DNA of 64,000 nucleotides from Streptomyces ferrugineus (GTDB lineage Bacteria > Actinomycetota > Actinomycetes > Streptomycetales > Streptomycetaceae), in NCBI RefSeq assembly GCF_015160855.1, contig NZ_CP063373.1, positions 8,221,001-8,285,000 on the forward strand, read 5' to 3'. The notes beneath the pieces were generated by a model. That model saw only the letters and a program-made list of their open reading frames with translations, did not search any database and was not told the origin of the DNA. Positions 1-64,000 of this stretch are shown piece after piece (position 1 is the stretch's first letter; each line of letters begins with the position of its first letter). Position numbers and translations under genes: made by a program.

Positions 1-338
1 GCGACGATGCCGGCGCAGATGGCGGCCGAGGAGGAGCCGAGGCCCCGGCCGTGCGGGATGCGGTTGGCGCAGACGATCTCCAGGCCGCGCGGCTGGCCGC
101 CCAGCAGATCGAAGGCGGTGCGCAGGGAGCGTACGAGAAGGTGGTTTTCGTCACGTGGGAGCGTCTCGCTCCCCTCCCCGGCGATGTCGATGTGCAGCCC
201 GGAGTCGGCCACCCTGACGACGACGTCGTCGTAGAGCCCCAGCGACAGGCCGAGGGCGTCGAAGCCCGGGCCGAGGTTGGCGCTGGTGGCGGGGACGCGC
301 ACCCTCACGGCGGCGGCGCGGAACGCTGGACCGGCCAT
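1..338 (-). CDS. thrB: Homoserine kinase, N-terminal part (runs off window)
   Basis: Phosphorylates L-homoserine with ATP in the cytoplasm, the step before threonine synthase. The visible N-terminus begins MAGPAFRAAAVRVRVPATSA and continues NLGPGFDALGLSLGLYDDVV, the classic GHMP-kinase opening. The PHGRGLGSSSAAI ATP-binding motif appears near the window edge. The start is the ATG at 338. The rest of the gene lies left of the window. It follows thrC in the same direction after 337 bases that include hairpins, so it may have its own promoter as well as read-through from hom-thrC. Confidence 0.93.
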   Translation of the reverse strand, partial: MAGPAFRAAAVRVRVPATSANLGPGFDALGLSLGLYDDVVVRVADSGLHIDIAGEGSETLPRDENHLLVRSLRTAFDLLGGQPRGLEIVCANRIPHGRGLGSSSAAICAGIV

Positions 339-606
339 CGCTCGATGACTCTCCTTGAGCTGCGTGATTGTCGAAGACATTCGATGACGTACGAGACCCT
401 CTGGGGCCGCTTCCGGGCCGCGGAGACGGCGCGGCACCGCACCCCGTGCGGAGGCATATGCGGCGGGCGGGTTCAGTACAGCCTATCGAAGGTAGGTTCT
501 GTGGCGACATAGGGCGCACAGGAGGCGCACGATGCGTGTCGTATGCCCCCTGTGCACCCCCTGTAGGGAACTTCCCCAGGTGAGCGCCCTCTTAGTCGTG
601 AGCACG

Positions 607-641
607 AGCCCCGTACGACGGGGCTGGCGCCCCGGGCGCCA
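607..641 (-). terminator. Double hairpin after thrC
   Basis: Two adjacent GC-rich stem-loops lie just beyond the thrC stop: AGCCCCGT-acg-ACGGGGCT (607-625) and GGCGCC-ccg-GGCGCC. There is no T-run, which is common for actinomycete terminators. The remainder of the 339-675 gap holds no convincing gene; it presumably carries the thrB promoter. Confidence 0.5.
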
Positions 642-675
642 GGGTCGCGTGCCCGCGCCGGACCGAGCCGCTCGG

Positions 676-1734
676 CTACGCCAGCCCGAGCCGCTCGGCC
701 GCCGTCGCCGCGTCGACCGGGACGGTGACCGGCTGCGGGGCGCCGGCGACGGCCCAGTCGGGGTCCTTGAGGCCGTTGCCGGTGACGGTGCACACGATGC
801 GCTGGCCCGGGTCGACCTTGCCCTGCTCGGCGGCCTTCAGCAGACCGGCGACCGACGCGGCGGAGGCGGGCTCCACGAAGACGCCCTCCTGCGCGGCCAA
901 CAGCCGGTAGGCGCGCAGGATTTCACGGTCCGTCACCTCGTCGATGAACCCGCCGGACTCGTCGCGCGCGGCGAGCGCGTACTGCCAGGAGGCCGGGTTG
1001 CCGATGCGGATGGCGGTGGCGATGGTCGACGGGTCCTTGACGACCTCGCCGCGCACGATGGGCGCGGAGCCGGAGGCCTGGAAGCCCCACATGCGGGGGG
1101 TCTTGGCGGCGACCCCGTCGGCGGCGTACTCCTTGTACCCCTTCCAGTACGCGGTGATGTTGCCCGCGTTGCCCACCGGAAGGACGTGGATGTCGGGGGC
1201 GTCGCCCAGCATGTCCACGATCTCGAACGCGGCCGTCTTCTGCCCCTCGATCCGCACCGGATTGACCGAATTGACCAGCGCCACGGGGTAGTTGTCGCTC
1301 AGGTCACGGGCGAGTGTGAGGCAGTCGTCGAAGTTGCCGTCGACCTGGAGGATCTTCGCGCCGTGGACGAGCGCCTGCCCCATCTTGCCGAGCGCGATCT
1401 TGCCCTGCGGGACGAGAACGGCCGAAACCATACCCGCGCGCACGGCATAAGCGGCGGCGGAGGCGGAGGTGTTGCCGGTGGAGGCGCAGATGACCGCCTT
1501 CGCCCCCTCCTCCTTGGCCCTGCTGATGGCCATGGTCATGCCGCGGTCCTTGAAGGACCCGGTGGGGTTGGCACCCTCCACCTTCAGGTGGACCTCGCAG
1601 CCCGTGCGCTCGGAGAGCACCTGCGCGGGCACGAGGGGCGTGCCGCCCTCGCGGAGCGTCACGACCGGCGTGGTGTCGGAGACGGGCAGCCGGTCCCGGT
1701 ACTCCTCGATGATTCCGCGCCATTGGTGGGTCAT
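676..1734 (-). CDS. thrC: Threonine synthase
   Basis: PLP enzyme converting O-phospho-L-homoserine to L-threonine. The 352-residue product is the normal length for the short actinobacterial type. It opens [18 protein letters not shown]. The lysine that binds PLP is in [11 protein letters not shown] (about residues 58-68), and the phosphate-binding loop is [12 protein letters not shown]. The ATG at 1734 lies 6 bases after the hom stop, so hom and thrC are surely co-transcribed. The gene is unremarkable and intact. Confidence 0.97.
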
Positions 1735-1740
1735 TGCTGG

Positions 1741-3033
1741 TTACTCTCCTTCAACCCGCATGATGCTGGCGACACCCCGCACGGTGTCGAGCTTGCGCAA
1801 CGCCTCGACGGTCCCGCCGAGGGCCGCGTCGGACGCACGGTGGGTGACGACGACGAGGGAGGCCTCGCCGTCCTTGCCCTGCTGGCGAACCGTATCGATC
1901 GAGACACCGTGCTCCGCGAACACGGTCGCCACCTGGGCGAGAACACCCGGTTTGTCCGCCACGTCGAGGCTGATGTGATAGCGCGTGACGACGTCGCCCA
2001 TCGGCGAGACGGGCAGGGCGGCATACGCCGACTCGCCGGGCCCCGTCGCCCCGCTGAGCCGGTTGCGGCAGACGGCGACGAGGTCGCCGAGCACGGCGGA
2101 GGCGGTCGGGGAACCGCCCGCGCCGGGGCCGTAGAACATGAGCTGCCCGGAGGCGTCCGACTCCACGAAGACGGCGTTGTACGCACCGCGCACGGAGGCG
2201 AGCGGATGGGTCAGCGGAATCATGGCGGGATGCACCCGCGCGGTGACCGACGCCCCGTCCTCGGCCCGCTCACAGATGGCGAGCAGCTTGATGGTGCAGC
2301 CCATCTCCTTGGCGGAGGCGAAGTCGGCCGCGGTCACCTCGGTCATGCCCTCGCGGTGGACGTCGTCGAGGCGCACACGCGTGTGGAAGGCGATACCGGC
2401 GAGGATGGCGGCCTTGGCGGCCGCGTCGAACCCTTCGACGTCGGCGGTGGGGTCGGCTTCCGCATACCCCAGGGCGGTGGCCTCGTCGAGGGCCTCCTGG
2501 TACCCGGCCCCGGTCGAGTCCATCTTGTCGAGGATGAAGTTGGTGGTGCCGTTGACGATGCCGAGCACCCGGTTGACCTTGTCGCCGGCGAGGGACTCGC
2601 GCAGCGGCCGGATCAGCGGGATGGCACCGGCGACGGCGGCCTCGTAGTAGAGGTCCTTGCCGTTGGCCTCCGCCGCCGCGTGCAGGGCGGCCCCGTCCTG
2701 GGCGAGGAGCGCCTTGTTGGCGGAGACGACGGAGGCGCCGTGCTCGAAGGCGGTGGTGATGAGGGTGCGGGCGGGCTCGATGCCCCCGATGACCTCGACC
2801 ACGACGTCGATGTCGCCGCGCTTGACGAGGGCGGTGGCGTCGGTGGTGATGAGGGCCGGGTCGATGCCCTCACGCACCTTGGAGGGCCGCCGTACGGCCA
2901 CCCCCGCGAGCTCCACGGGAGCCCCGATCCGGGCGGCGAGGTCGTCGGCGTGCGTCGTCATGATGCGCGCCACCTCTGAGCCGACAACCCCACAGCCCAG
3001 CAGCGCCACCTTCAGCGGACGCGTACGCATCAT
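1741..3033 (-). CDS. hom: Homoserine dehydrogenase
   Basis: NAD(P)-dependent reduction of aspartate semialdehyde to homoserine, the branch point toward threonine and methionine. The Rossmann nucleotide-binding segment VALLGCGVVGSEVARIM is at the N-terminus, followed by the catalytic domain (GIVNGTTNFIL). A C-terminal ACT domain (VADKPGVLAQVATVFAEHGV) is the usual site of threonine feedback inhibition. I chose the ATG at 3033 (MMRTRPLKVALLG); an in-frame start at 3081 would add 16 atypical residues, and 3030 is equally possible. A GAGG sits a few bases upstream. First gene of hom-thrC. Confidence 0.96.
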   Translation of the reverse strand: MMRTRPLKVALLGCGVVGSEVARIMTTHADDLAARIGAPVELAGVAVRRPSKVREGIDPALITTDATALVKRGDIDVVVEVIGGIEPARTLITTAFEHGASVVSANKALLAQDGAALHAAAEANGKDLYYEAAVAGAIPLIRPLRESLAGDKVNRVLGIVNGTTNFILDKMDSTGAGYQEALDEATALGYAEADPTADVEGFDAAAKAAILAGIAFHTRVRLDDVHREGMTEVTAADFASAKEMGCTIKLLAICERAEDGASVTARVHPAMIPLTHPLASVRGAYNAVFVESDASGQLMFYGPGAGGSPTASAVLGDLVAVCRNRLSGATGPGESAYAALPVSPMGDVVTRYHISLDVADKPGVLAQVATVFAEHGVSIDTVRQQGKDGEASLVVVTHRASDAALGGTVEALRKLDTVRGVASIMRVEGE

Positions 3034-3176
3034 CCGACCTCGTTTCCTCATACCGTCTACGGTTGCACCAGTCTCACTCACCGGACGGAAGTTTCTGCCC
3101 TTCGTCCGGATCGTGAGACATCGATTTCATTTGTACGGCCCCGGCAGACAGGAGATCTTCCGCCACCGGGTCCTTC

Positions 3177-3220
3177 TGCGGTCCCTCTGCGATCCCTCTG
3201 CGGTCCCTCTGCGGTCTCCG
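3177..3220. repeat. 11-bp tandem repeat, four copies
   Basis: Four head-to-tail copies of TGCGGTCCCTC, with one to three changes in copies 2 and 4, end 2 bases before the lysA stop codon, in the lysA-hom gap. The location suggests a variable minisatellite between genes. No function can be read from it. Confidence 0.75.
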
Positions 3221-3222
3221 GG

Positions 3223-4614
3223 TCACCCGACGTCGAGCCGCAGCAGATCCTCCTCCGTCTCACGGCGGACGATCACCCGGGACTCACCGTCGTGCACGGC
3301 GACGACGGGCGGCCGGAGCACGTGGTTGTAGTTGCTGGCCATGGACCGGCAGTAGGCACCCGTGGCCGGCACGGCGATGAGGTCACCCGGTGCCAGGTCG
3401 GCGGGCAGGAAGGCGTCCTTGACCACGATGTCCCCACTCTCGCAGTGCTTGCCGACGACGCGCGCGAGCATCGGCTCCGCCTCACTGGTCCGGGACACGA
3501 GCGCGACGCTGTACTCGGCGTCGTACAGCGCCGTACGGATGTTGTCCGACATGCCGCCGTCGACGGAGACGTACGTCCGCAGCCCGTCGAGCGGCTTGAT
3601 GGTGCCGACCTCGTAGAGCGTGAAGGCGGTGGGCCCGACGATGGCGCGCCCCGGCTCGACGGAGATACGCGGGGTCCGCAGCTTGGCGGCCTCGCACTCA
3701 CGGGTGACGATCTCGGTGAGCGCCTTGGCGATCTCGTGCGGTTCGCGGGGGTCGTCGTCGCTGGTGTAGGCGATGCCGAGGCCACCCCCGAGGTCGATCT
3801 CGGGAAGCTCGACCCCGTGCTCGTCACGAATGTCCTTGAGCAGCCCGACGACCCGGTGGGCGGCGACTTCGAAGCCGGACATGTCGAAGATCTGCGACCC
3901 GATGTGCGAGTGGATGCCGATCAGCTCGATCCCGTCGAGCCGCAGCGCCCGCCGCACGGCCTCGGCGGCCTGCCCGCCGGCCAGCGGAATCCCGAACTTC
4001 TGATCCTCGTGAGCGGTGGCGATGAACTCATGGGTATGCGCTTCGACGCCGACGGTGATCCGAATCTGGACGCGCTGCCGCTTGCCGAGTTCCTGGGCGA
4101 TGTGGGCGACCCGCACGATCTCCTGGAACGAATCGAGAACGATCCGCCCGACACCGGCGTCGATGGCACGCCTGATCTCGTCCACGGACTTGTTGTTGCC
4201 GTGGAAGGCGATGCGGTCGGCGGGCATGCCGGCGGACAGGGCGGTGGCGAGCTCGCCCCCGGAGCAGACGTCGAGGTTGAGCCCCTCCTCGTGCAGCCAC
4301 CGCACGACGGCGCGGGAGAGGAACGCCTTGCCGGCGTAGAAGACGTCGGCGTCGGCCCCGAAGGCACCGCGCCAGGCACGGGCACGCGACCGGAAGTCCG
4401 CCTCGTCGAGGATGTAGGCGGGGGTGCCGTGCTCTTCGGCGAGCGCCTTGACGTCGACCCCGCCGACGGTGACGACACCGTCGGAGTTACGGCCGACGGT
4501 CTCGGCCCACACCTTCGCGTCGAGGCTGTTGAGGTCGGCGGGCGGGGCGGAGTAGTGCCCCTCGGGGAGGACATCGGCGTGACGGGGCCCGGCGGGGTGT
4601 GCGGAACGGCTCAT
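3223..4614 (-). CDS. lysA: Diaminopimelate decarboxylase
   Basis: PLP-dependent, decarboxylates meso-diaminopimelate to L-lysine. The 463-residue product opens MSRSAHPAGPRHADVLPEGH. The PLP lysine lies in VFYAGKAFLS, the glycine-rich IDLGGGLGIAY loop and HSHIGSQIFD are typical of fold-III decarboxylases, and the second active-site region is KHCESGDIVVKD. The reading frame is open much further upstream, but the family start is the ATG at 4614. It lies 13 bases after the nrtL stop, so the two form an operon, an arrangement common in Streptomyces. Confidence 0.96.
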   Translation of the reverse strand: MSRSAHPAGPRHADVLPEGHYSAPPADLNSLDAKVWAETVGRNSDGVVTVGGVDVKALAEEHGTPAYILDEADFRSRARAWRGAFGADADVFYAGKAFLSRAVVRWLHEEGLNLDVCSGGELATALSAGMPADRIAFHGNNKSVDEIRRAIDAGVGRIVLDSFQEIVRVAHIAQELGKRQRVQIRITVGVEAHTHEFIATAHEDQKFGIPLAGGQAAEAVRRALRLDGIELIGIHSHIGSQIFDMSGFEVAAHRVVGLLKDIRDEHGVELPEIDLGGGLGIAYTSDDDPREPHEIAKALTEIVTRECEAAKLRTPRISVEPGRAIVGPTAFTLYEVGTIKPLDGLRTYVSVDGGMSDNIRTALYDAEYSVALVSRTSEAEPMLARVVGKHCESGDIVVKDAFLPADLAPGDLIAVPATGAYCRSMASNYNHVLRPPVVAVHDGESRVIVRRETEEDLLRLDVG

Positions 4615-4627
4615 CGTGCGTGCTCTT

Positions 4628-5776
4628 TCAGATGTGTTCGGGTGCGTCGATGCCGAGCAGGGACAGGCCACCGGCCAGCACCGCCCCGGCGGCTTCGGCA
4701 AGAGCGAGCCGGGCACGGTGGGCGGCCGAGGGTTTCTCCGCACCACGCGGGAGGACGGCGGGCAGGAGCGGGAGAACGGCATCGGCGACGGTGACGAGGT
4801 GCCGGGCGAGACGGTCGGGGGCGCGGTGCGCTGCCGCTTGGGCGAGGACGCGGGGGTGGGCGGCGAGGTGGGTGGTGATGTGGGTGGTGCTGTGGTGCAG
4901 GGCGTCGGGTCGTACGTCTTGTCTAACGTCTCGTCTAACGTCTTGTCGTAGATCTTGTCGTACGTCGCCTGGCTCGGCGTCGAATCCCAGGTCGGCGGCG
5001 TTACGGCTGAGGGCCCGGGTGCGGGCGTAGGCGTACCGGACGCGGAAGAGAGGGTTGCTCTCGCGCTGGACGAGATGCTCGTCGGCGATACGGGGCCGGT
5101 CGTGCCCGGCGGGGTGAAGCAGGGCCCAGCGGGCGGCGTCGCGGCCGAGGGGGAGGGGGTCGGCGGGGGCAGGGAGCGGGCGCAGGGTGTGGCGGGGTCC
5201 AGCGGGGTACGGAGCGGTGGACGGTGTCTGCCGCTGCCGCGGCGTGGGCCGCGCGGGCTGGTCGTCGACACGTACGCCCAGGATGTCGACCCACTCAGGC
5301 GCGAGCTCGCCCTCGCAGCGGGTGTGGACGGCGACGCCCTGGGAGCGCAGGATCCGGGCGAGGGCGTCCATCACGACGACGGCCCGCACCTCCCGGGGAC
5401 AGGCCAGAGGCAGAAGGTCCACGGAGCGGCCCTGGGCATGCCCGTACCGGATGCCGCGCCGCAGGATCTCCTCGACGAGGGCGACCGAGGCGGTGTCGCC
5501 GAGAGTGATGTTGAGGAAGCCGGGCCCGGTGATGACGACGTCGGTGACGCCGTCGGTACCGAGGAGGCGGGCCTGGAGGATCTCGGCGACATGTCGGGGC
5601 GGCTGCCCGGCCGGCCGGGCGAGCTGGAGGGCGATGTTGGTGGCGTAGTCACCACACCCACCGGGCCCGGGCACGGTCACCAGGGCCCGCTCCGGCACGA
5701 CGACCCGCAGTTCCCCCTCGTCGACAGCACGACGCACCGCGCACAGCACGGTACGGGAGAGCTCGACGGGGGTCAC
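4628..5776 (-). CDS. nrtL: ArgS-related anticodon-binding protein (NrtL type)
   Basis: The 382-residue protein resembles arginyl-tRNA synthetase at both ends: an N-terminal ArgS-like domain (NIALQLARPAGQPPRHVAEI; GPGFLNITLG) and a C-terminal all-helical anticodon-binding region (VQRESNPLFRVRYAYAR). It lacks the HIGH/KMSKS catalytic motifs, so it should not aminoacylate. It is conserved next to lysA in streptomycetes; its role is unknown to me. The chosen GTG at 5776 (VTPVELSRTV) fits the family; no clear ribosome site precedes it. A stretch rich in RQDVR repeats near residues 270-290 comes from a 12-bp DNA repeat. Confidence 0.85.
   Translation of the reverse strand: MTPVELSRTVLCAVRRAVDEGELRVVVPERALVTVPGPGGCGDYATNIALQLARPAGQPPRHVAEILQARLLGTDGVTDVVITGPGFLNITLGDTASVALVEEILRRGIRYGHAQGRSVDLLPLACPREVRAVVVMDALARILRSQGVAVHTRCEGELAPEWVDILGVRVDDQPARPTPRQRQTPSTAPYPAGPRHTLRPLPAPADPLPLGRDAARWALLHPAGHDRPRIADEHLVQRESNPLFRVRYAYARTRALSRNAADLGFDAEPGDVRQDLRQDVRRDVRQDVRPDALHHSTTHITTHLAAHPRVLAQAAAHRAPDRLARHLVTVADAVLPLLPAVLPRGAEKPSAAHRARLALAEAAGAVLAGGLSLLGIDAPEHI
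4911..4970. repeat. 12-bp repeat inside nrtL, five units
   Basis: Five imperfect 12-bp units, the clearest being CTAACGTCTTGT, encode in the minus frame repeated R-x-D-V blocks (DVRQDLRQDVRRDVRQDV). Since 12 bp is four codons, changes in copy number keep the frame. It looks like a recent expansion in a protein linker. Confidence 0.75.
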
Positions 5777-5876
5777 GGGACAAGCGTATGGGAGGAGGGG
5801 GGTGGGTATGCGAATGGGTTTAGGGCGGGGTCCGGCATATGGACGTGGACGGGGGTGGAGGCCGACGCGGTTGGCT

Positions 5877-5932
5877 TGAGGTGTGTGGACTGAGGTGCGT
5901 GGACTGAGGTGTATGGACTGAGGCGCAGGGAC
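5877..5932. repeat. 14-bp tandem repeat, four copies
   Basis: Four consecutive copies of TGAGGTGTGTGGAC, diverging slightly toward 5932, lie in the intergenic gap between nrtL and the response regulator. Nothing else stands out between 5777 and 5987. Confidence 0.75.
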
Positions 5933-5987
5933 AGGTCGACGCCTGACGCGAGAAAGTCCGAAGCCCTGAGGGCGGATGATCAGATGC

Positions 5988-6470
5988 TCAGCCCCCGGCC
6001 CTCCCGGCGGCCTCTCCGGCCCCAAGGGCACCTCCGACGACGGCCTCGCCCGCGCCCCGCCCCTCACCGGCACCGCCCTCAGCCGCCCCGCCCCGCTTCC
6101 CCTCGATCAACCGCCGTACGACGCTGACGAGTTCGGCGGGCTCGAAGGGCTTGGCGAGAAAGGCGTCGACGCCGACGTCGAGGCCGCTGTCGACCTCGTA
6201 CTGGGTGCAGGCGCTGATGATGGCGAGGGGAAGATCACGTGTGCGCGGGTCCGCACGCAGCCGCGCGGCGGTCCGGAGCCCGTCGAGCCTCGGCATGACG
6301 ACATCGAGGGTGACGACATCGGGCCGCACCTGATGAACGACATCCAGACACTCGGCACCATCGGCCGCGGTCACCACCTCGAGCCCCTCCAGCTCGAGAT
6401 TGACCCTGATCAGCTGCCGGATGACCTTGTTGTCGTCCACAACAAGGACCCGACCGGACGCGCCTGGCAC
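5988..6470 (-). CDS. Stand-alone response regulator receiver protein
   Basis: CheY-like receiver domain without an output domain. VLVVDDNKVIRQLI carries the acidic pocket, VVTLDVVMPRLDG the phospho-acceptor Asp, AIISACTQY the conserved Ser/Thr position and FLAKPFEP the conserved Lys. The last 35 or so residues are a Gly/Ala/Glu tail (EGGAGEGRGAGEAV). The likely start is the GTG at 6470 (VPGASGRVLVVDDN), giving 160 residues; an ATG at 6524 is in frame. No kinase is nearby. The gene sits just before tRNA-Arg and reads away from it. Confidence 0.88.
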   Translation of the reverse strand: MPGASGRVLVVDDNKVIRQLIRVNLELEGLEVVTAADGAECLDVVHQVRPDVVTLDVVMPRLDGLRTAARLRADPRTRDLPLAIISACTQYEVDSGLDVGVDAFLAKPFEPAELVSVVRRLIEGKRGGAAEGGAGEGRGAGEAVVGGALGAGEAAGRAGG

Positions 6471-6645
6471 AACTCGAGCGTAGGTCGAGACCGGCCATCG
6501 CGTCCGGGTTTTCCCGACTTCCACCCCCCTGCGGGCAGGCCGTCCCAGGTCGCACCCGGTGCCACCACCCCGGAAACCCGTTCATGAACACCCCACCAGA
6601 GCTGGTAGGGTTCTACCCGTCGCCGCCAAGCAAGGCGCCCGACAC

Positions 6646-6717
6646 GCCCCCGTAGCTCAGGGGATAGAGCAACGGCCTCCGGAGCCGTGTGCGCAGGTTC
6701 GAATCCTGCCGGGGGCA
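6646..6717 (+). tRNA. tRNA-Arg (anticodon CCG)
   Basis: Acceptor stem GCCCCCG pairs with CGGGGGC (6710-6716), followed by discriminator A. The anticodon arm ACGGC-CTCCGGA-GCCGT presents CCG, which reads CGG. The T-loop is GGTTCGAATCC. CCA is not encoded. Its 3' 46 bases are duplicated at 45389, so this gene is the attachment site of an integrated element and has been regenerated intact by it. Confidence 0.97.
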
Positions 6718-6718
6718 C
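6672..6718 (+). other. attL: left 47-bp core direct repeat
   Basis: From the anticodon stem to one base past tRNA-Arg, these 47 bases are identical to 45389-45435. Phage-type tyrosine integrases commonly use a tRNA 3' end as core site. In this orientation the intact tRNA lies at the left junction and the island extends to the right. Confidence 0.92.
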
Positions 6719-6729
6719 TCCGGAAAAGG

Positions 6730-6764
6730 CTCCTGACCTGCAGAAATACAGGTCGGGAGTTTTT
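6730..6764 (+). terminator. Rho-independent terminator after tRNA-Arg
   Basis: CTCCTGACCTG pairs with CAGGTCGGGAG across an 8-base loop (one G-T wobble) and is followed by TTTTT. This classical intrinsic terminator ends the tRNA transcript. Because it lies to the right of the core repeat it is brought by the element. Confidence 0.88.
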
Positions 6765-7089
6765 GCGTGCATGCCAAAAAGCACACGGTCTTATGACCGC
6801 CGTCCTTTTCGACGCGGATGCCGCTCCACATGCTGTGGATAGCCACTTCCACTGGCAGATTTTCGCAGGTCAAAGACCCGCGGTGGGGCGTTTGATGGTC
6901 TCGCCTACCAACGCATATTGGCCGCACCTCGCCGTGGGCATCAGAGCGCCGCTTTTCCGCGCACCTCGCGCGTGACCTGCATTGATGTGACTGACGACAC
7001 ACAGAAACGTAAGCGGTCTGGTTGGTCGTTACTCTTTCATCCAGCATCTACCACTCAGCCCACAGCGGACACTCCTGTAACAGCACGCG
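6765..7089. other. Island left end without a gene
   Basis: No supported coding region. It begins GCGTGCATGCCAAAAAGCACAC, nearly matched by the sequence after the right core terminator (GTGCATGCCAAAACGCACAC near 45483-45502). Both junction flanks therefore share ancestry beyond the 47-bp core. Confidence 0.55.
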
Positions 7090-7599
7090 ATGCTCAGCCA
7101 AGTGCAGGTAAGCGCGATCACAGCGCTGGCCGAGACCACGCCCGGTCCGCTGATCATGGTGGTGCAGTTCGTCGCGTTCCTGGGTGCCTAACGTGACCCC
7201 GGCGGCCTCGATCCCTGGGCCGCCGCGCTGCTGACCACATGGGTCACCTTCGTGCCCTGCTTCCTGTTCATCTTCCTCGGCGCCCCCTACATCGAGCGCC
7301 TGCGCGGCAACCGCTCCGTCTCCTCCGCACTCACCGGCATCACTGCGGCCGTCGTCGGGGTCATCGCCAACCTCGCCGTGTACTTCGCGCTGCATACGCT
7401 GTTCACCACGGTCGACGAGACAGCCCTGGGCCCCTTGCACCTCCAGATCCCGGACCTGTCCACGGTCCGTCCGGCGGCACTGGCCATCACACTCGCCGCC
7501 CTCGTCATGATCTTCCCGCTCAGATGGAGCGTGCTGCGTACCCTCGGCATCTGTGCCGCACTCGGTCTCTCCTCGGCCGGGCTCGCGGCGCTGTGGTGA
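7090..7599 (+). pseudogene. chrA: Chromate transporter ChrA remnant
   Basis: The C-terminal half of a CHR-family chromate/sulfate antiporter is recognisable: LAETTPGPLIMVVQFVAFLG, then LTTWVTFVPCFLFIFLGAPY, then ITAAVVGVIANLAVYFALH. The N-terminal half is absent and a TAA at 7189-7191 interrupts the frame exactly where the family has a tyrosine (GAY to GA-stop). After the stop the same frame stays open to 7599. So this is a 5'-truncated, nonsense-mutated relic at the left edge of the island, probably debris from an earlier insertion or deletion. Confidence 0.85.
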
Positions 7600-7825
7600 G
7601 CGACCGGAGGCGACCGGCCCTCATAGCCGCGCAGAGGTACGCCACCGCCGCGTGCCCATGGGCGGAGCCCGGAGACGCGACCATCGGCAGCGGCTGCCGG
7701 GGGAAGGCGGCGCCCATCAGCCCTCACTCGGTGATCGCAGGCCCCGGCCCACCACCCGACTGCCTGCCCAGGTGTGCCCGGGGATGTGGCTGCCGCACGA
7801 CGTCAGGAAGCGGGCCGCGACCACC

Positions 7826-8953
7826 TCATCTGCGTTGCCACTCCTCTGCGAGGAGTTGGTAGGAGCGCACCCGGTCGGTGTGGTCGTGGGTGATGGTGGT
7901 GATGATCAGCTCGTCCGCGCCGGTGGCCTCCTGGAGTTGTTCGAGCTGGTCGGCGACGCACCCCGGAGAGCCGACGAACTGGGTGTCGACGCGGTCGGCC
8001 ACCAGTGCCCGGTCCGCCTCGGTCCAGGTGTGGGCGCGGGCCTGCTCCGGAGTCGGGAAGGGGATGGCGCCCTCGGCGGTGCGGATGCTGCGGACCCACG
8101 GGCCGTAGCCGGTGGCCAGTTCGCGGGCGGTCGCGTCGTCTTCGGCGACGACGACGTCGGCGGAGACGCTGACGTAGGGCTTGTCGAGGTGGTCGGACGG
8201 CTGGAACGCGGCGCGGTAGCCCTCGGCGGCCTCCAGTACGGTGGCCGGGCTGACGTGGTAGTTGGCGGCGAAGCGCAGGCCATTGCGGCCGGCTACGTCG
8301 GCACTTTGTCCGCCGCTGCTGCCGAGGATCCATACCTGTACCTCGGCGCCCTCGCCGGGGACGGCGTGTGCTTCGATCCCGTCCGCGGAGCGGTAGTCGC
8401 CGCGCAGGAGCGCGAGTATGTCGTCGACCTGCTCGTCGTAGTCCTGAGGGCGAGCTCCGGGCTGGTGCAGCAGCTGCTGCTGGAGCTGGAAACGCGGCGA
8501 ACCGATCAGGTGTTCAGCAGAGAACCTTGGCGGGATCTTCAGCCCGTTGGGGGTGCGCCCGTCGAGGACGGGGGTCGTGGTCGGCCGGGGCTCTGCCGTC
8601 TGTCCTGGGGGGCGTCCGCCCGAGCGGCCGAGGCCCAGGTCGAGTCGTCCGGGGTGCAGGGCGTCGATCAGCCCGAACTCCTCGACGGTGGACAGGGCGG
8701 TGCGGTGACCGAGTTGCACGGCACCGGAGCCGATTCTGATCGTGGAGGTCGCGGAGGCGGTCAGGGCCAGCACGACGGCGGGAGAGGTCCCGGCCACGCC
8801 CGGGTTGAGGTGGTGTTCGGCGAACCAGTAGCGGGTGTAGCCGAACCGCTCGGTCTGCTGGGCGAGGTCGATGGTGTTGCGCAGGGCCTCGGCGGCGGTG
8901 GAGCCGGACGAGATCGGGACGAGGTCGAGAACCCCGAGGGGGATGCCGGACAT
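7826..8953 (-). CDS. LLM-class flavin-dependent oxidoreductase
   Basis: A 375-residue bacterial-luciferase fold protein expected to bind reduced FMN and attack a substrate with O2. It opens [20 protein letters not shown], with [20 protein letters not shown] and the flavin-site [24 protein letters not shown]-terminal [15 protein letters not shown] is the usual LLM tail motif. This MsnO8-like subgroup is common in streptomycetes. The ATG at 8953 lies 20 bases after the preceding stop, so both are one operon behind the leader peptide at 10452. Substrate unknown; sulfur context suggests an organosulfur compound. Confidence 0.88.
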
Positions 8954-8973
8954 GATCAGGTGCTCCTCAGCGG

Positions 8974-10083
8974 TCAGTGGACGCGGGTGCCCGGCGCGGG
9001 CGCGGGCTCGGGTGCGGATGCCGGTTCGCCGAGGACCGGGGCCCAGGGGAACGGCGGGTCGGGGATGTCGCGGCGTAGAACGGGGGCGATGTCGGACTGG
9101 AAGAGTTCGAGCGAGGCACGGTGCTGGGCCTGGGTGAGCCCGCCTGCGTCGGCGTGCATGTGGAGCACGCTGTGGCCGAACTGCTCGTGGTAACGGTGCA
9201 CTTTGTCGATGACCTGCTGAGGGCTGCCGATCAGCGCCGAGCTGCGTTCGACGAAGTCCTCCAGGGTGGCGAACACCGGCTCGACGCCCAGCCGTTTCTG
9301 GAACGCGAGATAGCCCTCGAACACCGGCCGGTATGCGGCGATCGCTTCCTGCGAGGTGCGGGCCGCGTAATAGCCGGCCGTCCCCGCGCCGACAACGGCC
9401 TGAGCCGGGTCGCGGCCGTAGTGCTCCCACCGCTCCCGGTAATGGCGGACGAGTTCGGCGTACGGCTCTATCGGGTGGGTGACGTTGGCCGAGAAGAGCG
9501 GATCTCCGTAGCGGGCGGCGAGGTCGACCGACTCCCGGCTGGTCGCGCTGCCGTGCCAGACCCGGATGGGCTGCTGGAGCGGCCTCGGCCACACCTCGGC
9601 CTCGGTCAGCTGGGGGCGGAAGCGCGGGGAGGCGCTCACCCTGTCCTGCCGCCAGATCCGGCGGAACAGCTCGTAGCTCTCGGCATTGCGGTCCCACTGG
9701 TCCTCGGGAGCGACGTGGAACAGCTCGCGCTGGGCGGCGCCGTTGCCCTTGCCGATGATCAGGTCGAGACGGCCCGCGGACAGGTGGTCCAGAGTCGCGT
9801 AGTCCTCGTACGCGCGTACCGGGTCGAGCAGGCTGAGGGTGGTGACGGCGGTGAAGAGCCGGATCCGGGAGGTGAGCGCGGCGATGTGGCTGAGCACGAC
9901 CGGTGGCGAGGAGGAGATGAACGGCCGCTCGTGGCGTTCACCGACGCCGAAGCCGTCGAATCCGAGTTCCTCGGCCAGCAGCGCGTTGTCGATCACCTCG
10001 CGGAAGCGCTCGCTGGTGGACTTCTGGACCCCGGTCACCGGATCCGGGGCGTGCACGATGAGGGTGATGGCCAGGAACTTCAC
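8974..10083 (-). CDS. LLM-class flavin-dependent oxidoreductase
   Basis: 369 residues, GTG start at 10083 ([18 protein letters not shown]). Luciferase-like features: [20 protein letters not shown], then the flavin-pocket segment [28 protein letters not shown], then [16 protein letters not shown]. The C-terminus is rich in Pro/Ala. It is first of a two-gene unit with the monooxygenase at 7826-8953, 240 bases downstream of a Cys-containing leader peptide and its hairpin. A reductase must supply FMNH2; the SsuE-type gene at 13207-13764 is the nearest candidate. Confidence 0.88.
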
Positions 10084-10292
10084 GGCGCCGTCCGCCGGGT
10101 CTGCGGCTGCGCGCGTGTGTCGGGGTGTGCGCCCGGCTCGCGCCATGCGGCTGGGTGCTGGCCTGCGCCGTCCAGCGCGACGGCGAGGTGAAGAGGGGGA
10201 AGTGCGGACACGAACAGGGTGCCTTCCTGGTCGACCGTTTGTGATCACCGGTCCTCATGCGGAGGGCTCGGCGGCAGCGAGCGCAGCGAGAT

Positions 10293-10319
10293 GGGGGTCC
10301 CCCGGCCGAAGGCTGGGGG
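10293..10319 (-). promoter_or_regulatory. Hairpin after leader peptide (possible attenuator)
   Basis: CCCCCGGCC-gaa-GGCTGGGGG with a competing GGGGG immediately before it, 4 bases beyond the leader stop on the minus strand. The position between leader and LLM genes suits an attenuator or anti-attenuator. However, similar GC hairpins occur widely in Streptomyces intergenic DNA. Confidence 0.4.
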
Positions 10320-10323
10320 AGGG

Positions 10324-10452
10324 TCAGGAACGACAGAGCGCACCGGCCACCCGTTGCAGATCGATGTGGGGCCGGAAGTACAAGCGGACGCAGCCGCGTG
10401 CGGCGAGAACCTTCTCGGGCCGGACAAGGCCGCTGGGAACGGGTGACTTCAT
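10324..10452 (-). CDS. Putative sulfur-operon leader peptide
   Basis: A 42-residue reading frame from ATG 10452 ending LYFRPHIDLQRVAGALCRS. The H-I-D-L-x-R...A-x-C-R core matches five other tiny ORFs in this window, all upstream of sulfur genes. Upstream residues (MKSPVPSGLVRPEKVLAARG) are not conserved, so a later internal start is possible. A cysteine codon close to the stop would suit ribosome stalling when Cys-tRNA is scarce. It overlaps no other gene, lying between the GST-like gene and the LLM pair. Confidence 0.7.
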   Translation of the reverse strand: MKSPVPSGLVRPEKVLAARGCVRLYFRPHIDLQRVAGALCRS

Positions 10453-10464
10453 CTCAGTCGCAGG

Positions 10465-11448
10465 CTAGGCGGAGCCGGACGGACGGAGGTGGAGAGCGTA
10501 TTGCGGTTCCATGAAACCGTCCGGGTGCTCCTGGGAGGGCTGAGCGGCGCGTTCCGTGATGTGAACCGCCCAGTCCAGGATCTGCACCGCTGCCCCTGCG
10601 GCCTCCAGCCCTTGGCAGTGCGCATGGTGCCTGCGGGCGATGCCGTCCAGGTCGAGGTGGGGGCCGAAGGCCGGATGGGCGGCCAGTCGCCGTGCGTAGG
10701 CCCACAGGTGCGGATGGTCGGCGATGCGGTGGACCGCGGCGGCGTCCAGATGCTGTCGGTGCACGGTGTCGAGCTGAACCAGGGTCACCCACAACTGCAC
10801 GTCGGCGGCGGTCATTTCGTCGCCCAGGATGAAGTCCTGGAAGGCGAGCCGCCCCTCCAGTGTGCCCAGGACACGAAGCAGGGAGCTGAGGGCGGTCTGG
10901 CGCACCCCGGCGTCGGCGCCGACCTGGCCGGCGTGTTGTGCGGCTTCGTTGATGCGGTACTCGCAGAGGCGCTCGACCGCCGCGATCTCCGACGCCGTGC
11001 CGTGCGGGTACAACGCGGGCCGGTCGGAGCAGTCGGGCCGCTCGGGGCGGTCACAGCCGAAGTGCCGGGCCATGTCACGCAGGATGTCCGGGGTGTGCGT
11101 GCTGACGATCCGTCCCGTCCAGTCGTCGCTCAGCACCGGTGCCGCGGCGGGTCCGGGATGCCGGTGCGAACTGGCCTCGTACAACGGGCGCAGAGCGGAG
11201 TGTCCGCCGTCGGGGCTGTCGGGCACGGCCGGCAGCAGCGCCACCGCAAGGGTCTCTTCCAGGCCGAGCAGGCTGTGGGTGATGGCGATCCGCAGACAGT
11301 GGGGGCAGGACGGCGAGAGGTGGAGGCGGTAGCGGCGCGGCACGGCGTAGTAGCCACTGCTCGCGTCACGGCCGATCCTGCCCCGGAACGACAGCGTCGA
11401 GGGGAGGGCGGAGGGGAGGGACGGCACGGTGGTCGGTGCGGCAGGCAT
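10465..11448 (-). CDS. Glutathione S-transferase-like protein (ECM4/Xi-like)
   Basis: A 327-residue protein with the redox motif SPSCPHCLRIAITHSLLGLE, corresponding to the active cysteine region of glutathionyl-hydroquinone reductases, and an all-helical C-terminal GST domain (LEGRLAFQDFILGDEMTAADVQLWVTLVQLD). ATG 11448 is preceded by AGGGAG. Streptomycetes make mycothiol rather than glutathione, so the thiol partner may differ. A leader peptide of the sulfur family precedes it, so it is probably controlled with sulfur status. Function within sulfur scavenging is inference. Confidence 0.78.
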   Translation of the reverse strand: MPAAPTTVPSLPSALPSTLSFRGRIGRDASSGYYAVPRRYRLHLSPSCPHCLRIAITHSLLGLEETLAVALLPAVPDSPDGGHSALRPLYEASSHRHPGPAAAPVLSDDWTGRIVSTHTPDILRDMARHFGCDRPERPDCSDRPALYPHGTASEIAAVERLCEYRINEAAQHAGQVGADAGVRQTALSSLLRVLGTLEGRLAFQDFILGDEMTAADVQLWVTLVQLDTVHRQHLDAAAVHRIADHPHLWAYARRLAAHPAFGPHLDLDGIARRHHAHCQGLEAAGAAVQILDWAVHITERAAQPSQEHPDGFMEPQYALHLRPSGSA

Positions 11449-11560
11449 GGTTCTCCCTGGGTCCGGGTCCGGCTTCTGGTTCGCAGAGTGCGGCGGGCGG
11501 CGCACGTGGGGTGCCGGGCGCGCGGCGGCGTTGGCGCGTACCCATGCGCGGCGAAAGGTG

Positions 11561-11578
11561 CGGTGCCGGTGGGCACCG
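11561..11578 (-). promoter_or_regulatory. Hairpin right after leader peptide
   Basis: CGGTGCC-cacc-GGCACCG, a perfect 7-bp stem, begins 5 bases past the stop of the leader peptide read on the minus strand. It matches the placement of the hairpin at 23886-23913 and suggests a shared attenuation layout. Confidence 0.5.
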
Positions 11579-11583
11579 TCGGT

Positions 11584-11673
11584 TCAGTGCAGAGAGCCGG
11601 CCGCGCTGCAGACGCGCAGGAGATCGATGTGACGGCGGGAGGTCAGGAGGAGAGACGGCCGGCCCGCGCGCAC
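11584..11673 (-). CDS. Putative sulfur-operon leader peptide
   Basis: 29 residues from GTG 11673, containing LLLTSRRHIDLLRVCSAAGS before the stop. It matches the leader family core (R-H-I-D-L-x-R-x-x-S-A). Here the cysteine precedes SA rather than following it. An in-frame ATG pair at 11706-11709 would make it longer but would run into the palindromic operator, so the GTG is preferred. It precedes the GST-like gene. Confidence 0.72.
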   Translation of the reverse strand: MRAGRPSLLLTSRRHIDLLRVCSAAGSLH

Positions 11674-11709
11674 TGCCCTGTCGGCGGGCGACTCCGGACG
11701 CTCCATCAT

Positions 11710-11731
11710 TTCCTACCTATTCACTAGGGAA
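11710..11731 (-). promoter_or_regulatory. Near-palindromic operator, copy A
   Basis: Read on the plus strand TTCCTA-N9-TAGGGAA; flanking bases extend the dyad to ATTTCCTA/TAGGGAAT. The same element occurs at 23740-23761 and 34153-34174, each 24-40 bases before a leader peptide. It is probably a regulator site over the promoter; the Rrf2 protein encoded at 33601-34059 is a candidate binder (inference). Confidence 0.6.
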
Positions 11732-11848
11732 TCTGTAATGGAGTGTCAGTCGACATTCGAGCCTCGTCAAGAGGGCCGTCTCGCATCGCGCCTGCTGTCT
11801 CACATGGTGGGAGGACATGTGAGCGACCCTGAGGCCGAGGGGCAAGGG

Positions 11849-13018
11849 TCATCGCGGGGTTCGGGAGCCCGCGAAGGGGACCTGGGCGACCGGCACGGTG
11901 CCCGTCGCGGCGCGGAACGGGTGGGTCCACAGGCCCTGCGCCTGAAGCTTCGGCAGCACTCCCTCGCCGAACCAGTACGTCTCCTCCAGGTGCGGGTAGC
12001 CGGAGAGGATGAACTCCTCGATACCGAGGGCGTGGTACTCCTTGATCCGCTCGGCCACCTCGTCGTGGCTGCCGACCAGCGCGGTGCCCGCGCCGCCGCG
12101 CACGAGGCCGATGCCGGCCCACAGGTTGGGGTGGATCTCCAGGGACTGGCGACTGCTGCCGCCGCCGTGCAGGGCGAGCATGCGCTGCTGGCCCTCGGAC
12201 TCGCTGCGGGCGAGCCCGGCCTGCACCGACCGCACCGTCTCCGGGTCGAAGCCGTCCAGGAGCCGGTTCGCCTCCGCCCACGCCTGCCCGGAGGTGTCGC
12301 GGGTGATGACGTGCAGCCGGATGCCGAAGCGGAGGGTACGGCCCTGCTGGGCGGCCAGTCCCTTGATCCGGGCGATCTTCTCGGCGACCTGGGCGGGAGG
12401 CTCGCCCCAGGTGAGGTAGACGTCCACGTGCCGCGCGGCGACCTCACCGGCGATGGGCGAGGAGCCGCCGAAGTACACCTCGGGGACGGGATCGGGCACG
12501 CGGGCGAGCCTGGCGTCCTCGACCTGGAGGTGCTCACCGGCCAGGTCGACGGTCTGCCCCTCCCACAACCCCCGTACGACCTGCAGGAATTCGCCGGTAC
12601 GGCGGTAGCGCGCGTCCTTGTCGAGGAAGTCGCCGTAGGCGCGCTGCTCGTGGCTCTCCCCTCCCGTGACGACATTGAGCAGGAGCCGTCCGCCGGTCTG
12701 CCGCTGGAAGGTGGAGGCCATCTGGGCGGCGAGCGTGGGCGAGACGAAGCCGGGGCGGAAGGCGACCAGGAATTTGAGCCGTTCCGTGTTCTGGCTGACC
12801 ATCGCGGTGGTGAGCCAGGCGTCCTCGCACCAGGCGCCGGTGGGGGTGAGCGCGGCGGTGAAGCCGAGGTCCTCGGCGGCGCGGGCGATCTGGCTCAGGT
12901 AGGCGACCGTCGGAGGCCGGTCGCGCCCGGACTCCGTGGCGGGGGTGCCGTGGCCGCCGCCCACGACGTGGCGGCTGTCACCGTTGGTGGGCAGGAACCA
13001 GTGGAAGGTGAGGGACAC
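11849..13018 (-). CDS. ssuD: FMNH2-dependent alkanesulfonate monooxygenase
   Basis: Releases sulfite from C-S bonds of alkanesulfonates using FMNH2 and O2. The 389-residue length and motifs agree with SsuD: LTFHWFLPTNGDSRHVVGGG at the start, LVAFRPGFVSPTLAAQMAST, the mobile-loop region NVVTGGESHEQRAYGDF, and GSHDEVAERIKEYHALGIEEFILSGYPHLEE at the C-terminus. GTG start at 13018. It is the last gene of the long minus-strand sulfur operon; the SsuE-type reductase lies 188 bases upstream, forming the usual two-component pair. Confidence 0.92.
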   Translation of the reverse strand: MSLTFHWFLPTNGDSRHVVGGGHGTPATESGRDRPPTVAYLSQIARAAEDLGFTAALTPTGAWCEDAWLTTAMVSQNTERLKFLVAFRPGFVSPTLAAQMASTFQRQTGGRLLLNVVTGGESHEQRAYGDFLDKDARYRRTGEFLQVVRGLWEGQTVDLAGEHLQVEDARLARVPDPVPEVYFGGSSPIAGEVAARHVDVYLTWGEPPAQVAEKIARIKGLAAQQGRTLRFGIRLHVITRDTSGQAWAEANRLLDGFDPETVRSVQAGLARSESEGQQRMLALHGGGSSRQSLEIHPNLWAGIGLVRGGAGTALVGSHDEVAERIKEYHALGIEEFILSGYPHLEETYWFGEGVLPKLQAQGLWTHPFRAATGTVPVAQVPFAGSRTPR

Positions 13019-13206
13019 GTCGGGCGCTCCGATCAGAGGTGTTCTCAGCGTTCGTCAGCGTTCGTCAGAGGGGGTGGCAGTGCCGGGGCGGCGCGGACTC
13101 CGTTTGCTGTGGGGTCCGCTGACGGCTGCTTGGACTCCTTGGGGTCCGCTGCCGGCGCGGCTCGTGGAGAGAGCCTCGGTGGCGTCGGCGATCACGGTCG
13201 CGGCGC

Positions 13207-13764
13207 TCACCCGGTGGCCACCAGCAGCGTCGTACGGCCGCCCAGCGCGGCGGAGAACTGGTCCGTGACCTGGGCCAGGGCCTCGGCCGAAGCCGGCGCA
13301 ACGGTCAGCGCGCCGTCGTCGCCCACCGTGATGTCCTTGTCGAGCGTGAACCAGCCCGGCGTGATGTGGGCGGGGCCCATGGAGGCGAGCACCGGGCGCA
13401 GGGCGTAGTCGATGGCCAGGACGTGGGCGGTGGTGCCGCCGGTGGCCAGCGGGAGGACCGTCTTGCCCGTCAGGGCGTACTGCGGCAGCAGGTCGAGCAG
13501 CGACTTCAGCAGCCCGGAGTAGGCGGCCTTGTAGACGGGGGTACCGATCACGACGCCGTCCGCCTGCTCGAACAGGGCGGTGGTCCGGGCGATCGCCGGG
13601 TGCCGGAAGTCGGCTCCGAGCAGCGCCTCGGCGGGGAGCGTGCGGACGTCCAGCGGGATCACGTCGTGCCCCTGTGCGGTGAGCCGGGCGTCGAGGTAGC
13701 GCAGCAGCCGTGCGGTGCGGGAGGTGACGGAGGGGCTTCCGGAGACGGACAGGATGGTGGCCAT
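13207..13764 (-). CDS. ssuE: NADPH-dependent FMN reductase (SsuE type)
   Basis: Flavodoxin-fold reductase of 185 residues that would supply FMNH2 to SsuD and the other LLM enzymes here. It begins MATILSVSGSPSVTSRTARL (phosphate loop) and has GVVIGTPVYKAAYSGLLKSLLDLLP and PLATGGTTAHVLAIDYALRPVL, the segments surrounding the SsuE tetramer interface. The ATG at 13764 has AGG upstream. It lies within the long minus-strand operon; 188 bases between it and ssuD show no gene, only a short repeat of CAGCGTTCGT. Confidence 0.92.
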   Translation of the reverse strand: MATILSVSGSPSVTSRTARLLRYLDARLTAQGHDVIPLDVRTLPAEALLGADFRHPAIARTTALFEQADGVVIGTPVYKAAYSGLLKSLLDLLPQYALTGKTVLPLATGGTTAHVLAIDYALRPVLASMGPAHITPGWFTLDKDITVGDDGALTVAPASAEALAQVTDQFSAALGGRTTLLVATG

Positions 13765-13856
13765 GGGAGGACCTTTCAGTTCTTCGTTTCGCGATGCGGG
13801 TGTCGGTCAGGCGTGGACGGCTACGGGCTCGGAACCGGGCTCCTGGGATTGGAGGT

Positions 13857-15188
13857 TCACTCCTCCCTCCCCGGGTGTGGCGTGGGCAGTTGGAGGTGGT
13901 GGCGCAGGGTGGTGCCCTCGTACTCGGTGCGGAACACGCCGCGTTCCTGAAGCAGCGGGACGACCCGGTCGACGAACTCGTCCAGGCCGCCCGGGGTGAG
14001 GTGCGGTACGAGGATGAAGCCGTCGGCGGCGTCGGTCTGCACGTACTCGTCGAGGGCGGCAGCGACCGAGGCCGGGGTGCCGATGAAGGACTGCCGGGCG
14101 GTCTGCTCGATGGCCAGCTCGCGGATGGACAGCTTCTTCTCTTCGGCGAGAGCCCTCCACCGTGCCGCGACGCCGAACCGGTCGCCCGCGTGGGCCCAGC
14201 CCTGGACCACGTCGCTGTCCGGCACCGGGTCGATGTCGGGCACCGGCCCGTCGGGGTCGTACGCGGACAGGTCGCGGCCCCAGACGTTCTCCAGGAACGC
14301 GATGGCCGTCTGTGGGCTCACCTGCTGGCGGCGGATGTGCGTGGCGCGCTCCTGTGCCTCGGCGTCGGTGTCCCCCAGCACGAAGGTCACCCCGGGCATG
14401 ATCTTCAGCTCGTCGGGTGTGCGGCCGTACCGCGCCAGGCGCCGTTTGACGTCGGTGTGGAAGGCACGGCCTGGCTCCAGGGTGCCGTGGCGGCTGAAGA
14501 CGACGTCGGCGGTGCGGGCGGCGAACTCGCGCCCCTCGTCGGAGTCCCCGGCCTGGATCAGGACCGGGTGCAGCTGCGGTGAGTGCGGCAGGGTGGGGCG
14601 GGCCGTGATGTCGAACTGGGGCCCCGTGTGGCGTACGGTCCGCGGGGCGCCGCCGGGCCGCCAGGAGTTCCACAGGGCGCGGGCGACCTCGACGAACTCG
14701 GCGGCGCGGTGGTAGCGGTCGGCGCGGTCGAGGTAGCCGCCGCGGCGGAAGTTGGCGCCGGTGAAGGCGTCGGAGGTGGTCACCACGTTCCAGGCGGCGC
14801 GCCCGCCGGAGAGGTGGTCCAACGAGGCGAAGCGGCGGGCGAGTTCGTAGGGCTCGTTGAAGGTCGCGTTGACGGTGGCGGCCAGGCCGAGGTGCTCGGT
14901 GACGGCGGCGAGCGCGTTCAGCACGGTCAGGGATTCGGGGCGGCCGACGACGTCGAGGTCGTGGATCAGGCCCTTGCGTTCGCGTAGCCGCAGGCCCTCG
15001 GCCAGGAAGAGGAAGTCGAACCTGCCGCGCTCCGCCGTGCGCGCGAGATGCCGGAAGGAGGAGAAGTCGATCTGGCTGCCGGAGTCCGGGTCGGACCACA
15101 CGGTGGTGTTGTTGACGCCGGGGAAGTGCGCGGCGAGGTGGATCCGCTTGCGGGGCCTGGTCGTTGCCGTCGTCGCCGGGTGCGTCAT
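13857..15188 (-). CDS. NtaA/SnaA/DszA-type FMNH2-dependent monooxygenase
   Basis: 443 residues. RIHLAAHFPGVNNTTVWSDP, then FDFLFLAEGLRLRERKG, VNATFNEPYELARRFASLDH, SGGRAAWNVVTTSDAFTGAN and VLIQAGDSDEGREFAARTAD are hallmarks of the NtaA/SnaA/DszA branch of LLM enzymes, which open C-S or C-N bonds. The ATG at 15188 overlaps the stop of the preceding LLM gene (ATGA), so both are translationally coupled. The exact sulfur substrate cannot be named. Confidence 0.9.
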   Translation of the reverse strand: MTHPATTATTRPRKRIHLAAHFPGVNNTTVWSDPDSGSQIDFSSFRHLARTAERGRFDFLFLAEGLRLRERKGLIHDLDVVGRPESLTVLNALAAVTEHLGLAATVNATFNEPYELARRFASLDHLSGGRAAWNVVTTSDAFTGANFRRGGYLDRADRYHRAAEFVEVARALWNSWRPGGAPRTVRHTGPQFDITARPTLPHSPQLHPVLIQAGDSDEGREFAARTADVVFSRHGTLEPGRAFHTDVKRRLARYGRTPDELKIMPGVTFVLGDTDAEAQERATHIRRQQVSPQTAIAFLENVWGRDLSAYDPDGPVPDIDPVPDSDVVQGWAHAGDRFGVAARWRALAEEKKLSIRELAIEQTARQSFIGTPASVAAALDEYVQTDAADGFILVPHLTPGGLDEFVDRVVPLLQERGVFRTEYEGTTLRHHLQLPTPHPGREE

Positions 15189-16309
15189 CGGGCCGGCTCC
15201 GTCTCTCGCCTGCGGGCGTAGCGGCTGGCGGGGCGGGGCAGGTCCAGGTGGTCGCGGAGGGTGCGGCCGGTGTAGTCGGCGCGGAACAGGCCGCGCTCGC
15301 GCAGCTGCGGCACGAGGTCGTGGACCACCGTGGGCAGATCGTCGGAGGCAGAGGCCGACAGGAGGTGGAAGCCGTCGACGCCGGCGGTCGCGTGCCAGTC
15401 GGCGAGCAGTTCGGCGAGGTCCGCGGCGGCACCGGTGAAGTGCGCCTCGGCGGATGGGAGAGACCGGTGCCCGGCAGCCGGGAGGGATCCGGGCCCGGCG
15501 ACACGCCCCGTTCCACCGGTGAGATCGACCGCGACACGTACCAACACCCGCAGCGCCTCCGGGTCGCGTCCGGACTCCGCCACTCGATGCAGCAGCGCCG
15601 TGCGGGCGAGCCGGGCGGTGGTCGGCTCGTCGGCGTCCAGCAGGACGACGTCGGCGTGGCCCGCGGCCAGCTCCCACTGCCCGTCCGAGTCGTGCACGTC
15701 GAGGGCGATGGCCACGGGCGGCCTCCCCTGCGGCGGACGGGGAACGATGGCCGGCCCGCGGACGGAGAAGTGCGAGCCCTCGAAGTCGACGTAGTGGAGC
15801 CGGTCGCGGTCGATGAAGCGGCCGGTGGCGGCGTCCCGTATCTCCGCGTCGTCCTCCCAGCTGTCCCACAGCCGGGCGGCGACCTCGACGGCATCGGCCG
15901 CCTCGGCCCACAGCTCGGCCTCGGGGGTTTGAAGGCGGCGGCCCACGGCGCGGGCTTCTGCCGGGGTTGTGGAGACGTCGACCAGCCAGCCGGCCCGGCC
16001 CTCGCTGACGAAGTCCAGGGTGGCCAGGGATGTGGAGGTGTGAAACGGCTCGGTGTGCGTGGTGGTCACGGTCGGGACGAGGCCGATCCGGCTGGTCACA
16101 GGTGCGACGCGGGCTAGGACGGCCACCGCGTCGAGCCGTCCGGGGCTGTCGTCCGGTGGCGGCGCGAAGGAATCGTCGAGGGTGACGAAGTCCAGGGCGC
16201 CCTGTTCGGCGAGACCGATCAGGCCGGCCCAGTGATCGGCGGTGAGGGGTTCGGCAGGGGTATGGCTGCTGCCGTCGAGGGCGACCGAGAGGTGGAGTTG
16301 GCGGGGCAT
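15185..16309 (-). CDS. LLM-class flavin-dependent monooxygenase
   Basis: 374 residues, opening MPRQLHLSVALDGSSHTPAE from ATG 16309; GAGG lies close upstream. Family segments: LDFVTLDDSFAPPPDD, VTSRIGLVPTVTTTHTEPFH and TSLATLDFVSEGRAGWLVDV. Compared with the neighbour at 13857 the sequence is shorter and lacks the long NtaA insertions. Translationally coupled to the next gene. Together they may act on related substrates sequentially or as alternatives; this is inference from linkage. Confidence 0.86.
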   Translation of the reverse strand: MPRQLHLSVALDGSSHTPAEPLTADHWAGLIGLAEQGALDFVTLDDSFAPPPDDSPGRLDAVAVLARVAPVTSRIGLVPTVTTTHTEPFHTSTSLATLDFVSEGRAGWLVDVSTTPAEARAVGRRLQTPEAELWAEAADAVEVAARLWDSWEDDAEIRDAATGRFIDRDRLHYVDFEGSHFSVRGPAIVPRPPQGRPPVAIALDVHDSDGQWELAAGHADVVLLDADEPTTARLARTALLHRVAESGRDPEALRVLVRVAVDLTGGTGRVAGPGSLPAAGHRSLPSAEAHFTGAAADLAELLADWHATAGVDGFHLLSASASDDLPTVVHDLVPQLRERGLFRADYTGRTLRDHLDLPRPASRYARRRETEPAR

Positions 16310-16409
16310 GACCTCGAGTCCTGTGTGGAGGAGTCCTGCACGGAGGAATGGGGCGGCGGACGCTGAGGCAGGGCGCGTAAGCCGCACGGCCGCCGCGCCC
16401 CCGGATCGG

Positions 16410-17393
16410 CTACTTGTTGGTCTTCGGCAGACCGGGCGGGTTGATCTCCGACTTGGTCACGGCCTCGTCGGACAGGCCCCAGCGCCCCAGCACCTTGGCG
16501 TAACTGCCGTTCTCGATGACATGGTTGAGCGCGTCGGCGAGCGGCTTGGCGAGGCCGCTGTCCTTCTTGGTGGTGGCCGCGATGAGGCCCTGGAGGGTGG
16601 AGCCTGCGCCGGAGTAGGTGCCGACGACCTCGGTCTTGCCGGTGGTGGCCGCGTGGTAGGCGGCGGTCGGGTTGGGGCCGAGGTAGAGGTCGATGCGGCC
16701 GGACTGGAGGGCGAGGTAGGTGTCGCTGTCGTTCTGGTAGTACTTGATGTTCACCGGCTTGCGGCCGGCCTTCTCGTTCTCCTTGCTCCACTCGATGAGC
16801 AGCTTCTCCTGGTTGGTGCCGCTGCCGACGGCGACCGTCCTGCCCGCCACGTCCTCGGGTCCGGTGACCTTCAGGCCGCTGCCCTTCTTCGCCTCGAAGC
16901 CCAGGTTGTCCTCGCGGTAGGTGGCAAAGTCGTACTTCTCCTTGCGTTCCTCGGTGACGGTGATGTTGCTGAAGCCGACGTCGTACTTGGCGCTGTCCAG
17001 GCCGACGAAGATGTTCTCCCAGGAGACCGTGTTGATGTGCGCCTTGAGGCCGAGCACGTCGGCGACCAGGTAGGCGATGTCGGGCTCGACGCCGATGACG
17101 GTCTTGTTGTCGGTGGCGTAGAAGGTCAGCGGCGCGGCGGAGCCGGACGAGTCGACGATCTCCAGGGTGCCTCTCTTGCGGATCTCCTCCGGGACCTCGG
17201 CGGCTATGGAGTCGACCCTGTCCGTGGTGATGCGGTTCTGGTCGGGACTGATGTTGATTTTCGTCGTCCTGCCCGACGTGTCCGCGACCTCGGTGGTGCC
17301 GCCGTCGGAGGGGTTGCCGCAGGCGGCGAGGACGAGGGCGGTGGCGAGTCCGAGCGCGACTGCGGCGGTGCGGCGGGGGATGAGGGTGGACAC
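16410..17393 (-). CDS. ABC transporter substrate-binding lipoprotein (polar amino acid type)
   Basis: Extracellular receptor of 327 residues. Start at GTG 17393 with AAGGAG 7 bases upstream. Signal peptide AVALGLATALVLAACGN with a lipobox cysteine; then a family-3 solute-binding fold (GVEPDIAYLVADVLGLK; DVGFSNITVTEERKEKYDFA). It precedes monooxygenase genes and follows the ATPase gene at 17465, so it serves the importer encoded at 17465-19275. A second receptor at 19311-20267 gives the same importer an alternative ligand. Likely substrate: sulfur-bearing amino acids or similar (inference). Confidence 0.9.
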   Translation of the reverse strand: MSTLIPRRTAAVALGLATALVLAACGNPSDGGTTEVADTSGRTTKINISPDQNRITTDRVDSIAAEVPEEIRKRGTLEIVDSSGSAAPLTFYATDNKTVIGVEPDIAYLVADVLGLKAHINTVSWENIFVGLDSAKYDVGFSNITVTEERKEKYDFATYREDNLGFEAKKGSGLKVTGPEDVAGRTVAVGSGTNQEKLLIEWSKENEKAGRKPVNIKYYQNDSDTYLALQSGRIDLYLGPNPTAAYHAATTGKTEVVGTYSGAGSTLQGLIAATTKKDSGLAKPLADALNHVIENGSYAKVLGRWGLSDEAVTKSEINPPGLPKTNK

Positions 17394-17464
17394 GGTCGTT
17401 CTCCTTGCGTGCGAAAAGGATCTTGCGTACAAAAAAAGGGGGTGGTCGGTCGGAAGACCGGGAA

Positions 17465-18234
<770 letters not shown>

Positions 18235-18238
<4 letters not shown>

Positions 18239-19275
18239 CGGCTGTCTCCCAAGGGTCCCGGGGTCTTCAGGGGTACGACGGGCTGGTTGCGCTGGGCCGC
18301 CGCCGCACGCAAGGTGCGGATGACGCGCCGGGCGCGCTGGAGCGGGGTGGGCGGCGGGGTGCGGTTGGCGCCGCGGGCGAAATGGCGCTCCACGTAGTAC
18401 TGGGCCACCGACAGCAGGGAGGTCAGCACCACGTACCAGGCGGTGGCGACCAGCAGCAGCGGGATCACCCGGCCATTGCGGCCGTAGATGACCTGGGCCT
18501 GGTAGAACAGCTCGCCGATGGACATCACGTAGACCACCGAGGTGCCCTTGAGCAGGCCGATGATCTCGTTGCCGGCCGTGGGCAGGATGGCGCGCATGGC
18601 CTGCGGCAGCACGATCCGGCGGATCTGCCGCAGCCGCGGGATGCCCAGCGCCGCGGCGGCCTCCAACTGTCCGTGGTCGACCGAGATGACCCCGCCGCGG
18701 ACGATCTCGGCGGCGTAGGCGGCCTGGTGCAGCGAGAGCCCGATGACGGCGGCGCCGATCGTGCCGATGAGACTGTTGCTGTCGACGGACCAGAACACCG
18801 GCCCGAAGGGGATACCGACCCCCAACTCCTCGTACAGGGCACTCAGGTTGAACCAGAACACCAGCTGGACGATCATCGGGATGGACCGGAAGATCCAGAT
18901 GTAGGTCCAGGCGACGGTCTGCAGGAGCGGGCTGCGCGACAGGCGCATGAAGGCCAGGACGGTGCCGAGGAGGAAGCCGAGCACAGTGGCGTAGGCGGTG
19001 AGCTGGAGGGTCACCCACACCGCCTGGACGATCGTCTCGGACAGGACGTAGTCGCTGAAGACGCCCCACTCCCAGACCGGGTTGGTGGCCAGGCCATGCA
19101 CGAACTGGGCGACCAGCACGGTCACGGCGACGGCCGCCGCCCACCGCGCGTAGTGGCGCGCGGGGACGACCTTGAGAGATGCCGGATCGTCCGGCGCGGG
19201 CAGGGCCCCCGGGCCGGTGCCCGGGGAGGCCGCGCCCGGTGGCGCGGCGGCGGAGTCGGTGGTGAGTCCCATCAT
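18235..19275 (-). CDS. Amino acid-type ABC transporter permease
   Basis: 346-residue membrane protein with an N-terminal Ala/Pro/Gly tail, a first membrane helix near residues 45-62 and the family core from about residue 80: [20 protein letters not shown], the [15 protein letters not shown] segment of HisMQ-type permeases, and the coupling EAA loop [20 protein letters not shown]. The C-terminal tail is basic. Between its receptor (19311) and ATPase (17465) genes. Similar in sequence to the orphan permease encoded at 22656. Confidence 0.92.
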
Positions 19276-19310
19276 GGCGTTCCTGCTCGCTGGTTACTTG
19301 TGGCCGGGGG

Positions 19311-20267
19311 TTACTTGTGCTCGGGCGGATTGATCCGCGACGCGTCGATCGCGGAGGCGGTGGTGCCCCACTTGTTGAGGATCCGGGCGTACGTGCCGTC
19401 CTTGATCAGCTCGTTGACGGCGGCCTGGAACGCCTTGGTGAGCGGGGAGCCCTTCTTGAAGGCGAAGCCGACGTCGAGGCGGTGGTACTCACCGAGGAAG
19501 GTCGTCTGCGAGGCGGGCTGTGCGGCCTGGTAGCGCAGGCCGTTGATGGTCGACATGATCACGTCGATGCGGCCCTGCTGGAGCGCGGTGAGGGTCGCGG
19601 CGTTCTCCGAGTAGACCTTCACGTCGTACGGCTTCTTGCCCGCCTCGGCGCACACGCCTTTCTGCGCGGTGAGGGTCGCCTCGAAGGTGGTGCCGGCACC
19701 GGTGCCGATGGTCAGCCCGCACAGCTGGGTGAGGTCGGTGACCTTCGTCTTGAGTACGGTGCTGCCCTTCTTCACCGCGAAGCCCTGGCCGTCGTTGATG
19801 TAGGTGACGAAGTCGACGGTCTTCAAGCGATCGCTCGTGACGCCGAAGTTGCCGGTGCCGACGTCGTACTTGCCGCTGCCGAGAGCGGGCAGGATCGTCT
19901 CGAAGGAGGCGTCCTGGCGTTGCAGTTTGACGCCGAGGACCTTGGCCACCGCCTCGGCGAGGTCGATGTCCTGGCCCGCGGGCGCCTTGTCCGAGCTGTT
20001 CGGGTAGTACGCCCCGGGCGGGAATCCGATCGAGCTGCCGACCCGCAGCGTGCCCGACTTGCGGACGTCGGCGGGCAGCAGGGCGGCGACGGCGTCCACC
20101 TTGCGCACGGCGGCGACCGGGTCGTCGGTCGGGGCGGGGGATGCCTGGGCGCCCGCCGGCGCGGTGCCGGAGGTGTCGCCGGAGCCGCAGGCGGTCAGCG
20201 CCAGTACGGGCAGCAGCGCGATGCCGGTGGCGATGCGCAGACGGGTTCTGATCCCTCGGAGGTTCAC
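19311..20267 (-). CDS. ABC transporter substrate-binding lipoprotein (polar amino acid type)
   Basis: 318 residues from GTG 20267, which lies 4 bases into the end of the GNAT gene. Signal peptide [19 protein letters not shown] with lipobox cysteine. The family-3 fold follows: [30 protein letters not shown] and [21 protein letters not shown]. Two further cysteines (QLCGLTIG and KGVCAEAG) could form a disulfide in the second lobe. The second of two receptors in this operon, suggesting one permease shared by two ligands. Confidence 0.9.
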
Positions 20268-20818
20268 AGGTCGGCTGCCTTTCCCGTACCTGCGGTACGT
20301 GCGGTACGTGCTGCGGCCGGCAGGTGCTTCTCGAAGGGCAGCGGGCCGATGGCTTCCGGGTCGGCCTCCGTGTCGAACAACGGGGTGTAGCCGGTGACCA
20401 GATACAGGCCGCGCGCCTCGGGCTGGCGCGGCCCGGTGGTCAGGTAGATCCGCCGGTAGCCGCGAGCACTCGCCTCGCGTTCCAGCTCGGCGACGACGCG
20501 TCGGGCCAGGCCACGCCGCCGGTGGGCGGAGTGCGTCCAGATCCGTTTCAGTTCGGCCGTGGCCGCGTCGTATCGGCGGAAGGCGCCGCCCGCGACCGGC
20601 TCACCGCGCTCAAGGAGCAGCAGCAGGACACCACCGTACGGCGCGGTGAACTCCTCATCGGGGTACCGGGCGAGCTCGGCATGGGCGTCCCTGCCGTAGC
20701 GTCTGGAGTACTCATCGCCGAGTTCGCGGATCAACGGCTCCACCAGCAGGTCCGACACAGGGACATGAATGACCGTCAGTTCGGTTGCAGACGACGGCGG
20801 TTGAGCGACGGAGGTCAT
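20264..20818 (-). CDS. GNAT-family N-acetyltransferase
   Basis: 184 residues. The acetyl-CoA loop is AELKRIWTHSAHRRRGLARR, followed by GYRRIYLTTGPRQPEARGLY and VTGYTPLFDTE. Translationally coupled at both ends: its ATG overlaps the upstream LLM stop and its stop overlaps the downstream receptor start. GNAT proteins occur beside cyst(e)ine-derivative uptake genes in other bacteria, where they acetylate toxic S-compounds before oxidation; that role here is inference. Confidence 0.88.
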   Translation of the reverse strand: MTSVAQPPSSATELTVIHVPVSDLLVEPLIRELGDEYSRRYGRDAHAELARYPDEEFTAPYGGVLLLLLERGEPVAGGAFRRYDAATAELKRIWTHSAHRRRGLARRVVAELEREASARGYRRIYLTTGPRQPEARGLYLVTGYTPLFDTEADPEAIGPLPFEKHLPAAARTARTAGTGKAADL

Positions 20819-21942
20819 CCACCCACCGCCGCGAGGTTCTGCGTGCCGCGCGCCGCCCGCTCGGCGTCGCGCTTGGCGACCTCCTCGCGGACGATCGGGA
20901 TCACGTACCGGCCGAAGTCGATCGCGTCGCCGAGCAGGTCGTAGCCGCGGGCGGAGAGGATGTCGACGCCGAGGTCGTAGTAGTCAAGGAGCGCCTGAGC
21001 CACTGTCTCGGGGGTGCCGACCAAGGCGTTGGAGTTGCCCGCGCCTCCGGTGGCGGCGGCCGTCGGGGTCCACAGGGCACGGTCGTAGCGCTGCCCCGCC
21101 TCAGCGATGGCGATCAGCCGCTGCGAGCCGACGTTTTCGGGGGCACCGCTGCGGTGGTGCCGTACGAGACCAGCCTCGCGCCGCTCCCGGATGGCGCCGA
21201 CCGTGCGGTGGGCCTTCTCCCAGGCCAGTTCCTCGGTCGGGGCGATGATCGGGCGGAACGCCACCTGGATACGAGGAATGTCGGTGCGGCCCGCAGCCTT
21301 CGCAGCCGCCTTCACGTCCTCGATCTGCTCGGCGGTCTTCGCCAGCGGCTCGCCCCACAGGCAGTAGATGTCCGCTTCGGCGCCCCCGGCGGCGTACGCG
21401 GCGGGCGACGAACCACCGAACGACACGTTCGGGCGGGGCTGTTGGACGGGGAAGACATCGCTGACGAAGTCGTGGAAGCGGTAATGATCGCCCTCGTGGT
21501 CGAAGGGCTCGTGGGTGGTCCAGATCTTCTTGACGATCCGGATGTACTCACGGGTGCGGGCGTAACGCTGGTCCTTGGTGAGGGTGTCGCCCTCTCGGCC
21601 CTGCTCGTGGTCGTTGCCGCCGGTGATGAAGTGCACGGTCAGCCGGCCCCCGCTGATCTGATCCAGGGTGGCGAAGGTCTTCGCGGCGAACGTCGGATAC
21701 GAGACGTTCGGGCGGTGGGCGAGCAGGATCTGGAGCCGGTCCAGCCGGCTCGCGATGTACGCGGCGGCCGGCCCGGGATCCGGCGATCCGGAACCGTAGG
21801 CGAACAGCACCCGGTCCCACCCGTGGTCCTCGTGTACGCGGGCGAGCCGGAGTGTGTACTCCTTGTCGAAGGCGGCGCCGGAGCGCGGGGTGGTTTCGGA
21901 GCCGTCGTTGGTGGCGGCGATGCCGAGGAACTCCACTGGCAT
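20815..21942 (-). CDS. SsuD-like LLM monooxygenase
   Basis: 375 residues, opening MPVEFLGIAATNDGSETTPR. SsuD/DmoA-like segments: RLQILLAHRPNVSYPTFAAK, GGRLTVHFITGGNDHEQGRE, VSFGGSSPAAYAAGGAEADI. The best comparison is the alkanesulfonate monooxygenase branch, but the N-terminus differs from the SsuD at 11849. It is the first structural gene of the ten-gene minus-strand operon (21942 to 11849), 337 bases after the leader peptide at 22279-22356. Confidence 0.88.
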   Translation of the reverse strand: MPVEFLGIAATNDGSETTPRSGAAFDKEYTLRLARVHEDHGWDRVLFAYGSGSPDPGPAAAYIASRLDRLQILLAHRPNVSYPTFAAKTFATLDQISGGRLTVHFITGGNDHEQGREGDTLTKDQRYARTREYIRIVKKIWTTHEPFDHEGDHYRFHDFVSDVFPVQQPRPNVSFGGSSPAAYAAGGAEADIYCLWGEPLAKTAEQIEDVKAAAKAAGRTDIPRIQVAFRPIIAPTEELAWEKAHRTVGAIRERREAGLVRHHRSGAPENVGSQRLIAIAEAGQRYDRALWTPTAAATGGAGNSNALVGTPETVAQALLDYYDLGVDILSARGYDLLGDAIDFGRYVIPIVREEVAKRDAERAARGTQNLAAVGG

Positions 21943-22278
21943 GGGAGATGGCCTTTCCTGTCCTCAAGTCCTGAAGTCCGTTGGTGCCACGCCGTGGTCA
22001 GCACGTGGGCACGGCAGAGCGACCCCTGGGTGCGGCCGGGTGTGACGGCGCGCTGCGGGGGGCTGGGAACCGGGGGGGTGAGCAGGTGTGATGACGCCGG
22101 GGCATGGGCCTCGGGCGAGTTGGAGCGGCGGCAGCGAATGTCAAGTCTCGCGGGACGTCCGTACGCGATTTCAGCGTGTGTTCAGGGCGTGCGTACGGCG
22201 AAACCGCGACGGGAGGAACTCGGCCCGCGACGGGGGTACCGAGGGAGGGAAGGGCCGGTCAGACGGCCCGCTGCCGCA

Positions 22279-22356
22279 TCAGGCGCAACACGCGGCGGAC
22301 CACACCCGACCGAAGTCGATGTGGTCACGGGTGACCAGGCGCTGTCCGGCATTCAT
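22279..22356 (-). CDS. Putative sulfur-operon leader peptide
   Basis: 25 residues: MNAGQRLVTRDHIDFGRVWS then AACCA and stop. It matches the family core (R-x-H-I-D-F-x-R-x-x-S-A-A-C-C) with adjacent cysteine codons directly before the end. The ATG is at 22356. The nearest gene downstream is the SsuD-like LLM gene, 337 bases away; nothing else supportable lies between 21943 and 22655. Confidence 0.75.
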   Translation of the reverse strand: MNAGQRLVTRDHIDFGRVWSAACCA

Positions 22357-22655
22357 GCGATTAATTGAGCAGTACATCTCGCGTCCCGTCAACTACGGCC
22401 CGTATGCCGGACCCGCCTTGAGGGGTTCCTGTGCGTGGTTGACACATGCGCGCGTTGGACACATACGATCGAGGACGGACCGGCTCCGCCGCGCGCGGCA
22501 GCCGAACCGGCCGCGTTGAGGGACGCGGCGAGCGTGATGACGCCGAAACCGGGCCTCCGCCCCGTACCCGCGCTGTGTCTGCGCGTATTCCGCGAACGTG
22601 TGTGCCGCCGGGTGGTCACCGGCGCCCGCGCCTCCCTCTTCTGGAGAGCTTCCTG

Positions 22656-23711
22656 ATGGTTTCGCCGTCCGATCTCACCGACCCCTCCCGCGTCGCCGCA
22701 TCCATCCCACCGGCAGGACGTCCGAAAGACCCAGGTCATGGCCCCGGCCATGGCCCCGGCCATGGCCCCGACGACGAGCTGCCGCGGATCGTGCCGCGCC
22801 GGCACATCGGCCGCCGGCTGACGGCCGGCGCGGCGCTGCTGGTCTTCGCGATGGTGGTCAACTCCGTTGTCCGCAACCGCGCCTTCCAGTGGGATGTGGT
22901 CGGCCGGTACTTCACCACCGCCGCCGTGCTCGACGGGCTGCTGCTCACCCTGTGGCTGACCGGTGTGGTGATGGTCCTCGGCTTTCTGCTCGGCACTCCC
23001 CTTGCCGTGATGCGGTTGTCCGCCAACCCGGTACTGCGCACGCTGAGTTGGGGCTATGTGTGGATCTTCCGGTCCACCCCGCTGCTGGTGCAGCTGCTGT
23101 TCTGGTTCAACATCGGCGCCCTCTACCCAACGCTCGGCCTCGGCATCCCCTTCGGACCACAGTTCGTCACCGTCAAGACGGTCAACCTGCTCGGCCCCGC
23201 CCTCACCGCCGTCATCGGCCTGACCCTGCACGAAGCCGCCTACGCCGCCGAGGTGGTGCGCGGCGGCATCCTCTCAGTGGACGCCGGCCAGACGGAGGCG
23301 GCCCAGGCTCTCGGCATCGGCAGACGGCGCACCCTGCGCCGGATCGTCATTCCGCAGGCGATGCGCTCCATCGTGCCGACCGCCGGGAACATGCTGATCG
23401 GCACCCTGAAGGGCACCAGCATCGTCAGCGTGCTGGCCGTGCACGACCTGCTGTACTCGGTGCAACTGGTCTACAACCAGACCTACCAGGTCATTCCGCT
23501 GCTGATGGTCGCCACCCTCTGGTACATCGCCGTCACGACCGTACTCAGTGCGGGACAGTTCTACGTCGAGCGCTACTACGCACGCGGCTCCGCCCGCGCC
23601 CTGCCGCCCACACCCCTGCAGAGGCTCAGGGCCCATCTGGCCGCACTTCGCGCCCGGCTGGACAGGGCGACCGCGCCGGAGGTCCACCCGGCGGTCAACA
23701 GTGACCGGTGA
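22656..23711 (+). CDS. Orphan amino acid-type ABC transporter permease
   Basis: 351 residues with the same HisMQ-type core as the permease at 18235: VLDGLLLTLWLTGVVMVLGF, IFRSTPLLVQLLFWFN, and the EAA loop TEAAQALGIGRRRTLRRIVI. GGAGAG precedes ATG 22656. No ATPase or receptor gene is adjacent on this strand, so it probably borrows those of the divergent operon (17465-20267). The N-terminus contains a GHGPGHGPGHGP run from a 12-bp DNA repeat. Its C-terminal tail is basic. Confidence 0.88.
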   Translation: MVSPSDLTDPSRVAASIPPAGRPKDPGHGPGHGPGHGPDDELPRIVPRRHIGRRLTAGAALLVFAMVVNSVVRNRAFQWDVVGRYFTTAAVLDGLLLTLWLTGVVMVLGFLLGTPLAVMRLSANPVLRTLSWGYVWIFRSTPLLVQLLFWFNIGALYPTLGLGIPFGPQFVTVKTVNLLGPALTAVIGLTLHEAAYAAEVVRGGILSVDAGQTEAAQALGIGRRRTLRRIVIPQAMRSIVPTAGNMLIGTLKGTSIVSVLAVHDLLYSVQLVYNQTYQVIPLLMVATLWYIAVTTVLSAGQFYVERYYARGSARALPPTPLQRLRAHLAALRARLDRATAPEVHPAVNSDR

Positions 23712-23739
23712 ACCCCCCGCGGTGTTGCGTTCCCTACAT

Positions 23740-23761
23740 TTCCTATCGATTTACTGGGGAA
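23740..23761 (+). promoter_or_regulatory. Near-palindromic operator, copy B
   Basis: TTCCTA-N9-TGGGGAA, matching copies A (11710) and C (34153) except for one A-to-G change. It lies 40 bases before the leader ATG at 23802. TTGACG at 23765-23770 right after it could be a -35 box, placing the site where a repressor or activator would act. Confidence 0.58.
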
Positions 23762-23801
23762 GTGTTGACGGTCCTCCCATCGGGTGCGCAGGATGACGTA
23801 C

Positions 23802-23885
23802 ATGGCCCACACGCAGCAACGACTCGTTCGTCGTCGGCATGTCGACTTCGGTCACGTCGTCAGCGCCGCCTGCTGTCGCGTGTAG
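23802..23885 (+). CDS. Putative sulfur-operon leader peptide
   Basis: 27 residues: MAHTQQRLVRRRHVDFGHVV then SAACCRV and stop. The core R-H-V-D-F...S-A-A-C-C is shared with the leader at 22279, including the double cysteine. AGGA lies 8 bases before ATG 23802. A hairpin starts on the base after the stop codon. It precedes the wHTH regulator and DszC-like gene. Confidence 0.78.
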   Translation: MAHTQQRLVRRRHVDFGHVVSAACCRV

Positions 23886-23913
23886 GGCACGCGGCTCCCA
23901 CCTCGCGCGTGCC
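23886..23913 (+). promoter_or_regulatory. Hairpin immediately after leader stop
   Basis: GGCACGCG pairs perfectly with CGCGTGCC across 12 bases, starting on the base after the leader TAG. A ribosome stalled on the leader's two cysteine codons would cover the left arm, so this is a plausible attenuation switch for the regulator operon. Confidence 0.5.
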
Positions 23914-24002
23914 ACTCCGCTCCTTCTCTCTCATCCCAGGTGATCAGGCGCACCCACCCCCCTGCGCCTGATGGCCCGACGCACTTCTGAAGGACGACCG
24001 CC

Positions 24003-24572
24003 ATGACCACGGCACTTCCGGCCCAGGCCACCCCACAGGGTTCGCAGCTCAGCGACATACGCCATCTCCGTCTCGTGGACGACACCGCGCGGGAGGGCGG
24101 CGAGGGACACGGCTCCCGTCCCCTCGTCGGCTACCTCGTGCTGGTCCCCGAGGGCACCGATCCCGCCCAGCTCTTCGCCAAGGACGTGACGCGGCCGGAG
24201 ATCCGACCGGTCGCCTACACGCACTCACCACCTGTCCGACGGACGGGAGGCGATGTCGTCCACATCGATCCCGCGCGCCATGTCGCAGAGCTGGACGGAC
24301 GCGAACTCGACCTCACCTACCTGGAGTTCGAGCTACTGGCGCATCTCGTGCTGCATCCCCACCAGGTGCACTCCCGCGAGCAGTTGGTGGCCTCCGTCTG
24401 GGGCTACGACCACATCGGCGACGGCCGCACTGTGGATGTCCACATCGCGCGCCTGCGCCGCAAGCTGGGCACGGCTCACCGGCACCGGATCGTCACCGTA
24501 CGCCGCGTGGGTTACAAGTACATGCCCGACCAGCAGGAGAGCCCCAACGCCGCGGCGTGCGGCCGACCTTGA
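24003..24572 (+). CDS. Winged-helix (OmpR-type) DNA-binding protein without receiver
   Basis: 189 residues. The C-terminal half is a trans_reg_C winged helix: ELDLTYLEFELLAHLVLHPH, QVHSREQLVASVWGYDHIGD, GRTVDVHIARLRRKLG and VRRVGYKYM. The N-terminal half (residues 1-90) is not a response-regulator receiver: no phospho-acceptor Asp motif is visible. So activity is probably not set by phosphorylation. ATG at 24003 with AGGA upstream. Likely regulates the adjacent flavoprotein gene, which starts 13 bases beyond its stop. Confidence 0.85.
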   Translation: MTTALPAQATPQGSQLSDIRHLRLVDDTAREGGEGHGSRPLVGYLVLVPEGTDPAQLFAKDVTRPEIRPVAYTHSPPVRRTGGDVVHIDPARHVAELDGRELDLTYLEFELLAHLVLHPHQVHSREQLVASVWGYDHIGDGRTVDVHIARLRRKLGTAHRHRIVTVRRVGYKYMPDQQESPNAAACGRP

Positions 24573-24585
24573 GGAGACCACTGCC

Positions 24586-25815
24586 ATGGGCCTTGCCCTT
24601 GCGCCGTCCAGCCCCACCTCGGAATCCGGCCGGACCGGGCCCGGCCGTGCGCACTGGCTGCGCGTGACCCGCGAGACAGCGGACGACCTGGCCACGGACG
24701 CGGTGGCCAGGGAGCAGGCAGGCAAGGCCCCGTTCGACGAGGTGTCCCGGCTGCGTGAGGCAGGGCTGCTGACGCTTCTCATACCGGCCGAGCTGGGGGG
24801 AGGCGGCGCGGACTGGCCCACGGTTTACGCCGTGGTCCGGGAGATCGCCGCGGCCGACGGCGCGATCGGTCAACTGCTCGGCTGTCACTACTTCCTGTCG
24901 TGGAGCGCCCGGTTCTTCACCGAGCACTCTCTCGCCACCCGGCTCGAGCGGCAGTCCGCAGCCGAGCAGTGGTGCTGGGGTGGTGGTTTCGCCCGGCAGG
25001 AACCGCCTCTGACGCTGGCCAGGACGGGCAGAGGCCATGTGCTCGACGGCCGGCAGAGCTACGCCACTGGGGTCCTGGTCGCCGACCGCCTCGCCGTACG
25101 GGCCGTGCGGGCCGACACCGGCGAACCACTCGCCGTCCTCGTCGATCCCGCCCGGCACGGTGTGGGGATCGACGGCGACGCCGACACCTTCGGCCAACGG
25201 CTCGCGGCCGGCGGGAGCGTGGAGTTCGACGCCGCACCGGTCACCGCCGACGACATACTCGGTTCCCTGTCCGCGGACGAGGACGTCCTGTCGCCTCCGG
25301 CTGCTCTGGTATCGCCGGTCGGGCGTCTCGTCTCCGTCCAACTCCGTCTCGGCATGGCCGAGGGAGTACTCGCCGAAGCCCGTGAGTACAGCCGGACCGG
25401 CCACTCACCCTGGCACCCCGCCTGGCCGGTCGACTCCCCGCAGGACCCGCACGTGCTGAGCGTCTACGGAGAACTCACCGTCCTCACCCGCTCCGCGTCG
25501 GCGCTCGCCGATCAGGCACGGGAAGCCGTCCACGGCGGACTGGCACACGGCGAAGACCTCACCTACGACGAGTACGCGGAGGTCTCCGTCCTCGTGGCCA
25601 TGGCCGAAGCCGCCGCTTCCAAGGCCGCGCAGGAGACCACCGCCAGCGCCCTCGACATCATCGGCGCCCGCTCCGCCTCCTCGCGGCTGGGCTTCGACCG
25701 CTTCTGGCGCAATGCCCGGACCCACACCTTGTACGAGCCCGTCGGCCACCGGCTCCGCGATGTCGGGGACTACTTCCTCAACGGTGCCCACCCTCCGTTC
25801 GTCCTGCCATTCTGA
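24586..25815 (+). CDS. Acyl-CoA dehydrogenase-fold flavin monooxygenase (SfnB/DszC-like)
   Basis: 409 residues with the acyl-CoA dehydrogenase fold: N-terminal helices (TRETADDLATDAVAREQAGK), EAGLLTLLIPAELGGGGADW, central beta domain (GRGHVLDGRQSYATGVLVAD), and C-terminal helices ending VGDYFLNGAHPPFVLPF. The ending and length match the SfnB/DszC group of FMNH2-dependent sulfur monooxygenases rather than true dehydrogenases. GAGGAG precedes the ATG. Reduced flavin would come from the SsuE-type reductase. Substrate unknown. Confidence 0.86.
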   Translation: MGLALAPSSPTSESGRTGPGRAHWLRVTRETADDLATDAVAREQAGKAPFDEVSRLREAGLLTLLIPAELGGGGADWPTVYAVVREIAAADGAIGQLLGCHYFLSWSARFFTEHSLATRLERQSAAEQWCWGGGFARQEPPLTLARTGRGHVLDGRQSYATGVLVADRLAVRAVRADTGEPLAVLVDPARHGVGIDGDADTFGQRLAAGGSVEFDAAPVTADDILGSLSADEDVLSPPAALVSPVGRLVSVQLRLGMAEGVLAEAREYSRTGHSPWHPAWPVDSPQDPHVLSVYGELTVLTRSASALADQAREAVHGGLAHGEDLTYDEYAEVSVLVAMAEAAASKAAQETTASALDIIGARSASSRLGFDRFWRNARTHTLYEPVGHRLRDVGDYFLNGAHPPFVLPF

Positions 25816-25909
25816 CCGTGCGATGCCGCTCGAATTTCCCGGCCGGCTCGGCGCGAGCAGCATTCGCCACGCAACCCGGCATCCAGGCAATTGTGAACGC
25901 CGCACTTCA

Positions 25910-25938
25910 CTCACATGTCGAGCGGTTCAGAATGTGAG
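25910..25938 (+). promoter_or_regulatory. CTCACAT/ATGTGAG inverted repeat
   Basis: CTCACAT at 25910-25916 and ATGTGAG at 25932-25938 form a 7-bp inverted repeat 49 bases ahead of a leader peptide, with a third ATGTGAG at 25991. It could be an operator for the transporter operon. It differs from the TTCCTA-N9-TAGGGAA motif. Confidence 0.4.
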
Positions 25939-25986
25939 ATGTCCGCGCAGACTGCATTGACTTGGCCGAATTTCGCTGCAACTCTC

Positions 25987-26076
25987 ATGAATGTGAGCAA
26001 GTCCGAGAATCTCGCCGCGCGCCTGCACGTCGATCTGCGACGCCAGGCCAGCGCCATCTGTGCCGTCGGCCGCTGA
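25987..26076 (+). CDS. Putative sulfur-operon leader peptide
   Basis: 29 residues: MNVSKSENLAARLHVDLRRQ then ASAICAVGR and stop. It matches the family pattern (R-L-H-V-D-L-x-R-x-x-S-A-I-C). ATG at 25987; a GTG at 25993 is an alternative. It precedes the transporter-monooxygenase-AprAB-like operon at 26299-32552. The stretch 26077-26298 holds no other feature that I can support. Confidence 0.75.
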   Translation: MNVSKSENLAARLHVDLRRQASAICAVGR

Positions 26077-26298
26077 ACGCGCTGACGGGCGCTGCTCTCC
26101 CGCTCCATTTTCACAGTCGGCCACCACGACCGTTTTCGGCGCAGACGACTGATTCCTAGCAGGCATTGCTGATGGGTCACTTTCCCCCTTTCGGTTTCCA
26201 CCCTGCTTGCGCCCAATTGCCGAGCCCTCTCTCGGCTATGGCTTCTTCATGGCATCGATTCCGCCTCAGTCCCCATTCGTGTGAACAGGACCTTTTCC

Positions 26299-27342
26299 AT
26301 GGCCACTACGGCATCGACCCGACGCCAGTTCCTCTCCCTGCTCGGTCTTTCTGCGGTGGCCGTGAGCTGCGGCACGACCGCCGGAGCCACTTCCGGCAAG
26401 GACCAGACCAAGACGCTCCGGTACCAGGGCTGGGCGGGTCAGGTGACCCTGCCGGAGCTGGCCGAGGATCTCGGCTATCTGCAGGACGTGAAGCTGAAGT
26501 GGGTCGGCAACACCATCAGCGGACCGCAGGACATCCAGTCCGCGGCCACGGGCCAGGTCGACTTCGGCGGCGCGTTCAACGGCGCGGTCGTCAAACTGGC
26601 AGCGAACAACGCCCCCGTCAAGGCCGTCATCAGCTACTACGGATCCGACAAGTACGCCTACAACGGCTTCTACGTCCTCAAGGACAGCCCGATCCGCTCG
26701 GCCAGAGACCTGACCGGCAAGAAGGTCGGGATGAACACACTCGGAGCCCACTCCGAAGCCATGCTCGACATCTTTCTGCAGCGAGGCGGCCTGTCCCGGG
26801 CGGAGATTGGCAAAGTCGAACCACTCGTGGTTCCACCGGTCAACACCGAGCAGACGCTGCGGCAGAAGCAGATCGATGTGGCCGTGCTCGGCGGCATTCT
26901 GCGCGACAAGGCCCTGGCAACCGGGGGCATCCGCCCGCTGTTCACCGACTTTGAACTGCTCGGCGCATTCAGCGCCGGCACCTACGTGATGACGGACCGC
27001 TTCCTGAAGCAAAACGCCGACACGGCCCGGATCTTCGTCACCGGCGTGGGGCGGGCCATCGAGTGGTCCCGTTCCACTCCGCACGAAGAGGTCATCGCCC
27101 GGATGACGGACATCGTGAAGAAGCGCGGCCGCAACGAGGACACCGCACCCCTGAAGTACTGGCGCTCCTACGGCGTCGCCGAGCAGGCGGGCCTGATCAC
27201 CGGCAAGGAACTCCAGCTGTGGATCGACTGGCTGGCCGACCGCGGTGACATCAAGAAGGGTCAGGTCACGTTGTCGGACCTCTACACCAATGAGTTCAAC
27301 GGCAACCAGAAGTCCTCCTCCACCGCGAAGAGCGGGAGCTGA
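26299..27342 (+). CDS. Sulfonate-type ABC transporter substrate-binding lipoprotein
   Basis: 347 residues. The N-terminus STRRQFLSLLGLSAVAVSCG combines a twin-arginine motif with a lipobox, suggesting Tat export and lipidation. The body is the SsuA/TauA-NMT1-like fold: LPELAEDLGYLQDVKLKWVG, QSAATGQVDFGGAFNGAVVK and DLTGKKVGMNTLGAHSEAML. I favour ATG 26299 (AGGA about 10 bases upstream) over the in-frame GTG 26281. First gene of an importer with 27347 and 28180. Confidence 0.9.
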   Translation: MATTASTRRQFLSLLGLSAVAVSCGTTAGATSGKDQTKTLRYQGWAGQVTLPELAEDLGYLQDVKLKWVGNTISGPQDIQSAATGQVDFGGAFNGAVVKLAANNAPVKAVISYYGSDKYAYNGFYVLKDSPIRSARDLTGKKVGMNTLGAHSEAMLDIFLQRGGLSRAEIGKVEPLVVPPVNTEQTLRQKQIDVAVLGGILRDKALATGGIRPLFTDFELLGAFSAGTYVMTDRFLKQNADTARIFVTGVGRAIEWSRSTPHEEVIARMTDIVKKRGRNEDTAPLKYWRSYGVAEQAGLITGKELQLWIDWLADRGDIKKGQVTLSDLYTNEFNGNQKSSSTAKSGS

Positions 27343-27346
27343 TCCC

Positions 27347-28183
27347 ATGCCGGAATCCATCACACCCAAGATCGTGTTCGAGGACGTACGGAAGGACTTC
27401 GCCGTCAAGGACCGTGCAGGGACTCGGCAGGGCACCCGGTTCACCGCCCTCGACGGCATCGATCTGGAAATAGCGGCCGGCGAGTTCATCGTCCTGGTCG
27501 GTCCCAGCGGCTGCGGAAAGTCGACGCTCCTGGATCTGCTCGGCGGCCTCGCCGAGCCCACCGGCGGGCGGATCCTGCTGGACGGTGAACCCGTCACCGG
27601 CCCGGGCCTGGACCGCGGCATCGTGTTCCAGCAGTACGCACTGCTGCCGTGGCGCACGGCGCAGGGCAACGTCGAGTTCGGTCTGGAGGCCACCGGCGTC
27701 CCTCGGCGTCAACGGGCCGCACGTGCCAGGGAGTTCCTGGACCTGGTCGGCCTTACCGGGTTCGAGGACCGCCATCCGCATGAGTTGTCGGGTGGGATGC
27801 GGCAGCGGGTGGCGATCGCCCGCAGCCTCGCCTACGACCCTGATGTGCTCCTGATGGACGAGCCGTTCGCCGCGCTGGACGCCCAGACCCGGGAGTCGCT
27901 GCAGGACGAACTGCTGCGCATCTGGCAGCGCACCGGCAAGACCGTCGTCTTCATCACCCACGGCATCGACGAGGCCGTCTACCTCGGACAGCGCGTCGCC
28001 GTCATGACATCAAGGCCGGGCCGCATCAAGCAGATCCTGCCGGTCGCCCTCGGCTCCCGTACGGCGACGGACGACCTCCGCTCCAGCCCCGAGTTCGCGC
28101 GATACCGGCACGAGATCTGGTCGCTGCTGCGCGACGAGGTGGCCAGGGCCCAGCAGTTGGAGAAGGAGGAGGCTTCCGTATGA
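27347..28183 (+). CDS. Sulfonate/nitrate-type ABC transporter ATPase
   Basis: 278 residues: Walker A GPSGCGKST, Q-loop GIVFQQYALLPWRTAQGNV, signature LSGGMRQRVAIARSLA, Walker B LLMDEPFAALDAQTRE, switch FITHGIDEAVYL. LPWRT and SGGMRQR are typical of the SsuB/TauB/NrtD group. The start lies 4 bases after the receptor stop and the end overlaps the permease ATG. Confidence 0.93.
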   Translation: MPESITPKIVFEDVRKDFAVKDRAGTRQGTRFTALDGIDLEIAAGEFIVLVGPSGCGKSTLLDLLGGLAEPTGGRILLDGEPVTGPGLDRGIVFQQYALLPWRTAQGNVEFGLEATGVPRRQRAARAREFLDLVGLTGFEDRHPHELSGGMRQRVAIARSLAYDPDVLLMDEPFAALDAQTRESLQDELLRIWQRTGKTVVFITHGIDEAVYLGQRVAVMTSRPGRIKQILPVALGSRTATDDLRSSPEFARYRHEIWSLLRDEVARAQQLEKEEASV

Positions 28184-29124
28184 GCCCCACAACCGGCACG
28201 GCCACCGAGAAGACCAGGGCGCCCGGCGTGGAGAGCGCCGCCGAGCCCGTCCCTGCCCCTGCTACGTCCGCCGCAGCCCCGACACCAGGAACAGCACCGT
28301 CGGACATACGCCGAGTCCCTTCCTCCACGGCCCGGGCCCGCCGGGCGGTCCGCCGACTGCCGTACCTGCTGCTGAAGGGGGCGACCAAGTCAGCGGCGAT
28401 CGTGGCCCTGCTGTTGCTGTGGGAGACCGCACCGCGACTCGGCCTGGTCGACCGGACCTTCCTGCCGCCGTTCAGCGAGGTCGCCCGCGCCTGGTGGGAG
28501 CTGGCCGCCGACGGTCAGCTCGCCGACAACGCGCGCGCCAGCCTGGTGCGTTCGTTCAGCGGATTCGGTCTCGCCGTCGCCTTCGCGGTGCCGCTCGGCC
28601 TGCTGATCGGCTGGTACCGGCCGGTCGCCGACCTCCTCGGCCCGCTCCTTGAGGTCTTCCGCAACACCGCCGCCCTCGCCCTGCTGCCGGTGTTCGTGCT
28701 GTTGCTGGGCATCGGCGAGACCTCGAAGATCTCCATCGTGGTGTACGCGTGCACCTGGCCGATCCTGCTCAACACCATCAGCGCCGTCCGCAATGTCGAC
28801 CCAACCTTGCTGAAGCTCGCGAAGTCGATGGACCTGTCCGCGCCCAGGCTGTTCCAGAAGGTCATCCTGCCGGCGTCGGTTCCGGTGATGTTCACCGGCA
28901 TCCGGCTGGCCGGAGCGGTGTCCATTCTGGTGCTGGTCGCCGCCGAGATGATCGGCGCCAAGGCGGGCCTCGGCTACCTGATCAACGCCTCCCAGTACAA
29001 CTTCGCGATCCCCCAGATGTACGCGGGCATCATCACGATCTCCGCCATCGGCGTGGCCTTCAACCAGCTCCTGGTGACCGTGGAGCGGCGGCTCAGCTCC
29101 TGGCGCGTACCCGCCAACAGCTGA
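28180..29124 (+). CDS. Sulfonate/nitrate-type ABC transporter permease
   Basis: 314 residues. A 60-residue Pro/Ala/Thr N-terminal tail precedes six predicted membrane segments with the SsuC/TauC fold: RTFLPPFSEVARAWWELAAD, SLVRSFSGFGLAVAFAVPLG, the EAA-type loop DPTLLKLAKSMDLSAPRLFQ, and IRLAGAVSILVLVAAEMIGA. ATGA overlap with the ATPase gene. Completes the importer whose receptor is at 26299. Confidence 0.92.
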   Translation: MSPTTGTATEKTRAPGVESAAEPVPAPATSAAAPTPGTAPSDIRRVPSSTARARRAVRRLPYLLLKGATKSAAIVALLLLWETAPRLGLVDRTFLPPFSEVARAWWELAADGQLADNARASLVRSFSGFGLAVAFAVPLGLLIGWYRPVADLLGPLLEVFRNTAALALLPVFVLLLGIGETSKISIVVYACTWPILLNTISAVRNVDPTLLKLAKSMDLSAPRLFQKVILPASVPVMFTGIRLAGAVSILVLVAAEMIGAKAGLGYLINASQYNFAIPQMYAGIITISAIGVAFNQLLVTVERRLSSWRVPANS

Positions 29125-29221
29125 CCCGGCCGGCGCTCATCTCACTGCTTCCCGGTCCCGTCAGCCAGCCCGTTCGTCTCGCTGCCCCCGTGCGTCTCGC
29201 TCCCCCGATCCGAGGAACCCC

Positions 29222-30577
29222 ATGCCCGCGACCAGACCCCGTCAGCTGCATCTCAACGCCTTTCTGATGAACGCCGGCCACCACGACGCCGCCTGGCGGC
29301 ACCCCCGTACCCAGCCCGAACGCGTCACCGACCTGCGCTACTTCCAGCACCTCGCGCAGACCGCCGAACGCGGCCTGCTGGACTCCGTCTTCCTCGCCGA
29401 CGGCCTCGCCCTGTGGGGCAAGGTCCGGCACAACGCGCTCGGCGGCTTCGAACCGCTCACCCTGCTGTCCGCCCTGGCGGCCGTCACCGAACACGTCGGA
29501 CTGATCGCCACCGTCTCCACCACCTTCAACGAGCCCTTCCACACCGCCCGTAAGTTCGCCTCCCTGGACCACATCAGCGGCGGCCGGGCCGGCTGGAACA
29601 TCGTCACCTCCGGCACCATCAACGAGGCCCGCAACTTCGGGCAGGACGAGCACCTGGAGCACCGGCTGCGCTACGAGCGGGCACGGGAGTTCGTCGACGT
29701 CGCCACCAAGCTCTGGGACAGCTGGGAGGACGACGCGATCCTGCTCGACCGTGAGCGCGGCATCTACGCCGACACCGACAAGGTGCGGGAGATCAACCAC
29801 CGCGGTGAGTACTTCGGGGTGCAGGGCCCGCTGAACGTCCCGCGCACGCCGCAGGGTTACCCGCTGCTGGTGCAGGCCGGTTCGTCGGAGGACGGCAAGG
29901 AGTTCGCCGCCCAGTACGCCGAGGCCGTCTTCACCGCCCAGCAGACCCTCGCCGACGGCCAAGCCTTCTACAAGGACCTCAAATCCCGGCTGGCCCGCCA
30001 CGGCCGCACCGAGGACCAGCTGCTGGTGCTGCCCGGCATCGCTCCCGTCATCGGCTCCACCGAGGTCGAGGCCCGCGCACTCGAACAGGAACTGACGGAC
30101 CTTCAAGTCCCGGAGTACGGGCTCGCCCAGCTGTCCGGAATGCTCGGCACCGACCTGACCGGGCTGCCGCTGGACGGCCCCCTGCCCGAACTCCCCGAGG
30201 AACGGGACATAAACGGCAACAAGAGCCGCTTCACGCTCGTCGCCGAACTCGCCCGCCGCGACGGCCTCACCCTGCGCGAGCTCATCGCCCGCCTCGGCGC
30301 CGGCCGCGGCCACCGCGTCTTCGCCGGCGCCCCCGAGCAGATAGCCGACCAGCTTGAGGAGTGGTTCACCCAGGGCGCCGCCGACGGCTTCAACATCATG
30401 CCGCCCCATCTGCCGGGCGGCCTGGAGGACTTCGTCGACCACGTCGTACCGATACTGCAGCGGCGCGGCCTCTTCCGCACCGAGTACACCGGCCACACCC
30501 TGCGCGAGAACTACGGCCTGGCCCGCCCCGCCAACCGGCTGGCCACGGTGGCCACAGCGGAGGGAGGGCCCGCATGA
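29222..30577 (+). CDS. NtaA/SnaA/DszA-type FMNH2-dependent monooxygenase
   Basis: 451 residues, opening MPATRPRQLHLNAFLMNAGH. DSVFLADGLALWGKV, STTFNEPFHTARKFASLDHI, SGGRAGWNIVTSGTINEARN and LVQAGSSEDGKEFAAQYAEA are typical of this LLM branch. It is cotranscribed after a sulfonate-type importer (97 bases) and its stop overlaps the start of the AprA-like flavoprotein. It is likely to release sulfur from the compound imported by the upstream ABC system. Confidence 0.9.
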   Translation: MPATRPRQLHLNAFLMNAGHHDAAWRHPRTQPERVTDLRYFQHLAQTAERGLLDSVFLADGLALWGKVRHNALGGFEPLTLLSALAAVTEHVGLIATVSTTFNEPFHTARKFASLDHISGGRAGWNIVTSGTINEARNFGQDEHLEHRLRYERAREFVDVATKLWDSWEDDAILLDRERGIYADTDKVREINHRGEYFGVQGPLNVPRTPQGYPLLVQAGSSEDGKEFAAQYAEAVFTAQQTLADGQAFYKDLKSRLARHGRTEDQLLVLPGIAPVIGSTEVEARALEQELTDLQVPEYGLAQLSGMLGTDLTGLPLDGPLPELPEERDINGNKSRFTLVAELARRDGLTLRELIARLGAGRGHRVFAGAPEQIADQLEEWFTQGAADGFNIMPPHLPGGLEDFVDHVVPILQRRGLFRTEYTGHTLRENYGLARPANRLATVATAEGGPA

Positions 30578-32187
30578 CCGGGCTGGAACTCACCACCGAT
30601 GTCCTGGTGGTCGGCGGAGGCCCCGCGGCCACCTGGGCCGCCCTCAAGGCGGCCCAGGACGGCGCGGACGTGATCCTCGCCGACAAGGGCTACTGCGGCA
30701 CCAGCGGCGCCACCGCCTCCGCCGGCACCGGCGTCTGGTACGTCCCCCCGGAGCCCGCCGCCCGACAGACCGCCATGGCCAGCAGGGAGGCACTCGGCGG
30801 ATACCTGGCCGACCCACGCTGGATGACCCGGGTACTGGACCAGACGTACACCGGGATGAACGAGCTGGCGGCGGCCGGGCGCTACCCGTTCCCGACGGGA
30901 CCGGACGGCAAGCAGCTCAGGAACGGCCTGCAGGGACCCGAGTACATGCGCAGGATGCGCATCCGCGTCCAGCGGGCCGGGGCACGCATCCTCGACCACA
31001 GCCCGGTCACCGAACTGCTCACCGACCCCTCCGGGGCGGTCGCCGGAGCCAGGGGGCACCAGCGCCAGGCCGGGCAGCCGTACGAGGTGCGCGCCGGGGC
31101 AGTCGTCCTGGCCACCGGCGGCTGCGCGTTCCTCAGCGGCGCGCTGGGCTGCAACGTCAATGCCGGCGACGGGGCGCTGTTCGCCGCCGAGGCGGGCGCG
31201 GAGATGTCCGGGATGGAGTTCTCCAACGCGTACGGCATCGCACCCGAGGGCACCTCCGTCACCAAGACCGCGTTCTACTCCTTCGCGACCTTCTACCACG
31301 AGGACGGCACGGTCCTTGAGGGGGCCGCCAGCCAGGGCGGCCGGTCCGTGATCGCGCGTGCGCTGCTCAGCGAGAAGGTGTACTGCCGCCTGGACCGGGC
31401 CGATGCGGCGGCTCGGCAGGCGATGCGGCTGGCCCAGCCGAATTTCTTCCTCACCTTCGACCGGCTCGGCATCGACCCCTTCACCCAGCTCTTCGCCGTC
31501 ACGCTCCTCGCCGAGGGCACCGTGCGCGGCACCGGCGGCATCCGCGTCACCGGCGACGACTGTTCCACCACCGTGCCCGGCCTGTACGCGGCTGGCGACG
31601 CGGCGACCCGTGAGCTGATCTGCGGCGGCTTCACCGGCGGCGGCAGCCACAACGCCGCCTGGGCCATCTCCTCCGGCACCTGGGCGGGCCGGGGCGCGGC
31701 CCGCCATGCCCGCTCCCTCGGCGGGCACGCCGGTACGAGGCTCCTGGCGGCAGCGGGCGGAGCGGGTCTCCGGCCCACCGGGACTCCGGGTCCGGCCGAC
31801 GGCTTCCGCGAGGTCGTCACCGCGGTCCAGGGCGAAGTGCTGCCGTACGAGAAGAACTATCTCCGCCACGGCGACCGGCTCACCGCCTCACTGAGGGTCC
31901 TCGACAGCGTGTGGGAGGAGTCGCGCGCATCCCTGCATGCCGGGGGCGGGGACACCGTACAGGCCAGGCAGGCCGCGGCGATGGCGGCGCACGCCCGCTG
32001 GATGTACACCTCGGCGCTCGCGCGCACCGAGACCCGCGGCATGGCCAAACGGCTCGACTTCCCGGCGCAGGACCCCGCACAGCACCACCGCATCGTCACA
32101 GGGGGCCTCGACCGGGTGTGGACCCGCACCGAGCCCCTGCCGACCGCACCACACGCACCGTCGGCCCTGCTGGAGGTGGCGTCATGA
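30574..32187 (+). CDS. FAD-binding protein, AprA/fumarate reductase-like
   Basis: 537 residues. N-terminal dinucleotide-binding motif VLVVGGGPAATWAALKAAQD; FAD-contacting CGTSGATASAGTGVWY; VVLATGGCAFLS; and C-terminal GLYAAGDAATRELICGG. The fold is that of fumarate reductase and adenylylsulfate reductase alpha chains. It is coupled by ATGA overlaps to the upstream monooxygenase and to the downstream ferredoxin, like aprA and aprB. Whether it reduces APS, sulfite, or some organosulfur intermediate is not shown by sequence. Confidence 0.85.
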   Translation: MTGLELTTDVLVVGGGPAATWAALKAAQDGADVILADKGYCGTSGATASAGTGVWYVPPEPAARQTAMASREALGGYLADPRWMTRVLDQTYTGMNELAAAGRYPFPTGPDGKQLRNGLQGPEYMRRMRIRVQRAGARILDHSPVTELLTDPSGAVAGARGHQRQAGQPYEVRAGAVVLATGGCAFLSGALGCNVNAGDGALFAAEAGAEMSGMEFSNAYGIAPEGTSVTKTAFYSFATFYHEDGTVLEGAASQGGRSVIARALLSEKVYCRLDRADAAARQAMRLAQPNFFLTFDRLGIDPFTQLFAVTLLAEGTVRGTGGIRVTGDDCSTTVPGLYAAGDAATRELICGGFTGGGSHNAAWAISSGTWAGRGAARHARSLGGHAGTRLLAAAGGAGLRPTGTPGPADGFREVVTAVQGEVLPYEKNYLRHGDRLTASLRVLDSVWEESRASLHAGGGDTVQARQAAAMAAHARWMYTSALARTETRGMAKRLDFPAQDPAQHHRIVTGGLDRVWTRTEPLPTAPHAPSALLEVAS

Positions 32188-32552
32188 TCGAACTGGTCTC
32201 GGCGGAACGCTGTATCACCTGCGACAAGTGCATCAAGGTCTGCCCGACCAACGTCTTCGACCGCGGTGAGGGCGGCATCCCGGTGCTCGCCCGCCGCGAC
32301 GACTGCCAGACCTGCTTCCAGTGCGAGGCGAACTGCCCGGCCGACGCCTTGTACGTCGCGCCCCTGACCCGCCCGCTGCCCGACGGCTCCACCGCCCGGG
32401 ACGAGGAGCACCTGGACCGTACCGGCCTGCTCGGCAGCTACCGCCGGCACATCGGCTGGGGACGAGGCCGCACCCCCGGCGCGCTCCGAGCCGTCGGCCC
32501 GTCCCTCGGACCACCAGGGGCCAAGGAAGCCTCACCACCCATCACTTCCTGA
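32184..32552 (+). CDS. 4Fe-4S ferredoxin, AprB-like
   Basis: 122 residues with two 4Fe-4S motifs: CITCDKCIKVCPTNV and CQTCFQCEANCPADALYV, then a C-terminal extension of about 60 residues rich in Gly/Arg/Pro. It begins MIELVSAERCITCDKC, close to AprB beta subunits. Coupled (ATGA) to the flavoprotein gene and therefore its likely electron donor or acceptor. The C-terminal tail is not part of the ferredoxin fold. Confidence 0.88.
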   Translation: MIELVSAERCITCDKCIKVCPTNVFDRGEGGIPVLARRDDCQTCFQCEANCPADALYVAPLTRPLPDGSTARDEEHLDRTGLLGSYRRHIGWGRGRTPGALRAVGPSLGPPGAKEASPPITS

Positions 32553-32593
32553 CCACCTCCCGATCAATCACCCCATGTGAAAGGAACCCGCGC

Positions 32594-33493
32594 ATGACCA
32601 CCAGCACCGGCTTCGACATCCGCAGGATCGGCGGCCGAATCGGCGCCGAGATCCTCGGCGTGGACCTCTCCACCGACCTCGACCCCGCCGTCGTCACCGA
32701 GATCAACTCCGCGCTCCTGGAACACAAGGCGCTGGTCTTCCGCGACCAGCGGCTCGACGACGCGGGCCAGCTCCGCTTCGCCTCTCTCTTCGGCGAGCTC
32801 ACCACCGCGCACCCCACCGTGCCGTCCGTCGACGGTCAGCCCCACATCCTCCCGGTCGACGGCGACGAGGGCATTCGCGCCAACCAGTGGCACACGGACG
32901 TCACCTTCGTCCGGACACCCCCGAAGGCGTCCACGCTGCGCAGCATCGTCGTCCCGCCCTACGGCGGCAACACCCTCATCGCCAACTCGGCCGCCGCGTA
33001 CCGGGACCTGCCCGAGCCGCTGCGCGAGCTGGCAGACAAGCTGTGGGCAGTGCACACCAACGCCTACGACTACGCCGCACCGAAGAGCGAGAAGGCCGCC
33101 GAGCACCGCAGGCGGTTCGTCTCCCGGAAGTACCGCACTGCCCACCCGCTCGTCCGCGTCCACCCCGAGACCGGGGAGCGCGGGCTGTTCATCGGCGGCT
33201 TCGCCCAGAGCATCGTCGGCCTCGGCCCCTCCGACTCCCGCGACCTGCTGCGCATCTTCCAGTCGTACGTCACCCGCCCCGAGAACATCGTGCGCGTGAC
33301 CTGGACACCCGGCGACCTCGTCCTGTTCGACAACCGCATCACCCAGCACTACGCCCCCGACGACTACGGCGACCTGCCGCGCCTACTGCACCGGGTCACC
33401 GTCGCGGGCGACGTCCCCGCCGGGATCGACGGCACCCTCAGCCACGTAATCGAGGGCGACGACGCCTCCCACTACACCCCACCCGCGGCCTGA
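32594..33493 (+). CDS. TauD/TfdA-family alpha-ketoglutarate dioxygenase
   Basis: 299 residues. Fe(II) facial triad: H100-x-D102 in NQWHTDVTF and H266 in LLHRVTVAGD; the 2-oxoglutarate-binding Arg lies in this C-terminal region. N-terminal FDIRRIGGRIGAEILGVDLS and ALVFRDQRLDDAGQLRFASL are typical of TauD, which hydroxylates taurine so that sulfite is released. Taurine or another sulfonate (or alkylsulfate) would be the likely substrate. ATG 32594 follows AAAGGAACC. Confidence 0.9.
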   Translation: MTTSTGFDIRRIGGRIGAEILGVDLSTDLDPAVVTEINSALLEHKALVFRDQRLDDAGQLRFASLFGELTTAHPTVPSVDGQPHILPVDGDEGIRANQWHTDVTFVRTPPKASTLRSIVVPPYGGNTLIANSAAAYRDLPEPLRELADKLWAVHTNAYDYAAPKSEKAAEHRRRFVSRKYRTAHPLVRVHPETGERGLFIGGFAQSIVGLGPSDSRDLLRIFQSYVTRPENIVRVTWTPGDLVLFDNRITQHYAPDDYGDLPRLLHRVTVAGDVPAGIDGTLSHVIEGDDASHYTPPAA

Positions 33494-33600
33494 GGCCCAC
33501 GGCCGCCGGACAGGGGACACCCGCCCCTGCCCGGCGGCCCGCCCGAAGCGGATGCCGGCCGAAGCGGATGCCGGCCGAAGCTGTACGGGATAATGGGCGC

Positions 33601-34059
33601 ATGCGGATCTCAGCCAGGGCCGACTACGCGGTACGCGCCGCACTGCAGCTCGCTGCGTCACGGGACGACGGGCCGCTGAAGGCCGAGGCCATCGCCGACG
33701 CCCAGGACATCCCGCACAAATTCCTCGAAAGCATCCTGAACGACATGCGCCGGGGCGGTCTCGTACTCAGCCAGCGCGGCGGCAACGGCGGCTACCGCCT
33801 GGCCAAGCCCGCCGAGGACATCAGCATCGCCGACGTCATCCGCATTGTGGACGGACCGCTGGTCTCGGTGCGCGGGGTCCGCCCTCCGGAGCTGTCCTAC
33901 ACCGGCCCCGCCGAGTCGCTGCTCCCTCTGTGGATCGCACTGCGGTCCAATGTGCGCGAGATCCTGGACGGCGTGTCGCTCGCCGACGTCGCGTCCGCCC
34001 GGCTTCCCGCCGAGGTATCCGCGCTGACCGACGCCCCGAGCGCCTGGGTAAACCCCTGA
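33601..34059 (+). CDS. Rrf2-family transcriptional regulator (no Fe-S cysteines)
   Basis: 152 residues. N-terminal winged helix MRISARADYAVRAALQLAAS, wing segment GLVLSQRGGNGGYRLAKPAE and ISIADVIRIVDGPLVSVRG. No cysteine occurs anywhere in the protein, so it cannot carry the Fe-S cluster of IscR/NsrR and more closely resembles CymR-type sulfur regulators. TACGGGATAAT just before the ATG looks like a -10, so the mRNA may be leaderless. It sits 94 bases upstream of operator copy C, making it a good candidate regulator of the sulfur region. Confidence 0.88.
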   Translation: MRISARADYAVRAALQLAASRDDGPLKAEAIADAQDIPHKFLESILNDMRRGGLVLSQRGGNGGYRLAKPAEDISIADVIRIVDGPLVSVRGVRPPELSYTGPAESLLPLWIALRSNVREILDGVSLADVASARLPAEVSALTDAPSAWVNP

Positions 34060-34152
34060 CACGCTGGGCCACTCCCCTCCCATCCCGAAAAGCGAGATAG
34101 CGGGGTCCATCATGTGAACACCCCCTTGGGGTGTGTGCCGCCTTCTGTCACG

Positions 34153-34174
34153 ATCCCTAGCAACCAGATAGGAA
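34153..34174 (+). promoter_or_regulatory. Near-palindromic operator, copy C
   Basis: ATCCCTA-N9-TAGGAA, the reverse-strand form of the motif at 11710 and 23740. A CTAGGGATC follows at 34178, so a second overlapping dyad (CCCTAG ... CTAGGG) is present. It lies between the Rrf2 gene and the leader peptide, 23 bases before the leader start. Confidence 0.62.
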
Positions 34175-34197
34175 AACTAGGGATCTGTGGGGTGGTC

Positions 34198-34299
34198 ATG
34201 AGAGCGCTCAATCGCGCAGATCTGTTGCTGCCCCTTCTGACCTCGCGTCGCCACATCGACCTCGGCCGTACGTCCAGCGCCATCTGTCGGCCCATCTGA
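34198..34299 (+). CDS. Putative sulfur-operon leader peptide
   Basis: 33 residues; the central part LLPLLTSRRHIDLGRTSSAI is followed by CRPI and the stop. It is the most typical of the six family members here: T-S-R-R-H-I-D-L-x-R...S-A-I-C-R. GGGG upstream of ATG 34198 may serve as ribosome site. It precedes the sulfonate ABC transporter operon. Between 34300 and 34617 I see no other gene, only a repeated TCCACAGAAC. Confidence 0.78.
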   Translation: MRALNRADLLLPLLTSRRHIDLGRTSSAICRPI

Positions 34300-34617
34300 G
34301 ATCGTCCACAGAACCTGTCGGCACTCCACAGAACGCCGCTGGGCCTCTGTCACCCCGCCTGCCTCTGCGGACAGGACACCGCCCCTTTCGACGGACAAAC
34401 GCCACCCGCATCCCCGTGACCGCATCCTTCGAGTGCGGCACAGCTGTGCCGGGGGCACACCCCCACTTCCGCGATACCCCCCACGATCCGCTCCTCAGCC
34501 CGCGACGGCAGCCCTGCCGCCGAAGGCCGGCGAGTGGAGTACTGGTGCCTGCCCATGGGCTTTACGCCACGCATTCCCGTACCTCCTTGATCACCCATCC
34601 CCTGAGAGGACACCTCC

Positions 34618-35724
34618 GTGTCTGCCGCAAGACCGCTCACCACCCTGCGCACCCTCGCCGTCATAGCGACGCTCCCCCTCCTGCTGACCGCTTGCGGCTA
34701 CGGCTCCGAGTCCACTGACGACGGCAAGCAGACCGAGGTCGCGGCGGGCGCCAAGAAGCTCTCCGCCGACGAAGTGAAGATCGGCTACTTCCCCAACCTC
34801 ACGCACGCCACCGCTCTGGTGGGCGTCCAGGAGGGCCTGCTCCAGAAGGAGCTCGGCGGCACCACGATCAAGTCCTCGACCTTCAACGCCGGCCCCTCCG
34901 AGATCGAGGCGCTGAACGCCGGGTCCATCGACATCGGCTGGATCGGCCCCTCCCCCGCTATCAACGGCTACACCAAGTCGAACGGCAAGAACCTGCGCAT
35001 CATCGGCGGCTCCGCCTCCGGTGGCGTGAAGCTTGTCGTGAACCCGGACAAGATCAAGTCCTTGAAGGACGTCAAGGGCAAAAAGATCGCCACGCCGCAA
35101 CTCGGCAACACGCAGGACGTGGCGTTCCTCAACTGGATCGCGGAGCAGGGCTGGAAGGTCGACGCGGAGAGCGGCAAGGGTGACGTCTCTGTCGTCCGTA
35201 CGGACAACAAGATCACCCCGGACGCCTACAAGTCCGGTTCCATCGACGGCGCCTGGGTGCCGGAGCCGACCGCTTCGAAGCTGGTCGCCGAGGGCGGCAA
35301 GGTGCTGCTCGACGAGGCCGACCTGTGGCCGGACAAGAAGTTCGTGATCACGAACATCATCGTGCGGCAGGAGTTCCTGAAGGAACACCCGGATGTCGTC
35401 GAGGCCGTACTGCGCGGCTCGGTGAAGACCAATGAGTGGATCAACGCCAACCCGGAGAAGGCGAAGGCGTCCGCCAACGCGGCGCTGAAGGAGCTGTCGG
35501 GCAAGGAGCTGCCCGCCGAGGTCATCGACCCGGCCTGGAAGTCCATCGCCTTCCTCGACGACCCGCTGGCCTCCACCCTCAACACCGAGGCGGAGCACGC
35601 GGTCAAGGCCGGCCTGCTGGAGAAGCCCGACCTGAAGGGCATCTACGACCTCACGCTCCTCAACAAGGTCCTCAAGGCCGAGGGCAAGGACGAGGTCGAC
35701 GACGCCGGTCTCGGCGTCGAGTAA
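34618..35724 (+). CDS. Aliphatic sulfonate ABC transporter substrate-binding lipoprotein
   Basis: 368 residues from GTG 34618 with GAGAGGAC before it. Signal peptide LAVIATLPLLLTACGYG with lipobox cysteine. The SsuA/TauA fold follows: VKIGYFPNLTHATALVGVQE, IEALNAGSIDIGWIGPSPAI, LKDVKGKKIATPQLGNTQDV. Relative to the receptor at 26299 it is the more typical SsuA. First gene of the importer 34618-37474, directly behind a Cys leader peptide. Confidence 0.92.
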   Translation: MSAARPLTTLRTLAVIATLPLLLTACGYGSESTDDGKQTEVAAGAKKLSADEVKIGYFPNLTHATALVGVQEGLLQKELGGTTIKSSTFNAGPSEIEALNAGSIDIGWIGPSPAINGYTKSNGKNLRIIGGSASGGVKLVVNPDKIKSLKDVKGKKIATPQLGNTQDVAFLNWIAEQGWKVDAESGKGDVSVVRTDNKITPDAYKSGSIDGAWVPEPTASKLVAEGGKVLLDEADLWPDKKFVITNIIVRQEFLKEHPDVVEAVLRGSVKTNEWINANPEKAKASANAALKELSGKELPAEVIDPAWKSIAFLDDPLASTLNTEAEHAVKAGLLEKPDLKGIYDLTLLNKVLKAEGKDEVDDAGLGVE

Positions 35725-35763
35725 CAACAACCGGACCCGATGAGTTCCCAGGAGGTGACGACC

Positions 35764-36561
35764 ATGGCCACCGCGACCGCCAAGGCCGCTGAGGACGCCA
35801 CGACAGTGACGCACGCCGCCCGCATCGAGCACGTCTCGAAGTCCTTCCGCGCACCGGGCACGCCCGGCGGACAGCAGCTCGTGCTGGACGACATCACGCT
35901 CGATGTCGCACCCGGCGAGTTCGTCACCCTCCTGGGAGCCTCCGGCTGCGGCAAGTCCACACTGCTCAACCTGGTCGCGGGGCTCGACCTGCCGTCCGCC
36001 GGCTCGATCAGCACGGACGGCCGGCCCGCCCTGATGTTCCAGGAGCACGCCCTGTTCCCATGGCTGACGGCGGGCAAGAACATCGAGCTCGCGCTGAAGC
36101 TGCGCGGGGTCGCGAAGCAGGAGCGGCAGCAGGAGGCGGAACGGCTGCTGGAACTCGTACGGCTGCAGGGCGCGTACCGCAAGCGGGTGCACGAACTGTC
36201 GGGCGGTATGCGGCAGCGTGTCGCGCTGGCCCGTGCGCTGGCCCAGGACAGCCGACTGTTGCTGATGGACGAGCCGTTCGCGGCGCTGGACGCGATCACC
36301 CGTGACGTACTGCACGACGAACTGACCCGCATCTGGCGGGAGACGGGACTGTCGGTGCTGTTCGTCACGCACAACGTGCGCGAGGCCGTACGACTCGCCC
36401 AGCGCGTCGTGCTGCTGTCCTCCCGCCCGGGGCGGATCGCCCGCGAATGGACGATCGGCATTCCGCAGCCGCGCCGCATCGAGGACAGCGCGGTCGCCGA
36501 GCTGTCCGTCGAGATCACCGAAGAACTGCGTGGGGAGATCCGCCGCCATGGCCAGCACTGA
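35764..36561 (+). CDS. Aliphatic sulfonate ABC transporter ATPase
   Basis: 265 residues: Walker A GASGCGKST, Q-loop LMFQEHALFPWLTAGKNI, signature LSGGMRQRVALARALAQD, Walker B LLMDEPFAALDAITRD, switch FVTHNVREAV. AGGAGG stands 8 bases before ATG 35764, so this start is preferred over the one at 35740. SsuB-type; cytoplasmic side of the importer encoded by its neighbours. Confidence 0.93.
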   Translation: MATATAKAAEDATTVTHAARIEHVSKSFRAPGTPGGQQLVLDDITLDVAPGEFVTLLGASGCGKSTLLNLVAGLDLPSAGSISTDGRPALMFQEHALFPWLTAGKNIELALKLRGVAKQERQQEAERLLELVRLQGAYRKRVHELSGGMRQRVALARALAQDSRLLLMDEPFAALDAITRDVLHDELTRIWRETGLSVLFVTHNVREAVRLAQRVVLLSSRPGRIAREWTIGIPQPRRIEDSAVAELSVEITEELRGEIRRHGQH

Positions 36562-37474
36562 CACTGCCGTCGACAACAACAAGGACGGCGCCCCGGCAGC
36601 CGAACAGCCCCAGGACCCGCACGATCTGGCGGGGCTGGAGGCCGGGCTCGACGCACTGGACTCGGTGCAGGCCGACCGTGCACCGCTGCGCGGGACCCTG
36701 CTGCGCAAGGTGCTGCCGCCCGTCACCGCAGTCGCGCTGGTGCTGGTGGTCTGGCAGCTGCTCGTGTGGGCCCAAATCGTCCCCGACTACAAGCTGCCCT
36801 CGCCGTCCGCGGTGTGGGACGAGGTGACCGACGCCTGGCTGCAGGGCACGCTGCTCGACTACATCTGGACCAGCGTCTCGCGCGGCCTGCTCGGCTTCCT
36901 GATGGCGCTCGCCATCGGTACGCCGCTCGGCCTGCTGGTCGCCCGGGTGGCCTTCGTCCGGGCTGCCATCGGCCCCATCCTGTCCGGACTGCAGTCTCTG
37001 CCGTCCGTGGCCTGGGTGCCGCCCGCCGTGATCTGGCTGGGCCTGAACGACTCGATGATGTACGCCGTGATCCTGCTCGGCGCGGTCCCCTCCATCGCCA
37101 ACGGCCTCGTCGCGGGCATCGACCAGATCCCGCCGCTGTTCCTGCGCGCCGGGCGGACCCTGGGCGCGACCGGTCTGCGCGGGGCCTGGCACATCGTGAT
37201 GCCGGGGGCGCTCCCCGGCTATCTGGCGGGCCTGAAGCAGGGCTGGGCGTTCTCCTGGCGGTCGCTGATGGCCGCGGAGATCATCGCCTCCTCGCCCGAC
37301 CTGGGCGTCGGCCTCGGCCAGTTGCTGGAGAACGGCCGGAACAACGCGAGCATGCCGCAGGTGTTCCTGGCCATCTTCCTGATCCTGCTCGTCGGTATCG
37401 CCATCGATCTGCTGATCTTCAGCCCGCTGGAGCGGCGGGTGCTGCGCAGCCGGGGCCTGCTGGTCACCCGCTGA
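36548..37474 (+). CDS. Aliphatic sulfonate ABC transporter permease
   Basis: 308 residues. A 55-residue acidic N-terminus precedes the membrane part: KVLPPVTAVALVLVVWQLLV, YIWTSVSRGLLGFLMALAIG, and the EAA-type segment LFLRAGRTLGATGLRGAWHI. SsuC family. It overlaps the ATPase gene by 14 bases; the alternative GTG at 36530 would overlap more. The 288 bases after it (37475-37762) show no gene. Confidence 0.92.
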   Translation: MASTDTAVDNNKDGAPAAEQPQDPHDLAGLEAGLDALDSVQADRAPLRGTLLRKVLPPVTAVALVLVVWQLLVWAQIVPDYKLPSPSAVWDEVTDAWLQGTLLDYIWTSVSRGLLGFLMALAIGTPLGLLVARVAFVRAAIGPILSGLQSLPSVAWVPPAVIWLGLNDSMMYAVILLGAVPSIANGLVAGIDQIPPLFLRAGRTLGATGLRGAWHIVMPGALPGYLAGLKQGWAFSWRSLMAAEIIASSPDLGVGLGQLLENGRNNASMPQVFLAIFLILLVGIAIDLLIFSPLERRVLRSRGLLVTR

Positions 37475-37762
37475 ACGAACGGATCCCGAGCGGCACCGGA
37501 TGCGCGCCCGTTCCTGTCGCACACCGGCACACCCGCGCACGGCACCGGGCCGACAGAGGCATCGTCACAGCCGAACTGGTGCTGCTGAGTGCGGAAAAAG
37601 CTGCCCCGCCCTCACGGGTACTACATTGCGCCGACCAGCAGACCCGCTGTGCGCGGTCAGAGCGTAGGCGTTGTCCCACCGGCCACTCTCCGGCCAGGCT
37701 CTCGTACGGCGAGGACGCAGGCATCCCGGCGCGAGAGGTTCGACCGTCACCCTGGGAGGACC

Positions 37763-38044
37763 ATGAGTAGGATAGGTAGCATGAGTGAGCCTACCGGCAA
37801 GTACTCGATCACCATGCCGCGCGACATCGCCGAAGCCGCCAAGGCCCGCAGCGGCCCTTCCGGCCTGTCCGCCTACGTGGCCGCCGCGGTCGCCCGCCAG
37901 ATCGAGCGCGACAACCTCAACGAGCTCATCGCCGTCGCCGAAGCCGAACACGGCCCCGTCACGGACGAGGAGATCCAGGCCCTGCGCGACCAGCTCCACC
38001 AGGCCCGCGACAACCAGGCGACGGGCGGAGCGGACGCCGCGTGA
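37763..38044 (+). CDS. Antitoxin of PIN-domain toxin-antitoxin pair
   Basis: 93 residues, ATG 37763 with GGGAGGA just upstream (an internal ATG at 37781 lacks such a site). GKYSITMPRDIAEAAKARSG then PSGLSAYVAAAVARQIERDN resembles a ribbon-helix-helix/CopG-like DNA-binding start, followed by an acidic helical tail that would bind the toxin. Overlaps the toxin start (GTGA). Expected to neutralise the toxin and autorepress. Confidence 0.82.
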   Translation: MSRIGSMSEPTGKYSITMPRDIAEAAKARSGPSGLSAYVAAAVARQIERDNLNELIAVAEAEHGPVTDEEIQALRDQLHQARDNQATGGADAA

Positions 38045-38454
38045 GCCGCTCCCCCGCCGTGCCCGGCGGCACCCTCGTGCTGGACAGCGAGGGACTGGCC
38101 AAGGCCGTCCTCCGCGACCGTGCCGTCACCGGCTGGCTCGCCCTGGCCCGCGCCGACGACCTACGGGTGATCACCTCCGCGGCCACCCTGGTGGAAGTCG
38201 TCCACCCGCGGATCAACCGCCCCGCCCTGGAGTGGACCCACTCCCGCCTCATCGTCGAACCGGTCACCGAACCCCTCGCCCGCCACGCCGCCGCCCTCCT
38301 CGCCGACGCCGGCCTGCACGGCCACAAGTACGCCATCGACGCCATGCTCAGCGCCACCGCCCTCGCCGCCCCAGGACCGGCCACGATCCTGACCTCCGAC
38401 CCGGAGGACCTCACCGCGCTGTGCGGCGGACGCGTCACGGTGATCAAGATCTGA
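38041..38454 (+). CDS. PIN-domain toxin (VapC-like ribonuclease)
   Basis: 137 residues from GTG 38041. PIN fold acidic residues: GTLVLDSEGLAKAVL (first Asp/Glu), ATLVEVVHPR (middle Glu), AIDAMLSATAL (Asp), ILTSDPEDLTALC (last Asp). Expected Mg-dependent RNase. A degenerated relative is at 48298-48659 in the second mobile block, so this module travels with this type of element. GC content and codon use fit the surroundings. Confidence 0.87.
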   Translation: MSRSPAVPGGTLVLDSEGLAKAVLRDRAVTGWLALARADDLRVITSAATLVEVVHPRINRPALEWTHSRLIVEPVTEPLARHAAALLADAGLHGHKYAIDAMLSATALAAPGPATILTSDPEDLTALCGGRVTVIKI

Positions 38455-38531
38455 CCTGGCGCGCTCCTCGATCACATGACCGTTCGCCCCAGAGCCTGGG
38501 GCTGCGCAGCCAGAGGTCCACAGCTGTGTAT

Positions 38532-39977
38532 TCAGATGTAGAACTTGAATTGAGGCAGTGGCTCCCGGTCAGCGGGGATCTCCCTCATGATTTCGCCGAC
38601 CAGCCCGGAGAACTTGATCGTGATCGGCAGGAGTCCGCCCAGTGCGGCCGAGTTCCAGTTGAGCTTGGTGAGGGCGAGAACTTCCTTCAGCAGGGCGTCC
38701 CGTGAAGAGTCCTGGCCGACGTGGTCAGCGACCTGGAGTGGCGCTGGAACGTGCATCCCGTGGAATTCGTTGAGCGCGGATATGTAGCCCGTCGTGTACA
38801 GGTAGTCCAACTCCCCGAAGCTGAAGCGGGTTCCGCGAAGCGGCGGATACTTCGAGGTGGTGATGAGACGGACCCGGCTCTGCGCCTCAAGCGCCATCAG
38901 GTCGTAGCGCCGCACGCGCGACTCGATGGCGGCGCGGAAGCCGTCACGTTCGTCCGGCCAGTAGCGTGAGGTCTTGTGGACCACGATACGAGCCGGGGTC
39001 TGCTTCATGACCGCCTCGTACCGGTCGAGCACTAGGGCCATCAGCTGGTGCGCGCCTTCAGCCGTCAGGTGAGGTGAACGACTCCCTGTCTTGTTCGGAT
39101 CCCACTCGAATTCGTGCCCCCGGAGGACCAGTCCTTCTCCCCGCTCGTCAAACGCCTGCACGAGGCTGGTCTGCATCGTCGCCGCGGCGCTGCCCAGCGG
39201 CCGGTAGAAGCCGATGCCGACGTAGCAGGTACCGGGCGTGAGGCCGTACGGGCTCCACGGGTAGCCTCCCGCCTTGCAGTACATCGCGGTGAAGAAGTTC
39301 CATGCGATGCGGGAGGGCGGCGTTCTGTCGCGCCCGTCGAGTGTGGGCGCTCGGACGATCTGCGTCGGCAGGCGGTACTTCATGGCGCTTGCTTTGAGGG
39401 CGCGGCGCAGGTCGCGATGGACTGCGCCGGTCTCCTTGCTCGTGTAGTCGGCCGTGCCGCAGCGCGTCACGATCTGGTCAGACAGGGCGATCACGACGTA
39501 GTCGGGGATGCTGTCCCGCTCTGCCAGCTGCCGGAACTTCGTCTCGAACAGGGTCAGCGCAGCATAGAAGCGGTCCTTCTGCGACTTGATCTCGAGTACC
39601 TGGCGCAGTTCCGTCTGCCCGAGTTCTTCGTTCCAGGCATCGTCGAACTCCAGCGTCGAGAAGAACCCGCGATCGGGCATCCACCCGGGGAACTCGGGGT
39701 TGTTCACGTCGCCGAGCACGCCCTCGGCGCGACTGCTCATCCAGGCACGTGCCGCCTCGACAAGATCCGGGGTGCCGATCAGCCCCACGCGCAGACGTGT
39801 GGGGTGGCGGCCCGATGCCGTCCAGGAACGCGGCCCGTAGCGTGCGATGCCGGCCTTGGGGTCGATGTGTAGGCCGTCGTCGGCGAACTGCAGCAGCGGT
39901 TCGGGAAAGTAGGTGCTCGCGATGAGGGACGGGGAACCGGCGGGCGAGACACTCGGCGGGGCAGGGCGTGCCGTCAT
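38532..39977 (-). CDS. Short prokaryotic Argonaute (MID-PIWI)
   Basis: 481 residues from ATG 39977, the length of short pAgo proteins that lack N and PAZ domains. The MID part spans roughly residues 40-230. The PIWI part includes RIAWNFFTAMYCKAGGYPWS, TCYVGIGFYRPLGS, VVHKTSRYWPDERDGFRAAI and the typical Argonaute C-terminus ILALTK-like segment: LKEVLALTKLNWNSA, LPITIKFSGLVG, FKFYI. The first catalytic Asp position reads GIGF, so the PIWI is presumably catalytically dead, as in other short pAgos. Coupled by ATGA to the upstream HNH gene. Confidence 0.87.
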   Translation of the reverse strand: MTARPAPPSVSPAGSPSLIASTYFPEPLLQFADDGLHIDPKAGIARYGPRSWTASGRHPTRLRVGLIGTPDLVEAARAWMSSRAEGVLGDVNNPEFPGWMPDRGFFSTLEFDDAWNEELGQTELRQVLEIKSQKDRFYAALTLFETKFRQLAERDSIPDYVVIALSDQIVTRCGTADYTSKETGAVHRDLRRALKASAMKYRLPTQIVRAPTLDGRDRTPPSRIAWNFFTAMYCKAGGYPWSPYGLTPGTCYVGIGFYRPLGSAAATMQTSLVQAFDERGEGLVLRGHEFEWDPNKTGSRSPHLTAEGAHQLMALVLDRYEAVMKQTPARIVVHKTSRYWPDERDGFRAAIESRVRRYDLMALEAQSRVRLITTSKYPPLRGTRFSFGELDYLYTTGYISALNEFHGMHVPAPLQVADHVGQDSSRDALLKEVLALTKLNWNSAALGGLLPITIKFSGLVGEIMREIPADREPLPQFKFYI

Positions 39978-41251
39978 CGCAGGGCTTCCTCCTCGTCCTC
40001 GTCGTCGTCGCTCAGGCCCTCCGCCTCGGCCCAGGTGAAGAGGTCGTCCACGTACTCGACATTCTTGAAGGGCATGTCGTGCTCGGCGGGAATGCCCGGC
40101 CAGCGGACCTGCCCGCTGCTCAGTGACGTCGAGACGATCAGATTCTGCCTGTCGGTGCCGAAGGGGAAGAAGATCCGCGGAGTACTCCTGCCGAGGAAGT
40201 CCCGCCAGAACTGAACTTCGCCCAGGAGGTCGTGGTTGAACAGACGGGACTTTTTCCGGGTAACTTGCCGCCCGATGTACTTGGCCTGCATGGACTCGAA
40301 GCCGTCCGATGTGACACGCAGCTCGGGTCTGACGCTGAGGCACCACTGATTGTCACCGATGAGGAAGAAGCGCAGCGAAACAGCACGGTGAAGCCAGTAG
40401 TTGCGGGCCTCACCGGTCGCTCGCTTCTTGGGCTGCCATACGACGCTCCGAGTCGCCCTGTTGGCGTTCAACGGCCGATACGGCACCGAGCGTTCGACAC
40501 CGGCCGCCTCCGGTTCGAAGTAGTAGCGGTGGTGGTCGTGATCCAGCCGCAGACCAAGTCGTCCGGTGAGTTTGTTCAGCGACCTGTTCAGCAGGGCGAC
40601 GTACCACCCCAGCTTGTCGGGGTCCGTCCACCACTCCTTGGTGGAAAAGCGCTCGGTCTCGGTGCACGCCACCGCGTCAGCGAACGGGTTGCCGCTGTCC
40701 CGCAAATCCTGGAATGCCCACAACCGCCCCTCACGCAGGATGAACGGCGTCATCACCCCAGCAGACGTCGCGGCCGGCCTGACCTCGCTCTCCCGCCCGG
40801 CAGAACAAGGCGCTCCGTAGATGTAGCGCGGCATCTGCGTAACCGGCAGCACGTTGCTGTACACGGTGTCGTTGACTATCGGGGGCAGCTCCGACGGAAC
40901 GTTGGAACGTCCGCCAAGCCTGCGCTCGATCCGCTGTTCGTGAGCCTCCTTCATGGCGTGCAGCCGCTCCACCGTGTACTTCGCGAGCGCGCCTTCGGAG
41001 TCGATCAGCTGATGATGCTGATTGCACAGCAAGATCAGATTCTCGTACCGATTGCGCTCCTCCGGCGTCAACGGCGAGTCGCCCCGCGGACCGTTCGGAC
41101 TCTCCGCCACGATGTGGGCCATCTCGCCGAGCACCACGACGGGGTCCTCCGGCGTCCCTTGAGCAGTCAGCAGCAAACCGCAGTCGGGAAAGGCGCAGAT
41201 ATTGCCGGAACGCTGGGTCAGCTTGCGCTGCTGCGCGACAGGTACGGCCAC
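39974..41251 (-). CDS. HNH nuclease with C-terminal APAZ-like domain (short pAgo partner)
   Basis: 425 residues. GGAGGAGG is 4-5 bases before GTG 41251, so this start is favoured over longer in-frame options. N-terminal HNH nuclease: zinc-ligand C19-x4-C24, AHIVAESP (H46), N71-LILL-C76-x2-H79-H80. The 300-residue remainder (YWLHRAVSLRFFLIGDNQWC, then NHDLLGEVQFWRDFLG) has the size and position of the APAZ domain that pairs with short pAgos; APAZ identity is inference. It should form a guide-activated nuclease complex with the Argonaute, that is, a SPARHA-like abortive immune pair. Confidence 0.8.
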   Translation of the reverse strand: MAVPVAQQRKLTQRSGNICAFPDCGLLLTAQGTPEDPVVVLGEMAHIVAESPNGPRGDSPLTPEERNRYENLILLCNQHHQLIDSEGALAKYTVERLHAMKEAHEQRIERRLGGRSNVPSELPPIVNDTVYSNVLPVTQMPRYIYGAPCSAGRESEVRPAATSAGVMTPFILREGRLWAFQDLRDSGNPFADAVACTETERFSTKEWWTDPDKLGWYVALLNRSLNKLTGRLGLRLDHDHHRYYFEPEAAGVERSVPYRPLNANRATRSVVWQPKKRATGEARNYWLHRAVSLRFFLIGDNQWCLSVRPELRVTSDGFESMQAKYIGRQVTRKKSRLFNHDLLGEVQFWRDFLGRSTPRIFFPFGTDRQNLIVSTSLSSGQVRWPGIPAEHDMPFKNVEYVDDLFTWAEAEGLSDDDEDEEEALR

Positions 41252-41400
41252 AACACCTCCTCCAGGTACCCACATGCTACGGACGACCTCTGACAAAGGC
41301 CCTCCCTCGCACAAGAGGGGCGAAGTGCCGCATGCTTGACTGCCCCGCAGCCCGCCGGTTCCCGTTGCCTTAACGGATCATCGACAATTCCGCCCCGAGG

Positions 41401-42783
41401 CTACTGATCTACCTCGGGGGGTCGGTCGTAGGAGCTCAGGAGCCCTTCGATGCGCTGGTTGTTGATGGACTGCCGGTCGTACAGGCACTTCGCGTAGCGG
41501 CTCAGCAGGACCTCGACGCTGTTGCCGGCCCGCTGGGCGACCTCGGCCGGGTCCGCGCCCGCACACAGCCAGGTGGACAGGGCCGAATGCCGCAGGTCGT
41601 ACGGGCGCTTCGCGAGCGGGGTGCTGGTGAGCGCGGGCGGCAGAGCCAGTTCGCGGGTCTCGTGCCAGACCCGGTTGTAGGTGGTGTAAGTGATGATCCG
41701 GCCCTGCTCGGTGAAGAACAGCCGGCCGTCGTCAGCCGTGCCGAACGTGGCGACGTGCTCCCTCCACATCGTCACCAGGTGCGGCGGCAACGGCACCACC
41801 CGCGTCTCTCCCGGCGGGCGGTTCTTCAGCCCGCGCTCGTCGTGGAACTTGCCGCTGTCGGTCCACCGCTTGCCCGCCTGCGGCAGCGTGCGATGCAGGA
41901 CCAGCCGCCCCCAACCGGTTAGGGGCAGACGACAGTCCGGCAGCGCCACCGCGACCGCCTCTTCCGGACGCAGACCCGCGTAGTACATGCCAGCGAAGAA
42001 CCCGACCAGCCGACGCCCCCGGGCCCGCCGAAAGTCGCCCACGTAGGAGACGGCGTCCAGCAGCTCCCTCGCCTGGTGAGGGTTGGCCACCACCCGCGGG
42101 TCCACCGAGACCGACGGCTTGGGGACCCTCCATCGGATTTTTTCCAGCGGATGACTGCCCAACTCACCCCGCTCCACCGCGTAGTGGAGCGCGTGCACCA
42201 GCACCTTGCGCTTGCGGCGCATCGTCTCCACCGCCGCCTCACCCCCATCGAGCTTGCGGCGCAGCGACTCCAGCACATCCCGCGCCAGGACCGGATCATG
42301 CAGGTCGACCAACGGCCGAGACGCCTTCGCCACCCACTGCAAGACCAGCCGGTCCTCCGCCGGGATCTCCCGCTGCTCCGGACCGGGTACGACAAAGGCC
42401 CAGTGCCGCAGGGCACGGCGCAGAAGCTGCCCCTTCGGGCGGCCGGGCATGTCCCAGCACATCGCCATGGTGATCGCGGTGAGCGCCTCGCTGACCTCGT
42501 CCCGGGTCTTCGCCGCACGGCCGGGCCAGTGCGCCCGCGCGTACTCGGTCGCGAAGGCGTACCAGCTCATCTTGGACGGACCGCGGGGGCCGTACATGGG
42601 GCTGGCGCCCTGGGCCAGGCCCGCCCGGATGGCCCGCACCAGCTCCGCACCGAACTCGCCGGCCATGTCCGCGACCGCTCTACCGCGGTCCTGGGATTTT
42701 TCACTGGGCGGCTGCGCCGGGGATTGGTTCGGCGTCTGTTCGAGGTCCGGTGTGGCACGGTTGTGATGTTCGTTTGAGTTCAT
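41401..42783 (-). CDS. int: Tyrosine integrase of the tRNA-Arg island
   Basis: 460 residues from ATG 42783, preceded by AGAGGAGG. Catalytic C-terminal domain: Arg in AGLRPEEAVAVALPD, Arg-His in RPYDLRHSALSTWLCAGADP, nucleophile region RAGNSVEVLLSRYAKCLY. The usual box-II His of the AGHS motif is Asn here. An N-terminal SAM-like domain precedes. It is highly similar to the integrase at 46884-48248. Expected to recombine the 47-bp tRNA core. Confidence 0.93.
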   Translation of the reverse strand: MNSNEHHNRATPDLEQTPNQSPAQPPSEKSQDRGRAVADMAGEFGAELVRAIRAGLAQGASPMYGPRGPSKMSWYAFATEYARAHWPGRAAKTRDEVSEALTAITMAMCWDMPGRPKGQLLRRALRHWAFVVPGPEQREIPAEDRLVLQWVAKASRPLVDLHDPVLARDVLESLRRKLDGGEAAVETMRRKRKVLVHALHYAVERGELGSHPLEKIRWRVPKPSVSVDPRVVANPHQARELLDAVSYVGDFRRARGRRLVGFFAGMYYAGLRPEEAVAVALPDCRLPLTGWGRLVLHRTLPQAGKRWTDSGKFHDERGLKNRPPGETRVVPLPPHLVTMWREHVATFGTADDGRLFFTEQGRIITYTTYNRVWHETRELALPPALTSTPLAKRPYDLRHSALSTWLCAGADPAEVAQRAGNSVEVLLSRYAKCLYDRQSINNQRIEGLLSSYDRPPEVDQ

Positions 42784-43042
42784 GCCCGCCTCCTCTTGAT
42801 CGGCGGGGCATGACTGCCCGGAAGATCCAGTCGAACATCCCCCGACAAGAAGGCATTGGGGCGGCGCCAGATTGACGGCTGCGGATTGTCGGACCTTCGG
42901 CACGGCTTCCGTCGCCGCTGGTCATGCCCTGTCCCGGTGTGGCCGGTTCCGCGCGAGGACTCACTGTGCGCACTTGTATGCGCCCCATTGCGCCGAACTA
43001 CCGTTCTCGGCCGACCAGGGCACGCGGACATGTGGGGGATGC

Positions 43043-44443
43043 ATGGCGAGAACCGCGCGACAGATCCTGAACGCACTCAGCCGCTCGACGAGCGTTCACA
43101 TCCACTCGACGACCGAACTGGCCGCACATGTGGACTCTGCAGCGGCTGCTATCGACAAGAGGCGCCGGGAAAAGGGCCAGGAAGCGGCACGCAGGAAACC
43201 CGAGCTGCGCCCCGTCGCGCGGGCCGAGCACGGCCGGTACATCGAGCTGACGCCGTGGCAGGTGCTGCACGCCGTGGCCCGCGGCTACGTGCTGGCCGGC
43301 CAGGGAATGGGGCGCGGGCTCGCGGAACACTGGCTGAGCCTGAAGTTCTGCGAAGCACTGGACCGCAATCGCGCCGGTTCCATGGATCTCACCGACAAGG
43401 GCCGCAGCTCCGAGCGCTGGTACAAGGGCATGCAGGCCCGGGAACTGGCCGTCGGCTTCGGACTCGCCGTGGCAGAACACATCGTGCAACAGCGATACCC
43501 GGACCACATCGTCTCCGTCGTGGACACGAGCACGGTGCTGCGAGCCGGCTGGCCCCTGAGCGTCTCACAACGAAACAAGACCTCACGCCCTCGCCCCGAC
43601 TACCTGATCGAGGCATGGAAGCCCGGCGAGCCGTCGAAAGTCACCTTCGTGGCCTGCCGGGGAAACCACCAAAAACCGAGCAAGCGGACCGGCCGGACCC
43701 GCAGCACCACCATCCAGCAACTGGTCAAGGGGGCCGAACTGACCGAGGGCATGCAGATCGGCCCGTGGAACACGACCCCGTGCCTGATGCTGTCCACCGA
43801 GCTCATGGGACCGGGCGGCATCGTGGTCAATGCCCTGCAGTCCCCCGGCGAAACGCTGCTTCCCCTCCGCACACCGGGCGCCCCGGGAAACGCCGGCGAG
43901 GAGATCAAGGACAAGTCCGGTATCCCCTACCCCAACGCCATTCGCATACCGGCCCGCGAGGGCAGGCGGACGCGCACCGTTGACGGCTTCCAAGTAGGCG
44001 AGGACGACCTCGCTTGGTTCGGTCAACTCCTGGCCCGCACCGCGGCCGCCGGCCTGACCGCGTTCTCGGGCGGAGGACAAAATACAGCCCGGTACCTCAC
44101 CGCACGCCAAGGACGAGAGCACTACAACGTGCCCACCTTCGCCGCCACATCGAGCGTCGACGACGCAGATATCGAGGTGGACTATACGAAATTCGTCGGC
44201 ACGGACCACGTCTTCCGCATGGGGAGCGCACGCATCGAGGCATTCTCCGGAATGGCAGAGGATCTGTACGGACTGATCAAAGACGGCCGCGTGGAGGAGT
44301 ACCGGCAAGCCGCCTACGAACTCCACTGCAAACGGTCCAACTCGCGTGAAGCGGGGAAATGGAACGGCCCGATCTCGTTACACGCCGACGGCACCGTCAT
44401 GGCCCTGAGCATTCTGCCTGTCCGCAGAAGGCGCCCGCTCTGA
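43043..44443 (+). CDS. Protein of unknown function next to integrase
   Basis: 466 residues; ATG 43043 has GGGGG about 6 bases upstream. Opening MARTARQILNALSRSTSVHI. A central segment PDYLIEAWKPGEPSKVTFVA-CRGN looks like a beta-strand pair of a nuclease-like fold, but the PD-(D/E)xK signature is incomplete, so I make no functional claim. No membrane segments. It diverges from the integrase across a 259-base spacer and is the last gene before the right end, a position often held by restriction, antirestriction or defence genes. Confidence 0.7.
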   Translation: MARTARQILNALSRSTSVHIHSTTELAAHVDSAAAAIDKRRREKGQEAARRKPELRPVARAEHGRYIELTPWQVLHAVARGYVLAGQGMGRGLAEHWLSLKFCEALDRNRAGSMDLTDKGRSSERWYKGMQARELAVGFGLAVAEHIVQQRYPDHIVSVVDTSTVLRAGWPLSVSQRNKTSRPRPDYLIEAWKPGEPSKVTFVACRGNHQKPSKRTGRTRSTTIQQLVKGAELTEGMQIGPWNTTPCLMLSTELMGPGGIVVNALQSPGETLLPLRTPGAPGNAGEEIKDKSGIPYPNAIRIPAREGRRTRTVDGFQVGEDDLAWFGQLLARTAAAGLTAFSGGGQNTARYLTARQGREHYNVPTFAATSSVDDADIEVDYTKFVGTDHVFRMGSARIEAFSGMAEDLYGLIKDGRVEEYRQAAYELHCKRSNSREAGKWNGPISLHADGTVMALSILPVRRRRPL

Positions 44444-44532
44444 CACCTCCTGACGCCACCCAGCCCAGCACAGCGATTCAGAGATCGTTCTCGGTCGCAT
44501 GGGCCGCTTTGAGCAGCGCAACATAGCGCGGG

Positions 44533-44557
44533 ATCGCCGGTTAGCCAAACCGGCGAT
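44533..44557 (+). terminator. Perfect 10-bp hairpin after the unknown gene
   Basis: ATCGCCGGTT-agcca-AACCGGCGAT, 90 bases after the stop at 44443. No T-run. Probably a terminator of the unknown gene; a protein-binding palindrome is the alternative. Confidence 0.5.
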
Positions 44558-45310
44558 GGTCCGCATCATTGGAGAACCACCGCCACGCCCTGTCCACCCC
44601 GTCGAAAGGCCGCATCCCAAAACCAGCTCACACCTTCATACGACTCGCGCACCCCCGACCCGAGCACGGCCCGGCTGACCGCCGCGGTGACCGCGCAGTC
44701 GCCTGCCTTCACGACGAGGTGCGGCGGCATCCTGCCTGCCGACGTTCCAGGTCACCATCGACTCACGCGCGGTCTGCACGTCTGCCTCGATACGCGTCGG
44801 CCCGCCCGACGCGATCCGGTTTTCGCCTTCCGGTTGCGCAATTGCCAGCTGGACAGTCCGGCGCAGGACTCGAGTGTTCATCCACGGGGCCGCAGGTCCT
44901 GCCCTCCGACCGCCGCCGCCCCCACCATCATGGGGAGAGCCGCGGCGCGGATCTCGCGGCTCAGGATGGACGGCGACCCTCCCGTTGCCTTCGGCCCGCC
45001 TCGGTCACAAGCCGGGGACTGTGCACCGACTCTCGGACGCCTCCCCCGGCCATCTGCGGGAGGCCATGACGCATGCCCGCCAGCCGCCACCGTGCTCGAG
45101 CGAGGTGTCGTGCGAAAGTGCCTTCCCGGGCCAGGCGCACACCCGGCGCACTCGGCTGCCCGCGCGCTCCCGACCGTCTCCCCGTTCGATGGAAGCGTGC
45201 AGAATACACCCTCTACCCTGGCAAGGTATTCGTGATCTGCATCACCCGACGCGAGCCGACCACCACAGCGAGACAAGCGGAGCAAGACGACCAAACGGGA
45301 CATTTCTTTT
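44558..45310. other. Island right end without a confident gene
   Basis: No intact gene is supported. On the minus strand near 44636-44881 a short frame opens MNTRVLRRTVQLAIAQPEGE with fair codon use, then coding character appears to shift frame, so this may be a decayed gene. The rest looks non-coding. Confidence 0.45.
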
Positions 45311-45332
45311 CCGTGGGCTATTTGCGGGACGG
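45311..45332 (+). repeat. Possible integrase arm site, left of attR
   Basis: CCGTGGGCTATTTGCGGGAC plus GG. It matches 45605-45626 at 19 of 22 positions in the same orientation. The two copies flank the core at 45389-45435 and would suit arm-type binding sites of the integrases. Confidence 0.5.
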
Positions 45333-45388
45333 CGGGCCTGACAGTTCGTCAGACATGCCGCTGACCAGGGAAAACGTGTGATAATCCG

Positions 45389-45435
45389 ACGGCCTCCGGA
45401 GCCGTGTGCGCAGGTTCGAATCCTGCCGGGGGCAC
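45389..45435 (+). other. attR: right 47-bp core direct repeat
   Basis: Identical to 6672-6718: the 3' part of tRNA-Arg from the anticodon stem through the T-arm and acceptor plus one base. No 5' tRNA half is present (preceding bases AATCCG do not continue the gene), so this is not a tRNA gene but the distal scar of integration. Confidence 0.92.
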
Positions 45436-45444
45436 CGGAAATCT

Positions 45445-45481
45445 AGGCCCTGACCAGCGGAAACGCCGGTCAGGGCCTTTC
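45445..45481 (+). terminator. Terminator following the right core repeat
   Basis: AGGCCCTGACC pairs perfectly with GGTCAGGGCCT, followed by TTTC. It corresponds in position to the terminator after the intact tRNA-Arg but differs in sequence, as expected if one is chromosomal or from another element and one is element-borne. Confidence 0.75.
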
Positions 45482-45604
45482 TTGTGCATGCCAAAACGCA
45501 CACGCACCTTGGCCATGACTACTCCATTCAGCAAGCCTTCGACCTGCAACTTTGTGGTGCCAGGCAGAAGGAATCCCAAATGTCCGATCCCGCACAATGG
45601 CTTC

Positions 45605-45626
45605 CCGTGGGACATTCGCGGGACGG
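45605..45626 (+). repeat. Possible integrase arm site, right of attR
   Basis: CCGTGGGACATTCGCGGGAC plus GG, the counterpart of 45311-45332. The remainder of 45482-45847 has no gene. Confidence 0.5.
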
Positions 45627-45847
45627 GAAAGCCGCAATGCGGAGCCGCCGCCGTAGGGCATCTGCCGTGACCTGCGCTTTTGCCGACAAGGACGGTCGGA
45701 AAACATACGGACGATCAGGCCGTTTGACTTTTCCGGGTCAGTGCTGGACACGGCTGTGATCAGGCGTTTCATCGAACGTCACGCTCACTGCTCACGCGGA
45801 TGCCGGTGTCGGCACCACGACGCAGCTGGTTACGGCATGCTGGACGT

Positions 45848-46168
45848 ATGAGCAGGTACGCAGCCGCGAGGATCTACGCCCTCCCGGAGTCGCTCGACGA
45901 GATGGTCGGGCCGACTTCCGGCACCGTGACCCTGCCCCGGCACATCGACTGGGGCCCGCACTACGAGTACGACCTCGCCGACCAGGCCGACCTGCTCCTT
46001 ATGTACGAACGGGTCATCCGGGAAGCCCAGACCGCAGCCGACCTGCGGGCGCACTTGGACGGCGATCTGCTGCGTCGGCACTGGACGGACCTGTTCCTGC
46101 CCGCTCCGGCCCGTGCGGCCTGGCAGGCCCGCTTCCCCGAGCTCGCACCTGCGGCGGCCGCAGCGTAG
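45848..46168 (+). CDS. Small protein upstream of AbiEii-like gene (possible antitoxin)
   Basis: 106 residues: MSRYAAARIYALPESLDEMV, TVTLPRHIDWGPHYEYDLAD and QADLLLMYERVIREAQTAAD. It is paired with the downstream nucleotidyltransferase gene by a TAGTG overlap, so stop and start share one base. The order suggests the antitoxin or accessory half of an AbiE-like pair, but no winged-helix AbiEi motif is visible. Assignment rests on linkage only. Confidence 0.75.
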   Translation: MSRYAAARIYALPESLDEMVGPTSGTVTLPRHIDWGPHYEYDLADQADLLLMYERVIREAQTAADLRAHLDGDLLRRHWTDLFLPAPARAAWQARFPELAPAAAAA

Positions 46169-46842
46169 TGGACGAGCTGCACCGCCGACTGATCCGCATC
46201 GGGCTCGACGCACTCGCCGACGACTTCGGCTACGCCTTGGCAGGCGGCTACGCCGTCCAAGCCCACCAGATCGTCAACCGGGTCAGTGACGACGTCGACC
46301 TCTTTGCTCCCATCAACCGGGCCACCACCGAGATGCCCGAAGCCACCGAACGCGTCATCGCCGCCTACGAAGCCGCAGGCTTCACCGTGGAACTGGCCCA
46401 CCAGAACTCCGAGCACACCTACACCCGACTGAACGTCACCGACCCCGTCAGCGGTACGCAGAACAAGGTGGAACTCGTCGCCGAGTTCCTCAACCACCCG
46501 CCCGTGCCCTCCGAACTCGGCCCAGTCCTGCACCCCGACGACGTCGCCGCCGGGAAGACCACCGCCCTGGACGGCCGGGCCGAGGTCCGCGACGCCATCG
46601 ACGTCGACGGCCTCCTCAAGGCCGGATACACCCGCGAACGCCTGATGGAACTGGCCAAGCAGAACGACGGCGGCTTCGATCCGCGGATGTTCGCCGACTC
46701 ACTCGCCCGCGTCCAGCGCTACACGGACAAGCAATTCGCCGCCTACGGCCTTTCCGCCACCGAGGCCGGGGCCTTGCGCGAGCGGTTCGCGGACTGGCAA
46801 CGCCAGCTCACGGCATCGCAGAACGAGAACCCGGCCCAGTAA
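46168..46842 (+). CDS. AbiEii/AbiGii-type nucleotidyltransferase toxin
   Basis: 224 residues from GTG 46168. LAGGYAVQAHQIVNRVSDDV followed by DLF is the nucleotidyltransferase motif GG...(R)x(S/T)xDxD of AbiEii/DUF1814-like toxins; VELVAEFLNHPP and VLHPDDVAAGKTTALDGRAE RDAIDVDG match the later family motifs. It would transfer nucleotides to a host RNA or other target during phage infection. Sits between attR and the second integrase. Confidence 0.83.
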   Translation: MDELHRRLIRIGLDALADDFGYALAGGYAVQAHQIVNRVSDDVDLFAPINRATTEMPEATERVIAAYEAAGFTVELAHQNSEHTYTRLNVTDPVSGTQNKVELVAEFLNHPPVPSELGPVLHPDDVAAGKTTALDGRAEVRDAIDVDGLLKAGYTRERLMELAKQNDGGFDPRMFADSLARVQRYTDKQFAAYGLSATEAGALRERFADWQRQLTASQNENPAQ

Positions 46843-46883
46843 CGACCCAGGCTGTAAGGCTGTCCAACCATCATCTCCGGAGT

Positions 46884-48248
46884 TCAGTCGTATTCGTCCA
46901 GTAGAGCCTCGATGCGCTGGTTGGCGATCGTGGCCCGGCCGTACAGGCACTTGGCGTACTTGGTCATGAGGACCTCGACACTGTTGCCGGCGCGTTCCGC
47001 GACCTCCGTGGGATCAACGCCCGCGTTGAGCCAGGTGGACAAGGCCGAGTGCCGCAGGTCGTAGGGGCGAGCCGCGAGTGGAGTGCTCAGCAGGCCGGGC
47101 GGCAGGGCCAGCTCCCGGGCTTCGTGCCAGACGCGGTCATACGTGCTGGAGGCGAGGATGCCACCGCGTTCGTTGAAGAACAGCCGCCCGTCATCGGCGG
47201 TACCGAAGGTGAGGACACTTTCTCGCCACTGCGCCACCAGCTCAGGCGGCAGCGGCACCGGGCGGGTGTCCCCCAGCGGACGCCCCTTCAGGCCACACTC
47301 GTCATGGAGACGCCCGGTGTCGGTCCACTTCTTGCCCGCCTGAGGGCGAGTGATGTGCAGAATCGCCCTGCCCCAGCCCTCCGCTGGCAATACGCAGTCC
47401 GGCAGGGTCACGGCGACCGCCTCCTCGGGCCTCAGCCCGGCGTAATACATGCCGGCGAACAGCCCGACCAGCCGACGCCCGCGGGCCCGCCGGTGGCTGC
47501 CGACGTAGGAGACGGCGCAGAGCAGGGAGCGGGCCTGGGCGGGGTTGGCGACCACCCGCGGGTCGACCTGTTTGACAGTCTTGGCGATCCGCCAACTGAC
47601 ATTGGCGATCGGATCCCCGCGGAGCATGCCCTGCTCGATCGCGTACCGCACGGCGTTCACGAGGGTCATGCGCTGGTGCCGCTGGGTCTCGGCCGCCGCG
47701 ACTGTACCGTCCTGTTTCAGCCGTAGGGCTTGCAGCACGGCCCGCATCACGGCCGGATCCATCAGGTCGGTCAGCGGGCGTGACGCCCTCTCGGCCCAGC
47801 GCAGAGCAAGCCGCACGTCCGAGGGCGCCGTCCGCTGCTCCGGCCGGGGCACGACAAACGCCCAGTTTCGAAGCGCCTGCCGCAGCAGCTCGTCACTCGG
47901 GCGGCCTCGCACATCCCGGAGCATCGCCAGGGTGATCGCGCACAGTGCATCATTGGTTTCGTTGCGTGTCTTCGCAGCAACCTGCGGCCAACGCATCACC
48001 AGGTATTCCAACGCGAAGGTGTACCAGCTGATGCTGCCCGAGCCGTGGCCCGTCCCTACCGTGGCCAGCGAATCATCCGCGTTCAGCCGGACCGCTCGGA
48101 CCAACGCAGCACCAAGTTCCTCGGCCAGCGCATTGCCATCCGTCGCGCCTGCCGTGGAGCGACTCCTGCCAGACCTAGCCCCGATCACCGTCCTGCCACG
48201 ACGTCTGCTTCTGGGGACGCCGCGTGTATGCGATGCAGAACTCCTCAT
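46884..48248 (-). CDS. int: Second tyrosine integrase
   Basis: 454 residues from ATG 48248 (a GTG at 48260 is also possible). The same architecture and motifs as the first integrase: AGLRPEEAVAVTLPD, RPYDLRHSALSTWLNAGVDP and RAGNSVEVLMTKYAKCLYGR. The two align along their whole length with many substitutions, so they are relatives rather than recent duplicates. It lies 1.4 kb to the right of the core repeat, so it may belong to a second element in the same tRNA site whose far end lies outside the window or is lost. Confidence 0.92.
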   Translation of the reverse strand: MRSSASHTRGVPRSRRRGRTVIGARSGRSRSTAGATDGNALAEELGAALVRAVRLNADDSLATVGTGHGSGSISWYTFALEYLVMRWPQVAAKTRNETNDALCAITLAMLRDVRGRPSDELLRQALRNWAFVVPRPEQRTAPSDVRLALRWAERASRPLTDLMDPAVMRAVLQALRLKQDGTVAAAETQRHQRMTLVNAVRYAIEQGMLRGDPIANVSWRIAKTVKQVDPRVVANPAQARSLLCAVSYVGSHRRARGRRLVGLFAGMYYAGLRPEEAVAVTLPDCVLPAEGWGRAILHITRPQAGKKWTDTGRLHDECGLKGRPLGDTRPVPLPPELVAQWRESVLTFGTADDGRLFFNERGGILASSTYDRVWHEARELALPPGLLSTPLAARPYDLRHSALSTWLNAGVDPTEVAERAGNSVEVLMTKYAKCLYGRATIANQRIEALLDEYD

Positions 48249-48297
48249 GACGACCACCACCTTTCCGATGAGGTAAACGCAGAAGAGCCCGGAGACA

Positions 48298-48659
48298 ATG
48301 GCGCCCTCAAGCGGAAGCGCTCTGGTCCTGGACAGCGAGAAGGATCTAAGGACACTCTTCGTGACTGTGTGATCACCAAGTGGCTCGCCCTGGCTCGCAC
48401 GGACAAACGAGGAGTGGCGAGTCGTCGCCTCAGTGGCCTCCTGGACGTGACCCAGCCTCGTATCAACCGCCCGCCCCTGGAGTGGACCGCTCTCGCCTCA
48501 TCAACGAACGGCCACCGAATCCACCGCCCAGCAGGCACCGCCCTCGTCACCGAAGCCGACCTGCACGGCCATGAGCACGCACGCGCCGACGCTGATCACG
48601 TCACAATCCTCGCCTCATGCCCAAGGACCCACTCGTCGCGCCTGGGGGACGAGGTCTGA
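48298..48659 (+). pseudogene. Decayed PIN-domain toxin
   Basis: Fragments in several frames match the PIN toxin at 38041-38454 in order: SALVLDSEKDL near the start, ITKWLALARTDK, TQPRINRPPLEWT, then EADLHGHEHARAD and ILASCPRT. Frameshifts separate the blocks and the antitoxin is missing. It is a dead copy of the same toxin-antitoxin module seen in the first island. Confidence 0.78.
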
Positions 48660-48817
48660 TCAGGTCTTTCCGGCACCAAGAGAGAGGACGCCAGCGACTG
48701 GAGCACTACAGCCGACGCAGCTGCCTCCGGCCAGGACCGAACCGACGCCACTTGTTTTGGCCTAACACTCCCACAACAGCCGGTTACGGCAGCACAATAG
48801 TCAAGTTCCGCAAGACT

Positions 48818-48852
48818 ATGCCGGATTAGGGCCATTGGCCCCTATCCGGCAT
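48818..48852 (+). promoter_or_regulatory. Strong hairpin before the helicase operon
   Basis: ATGCCGGAT pairs with ATCCGGCAT, enclosing GGGCC-att-GGCCC; only a 2x2 internal loop interrupts the stem. It ends 23 bases before ATG 48876. It may terminate transcription from the left, or be an operator or an mRNA structure controlling the operon. Confidence 0.55.
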
Positions 48853-48875
48853 GCCAGCACCACCGAGGATGGTTC

Positions 48876-51800
48876 ATGGGCGCATCCAGCAGCAGGAGAA
48901 CGTCAACCGCTGCCGCCCCCTTGATCCAACTCGTCGCCACACACCCTCGAGGCATCACCGCCGACGATCTGATAGCAACGGCTCAAGACCGCTTCAAGCG
49001 TGTGCCGCCCCAGCGCCTGACGATGCTTCTTGACCAGGCTCTGTCCACAGGCCAGTTGTACGAGCGGGATGGTCTGCTGTTCACCAGAGAGGGCGAAGGT
49101 CGCCAAGAACCGGAATCCCAGAGCGAAAATCCCGACGCTCGGCGCTGCGCGCGTGGCGTCGCCATTGACGTCGAGACCGTGGTACGCACAACTGCCACGC
49201 CCCCGTACGTGGACCGCCGCATCTTCCAAATCGGTGCCGTACGAACGGGAACGGATGCCGCCTGGGTTGCGGAGCAACCGCGGCTACAGGTTTTTCTGTC
49301 CCTGCCCAGCGATGACTGGGCCATCCACGCTGAGAGGCTCCGGGAGCAGCATCAGGCCCATGCCTTGGACCCCCGCACAGCGCTGGAGCGCATCCATGAG
49401 TTCTGCGCCCATCAGGACGTACTAGTCGCGCATAACGGCACCGCAGCGGACTTCCCTCTTCTCGACGAAGCCTGCGCACGCGAGGGGTTGTCCCCGCTTC
49501 CCGGACACCGCGTGGACTCCCTCTACTTGGCACACTGCCTGTGGCCTCTCGCCGCCAGCCATCGGCTCGCGCCGCTCTGTGATGCCTCTGGGGTCGACCG
49601 TTCGGACCTTCGGTGGCACGACGCGGCAGATGACGCGGAGTTGTTGGTGCGGCTTCTGTCCCGATGCGCCAGCGAGCTCGCCTCATGGCCTATGAACCTG
49701 CGCGCACTCGTCGCTGCCGCATGCCCTGATTCCCCCGCATGGAACCTGCTCCACGACCTTGCCCGCGGGAGTGCAGGCCCACCAGAGGCAGTCGATATCG
49801 ACATCGCCTGGGACCGGCCGACGGTCTCGGCCTCACTTACCAGTTGGCTCAAGAACCACGCACCACGTCGCAGTGGACCACCCGCCGCCGCACCCGGCCG
49901 CAGACCACTCTCCGTTCCTGAGCGGCTGTGCTCTGACGGCCGAGTCGATCCCGGAGAACTGGCCAAGTTGGTCCATGGCGGCGCAGCCCGTCCGCGACCT
50001 GCGCAGCAGCAGATGACCGCGGGCCTGCATGCTTGGGCCGACGCTGGCATCTCCGCTCTCGTGGAGGCACCGACCGGTACGGGTAAGAGCTTCGCCGTGC
50101 TGGCCGCCGCGATGGACTGGCTCGGCGGCAGGGAGGCTCGTAGCGTTGTCATAGCCACGTACACCAAGCAGTTGCAGAGCCAGATCGCTCGGGACGTCGA
50201 CACTCTCAGCCGTGCCATGCCCGGCCTGCTGCAGGCCACGGACCTGGTGAAAGGCAAGGCGAACCGGCTCTCCCTGCGCGCCTTGACAGCTGCTCTGTCC
50301 GACGCCACCGCCCTCGGTGCGGACGCTGGCTCCCGTGCCCGCTCACGGTTCGTCGAGCGCCCAAGGTTCCGGGAACTGGGAATCCTCCTCCTTTTGCGGC
50401 TGATCGCGGCTCCGTCTGCCCCCGATGCGTGGACTGCCCGTTCGGTGGACCCTGTCGACGTGCCCGCCTTCCTCGACGAATATTGCGGCCCGGTCCTGTC
50501 CCTCTGGCTTCAGTCGCTCTCACAAACTGGCGGGGACTACGCGGCCACGGCGGCCACACCGTTGGCGGCGCACACGAACAGCGTGCGCGAGGCGATCGCC
50601 TCCCATCGGCTGATCCTGGCCAATCACGCGGTGCTCCTGGCCCATCTGGAGGATCTCCGGGCCCTCCCCGGCGAGACGATGCTGATCGTCGACGAAGCCC
50701 ACCTGCTTGAGGACGCCGCCACTTCGGCCTTGACCTCTTCTCTGGACTACGGTGCGGTAGAGCAGCTTGCCGCGTCCGTCCGTACCTGGCTGAAGGAGGC
50801 GATATCGGGGCCGGCCCGGGATCGGGTGGCGGATGCTGTCGCGGAACTGGAAACGCTCCTCGACCACGAGTCCCTCCCCCAGGCTGCCAGCCGTGCGTTC
50901 GACGCGCTGGGTGGGCAGGACGCATCCGTTATCGGCTCACGCTCAGTCACCCTGGCCAGTCCCTACGGTGGGGGAACGGGACTCGGACAGGTCCGGACAC
51001 TGACCGTGCTGATCCGTCGGCTCTCCTCGATAACCCTCCGGCTGGAGCGGGCACTGGCCGCCTTCGCGCAGGCTCACGCTCCCGCACTCGACTTCTTCTC
51101 GTTGGACGCACTCTCCGCTACGCAGAACCAGGTGTCCGAGCTGCGTGAGACGGCCGACGAGCTGCTGGCGGACGCGCAAGACATTCTAGGCGCGCTCCCC
51201 CGGGAAGGCTCCACGGTCGGCCGTGCCCAGCTGTCCGGTGAACCCGCGGCACCCGTCGAAGAAGAGGAAGATCAGGAAGAGGAACCCGAGGGCGAAACCG
51301 AAGCGGGTGACACGGCGGACGACGTGTCACCATCCGATGACGCTCCTGATGCCCAAGTCAGCCTGCTTCCGCCACCGCTACCCAACCGGATCGTCTACGC
51401 CGAAGAGCTCGCCATCCCCCTCGCTGGGCTGCGCCACTATCGGTTCCGCATTTCCTCCAGTCCCGTGGAACTGCCTGGTGACGCCCGGTGGAGGCGGTTC
51501 CTGAGCTCGTTCCCTCGCACGTACTACGTGTCCGCGACACTGCGCGTCGCTGGCGACTGGGACTTCATCATGGGGCGCCTGGGGCTGGCCGGACTCGCGA
51601 CCATGTGCGTGGACACCCCTTTCGACCTGCGCCGTCAGGCAGAGCTGGTTTGTTTCTCAGACTTTCCGTCCTGGGTGGAACAGCAGGAAGGAGCCATGCG
51701 GACCGTGGCTCACCAACTCGGTGGATACGCCACGGAGCTGGTGCGCCCCGCCGCCGGCGGCCGGGGGATGGACGGTGGCGCACTGGTCCTGACCACGGCG

Positions 51801-54800
51801 CGGTCGACGGCAGCCGGGATCGCGGAGTTCCTGACAGACGAGCTACGTCGGCGCGGTGACTCCACGCATGTGGTCAACGCACTGGCGCTGGGCAACTCCC
51901 GCGCATTCGAGCAATTCACCGAACCCGGCAGCGGGGGCGGATTCCTGGTCGGCACCAAGGGCCTGTGGCAGGGCGTGGACGTCTCGGATGAGCACCGCCT
52001 ACGGCTCGTCTGGATCAACAAGCTGCCCTTCGCGCCCTTCGCGGCACCGCTGGTGGAGGCCCGGCGCGCTGCCGTGCGCGCGCGGGCGGAAGCCGCAGGT
52101 CGGGAGGACCCGGACGCCCATGCGACGGAGCACTACTACATCCCGCTTGCGGCCCTGCAGTTACGCCAGGCCGTAGGGCGTCTGATTCGCTCTGAACGGC
52201 ATCGGGGCGTGGTCGTGATCAGCGACCGGAAGCTGGCCGGGCACACGGCCTTGCGCCGCGCCTATCGCCGGGCCTTCCTGGGGAGCCTGGAGCAGGGACT
52301 GCTCCGCACCGACCCGCGCACCGGGGAGCAAGGCGCCGCCAACGTCGTAACCATGGCTGAGGGATGGGGCCGGATCTGGTCGTTCTTCGCTCGGCACAGC
52401 CTGCTGTCTCCTCAGCGAGCGAATGAGCTGTCCGAGCCCGAGGCCCTGCAGCGGCATACCCTGCTGCCGCAGACCCTCCGGATCAGACAGCTCGAGCTGT
52501 CGGCTGAAGATGTCCAGAAACTCGTGGCCGACGCTCAACTCGAAGAGGAGGTCCTCCGACGCGCTTCAGAAGTGGCCGGGCTGCTCCGCCTTATGGACGA
52601 TCCGAGCAAGTTCCGGCTCAAGCCCGCCCAGCGGGCCGTCATCGAGGCAGTGGCGCAGGGGCGCAACGTTCTCGGCCTGCTCCCGACCGGATACGGCAAG
52701 AGCTTCACCTTCCAGCTCCCTGCCCTGGTGCTGCCGGGCGTGACCCTCGTTGTCAGCCCCCTCGTGGCGCTGATGCAGGATCAAGCACTGGAGCTCAACC
52801 GATCGATCGGCGGTGCGGTTCGGGCACTGATCGCACCGCTGCGCGAGTCGAGCAGCAGAGCGGGCAAAACGGAGGTCGCGGACCAGCTGCTGGGGCGGGC
52901 GAGCCACGGGATCAAGATCGTGTACGTCAGTCCGGAAAGGCTCTGTCAGCGCCGGTTCCGAGAACTGATACGAGCCGCAGCGGCGGCGGGCGCCCTCAAC
53001 CGTGTCGTGCTGGACGAAGCGCACACGATGGTCCAGTGGGACGACTTCCGGCCCAGCATGCAGCGGGTGGAGCAGTTCCTCCGACAGCTACGGCGCTCGT
53101 ACGCAATTCCGGTGACCGCTTTGACCGCCACCGCCAACCACGCCGTGCATACCGGTCTGCGGACAGGAGTCTTCGAAGTACCAGAGGATCCCCCGCCTTC
53201 GGACAGCGAGGCCGCTCGCCAGGAAGCCGCGCGGCCGGTGGACGATGGCGGCCTGGTGACCGTACGTGAGAACCCCATTCGCCCGGAGCTCGCGGTGTTC
53301 CGGCGCTCCCTCAACCAGTCGAGCCCCGCCGTGGTGGCCGGTCTCGCCCGGCACGTCTTGGAAGCGCTGACGGGGCACGCGGTGTTCTACTGCCTCACCG
53401 TCAAGGAAGTGGTCGCACTCCACGCCTACCTCCAGGAGTACGTCGGTGACCTGGGAGTCCGGGTGCGCCGCTTCCACGGCAGGCTGACGCAGGCCGAGAA
53501 GTCGGCGGTCATGACGGAGTTCCGTGAAGCCCCGCGCCTGGGTGAGGAGGGTTTCGCTCCCTTGGTCGTCGTGGCGACCTCTGCCTTCGGGCTGGGCATC
53601 GACCGCGATGATGTGCGCACCGTGTTCTGCGTATCGGCTCCGACGGACCTGGCCTCGCTCTACCAGCAGTTGGGGCGGGCCGGCCGTGATGTCGCGGGGA
53701 GTGGTAAGTCCGCCGAGCCCGGGGCTCCCACCAACACCGCCCTGGCGTTGCTGACCTCCAGAGGGCTGCGCACGGTCGCCTTCATGACTGGGCAGGACCT
53801 GCGCCCTGAGCTGGTCAGGCGCATGGGGCGGGCGGTGTTGGCCTGCGACGGGGTGATGGACGCCCGAGACATCGCCGACCGCCTGATCGGCGAGGATGTG
53901 CGATCGGGGCGGATCAGCGACCAAGAAGCGCGTTCGGCACGCGTAGCGGACACCTATGTGGCCGGTGTGATGCGGGCGTTCAGTCAGTTGGCCCGACTGG
54001 GCGCAGTCACCGACCACGGCGACTTTCCACCTTTGTGCAGGGTACGGCGCGGCGAGTTGCTCCCTGAGAACGATGAGGAGTCAGTCGTTCTCGAGGTCCT
54101 CGGGGTGGTGAACGGCCTCCCACAGTCGCGGCAGTCAGCACAGGGCCTGGCCAGGGCACGGCTCGACGTGGCATCGCTGGATGGTCTGCTGGCAGGCCGA
54201 GTTTCCGGATACCGAGAGCTGGTGGAAGGTCCCGCGAGCACCTGGCAGTTGCTCAGTGACCTGCACGACCGGGGACTGCTGGACGTCTCAGCCGCGCCAA
54301 GCCGTCACTGGGTCAGCGGAGTCGACGTCCGCCGCGCCGAGCTGCCGACAGGCTTTCTAACGGCCATGTCCGGAAAGGCCAGGCGAGCAGCCGCAGAAAT
54401 CGCCCGCCTGCGCGACTTCTTCGACGATTCGGCCACCTGCGCGCACCGTAAGTTCGCCGACTACTTCGGCGTGACCGAGTTACCCGAAACCTGCTGTACC
54501 ACTGAGGCGAACCGCTGCGGCGCGTGCTGGGGCAGGCCGGACTGGCCGCCGGGCGAGACCATGCCGGCATCAGCAAGGGCCCTGCTCACGCCTCGGCCTC
54601 GGCCGATCGACAGCGGCACCCAGCCGGAATCACGGCTGCGGCGCCTGGACGAACAGGTGTATCGACTGATCTGGGCACTACCACGGGGAGTGCACGCACG
54701 AAGTGTCTGGCGAGCGCTGCGCGGCGAGGACAGCTCGTACTCACCGAAGCTCGGCCGGCGTGTACGGCTCCCCCAGGGGCTCGTCGGCAGCCGGTATTTC

Positions 54801-54953
54801 GGAGCGCACGCGGACGTTCCGTTGCGCGCCGTGGAAGAGAGCGTCGAACGACTGGCGCAGGCCGGGCGTGTGACGCCGTCGGAGGGATGGTGGCGCGTGG
54901 TGCCGCCCGGTGGCACGGGTTCTCCGACGGCGCGGAAGGGGGGAACCGTATGA
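48876..54953 (+). CDS. Exonuclease-DinG-RecQ triple fusion helicase
   Basis: 2,025 residues, ATG 48876 with GAGGATGG before it. In order: winged-helix-like N-terminus (10-70); DnaQ-type 3'-5' exonuclease with D98-x-E100, H186-N187...D192 and H248-D249...D253; a DinG/XPD-like helicase (Walker A EAPTGTGKS, K404; DEAH 606-609; QAVGRLIRSERHRG near 1098) lacking the four Fe-S cysteines; an acidic linker (EEEEDQEEEPEGE) lying inside that helicase region; a complete RecQ-like helicase (LPTGYGKS, K1275; DEAH 1380-1383; QQLGRAGRD near 1597); and a C-terminal zinc-binding Cys cluster (C1855; CC...CGAC). Coupled by ATGA to the next gene. Predicted to unwind and degrade DNA. Confidence 0.88.
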   Translation: MGASSSRRTSTAAAPLIQLVATHPRGITADDLIATAQDRFKRVPPQRLTMLLDQALSTGQLYERDGLLFTREGEGRQEPESQSENPDARRCARGVAIDVETVVRTTATPPYVDRRIFQIGAVRTGTDAAWVAEQPRLQVFLSLPSDDWAIHAERLREQHQAHALDPRTALERIHEFCAHQDVLVAHNGTAADFPLLDEACAREGLSPLPGHRVDSLYLAHCLWPLAASHRLAPLCDASGVDRSDLRWHDAADDAELLVRLLSRCASELASWPMNLRALVAAACPDSPAWNLLHDLARGSAGPPEAVDIDIAWDRPTVSASLTSWLKNHAPRRSGPPAAAPGRRPLSVPERLCSDGRVDPGELAKLVHGGAARPRPAQQQMTAGLHAWADAGISALVEAPTGTGKSFAVLAAAMDWLGGREARSVVIATYTKQLQSQIARDVDTLSRAMPGLLQATDLVKGKANRLSLRALTAALSDATALGADAGSRARSRFVERPRFRELGILLLLRLIAAPSAPDAWTARSVDPVDVPAFLDEYCGPVLSLWLQSLSQTGGDYAATAATPLAAHTNSVREAIASHRLILANHAVLLAHLEDLRALPGETMLIVDEAHLLEDAATSALTSSLDYGAVEQLAASVRTWLKEAISGPARDRVADAVAELETLLDHESLPQAASRAFDALGGQDASVIGSRSVTLASPYGGGTGLGQVRTLTVLIRRLSSITLRLERALAAFAQAHAPALDFFSLDALSATQNQVSELRETADELLADAQDILGALPREGSTVGRAQLSGEPAAPVEEEEDQEEEPEGETEAGDTADDVSPSDDAPDAQVSLLPPPLPNRIVYAEELAIPLAGLRHYRFRISSSPVELPGDARWRRFLSSFPRTYYVSATLRVAGDWDFIMGRLGLAGLATMCVDTPFDLRRQAELVCFSDFPSWVEQQEGAMRTVAHQLGGYATELVRPAAGGRGMDGGALVLTTARSTAAGIAEFLTDELRRRGDSTHVVNALALGNSRAFEQFTEPGSGGGFLVGTKGLWQGVDVSDEHRLRLVWINKLPFAPFAAPLVEARRAAVRARAEAAGREDPDAHATEHYYIPLAALQLRQAVGRLIRSERHRGVVVISDRKLAGHTALRRAYRRAFLGSLEQGLLRTDPRTGEQGAANVVTMAEGWGRIWSFFARHSLLSPQRANELSEPEALQRHTLLPQTLRIRQLELSAEDVQKLVADAQLEEEVLRRASEVAGLLRLMDDPSKFRLKPAQRAVIEAVAQGRNVLGLLPTGYGKSFTFQLPALVLPGVTLVVSPLVALMQDQALELNRSIGGAVRALIAPLRESSSRAGKTEVADQLLGRASHGIKIVYVSPERLCQRRFRELIRAAAAAGALNRVVLDEAHTMVQWDDFRPSMQRVEQFLRQLRRSYAIPVTALTATANHAVHTGLRTGVFEVPEDPPPSDSEAARQEAARPVDDGGLVTVRENPIRPELAVFRRSLNQSSPAVVAGLARHVLEALTGHAVFYCLTVKEVVALHAYLQEYVGDLGVRVRRFHGRLTQAEKSAVMTEFREAPRLGEEGFAPLVVVATSAFGLGIDRDDVRTVFCVSAPTDLASLYQQLGRAGRDVAGSGKSAEPGAPTNTALALLTSRGLRTVAFMTGQDLRPELVRRMGRAVLACDGVMDARDIADRLIGEDVRSGRISDQEARSARVADTYVAGVMRAFSQLARLGAVTDHGDFPPLCRVRRGELLPENDEESVVLEVLGVVNGLPQSRQSAQGLARARLDVASLDGLLAGRVSGYRELVEGPASTWQLLSDLHDRGLLDVSAAPSRHWVSGVDVRRAELPTGFLTAMSGKARRAAAEIARLRDFFDDSATCAHRKFADYFGVTELPETCCTTEANRCGACWGRPDWPPGETMPASARALLTPRPRPIDSGTQPESRLRRLDEQVYRLIWALPRGVHARSVWRALRGEDSSYSPKLGRRVRLPQGLVGSRYFGAHADVPLRAVEESVERLAQAGRVTPSEGWWRVVPPGGTGSPTARKGGTV

Positions 54954-57430
54954 CGAGTACGTTGCAGGGTGCCGAACGTGTATGGCGGCCGTACGACGAC
55001 GATCCGCTGATCACACGAGACATGATCAACGGCCTGGATGCCTGCGAACCGGCGGCGCGGGAAGCGCTGCTGGCCCATCTGGCCGCGGTCATCGCCCGCC
55101 GTACGACCCCGGTGCACACGGCTGTGGCCTTCAACACCGTCTACTTCGGTTATGACGTGGAGGCTGGCGGCTACGTCGGGGGCCCCCTGGACTTCGAGGA
55201 TTTTCCATCAGTCGCCCTCGGTGACACGGTGGAGGCTCTGCCGGTCGGCGCAATGATCAACATTCGTACGGGCGGTGACCTGCTGCCCGCGGAGATCGTC
55301 TACAAGGAGGGCGCCCACGCCGACCTCGACCCGTACGGCGAGACTCCGGCCTGGGTGTCCGGAGCGCCAGCTGGGGCCCGGGGCCCCGGTCTCCTCGCTC
55401 CCGACGAGACCTCCGTGCTGCGTGAGCGGCTGGTCTTCGACACCTCCGCCTTCGGGCAGGACCTTGCACCAACGAGGGAACGTCTTCAGCGGCTACGCCG
55501 TCGGCGACGTACTGACGACTTCGGACACCTCGTCGTGGAAGCCCAGTACGAGTGGGCGGACGCGGACCTGAGCGACGCCGAATATTACGCCCGCTATCTG
55601 GTCACGCGAGGCCGGGATCAGATCACCAGCGCCTTGGTACCAACGCCGTTGCCGACGCTGCTGGCGCCAGGAGTCGGGGGCGCCGAGTTGCTGGCGGCGG
55701 TGAGAGGGCTAATGAGCACCTTGCGCCAGGCTCTGGCGGAGCTCAACGCAGCGAGGATGTGGGGGGATTACGCCTTCACTCGGGCTTCGTTGGCCCGGCG
55801 GCTGGCGGACCCCGGGCCACTGGGGCGCAACGACCTGGCCCGGCTGGCCGATTCGACGGTGCGCCATGCGATACCTCGGGCCGGGCGCCGGACCGGGGTC
55901 CTGCGGCCCAGGCCGGCTTACACCGCGCTCGGCCCCGCGCTGCGCTCACACCAGGAGTGGCAGGATCAGCTCCACGGCACGGCCTATCCACTGGCTGTCT
56001 GCCACGCCAACTCCGTAGTGTCCGACTGTGCGCGGCGTGAGCAGGACGAGACGACAGGGCTACTTCCGACCGGCGTCCGGCTGAGCCTGGACGACCGATG
56101 GCAGGGAGGAGGTGTCTGGCGGGCCGAGTTCGTGGAGAGCGGCACAGATGTCGCGCCCTCGCCCGACGCTGTGGACAAGCCCGCTGGCCTGGGCTGGGCG
56201 GACAGCCTCCCGCACCAGCCTGGCCATCAGGCTCCACCACCCCCCATGCCCACGACACCGCCGCATCCCGAGTCGCAGAGTGGCCACCATGACCACCCCA
56301 GCGCCCTGCCCTTCCCAGACACCGCTGTGGATGCTCCTCCGGCCACGTCCCCTGGAGCGCTCCCGGCCATAGAGCGGACACCGGTTGGTGGGGAGGAAGC
56401 GGCACATCCGCCGCTGTGGCCAGAGGACAGCGACCTCGGCCACCACATCGACCTGGCGGCGAACGACAGCCAGATCGAGTGGGCTCAACCGCTGCGGCTG
56501 TTCCACGTGCTCCAGGAATGTCTGCCGCTCCCCGACCATGTCGCCGCCGAACTTCTCTCGCCCGGTGCTCCGCAGGGATGCGTCAGAGTAGTCCTCCACC
56601 ACACAGGCCGTGATTTGCCGACCGACCAGTCGTGCCATGACGCGTACGTCACGGTGGACCGACAGGGAACACGGCTCAACGGCATCGAGTGGCCGCTAGA
56701 CCTGTTCCCCGGTATATGGCTGACGTTCACCTGGCAGCGGGGGAGCAGAGTAATCCACGCGCGGACCACCCTTCTGCTACAGCCAGTGACCGTCGACGGT
56801 GAGCTGATTGAGCACCGTTACGACCCGAGAGTCCTCACCCGCGACGGATCGAACGGCCTATACGCCGGGACGGAACCTGCCGGTGAGATCCTTCCGGCGC
56901 ATCAGGCCATGACCACGGTCCAGCTTCTGACCACGATCCGCAGACTGGGACTTCTGGACCGGTACGGCTGTGCGCTGCTTGCCAGGACGGATCTGCCAGC
57001 GGCCGTCCGCGCCATCACAGGCGAAGACGGCATCAAGGCCACCGGAATCGAGGCAGCCCTTGCCGAGCTGCTCAGTTCCGCACGGCTCACAATCGCCTGG
57101 GGCAGCCGTGGTGTGGACGACACCACGCACCATCCGCCTCAGCCAGGCGAGCCGACCGTGGAGCTCGTCTGCTACCGGCCGCATTGCGTCGATGCTCCGG
57201 GCGCTACGCCGGCCGGGGAAACGAACGACGTCGCAATGGCTTCCACAGGCCGGGCGGTACGCGAGCACAACGTAGCCGGGTTCCTGCGCCGGATCGGGCA
57301 CCTCAAGAAAGAGGCCACCCCAGAGCAACGCGCCCTGTACCGCGAGGACCACCGAAGGTTCCGGCTAAGCGGCCCCGCCGAGTTGCCGGACGGATTCACC
57401 TACGTACGCCCACACAAACGGAGCAGATGA
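54950..57430 (+). CDS. Unknown 826-residue protein in the helicase operon
   Basis: ATG 54950 overlaps the helicase stop and its own stop overlaps the next start; both are ATGA. A first globular region (1-400) is followed by a Pro/His/Ser-rich linker (HQAPPPPMPTTPPHPESQSG) and a second region (about 490-826) containing HHTGRDLPTDQSCHDAYVTV and WPLDLFPGIWLTFTWQRGSR. It ends GFLRRIGHLKKEATPEQRAL ... LPDGFTYVRPHKRSR, a basic tail. No enzyme motif, transmembrane segment or known domain is recognised. Linkage implies a structural or DNA-binding part of the system. Confidence 0.8.
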   Translation: MTSTLQGAERVWRPYDDDPLITRDMINGLDACEPAAREALLAHLAAVIARRTTPVHTAVAFNTVYFGYDVEAGGYVGGPLDFEDFPSVALGDTVEALPVGAMINIRTGGDLLPAEIVYKEGAHADLDPYGETPAWVSGAPAGARGPGLLAPDETSVLRERLVFDTSAFGQDLAPTRERLQRLRRRRRTDDFGHLVVEAQYEWADADLSDAEYYARYLVTRGRDQITSALVPTPLPTLLAPGVGGAELLAAVRGLMSTLRQALAELNAARMWGDYAFTRASLARRLADPGPLGRNDLARLADSTVRHAIPRAGRRTGVLRPRPAYTALGPALRSHQEWQDQLHGTAYPLAVCHANSVVSDCARREQDETTGLLPTGVRLSLDDRWQGGGVWRAEFVESGTDVAPSPDAVDKPAGLGWADSLPHQPGHQAPPPPMPTTPPHPESQSGHHDHPSALPFPDTAVDAPPATSPGALPAIERTPVGGEEAAHPPLWPEDSDLGHHIDLAANDSQIEWAQPLRLFHVLQECLPLPDHVAAELLSPGAPQGCVRVVLHHTGRDLPTDQSCHDAYVTVDRQGTRLNGIEWPLDLFPGIWLTFTWQRGSRVIHARTTLLLQPVTVDGELIEHRYDPRVLTRDGSNGLYAGTEPAGEILPAHQAMTTVQLLTTIRRLGLLDRYGCALLARTDLPAAVRAITGEDGIKATGIEAALAELLSSARLTIAWGSRGVDDTTHHPPQPGEPTVELVCYRPHCVDAPGATPAGETNDVAMASTGRAVREHNVAGFLRRIGHLKKEATPEQRALYREDHRRFRLSGPAELPDGFTYVRPHKRSR

Positions 57431-60400
57431 CTCCGCATTCCCGTGATCTACCCGCACGACCCGTATCAGCCGTTGGAGCCCGTATGAGCCATCCTCGCCC
57501 ATCCCACGCCGTACCCGGCGGGGAGAGCGACACCCCTTACCCTGTCGACCTCGGCACCCGCGACCGGCAGGAGGTGCCTGCCGAATTACTCGCGGCCCTG
57601 GAGGATCTATCGGCCGCGCTCACCCAGTCCCTGGACACGCGCCCGTCCCCGACGGCTGATGCCCTTCTGCGCCTCAGCGAGGCAGACATCGAGTACGCGC
57701 TCAACTCGACGCGCGTATCGTGGCGGCGCCATCTGCTCCACACGCTCCGCATTCCCATGGACGGGACCAAGGTCAACCGTGCCCTGTGCCACGACGTCCT
57801 GACACGCATCCGGCGCGACCCGGAAGCGCCCCGCGCCCGTCAGGCGGCCTGGCATCTAAGCCTTCCCGTCCTCGACGACCTGGCGCAGGCCGGCCGACAG
57901 AACGCCGCAGGCCCGTCCGATGACGGCCTTGATCCGCTCACTCACCGATGGACCCCAGCCCTGCTGCAGTTGACTGTCTGGTCGCACCTCAAGGCGAGCG
58001 CTGAGCATGCTCCCCTGTGGGCCTGGGCTCTGGACCAGCCGTGGCTGGCGGAAACGGACGTCCCGGTCCAGGCGGTGCGGGAAGCCGCACACCGGGTCGT
58101 GGAGCTGACTCAGCAAGCCCCCGCTACGCCCGAAGACAACACGATCACCAGCCACGAGACGACCGCTGCCATCAACGTCACTGCTGCGGATGCATCGGCC
58201 GCCCTCCCCGCCGGCCCCCCGGACGCGGACCAGTTGAAAGCCGCGCTGGCACGCATCGATGATGCGCTGAACGCTGCGGCCGAACCGGCCCGCCGTATAG
58301 CGGAGAACGTTGCCGCCCAAGCCCGACCGTCCACCGACGATCTGAACGTGCTGTCCGGGGTGACCGAGGCGTTCGACTCCGCCGCGCGGTGTCTGAAGGC
58401 ACACGGAGTGACACCTGCCGTGGCCGACCTATCCCACTTCCGGCAGGCGACCGACACAGCACTGAGCCGGTTGTCCACCGGGCACATGCGCCGCCGGCTC
58501 GCCAAGGTGGCACAGCTGGAATGCGCCTCGGGTGACCCGGCGCTCGCTCAGGACCTGGAAACTGCCCGTGATCGGGCAGGCGCCCTGGTGGGGGCCAACG
58601 ACTGGGACGCCACAGACCAAGTGGACGCCGAGGCCCTCGACGCGCTCCTGACGATGGTCGAGCGACACGCGGCGGACCATGCCCCTAACGACGTCCTCGC
58701 ACTGCTACCCACGGCCGTGAAAGGCCGCTGTGCAGCATATCCAGCTGGGCGCTACAGCGAACTCCGGCTTGGATCAGCCGACCAGGAGGCTGCCGCGCCG
58801 TGTCCCCCTGAGGCCAACTCCACGCCATCCGCACCAGTCACGGCACCCCGTCCAGCCTCATCAGCCACGCAGGAAGCCTTCCCTGCCCCGTCCACGACGG
58901 GGCACACCGCGGCGCAACAGGGGCCTGCGACCCCAGACAACAGCGACCGCCATGCCACGGAGCCCCGTGACACAGGCTCCGCTGAGGCGCTCCCCGCCGT
59001 CCCCAGCCCTCGGACATCGGCACCCGAGCACCGGACCGCCAGCCCGAGTAAGACGCACCCCTCCTCGACCACGAACGCCCCCGAGAGCAGTACATCTCCC
59101 GTCGCACCGCCGAAAGATTCCGCAGTGCACAAGTCCCAGGCCGAGCAGTCGGAGATCCGCAACTCTCTGGCGGAGTTCATCTCGGCTGAGCGCTACGGTC
59201 TTGCCGCCGCCCTCGCCGCCCGTCTCGGCGAGCCACCGCAAAGGACCACCGCGCTACAACTCGCTGCCTGCACGGATGCCGTGCACTCAGCCAGCAGCGA
59301 AAGCCTTACCAAGATGCGCGCCCTTCTCGCGGATCACACCATCGACGAGTTGACGGGGGATCGTCCCGCCGCAGCGCTCACCACAGCGGCACTGCTGCGC
59401 ACTGTCCTGGTGACGGGTGATCCGGAAGTAGGCGCCTCCCTGAGCCGAGTAGCGAATGGCGTGCCACCGAGCCTTGCGCGTGTAGCAGATGAGGTGGCCC
59501 AGCGAGCCCTGAAGTCGCTACTCCTGCACTCCCCGTCTCTGACCCTGGCCCGCGATCGAGCGGAACTCGAAAGGGCCGTGGAGGACGCCTGTGACGAGTG
59601 CCGGCGGAGCCTCGAGCAGGTGCCCACCATCCGGTTCCCACGCGGGCAGAAGATCGCCCACAACTGGTGGGACTCCGAAAGAGGGCTTATCGGTTCGCTG
59701 CTGCGACAGGCGGCGAACAACAACCGGAATGGGCTCGACACGCTCGCGCAAAGGGTTCGAGAACTACGCGACCCCTCAGTCCTGCAATCCACGCTGGACA
59801 AGGCAGACCGGGACTTCATGGCACCCGGAGCCCGAACGCGGCTTGAGGGATCGTCGCGCCAGGACCTATTGCGCCACGCCACAAAGAGCATCACCTTCGT
59901 TGACCGGTGGCTCCGACAAACCCAACAGCTCACTGCACAGGACACGGACTGGAGCGCCGACCAAGTGCAGGAGATGCGCACCGTGGTTCTGAGGCTCCGC
60001 GAGGACGTCCTGCGTGAGGTGGGGGAACAAGCGGTGACGGCCGATGTGCTCACGGCTGCCGCCCTGGATGCCACGGTCGCCTCCCTCTCCACGACCTTCG
60101 CCCTGCTGGCGGGGGAAATGCGACTCGACGAAACCGAGTTGCCCGCGGAACTCGCCTTGCGATCTGAGCTTCTCAAGGTTCCCGGCGCTGTGATCGGCGA
60201 AGCTGGCACCGTTCAACCGCCTGCCGAGGCATCCGTCCGCGAGTTGGTGAAAGCGGGCGGCCGTTCCTGGGAGGAGGCAGTGCAGGCCCAGGTGTCCAGC
60301 GATGTATTCACCACAGCGCACAAGATCCTCGATCTATGGGCCAACCAGCAGCTTCCACTTCTGCCTCCGCAGAGCGTGCCTCCCGAGGAATTGTGCGCCC

Positions 60401-61104
60401 ACGTGGCGGAAGCCGGTCGGAGGGTCGCCCAGGAGCTGCGTGACATGCGGGAGCGGCTTGAGGAGACGCTGCGTCACGCCCGGGTTGACGGCGCGCTCAA
60501 CGAGGAGCAGGAGCGCCTGTTCGAGCGTCGCCTGCGGGACGCCGAGCCGCGGCCCGACGGTGATCTCGCCCATGTGCGCCGGACTCTGGTGGCCCTCTCC
60601 GAGGAACTGAACCGGGCCCGAGCGGGCCACGCCGCCAAGTTGCGCACCAGGCTCGGTGGCATCAACGGGCTGTCCCCCGAGGACCAGGGCCGCGTTGAGC
60701 AGCTGATCGATGCCAGTGATTTGCTCACTGCCCACGAGCTGATCTCCCACTTGGTGAACGGTGAGAGCATCCCCGACATCCAGTCGTCCGACCGCAACTT
60801 CGCCGCCTTCTTCCCCGATGTCCCGAAGGCCATGGCCGACACGGGAGTCTGCGGCGCGCTGATCGATGCCGTCCGTCAGCGGACGCGCTACCTGGGGTTG
60901 AAAGCGCTCGACTATTCCTCTCTGTCTCCGGAGATCGCGGAGCAAACCGCGCAGGCGCTCGAAGGCTGGGCGAACCTCGCATCTCGCAAGGGCCGGGAAC
61001 GCACCCACAGCGTTCGTGAAAGCGAGCTATTGAGCTTCTTCGAGTTGGCCTCCGATCAGGCGACCGCCGACGAAGCGCAACGAGCGAGGCCCCCGAGCTG
61101 TTGA
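57427..61104 (+). CDS. Large ATPase gene, 5' fragment (interrupted by IS)
   Basis: 1,225 codons from ATG 57427 (ATGA overlap; ATG 57484 is an alternative). The native part ends at 61031, where the insertion begins; the final 25 residues (SFFELASDQATADEAQRARP...) are encoded by the IS. Mostly helical, with likely coiled-coil stretches around residues 770-1000 and a Pro/Ser/Thr-rich linker near 450-570 (APVTAPRPASSATQEAF). The remaining ORF after 61908 carries the P-loop. With the IS removed the two parts join in frame (...RESELL-MPALRLIGYSS). Confidence 0.8.
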   Translation: MTPHSRDLPARPVSAVGARMSHPRPSHAVPGGESDTPYPVDLGTRDRQEVPAELLAALEDLSAALTQSLDTRPSPTADALLRLSEADIEYALNSTRVSWRRHLLHTLRIPMDGTKVNRALCHDVLTRIRRDPEAPRARQAAWHLSLPVLDDLAQAGRQNAAGPSDDGLDPLTHRWTPALLQLTVWSHLKASAEHAPLWAWALDQPWLAETDVPVQAVREAAHRVVELTQQAPATPEDNTITSHETTAAINVTAADASAALPAGPPDADQLKAALARIDDALNAAAEPARRIAENVAAQARPSTDDLNVLSGVTEAFDSAARCLKAHGVTPAVADLSHFRQATDTALSRLSTGHMRRRLAKVAQLECASGDPALAQDLETARDRAGALVGANDWDATDQVDAEALDALLTMVERHAADHAPNDVLALLPTAVKGRCAAYPAGRYSELRLGSADQEAAAPCPPEANSTPSAPVTAPRPASSATQEAFPAPSTTGHTAAQQGPATPDNSDRHATEPRDTGSAEALPAVPSPRTSAPEHRTASPSKTHPSSTTNAPESSTSPVAPPKDSAVHKSQAEQSEIRNSLAEFISAERYGLAAALAARLGEPPQRTTALQLAACTDAVHSASSESLTKMRALLADHTIDELTGDRPAAALTTAALLRTVLVTGDPEVGASLSRVANGVPPSLARVADEVAQRALKSLLLHSPSLTLARDRAELERAVEDACDECRRSLEQVPTIRFPRGQKIAHNWWDSERGLIGSLLRQAANNNRNGLDTLAQRVRELRDPSVLQSTLDKADRDFMAPGARTRLEGSSRQDLLRHATKSITFVDRWLRQTQQLTAQDTDWSADQVQEMRTVVLRLREDVLREVGEQAVTADVLTAAALDATVASLSTTFALLAGEMRLDETELPAELALRSELLKVPGAVIGEAGTVQPPAEASVRELVKAGGRSWEEAVQAQVSSDVFTTAHKILDLWANQQLPLLPPQSVPPEELCAHVAEAGRRVAQELRDMRERLEETLRHARVDGALNEEQERLFERRLRDAEPRPDGDLAHVRRTLVALSEELNRARAGHAAKLRTRLGGINGLSPEDQGRVEQLIDASDLLTAHELISHLVNGESIPDIQSSDRNFAAFFPDVPKAMADTGVCGALIDAVRQRTRYLGLKALDYSSLSPEIAEQTAQALEGWANLASRKGRERTHSVRESELLSFFELASDQATADEAQRARPPSC

Positions 61105-61904
61105 TCGAGATGTCTGACGTCTCAACCACGCTGCTCGGGGGCCTCGTTGGTCATCTATCCTGCCGCACTCGACCTGCCCCATGCACTCGTGGAGTGGGTG
61201 ACCATGCTCGTCGTCACCCGTGAGGGCGACCGGCGATGCAAGCTCCGTCCGTCCCAGCGCGCGATGGTGGCACTGGTGTACCTGCGCGAACACACCACCC
61301 TGGCAAAGATCGCTGCCGGGTTCGGGATCAGCGAGTCCACCGCCCACGCCTACACCAGCTCGGTCATCCACCTGCTCGCCGAACGCGCACCGGGTCTGCT
61401 GAAAGTCCTGCGCGAGACCGATGCGGACTTCGTCCTGCTGGACGGCACGCTCGCCGAGTGCGACCGCGTCGGCGACGGACGAGCTGACTACTCCCACAAG
61501 CACCGCCGGCACGGAGTGAACGTGCAGGTGGTCACCGATCCGGGCGGTCGGCTGCTATGGCTCTCACCCGCACTGCCCGGCCGAGCCCACGACCTGACCG
61601 CTGCCCGCACCCACCGCATCATCCGCATCTGCGAGCGCCAAGGCGTCCCTGTCCTCGCCGACCTCGCCTACCAGGGCGGCGGCCCCTGGGTGACCACGGG
61701 CATCAAGCGCAGGCCACTGCGGGAACTCACTCTCACCGAGAAGACCATCAACCGGGCCCTGGCCGCGGCACGTGCACCGGTCGAACGCGGCGTCGCACGC
61801 CTCAAAGCCTGGCGCATCTTCCGCAGATCCCGATGCAGTCCGAACCGCATGACGTCAATCGCCAAAGCCATCCTCACCCTGGAGCGGCAACGCTGAAGAA
61901 GCTC
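61032..61904 (+). mobile_element. IS5-family (ISL2-like) insertion sequence, 873 bp
   Basis: Terminal inverted repeats GAGCTTCTTC (61032-61041) and GAAGAAGCTC (61895-61904). Target duplication ATT at 61029-61031 and 61905-61907; ISL2-group elements make 3-bp ANT duplications. Contains one transposase gene. IS plus one duplication is 876 bp (292 codons), so excision would restore the host frame exactly. Confidence 0.85.
61147..61896 (+). CDS. IS5-family transposase (DDE_Tnp_4 type)
   Basis: 249 residues, apparently from TTG 61147 ([20 protein letters not shown]), matching the usual N-terminus of this group; ATG 61204 is an alternative. N-terminal helix-turn-helix [20 protein letters not shown] then [18 protein letters not shown] residues in [12 protein letters not shown] (D1), [12 protein letters not shown] (D2) and [20 protein letters not shown] (E). 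Intact, so the IS may still be active. A 13-bp inverted repeat (61086-61098 / 61133-61145) ends one base before the start codon. Confidence 0.9.
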
Positions 61905-61908
61905 ATTG

Positions 61909-64000
61909 ATGCCCGCCCTTCGCCTGATTGGCTACAGCAGCAAGAAGCTCCCCCAACGGATCGACAGGCCCCGCTCCGTCAGTTACCGCTTCATCGACAT
62001 ACCCGCAATCGAGTACACCGGGTCGGCCCTGGTGCCGGCATTCGGCTCGGGGCTGCGCGGCAGCCTGCGTGTGATGCTGGTTTGGGACCGGCCATCGTCA
62101 GAGCGGCTCATGTCCTGGATTCAGCAGGATCTGAACGACGACAGCCTGCTCATCGCATACTTCGGCACGCTGCCGGTGCGTGACCGCGAAGTACTCGCGG
62201 CGCAGTGCGCGGGCGGACGGCGGGCCCTCGTGGTACTGGACGACTCGGCCCTGGCCCATCTGGCCGCCTGCGGCAACCAGCGTCTGGACTCTGCCATGCG
62301 CGTGCTACTCCCCTTCTCGGCGGTCAATCCGTACGTGATGGGCAAACGCGCTCCGGTGGCTGAGGAGATGTTCTACGGCCGTGACACGGAACTCGACGAG
62401 GTACTGAGCACCACAGGTGAGCAGGTCGTATTCGGTGGGCGTGGCCTCGGCAAGTCGGCCCTGCTGAAGGCCGCTGGGCGCAAATACGAAGCTCAGTTGC
62501 CTGGAGCGCGGCTCAGTCTGCTCATCTCCCTGGACTCGACGTTCACCGGCACAAACGCTCCGTCATCCGTCGTCTGGGACCGGATCGGCCGCCGTCTTCT
62601 GGAACGTGAAGAGTTCACGCCGTCTCGTAAGGTGAAATCAGGCTCCGCGCTCACCCGCGAGCATGTCCTAGCCGACATTCAGGCGTGGCTGCGCACGGAA
62701 CCGAAGCGGAGACTACTGATCATGCTCGACGAGGCGGACGGCTTCTTTGAGTCCGACTCACCCCAGTTCACCGAGACCAGGCTTCTGCGCGATCTAGGTG
62801 CCGATACGGATGACCGAGTGAAGGTGTTCTTCGCGGGCCTCCACTCCGTGCAGCGCTACGCGAAGATCGCCGAGAACAGCCCGTTCGGACATCTCTCTCA
62901 GAATCCCACTGTGATCGGTCCGCTGCCGCCGCAAGACGCGGTCGACCTGCTCACGAAGCCACTCCAGGCACTGGGGTACCGGTTCGAGGAACCCGCGCTG
63001 GTGCACCGCATCCTCGGCCACTGCTCGTACCAGCCGTTCCTGCTCCAGATGTTCGGACACCGTCTGGTGCAGACCATGCACGGCAAGCGGACTGGTATGG
63101 CGTCCGGTCCGCCGTACACCATCACCAGGGCCGATGTGGAGACGGTCCAGTCGGACAAAGACCTGCGGTTCAGCATCACTGAGGCTTTCCACGACACACT
63201 ACGGCTCGATCCCCGCTATAACGTGATCGCGAACGTGGTCGCGCACCATGCACACCACTACGGCTTGGACGCCCGGCTCAGCCAGGTGCAGTTGCGGGAA
63301 GAGTGCACGTACTGGTGGCACGAGGGTTTCGAAAACCTGGACACGGACCGGTTCCGCGCCTACCTGTCAGAAATGGAAGGGCTCGGCGTACTCGCGCCCG
63401 ACCCGGATCACCGGGGCTGGCACCTGCGCAGTGCCAATGCGCTCAGCATGATCGGGACTCTGGGAACGGTGGAGGCCGAACTGGCTCAGGCATCCAACCG
63501 GAAAGTGCCCGAACACTTCGACAGGTTCGAAGCGCGCCACCGCTCGCGTAACGGGCACTCGCACTCCCCTCTCACCGCCGATCAGATCGCGGACGTGCTG
63601 CCCGGACATGGCAACCAGGCACGCCTGGTCATCGGGACACCCGCGACCGGCGTCGACCGGGTTGCCGCGGCTCTCAAAGACGTCGCCCAGGCAACCGGCT
63701 GGGAAATGCCGCAGGTGACCAAACGCTTGGACTTCGATCGCCACCTCATGGATGGCGTCCCTGGCCGCAAGCGGGTCGTGGTGTCGGACCTCACGGAGAA
63801 GTGCCCCCGTGACAACGCCTGCCTGGAGACGATGGAGAGCGCAGTCAGCCGCATCCCCGACCGGGCCGGTGTCACTCGCTCCGCCGTGATCGTCGCAGGC
63901 CCCAACCAGCGGGCCTTGTGGTCGCTGGCCGCTGGCGGCGGACTCGAGGACGATGCCAAGATTGAGGTGCTCACCCTGCGGCGGTTCAGCTCAGACGGAC
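61909..64000 (+). CDS. Large ATPase gene, 3' fragment (runs off window)
   Basis: Open frame to the window end. It could be translated alone from ATG 61909, 13 bases after the transposase stop. In rejoined numbering it starts at residue 1203: YSSKKLPQRIDRPRSVSYRF, a preceding alpha/beta segment (LLIAYFGTLPVRD; RRALVVLDDSALAHLAACG), then FYGRDTELDEV, Walker A GGRGLGKSALL (about 1378-1388) and Walker B LLIMLDEADGFF (D1476-E1477), a STAND/Orc-type AAA ATPase. Further regions include QPFLLQMFGHRLVQTM and a winged-helix-like part. Function unknown. Confidence 0.82.
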   Translation, partial: MPALRLIGYSSKKLPQRIDRPRSVSYRFIDIPAIEYTGSALVPAFGSGLRGSLRVMLVWDRPSSERLMSWIQQDLNDDSLLIAYFGTLPVRDREVLAAQCAGGRRALVVLDDSALAHLAACGNQRLDSAMRVLLPFSAVNPYVMGKRAPVAEEMFYGRDTELDEVLSTTGEQVVFGGRGLGKSALLKAAGRKYEAQLPGARLSLLISLDSTFTGTNAPSSVVWDRIGRRLLEREEFTPSRKVKSGSALTREHVLADIQAWLRTEPKRRLLIMLDEADGFFESDSPQFTETRLLRDLGADTDDRVKVFFAGLHSVQRYAKIAENSPFGHLSQNPTVIGPLPPQDAVDLLTKPLQALGYRFEEPALVHRILGHCSYQPFLLQMFGHRLVQTMHGKRTGMASGPPYTITRADVETVQSDKDLRFSITEAFHDTLRLDPRYNVIANVVAHHAHHYGLDARLSQVQLREECTYWWHEGFENLDTDRFRAYLSEMEGLGVLAPDPDHRGWHLRSANALSMIGTLGTVEAELAQASNRKVPEHFDRFEARHRSRNGHSHSPLTADQIADVLPGHGNQARLVIGTPATGVDRVAAALKDVAQATGWEMPQVTKRLDFDRHLMDGVPGRKRVVVSDLTEKCPRDNACLETMESAVSRIPDRAGVTRSAVIVAGPNQRALWSLAAGGGLEDDAKIEVLTLRRFSSDG

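Follow-up and report, generated by a model that had tools for sequence, protein, structure and literature searches.

Does the operon at the end of a tRNA-bounded element in Streptomyces ferrugineus encode a defence system that has no name? Its three overlapping genes, here called A, B and C, close a 64,000-nucleotide stretch of the genome (the window, to which all coordinates refer), and a sequence-only reading had put them forward as a candidate system that senses and degrades foreign DNA. We propose that A-B-C is a modular, mobile defence system in which B and C would sense and A would degrade DNA, a reading in which our confidence is about evenly balanced. This gene set of soil bacteria is probably anti-phage, a role that we infer from genomic context.

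The operon and its products

48876..54953, plus strand: gene A, DEDDh exonuclease-DinG-type helicase-RecQ-type helicase, 2025 aa, from domain profile matches
54950..57430, plus strand: gene B, 826 aa, predicted B3-like barrel at residues 503-622 and winged helix at 643-747
57427..61031, plus strand: 5' portion of gene C, upstream of the IS, coding for an N-terminal region with no known domain; the frame enters the IS and ends at 61104
61032..61904, plus strand: 873-bp IS that splits C, DDE transposase at 61147-61896; ATT duplicated at 61029-61031 and 61905-61907
61905..64000, plus strand: gene C, 3' part behind the IS, STAND NTPase, extending past the window to about 64449

Both the A/B and the B/C junction read ATGA, as first described, and the claim that A joins an exonuclease, a DinG and a RecQ helicase on a single chain is borne out by Pfam. 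Residues 95-260 match RNase_T/DEDDh (E 1.9e-10), a DinG-type helicase spans about residues 370-1140 (Helicase_C_2, E 2e-23), and a RecQ-type helicase about residues 1240-1610 (DEAD, E 2.9e-33; Helicase_C, E 3.8e-15). The catalytic motifs of A are kept and FeS cysteines are absent; no endonuclease domain was recognised in A, and no restriction-endonuclease gene in the operon. Against NCBIfam, A scores 183.9 bits with TIGR01407 (dinG_rel, the DnaQ-DinG equivalog; cut-off 547.7), 183.4 bits with the RecQ equivalog TIGR01389 (cut-off 640.2), and 154.9 bits with DpdF of the Dpd system (NF041063; cut-off 550), below cut-off each time. Its top PADLOC match is the type IV DinG model, at 223.6 bits, and its nearest PDB sequences are RecQ family chains, including WRN.

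B was rightly described as 826 residues without a recognised domain, and no family of Pfam, PADLOC or NCBIfam matches it at E<=1. Foldseek alone returned nothing significant for B (best E 0.22), and a profile of B found no credible match among PDB sequences. In its structure model B appears to contain a B3-like barrel and a winged helix, which points to B as probably a DNA-binding adaptor; the B3-fold matches of residues 503-622 have Z-scores near background. L018, L019 and G204 also carry the C-terminal part of B, with neither A nor C close by. The B alignment leaves out A3, L026 (in which B lies in two broken frames), L017, L020, L022, and near-copies. A beta-CASP partner considered as a distant B was rejected, at an hhalign probability of about 0.1%.

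C had been read as one giant P-loop ATPase. The P-loop stands, as an nSTAND1 match (PF20703) in the 3' part (E 1.3e-13, 51.8 bits against a cut-off of 27.1), but the single open gene does not, being split by the IS. Three more copies of this IS occur in the same genome with 0 mismatches, and its insertion into C is recent. Because C is split, the copy in this strain, and with it the system, is probably inactive. In the 19 loci with A-B-C order, C frames run to 1877-2129 codons from the first possible start. The predicted fold of an intact relative (L023) matches STAND/NLR chains, including NLR and CED-4, which by this model makes C a giant NTPase of the STAND (NLR-like) kind; the non-immune proteins ORC and TnsC match its ATPase nearly as well. 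Folds absent from the structure-match (VIA) lists carry no weight as evidence, and Foldseek rows of C against Avs3 or dynein (~1000 columns, rmsd 26-35) were treated as over-extended. Both parts of C match 0 PADLOC families at E<=1, sequence profiles give the N-terminal part no Pfam domain that reaches its cut-off, and the C-terminal part, as a profile against PDB sequences, gave no credible match. L084 was removed from the C alignments.

Recurrence of the operon and turnover of A

Locus types were counted over 80 loci fetched with C. A-B-C order is found in 19, B-C without A in 37, and C with a beta-CASP nuclease in 11; the remaining 13, most of them running into a contig end or having a short C frame, comprise 12 without a clear state and L078, in which C is broken. 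Since the same order recurs in 19/80 loci, the A-B-C arrangement is not due to chance. The co-occurrence of three genes expected across actinomycetes is supported, though not as an obligate trio, and rather than being rarely found together, A lies with B in all 20 loci found outside the window (the 19 and G029). Treating the B-C loci as a single clade is rejected (AU p 6e-77), which argues that A has been gained or lost repeatedly; the careful tree holds 45 of 82 rows. In a survey of the phylum, with the S. ferrugineus genome counted, A is present in 2/198 genomes and B in 3/296. Several plasmid copies are present; among plasmids the first 1200 residues of A have no match at E<=1e-30. Among phages B has no match and A is matched by four records, in the RecQ part only, and 98 stretches of viral contigs fit the search patterns, of which 0 encode a C relative.

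The absence of A from 37/80 loci means that B-C is maintained for some reason that does not depend on A, and none of the ten such genomes searched holds a full A elsewhere. B-C groups also persist as large clades, and no domain could be assigned to the N-terminal half of C. These observations favour a second reading. Here B-C would by itself form the defence core and give a STAND-driven response (an abortive one, say) through an effector that escaped recognition in B or in the N-terminal half of C, while A would be an accessory extending or tuning this response. Where A is present, however, it is tightly co-inherited; B and C yielded no effector motif, and a separate nuclease accompanies other C clades too, which points to external effectors. 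We judge a self-sufficient B-C core rather unlikely.

Comparison with known systems

No named system matching A-B-C was found within the searched sources, in agreement with the sequence-only reading: B and C have no PADLOC-DB 2023 match at E<=1, no named or housekeeping operon matched, and no DinG-RecQ fusion or comparable operon appears in titles and abstracts of the open PMC literature, outside which lie most subscription papers and preprints. C has its STAND NTPase switch in common with Avs and other bacterial STAND-NLR defence proteins. An N-terminal effector domain on the NTPase chain itself marks Avs-type STAND defence proteins. C differs from the group in lacking a PADLOC match, in having its nuclease-helicase on a separate chain, and in carrying the NTPase C-terminally in about 2000 aa.

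CasDinG of type IV CRISPR-Cas lacks FeS cysteines (PMC10450177), as does A, whose best PADLOC model is the type IV DinG; A differs in its exonuclease and RecQ modules. No CRISPR-Cas genes were recognised among the genes tested at the locus. The pPIWI-RE system (REase, DinG helicase, pPIWI-RE) is likewise a mobile operon with a DinG-family helicase (PMC3702460), but the S. ferrugineus genome is without pPIWI-RE and the nuclease of A is DEDDh. For B and C together, CglI/NgoAVII ATP-dependent restriction offers a parallel in working, its B3 domains reading DNA and being thought to trigger the partner ATPase (PMC4267653). SaDinG, the S. aureus exonuclease-DinG, has both activities and acts in crosslink repair (PMC12345164); like TIGR01407, it resembles A in carrying a 3'-5' exonuclease and a DinG helicase on one chain, and A differs from it in the extra RecQ module and the operon with B and C.

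Together with the RecQ family and WRN chains nearest to A and the ORC and TnsC matches of the ATPase of C, SaDinG lends some support to a DNA-repair or recombination operon, in which A resects or unwinds ends or crosslinks, loaded by an ORC/TnsC-like C. This is improbable given the patchy spread of A and B in the phylum, the mobile-element and plasmid locations, the exchange of A and of nuclease partners, and scores far under the NCBIfam RecQ and DinG equivalog cut-offs.

Mobile element and defence context

45372..45435, plus strand: left boundary repeat, tRNA-Arg 3' end, 64 bp long, with 89% identity to its right-hand counterpart
46168..46842, plus strand: AbiEii-type nucleotidyltransferase gene, element co-cargo, PF08843 E 3.1e-13
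46884..48260, minus strand: tyrosine-integrase-like ORF of the element, PF00589 E 3.8e-4, 20.7 bits against a cut-off of 27.1

The operon sits in a 19.3-kb stretch between tRNA-Arg repeats that have an exact 30-bp core in common (0 expected by chance), at the end of one repeat-bounded stretch among several stacked at tRNA-Arg. The other recognised genes of the element are the AbiEii-like gene and the weakly matched integrase. The neighbours first described fared unevenly: integrases in the plural reduce to this one ORF, and the AbiE-like pair keeps its second gene, the preceding 122-aa ORF matching nothing in Pfam. The supposed Argonaute pair falls away, as Piwi (PF02171) and pPIWI-RE (PF13032) have no match at E<=0.1 in the whole S. 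ferrugineus genome, and the two long ORFs there (41401-42903 and 42872-44443) have no Pfam match at E<=0.01. This stacked position and the plasmid copies would suit an inter-element or maintenance system, one that attacks or excludes rival integrative elements and plasmids or keeps its own element stable, phages being a lesser target. Yet of 21 A-B-C-type loci scanned only 2 have tRNA genes in view, and the stacking itself means that further elements were not kept out here; we hold this reading to be distinctly improbable.

The defence-type surroundings proposed for the operon do hold, through the AbiEii neighbour here and through Wadjet, CRISPR-Cas, BREX-like or pPIWI-RE genes that adjoin at least 4 of the 19 A-B-C loci. 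pPIWI-RE genes adjoin A-B-C in L052 and B-C in L017. The neighbour scan covered 84 of 109 ORFs, on the flank behind C only, with single neighbour matches traced to their loci for 20 proteins. These 84 ORFs match 112 PADLOC families, against 62 for 84 control ORFs of the S. ferrugineus genome; among the 25 families listed for each set, generic kinase-type models fill the control list. Because control ORFs also match, the family count was rejected as a measure of defence enrichment, and a neighbour match carries little weight unless other genes of the same system accompany it.

Proposed mechanism

In the A-B-C defence system that we propose, C would be a STAND (NLR-like) switch that stays off as long as no infection or foreign DNA is sensed, and B an adaptor that binds DNA and couples it to C. 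Switching of C would recruit or release A, whose DinG (expected 5'-3') and RecQ (expected 3'-5') helicases could open DNA at an end or nick, while its DEDDh domain would digest 3' ends and so degrade the invader. Having no recognised endonuclease, A would need free ends, such as those of linear phage genomes or those left in DNA by the cuts of neighbouring systems. The analysis shows gene content and order, the motifs of A, the STAND fold of C by model, the recurrence of A-B-C, the turnover of A, and the element boundaries; that B recognises DNA and couples to C, that A is activated, the helicase polarities, and the defence role are the steps we infer. Counted against this proposal are the 37 of 80 loci that lack A, the absence of phage and viral-contig copies, the C-terminal parts of B that occur without A or C, the near-background B3 Z-scores and the lack of a significant Foldseek match for B, the PADLOC matches of control ORFs, and the nearly equal ORC and TnsC matches of the ATPase of C.

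A possible wider family of STAND switches

In other phyla, relatives of C lie next to other nucleases, and one is fused to pPIWI-RE. Their placement beside varied nucleic-acid-cutting enzymes hints at a mix-and-match immune family. Tentatively, and a little short of even confidence, we propose that C is one of a broad class of giant STAND switches, apparently not yet described, which would serve as a common activation platform with exchangeable nucleic-acid-destroying partners, much as NLRs serve varied eukaryotic responses. These partners would include the DEDDh-DinG-RecQ protein A with adaptor B, a beta-CASP nuclease, a fused pPIWI-RE, a PLD-motif helicase, PD-(D/E)XK with UvrD, and a small protein bearing a HEPN-like R-(4)-H motif, with A-B-C as the DNA-shredding form. 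Natural sister lineages that differ in having or lacking A allow its role to be tested directly, and the pPIWI-RE-fused relative gives an entry point to the switching-on of pPIWI-RE systems. If our reading is true, A would join an exonuclease and two helicases of opposite expected polarity on a single chain, and bacterial NLR-like switches would be interchangeable platforms for separate nuclease-helicase machines.

The operon and its insertion

Genes A (a DEDDh exonuclease-DinG-RecQ chain), B (a predicted DNA-binding adaptor) and C (a giant STAND NTPase) lie in the window, which is positions 8221001-8285000 of a single-contig genome of 9.96 Mb.

48876-54953: gene A
54950-57430: gene B
from 57427: gene C

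The two ATGA overlaps claimed in the sequence-only reading do join the three genes. Its single giant ATPase gene stands as a large ATPase and falls as an uninterrupted one, as C is split here by an 873-bp insertion sequence with ATT duplicated at its ends. The insertion is recent, judging by three further genomic copies of the element, which show 0 mismatches and are each flanked by a 3-bp duplication of their own. Beyond it, an 847-codon frame of C is open up to window coordinate 64449. The frames of A and B are open, but because C is split and a search of the same genome found no second copy of its C-terminal part, this copy of the system is probably inactive.

A carries DEDDh exonuclease, DinG-type helicase and RecQ-type helicase parts. 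All four full-length sequences compared (window, L022, L105 and L106) retain its exonuclease and DE.H motifs as well as both Walker A motifs, and partial sequences spanning the RecQ motifs agree with these. All five sequences covering the site have NRLSLR in the DinG part, with a serine in the place of an FeS-cluster cysteine. CasDinG is similar, being described in PMC10450177 as lacking three of the four cluster cysteines.

Distribution and exchange of A

Genome contigs were scanned with an alignment of the C-terminal part of C, by short patterns that favour near relatives; this gave 84 loci, and the best 80 comprise 19 A-B-C, 37 B-C, 11 C + beta-CASP and 13 without a clear state. The predicted three-gene co-occurrence in actinomycetes thus recurs, but not as a constant trio. 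A-B-C loci occur in Streptomycetaceae, Streptosporangiaceae, Geodermatophilaceae, Pseudonocardiaceae and Micromonosporaceae, plus one unplaced actinomycete MAG. In at least seven of the 19, B's first possible start and the A stop share a 4-bp overlap like that of the window; the count is a lower bound since elsewhere this start sits at another position. Among random draws from the phylum, own genome included, B matched in 3/296 genomes and A in 2/198. One drawn stretch (G029) has A immediately 5' of B, the contig ending after B; another (G204) matches only the last third of B, with neither A nor C within 32 kb.

Full A was found elsewhere in none of ten B-C genomes searched; the same search succeeded in both A-B-C genomes. 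On the C tree (82 rows), the label A-B-C needs four changes and B-C three. Across 19 sets, pairwise distances of the three proteins (for A, of its last 800 residues) show correlations of 0.96-0.97, as joint inheritance would predict. We favour repeated loss of A in Streptomyces, although the trees cannot distinguish loss from gain. B-C loci as one clade were rejected (AU p 6.3e-77, careful 45-row C tree).

Mobility and neighbouring genes

Four copies of the tRNA-Arg(CCG) 3' end follow one another in tandem, the last two in the stretch running past the right window edge (L010).

6670-6720: copy 1 (tRNA at 6646-6718)
45372-45435: copy 2
~64700-64763 (L010:4700-4763): copy 3
~71928-71990 (L010:11928-11990): copy 4
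L010:7720-11016, minus strand, right of the window: SF1-type helicase (AAA_11, AAA_12) + PLD nuclease, 1098 aa

These tandem ends suggest a stack of several integrative elements at a single attachment site. The first repeat-bounded stretch (6721-45435) may not be a single element, given its many ordinary-looking genes. Besides the operon, its 19.3-kb stretch carries an AbiEii gene and an integrase whose match is weak. The A, B and C frames have a third-position GC of 0.75-0.77, lower than in most genes left of ~38 kb (often 0.85-0.95), which fits a foreign origin. Not far to the left of the second repeat are a PIN-domain ORF (38041-38454) and an HNH_2 endonuclease ORF (39974-41314). The helicase-PLD protein stands alone in the repeat-bounded stretch next to the operon's and is possibly a single-gene defence factor.

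Of seven B-matching plasmid records, five were examined: C adjoins B in three (L015, L016 and L017), and B lacks an adjoining C in L018 and L019. In L019:15001-26605 (Streptomyces sp. NBC_01483) B comprises two pieces separated by ~11 kb, as though split by an insertion, and no C is in view. L016 (Streptomyces sp. AD2-2) has several broken frames in B and C and, upstream, a gene annotated Cas3''. On the S. xanthophaeus plasmid (L017) a pPIWI-RE set lies 5' of B-C.

The 84 ORFs 3' of C in A-B-C loci match JetA, JetB, JetC, Cas1, Cas3, Cas4, BrxHI, PprDinG and pPIWI-RE endonuclease (PADLOC, Pfam); JetC falls at L041, PprDinG with PprPIWI at L052, Cas3 at L035 and BrxHI at L026. They drew 112 PADLOC families against 62 for 84 control ORFs (12 stretches of the own genome), so single matches carry little weight; among the 25 control families listed, no Cas, Jet or Ppr models appear.

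The wider family of C

In all 11 C + beta-CASP loci, one clade and mostly Actinomadura, a beta-CASP metallo-beta-lactamase relative lies 3' of C (tblastn; Pfam check in two). Directly 3' of the C relative comes a coiled-coil + beta-CASP metallo-beta-lactamase, as at L089:12547-14595 and at the ten loci related to it (Actinomadura, Planotetraspora, Spongiactinospora).

C relatives occur on 24 plasmid records from several phyla, nine of which, L015-L017 included, were examined. A Bradyrhizobium elkanii plasmid has C fused to a pPIWI-RE RNaseH domain (E 4.7e-25), with a PprDinG relative 5' (E 8e-11, single comparison). A Brasilonema plasmid has a helicase with a PLD-type motif 3' of C, and a Methylocystis plasmid has annotated PD-(D/E)XK and UvrD genes 5' and a helicase 3'. 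A homologous small protein follows C in five of the six plasmids other than L015-L017 and in a Planctomycete MAG (L102). These loci come from different phyla, and all six proteins carry near their end a HEPN-like R-(4)-H motif.

L119:2173-11475: pPIWI-RE RNaseH-C-type giant STAND NTPase fusion, 3100 aa (B. elkanii plasmid)
L119:11479-13128: small protein with R-(4)-H
L102:12546-13676: the same
L121:11592-12725: the same
L122:11880-12473: the same
L123:11556-13088: the same
L124:11511-12665: the same

Mechanism and novelty

We propose, at roughly even odds, that C would switch upon sensing, B would tie C to DNA, and A would unwind and digest DNA from ends. The chief rival, in which B-C works alone and A is accessory, we consider rather doubtful. 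A role in repair is improbable and one in element competition more so, both being weakened by patchiness, mobility and partner exchange. These readings overlap, and their likelihoods need not sum to one.

No family in PADLOC-DB 2023 matched B or C, and a search of open PMC literature found no title or abstract on a DinG-RecQ fusion or A-B-C-like operon. Within the databases and literature searched, neither the A-B-C composition nor the wider C family seems to have been described; the kind of system, STAND-based defence with nucleases, is already known.
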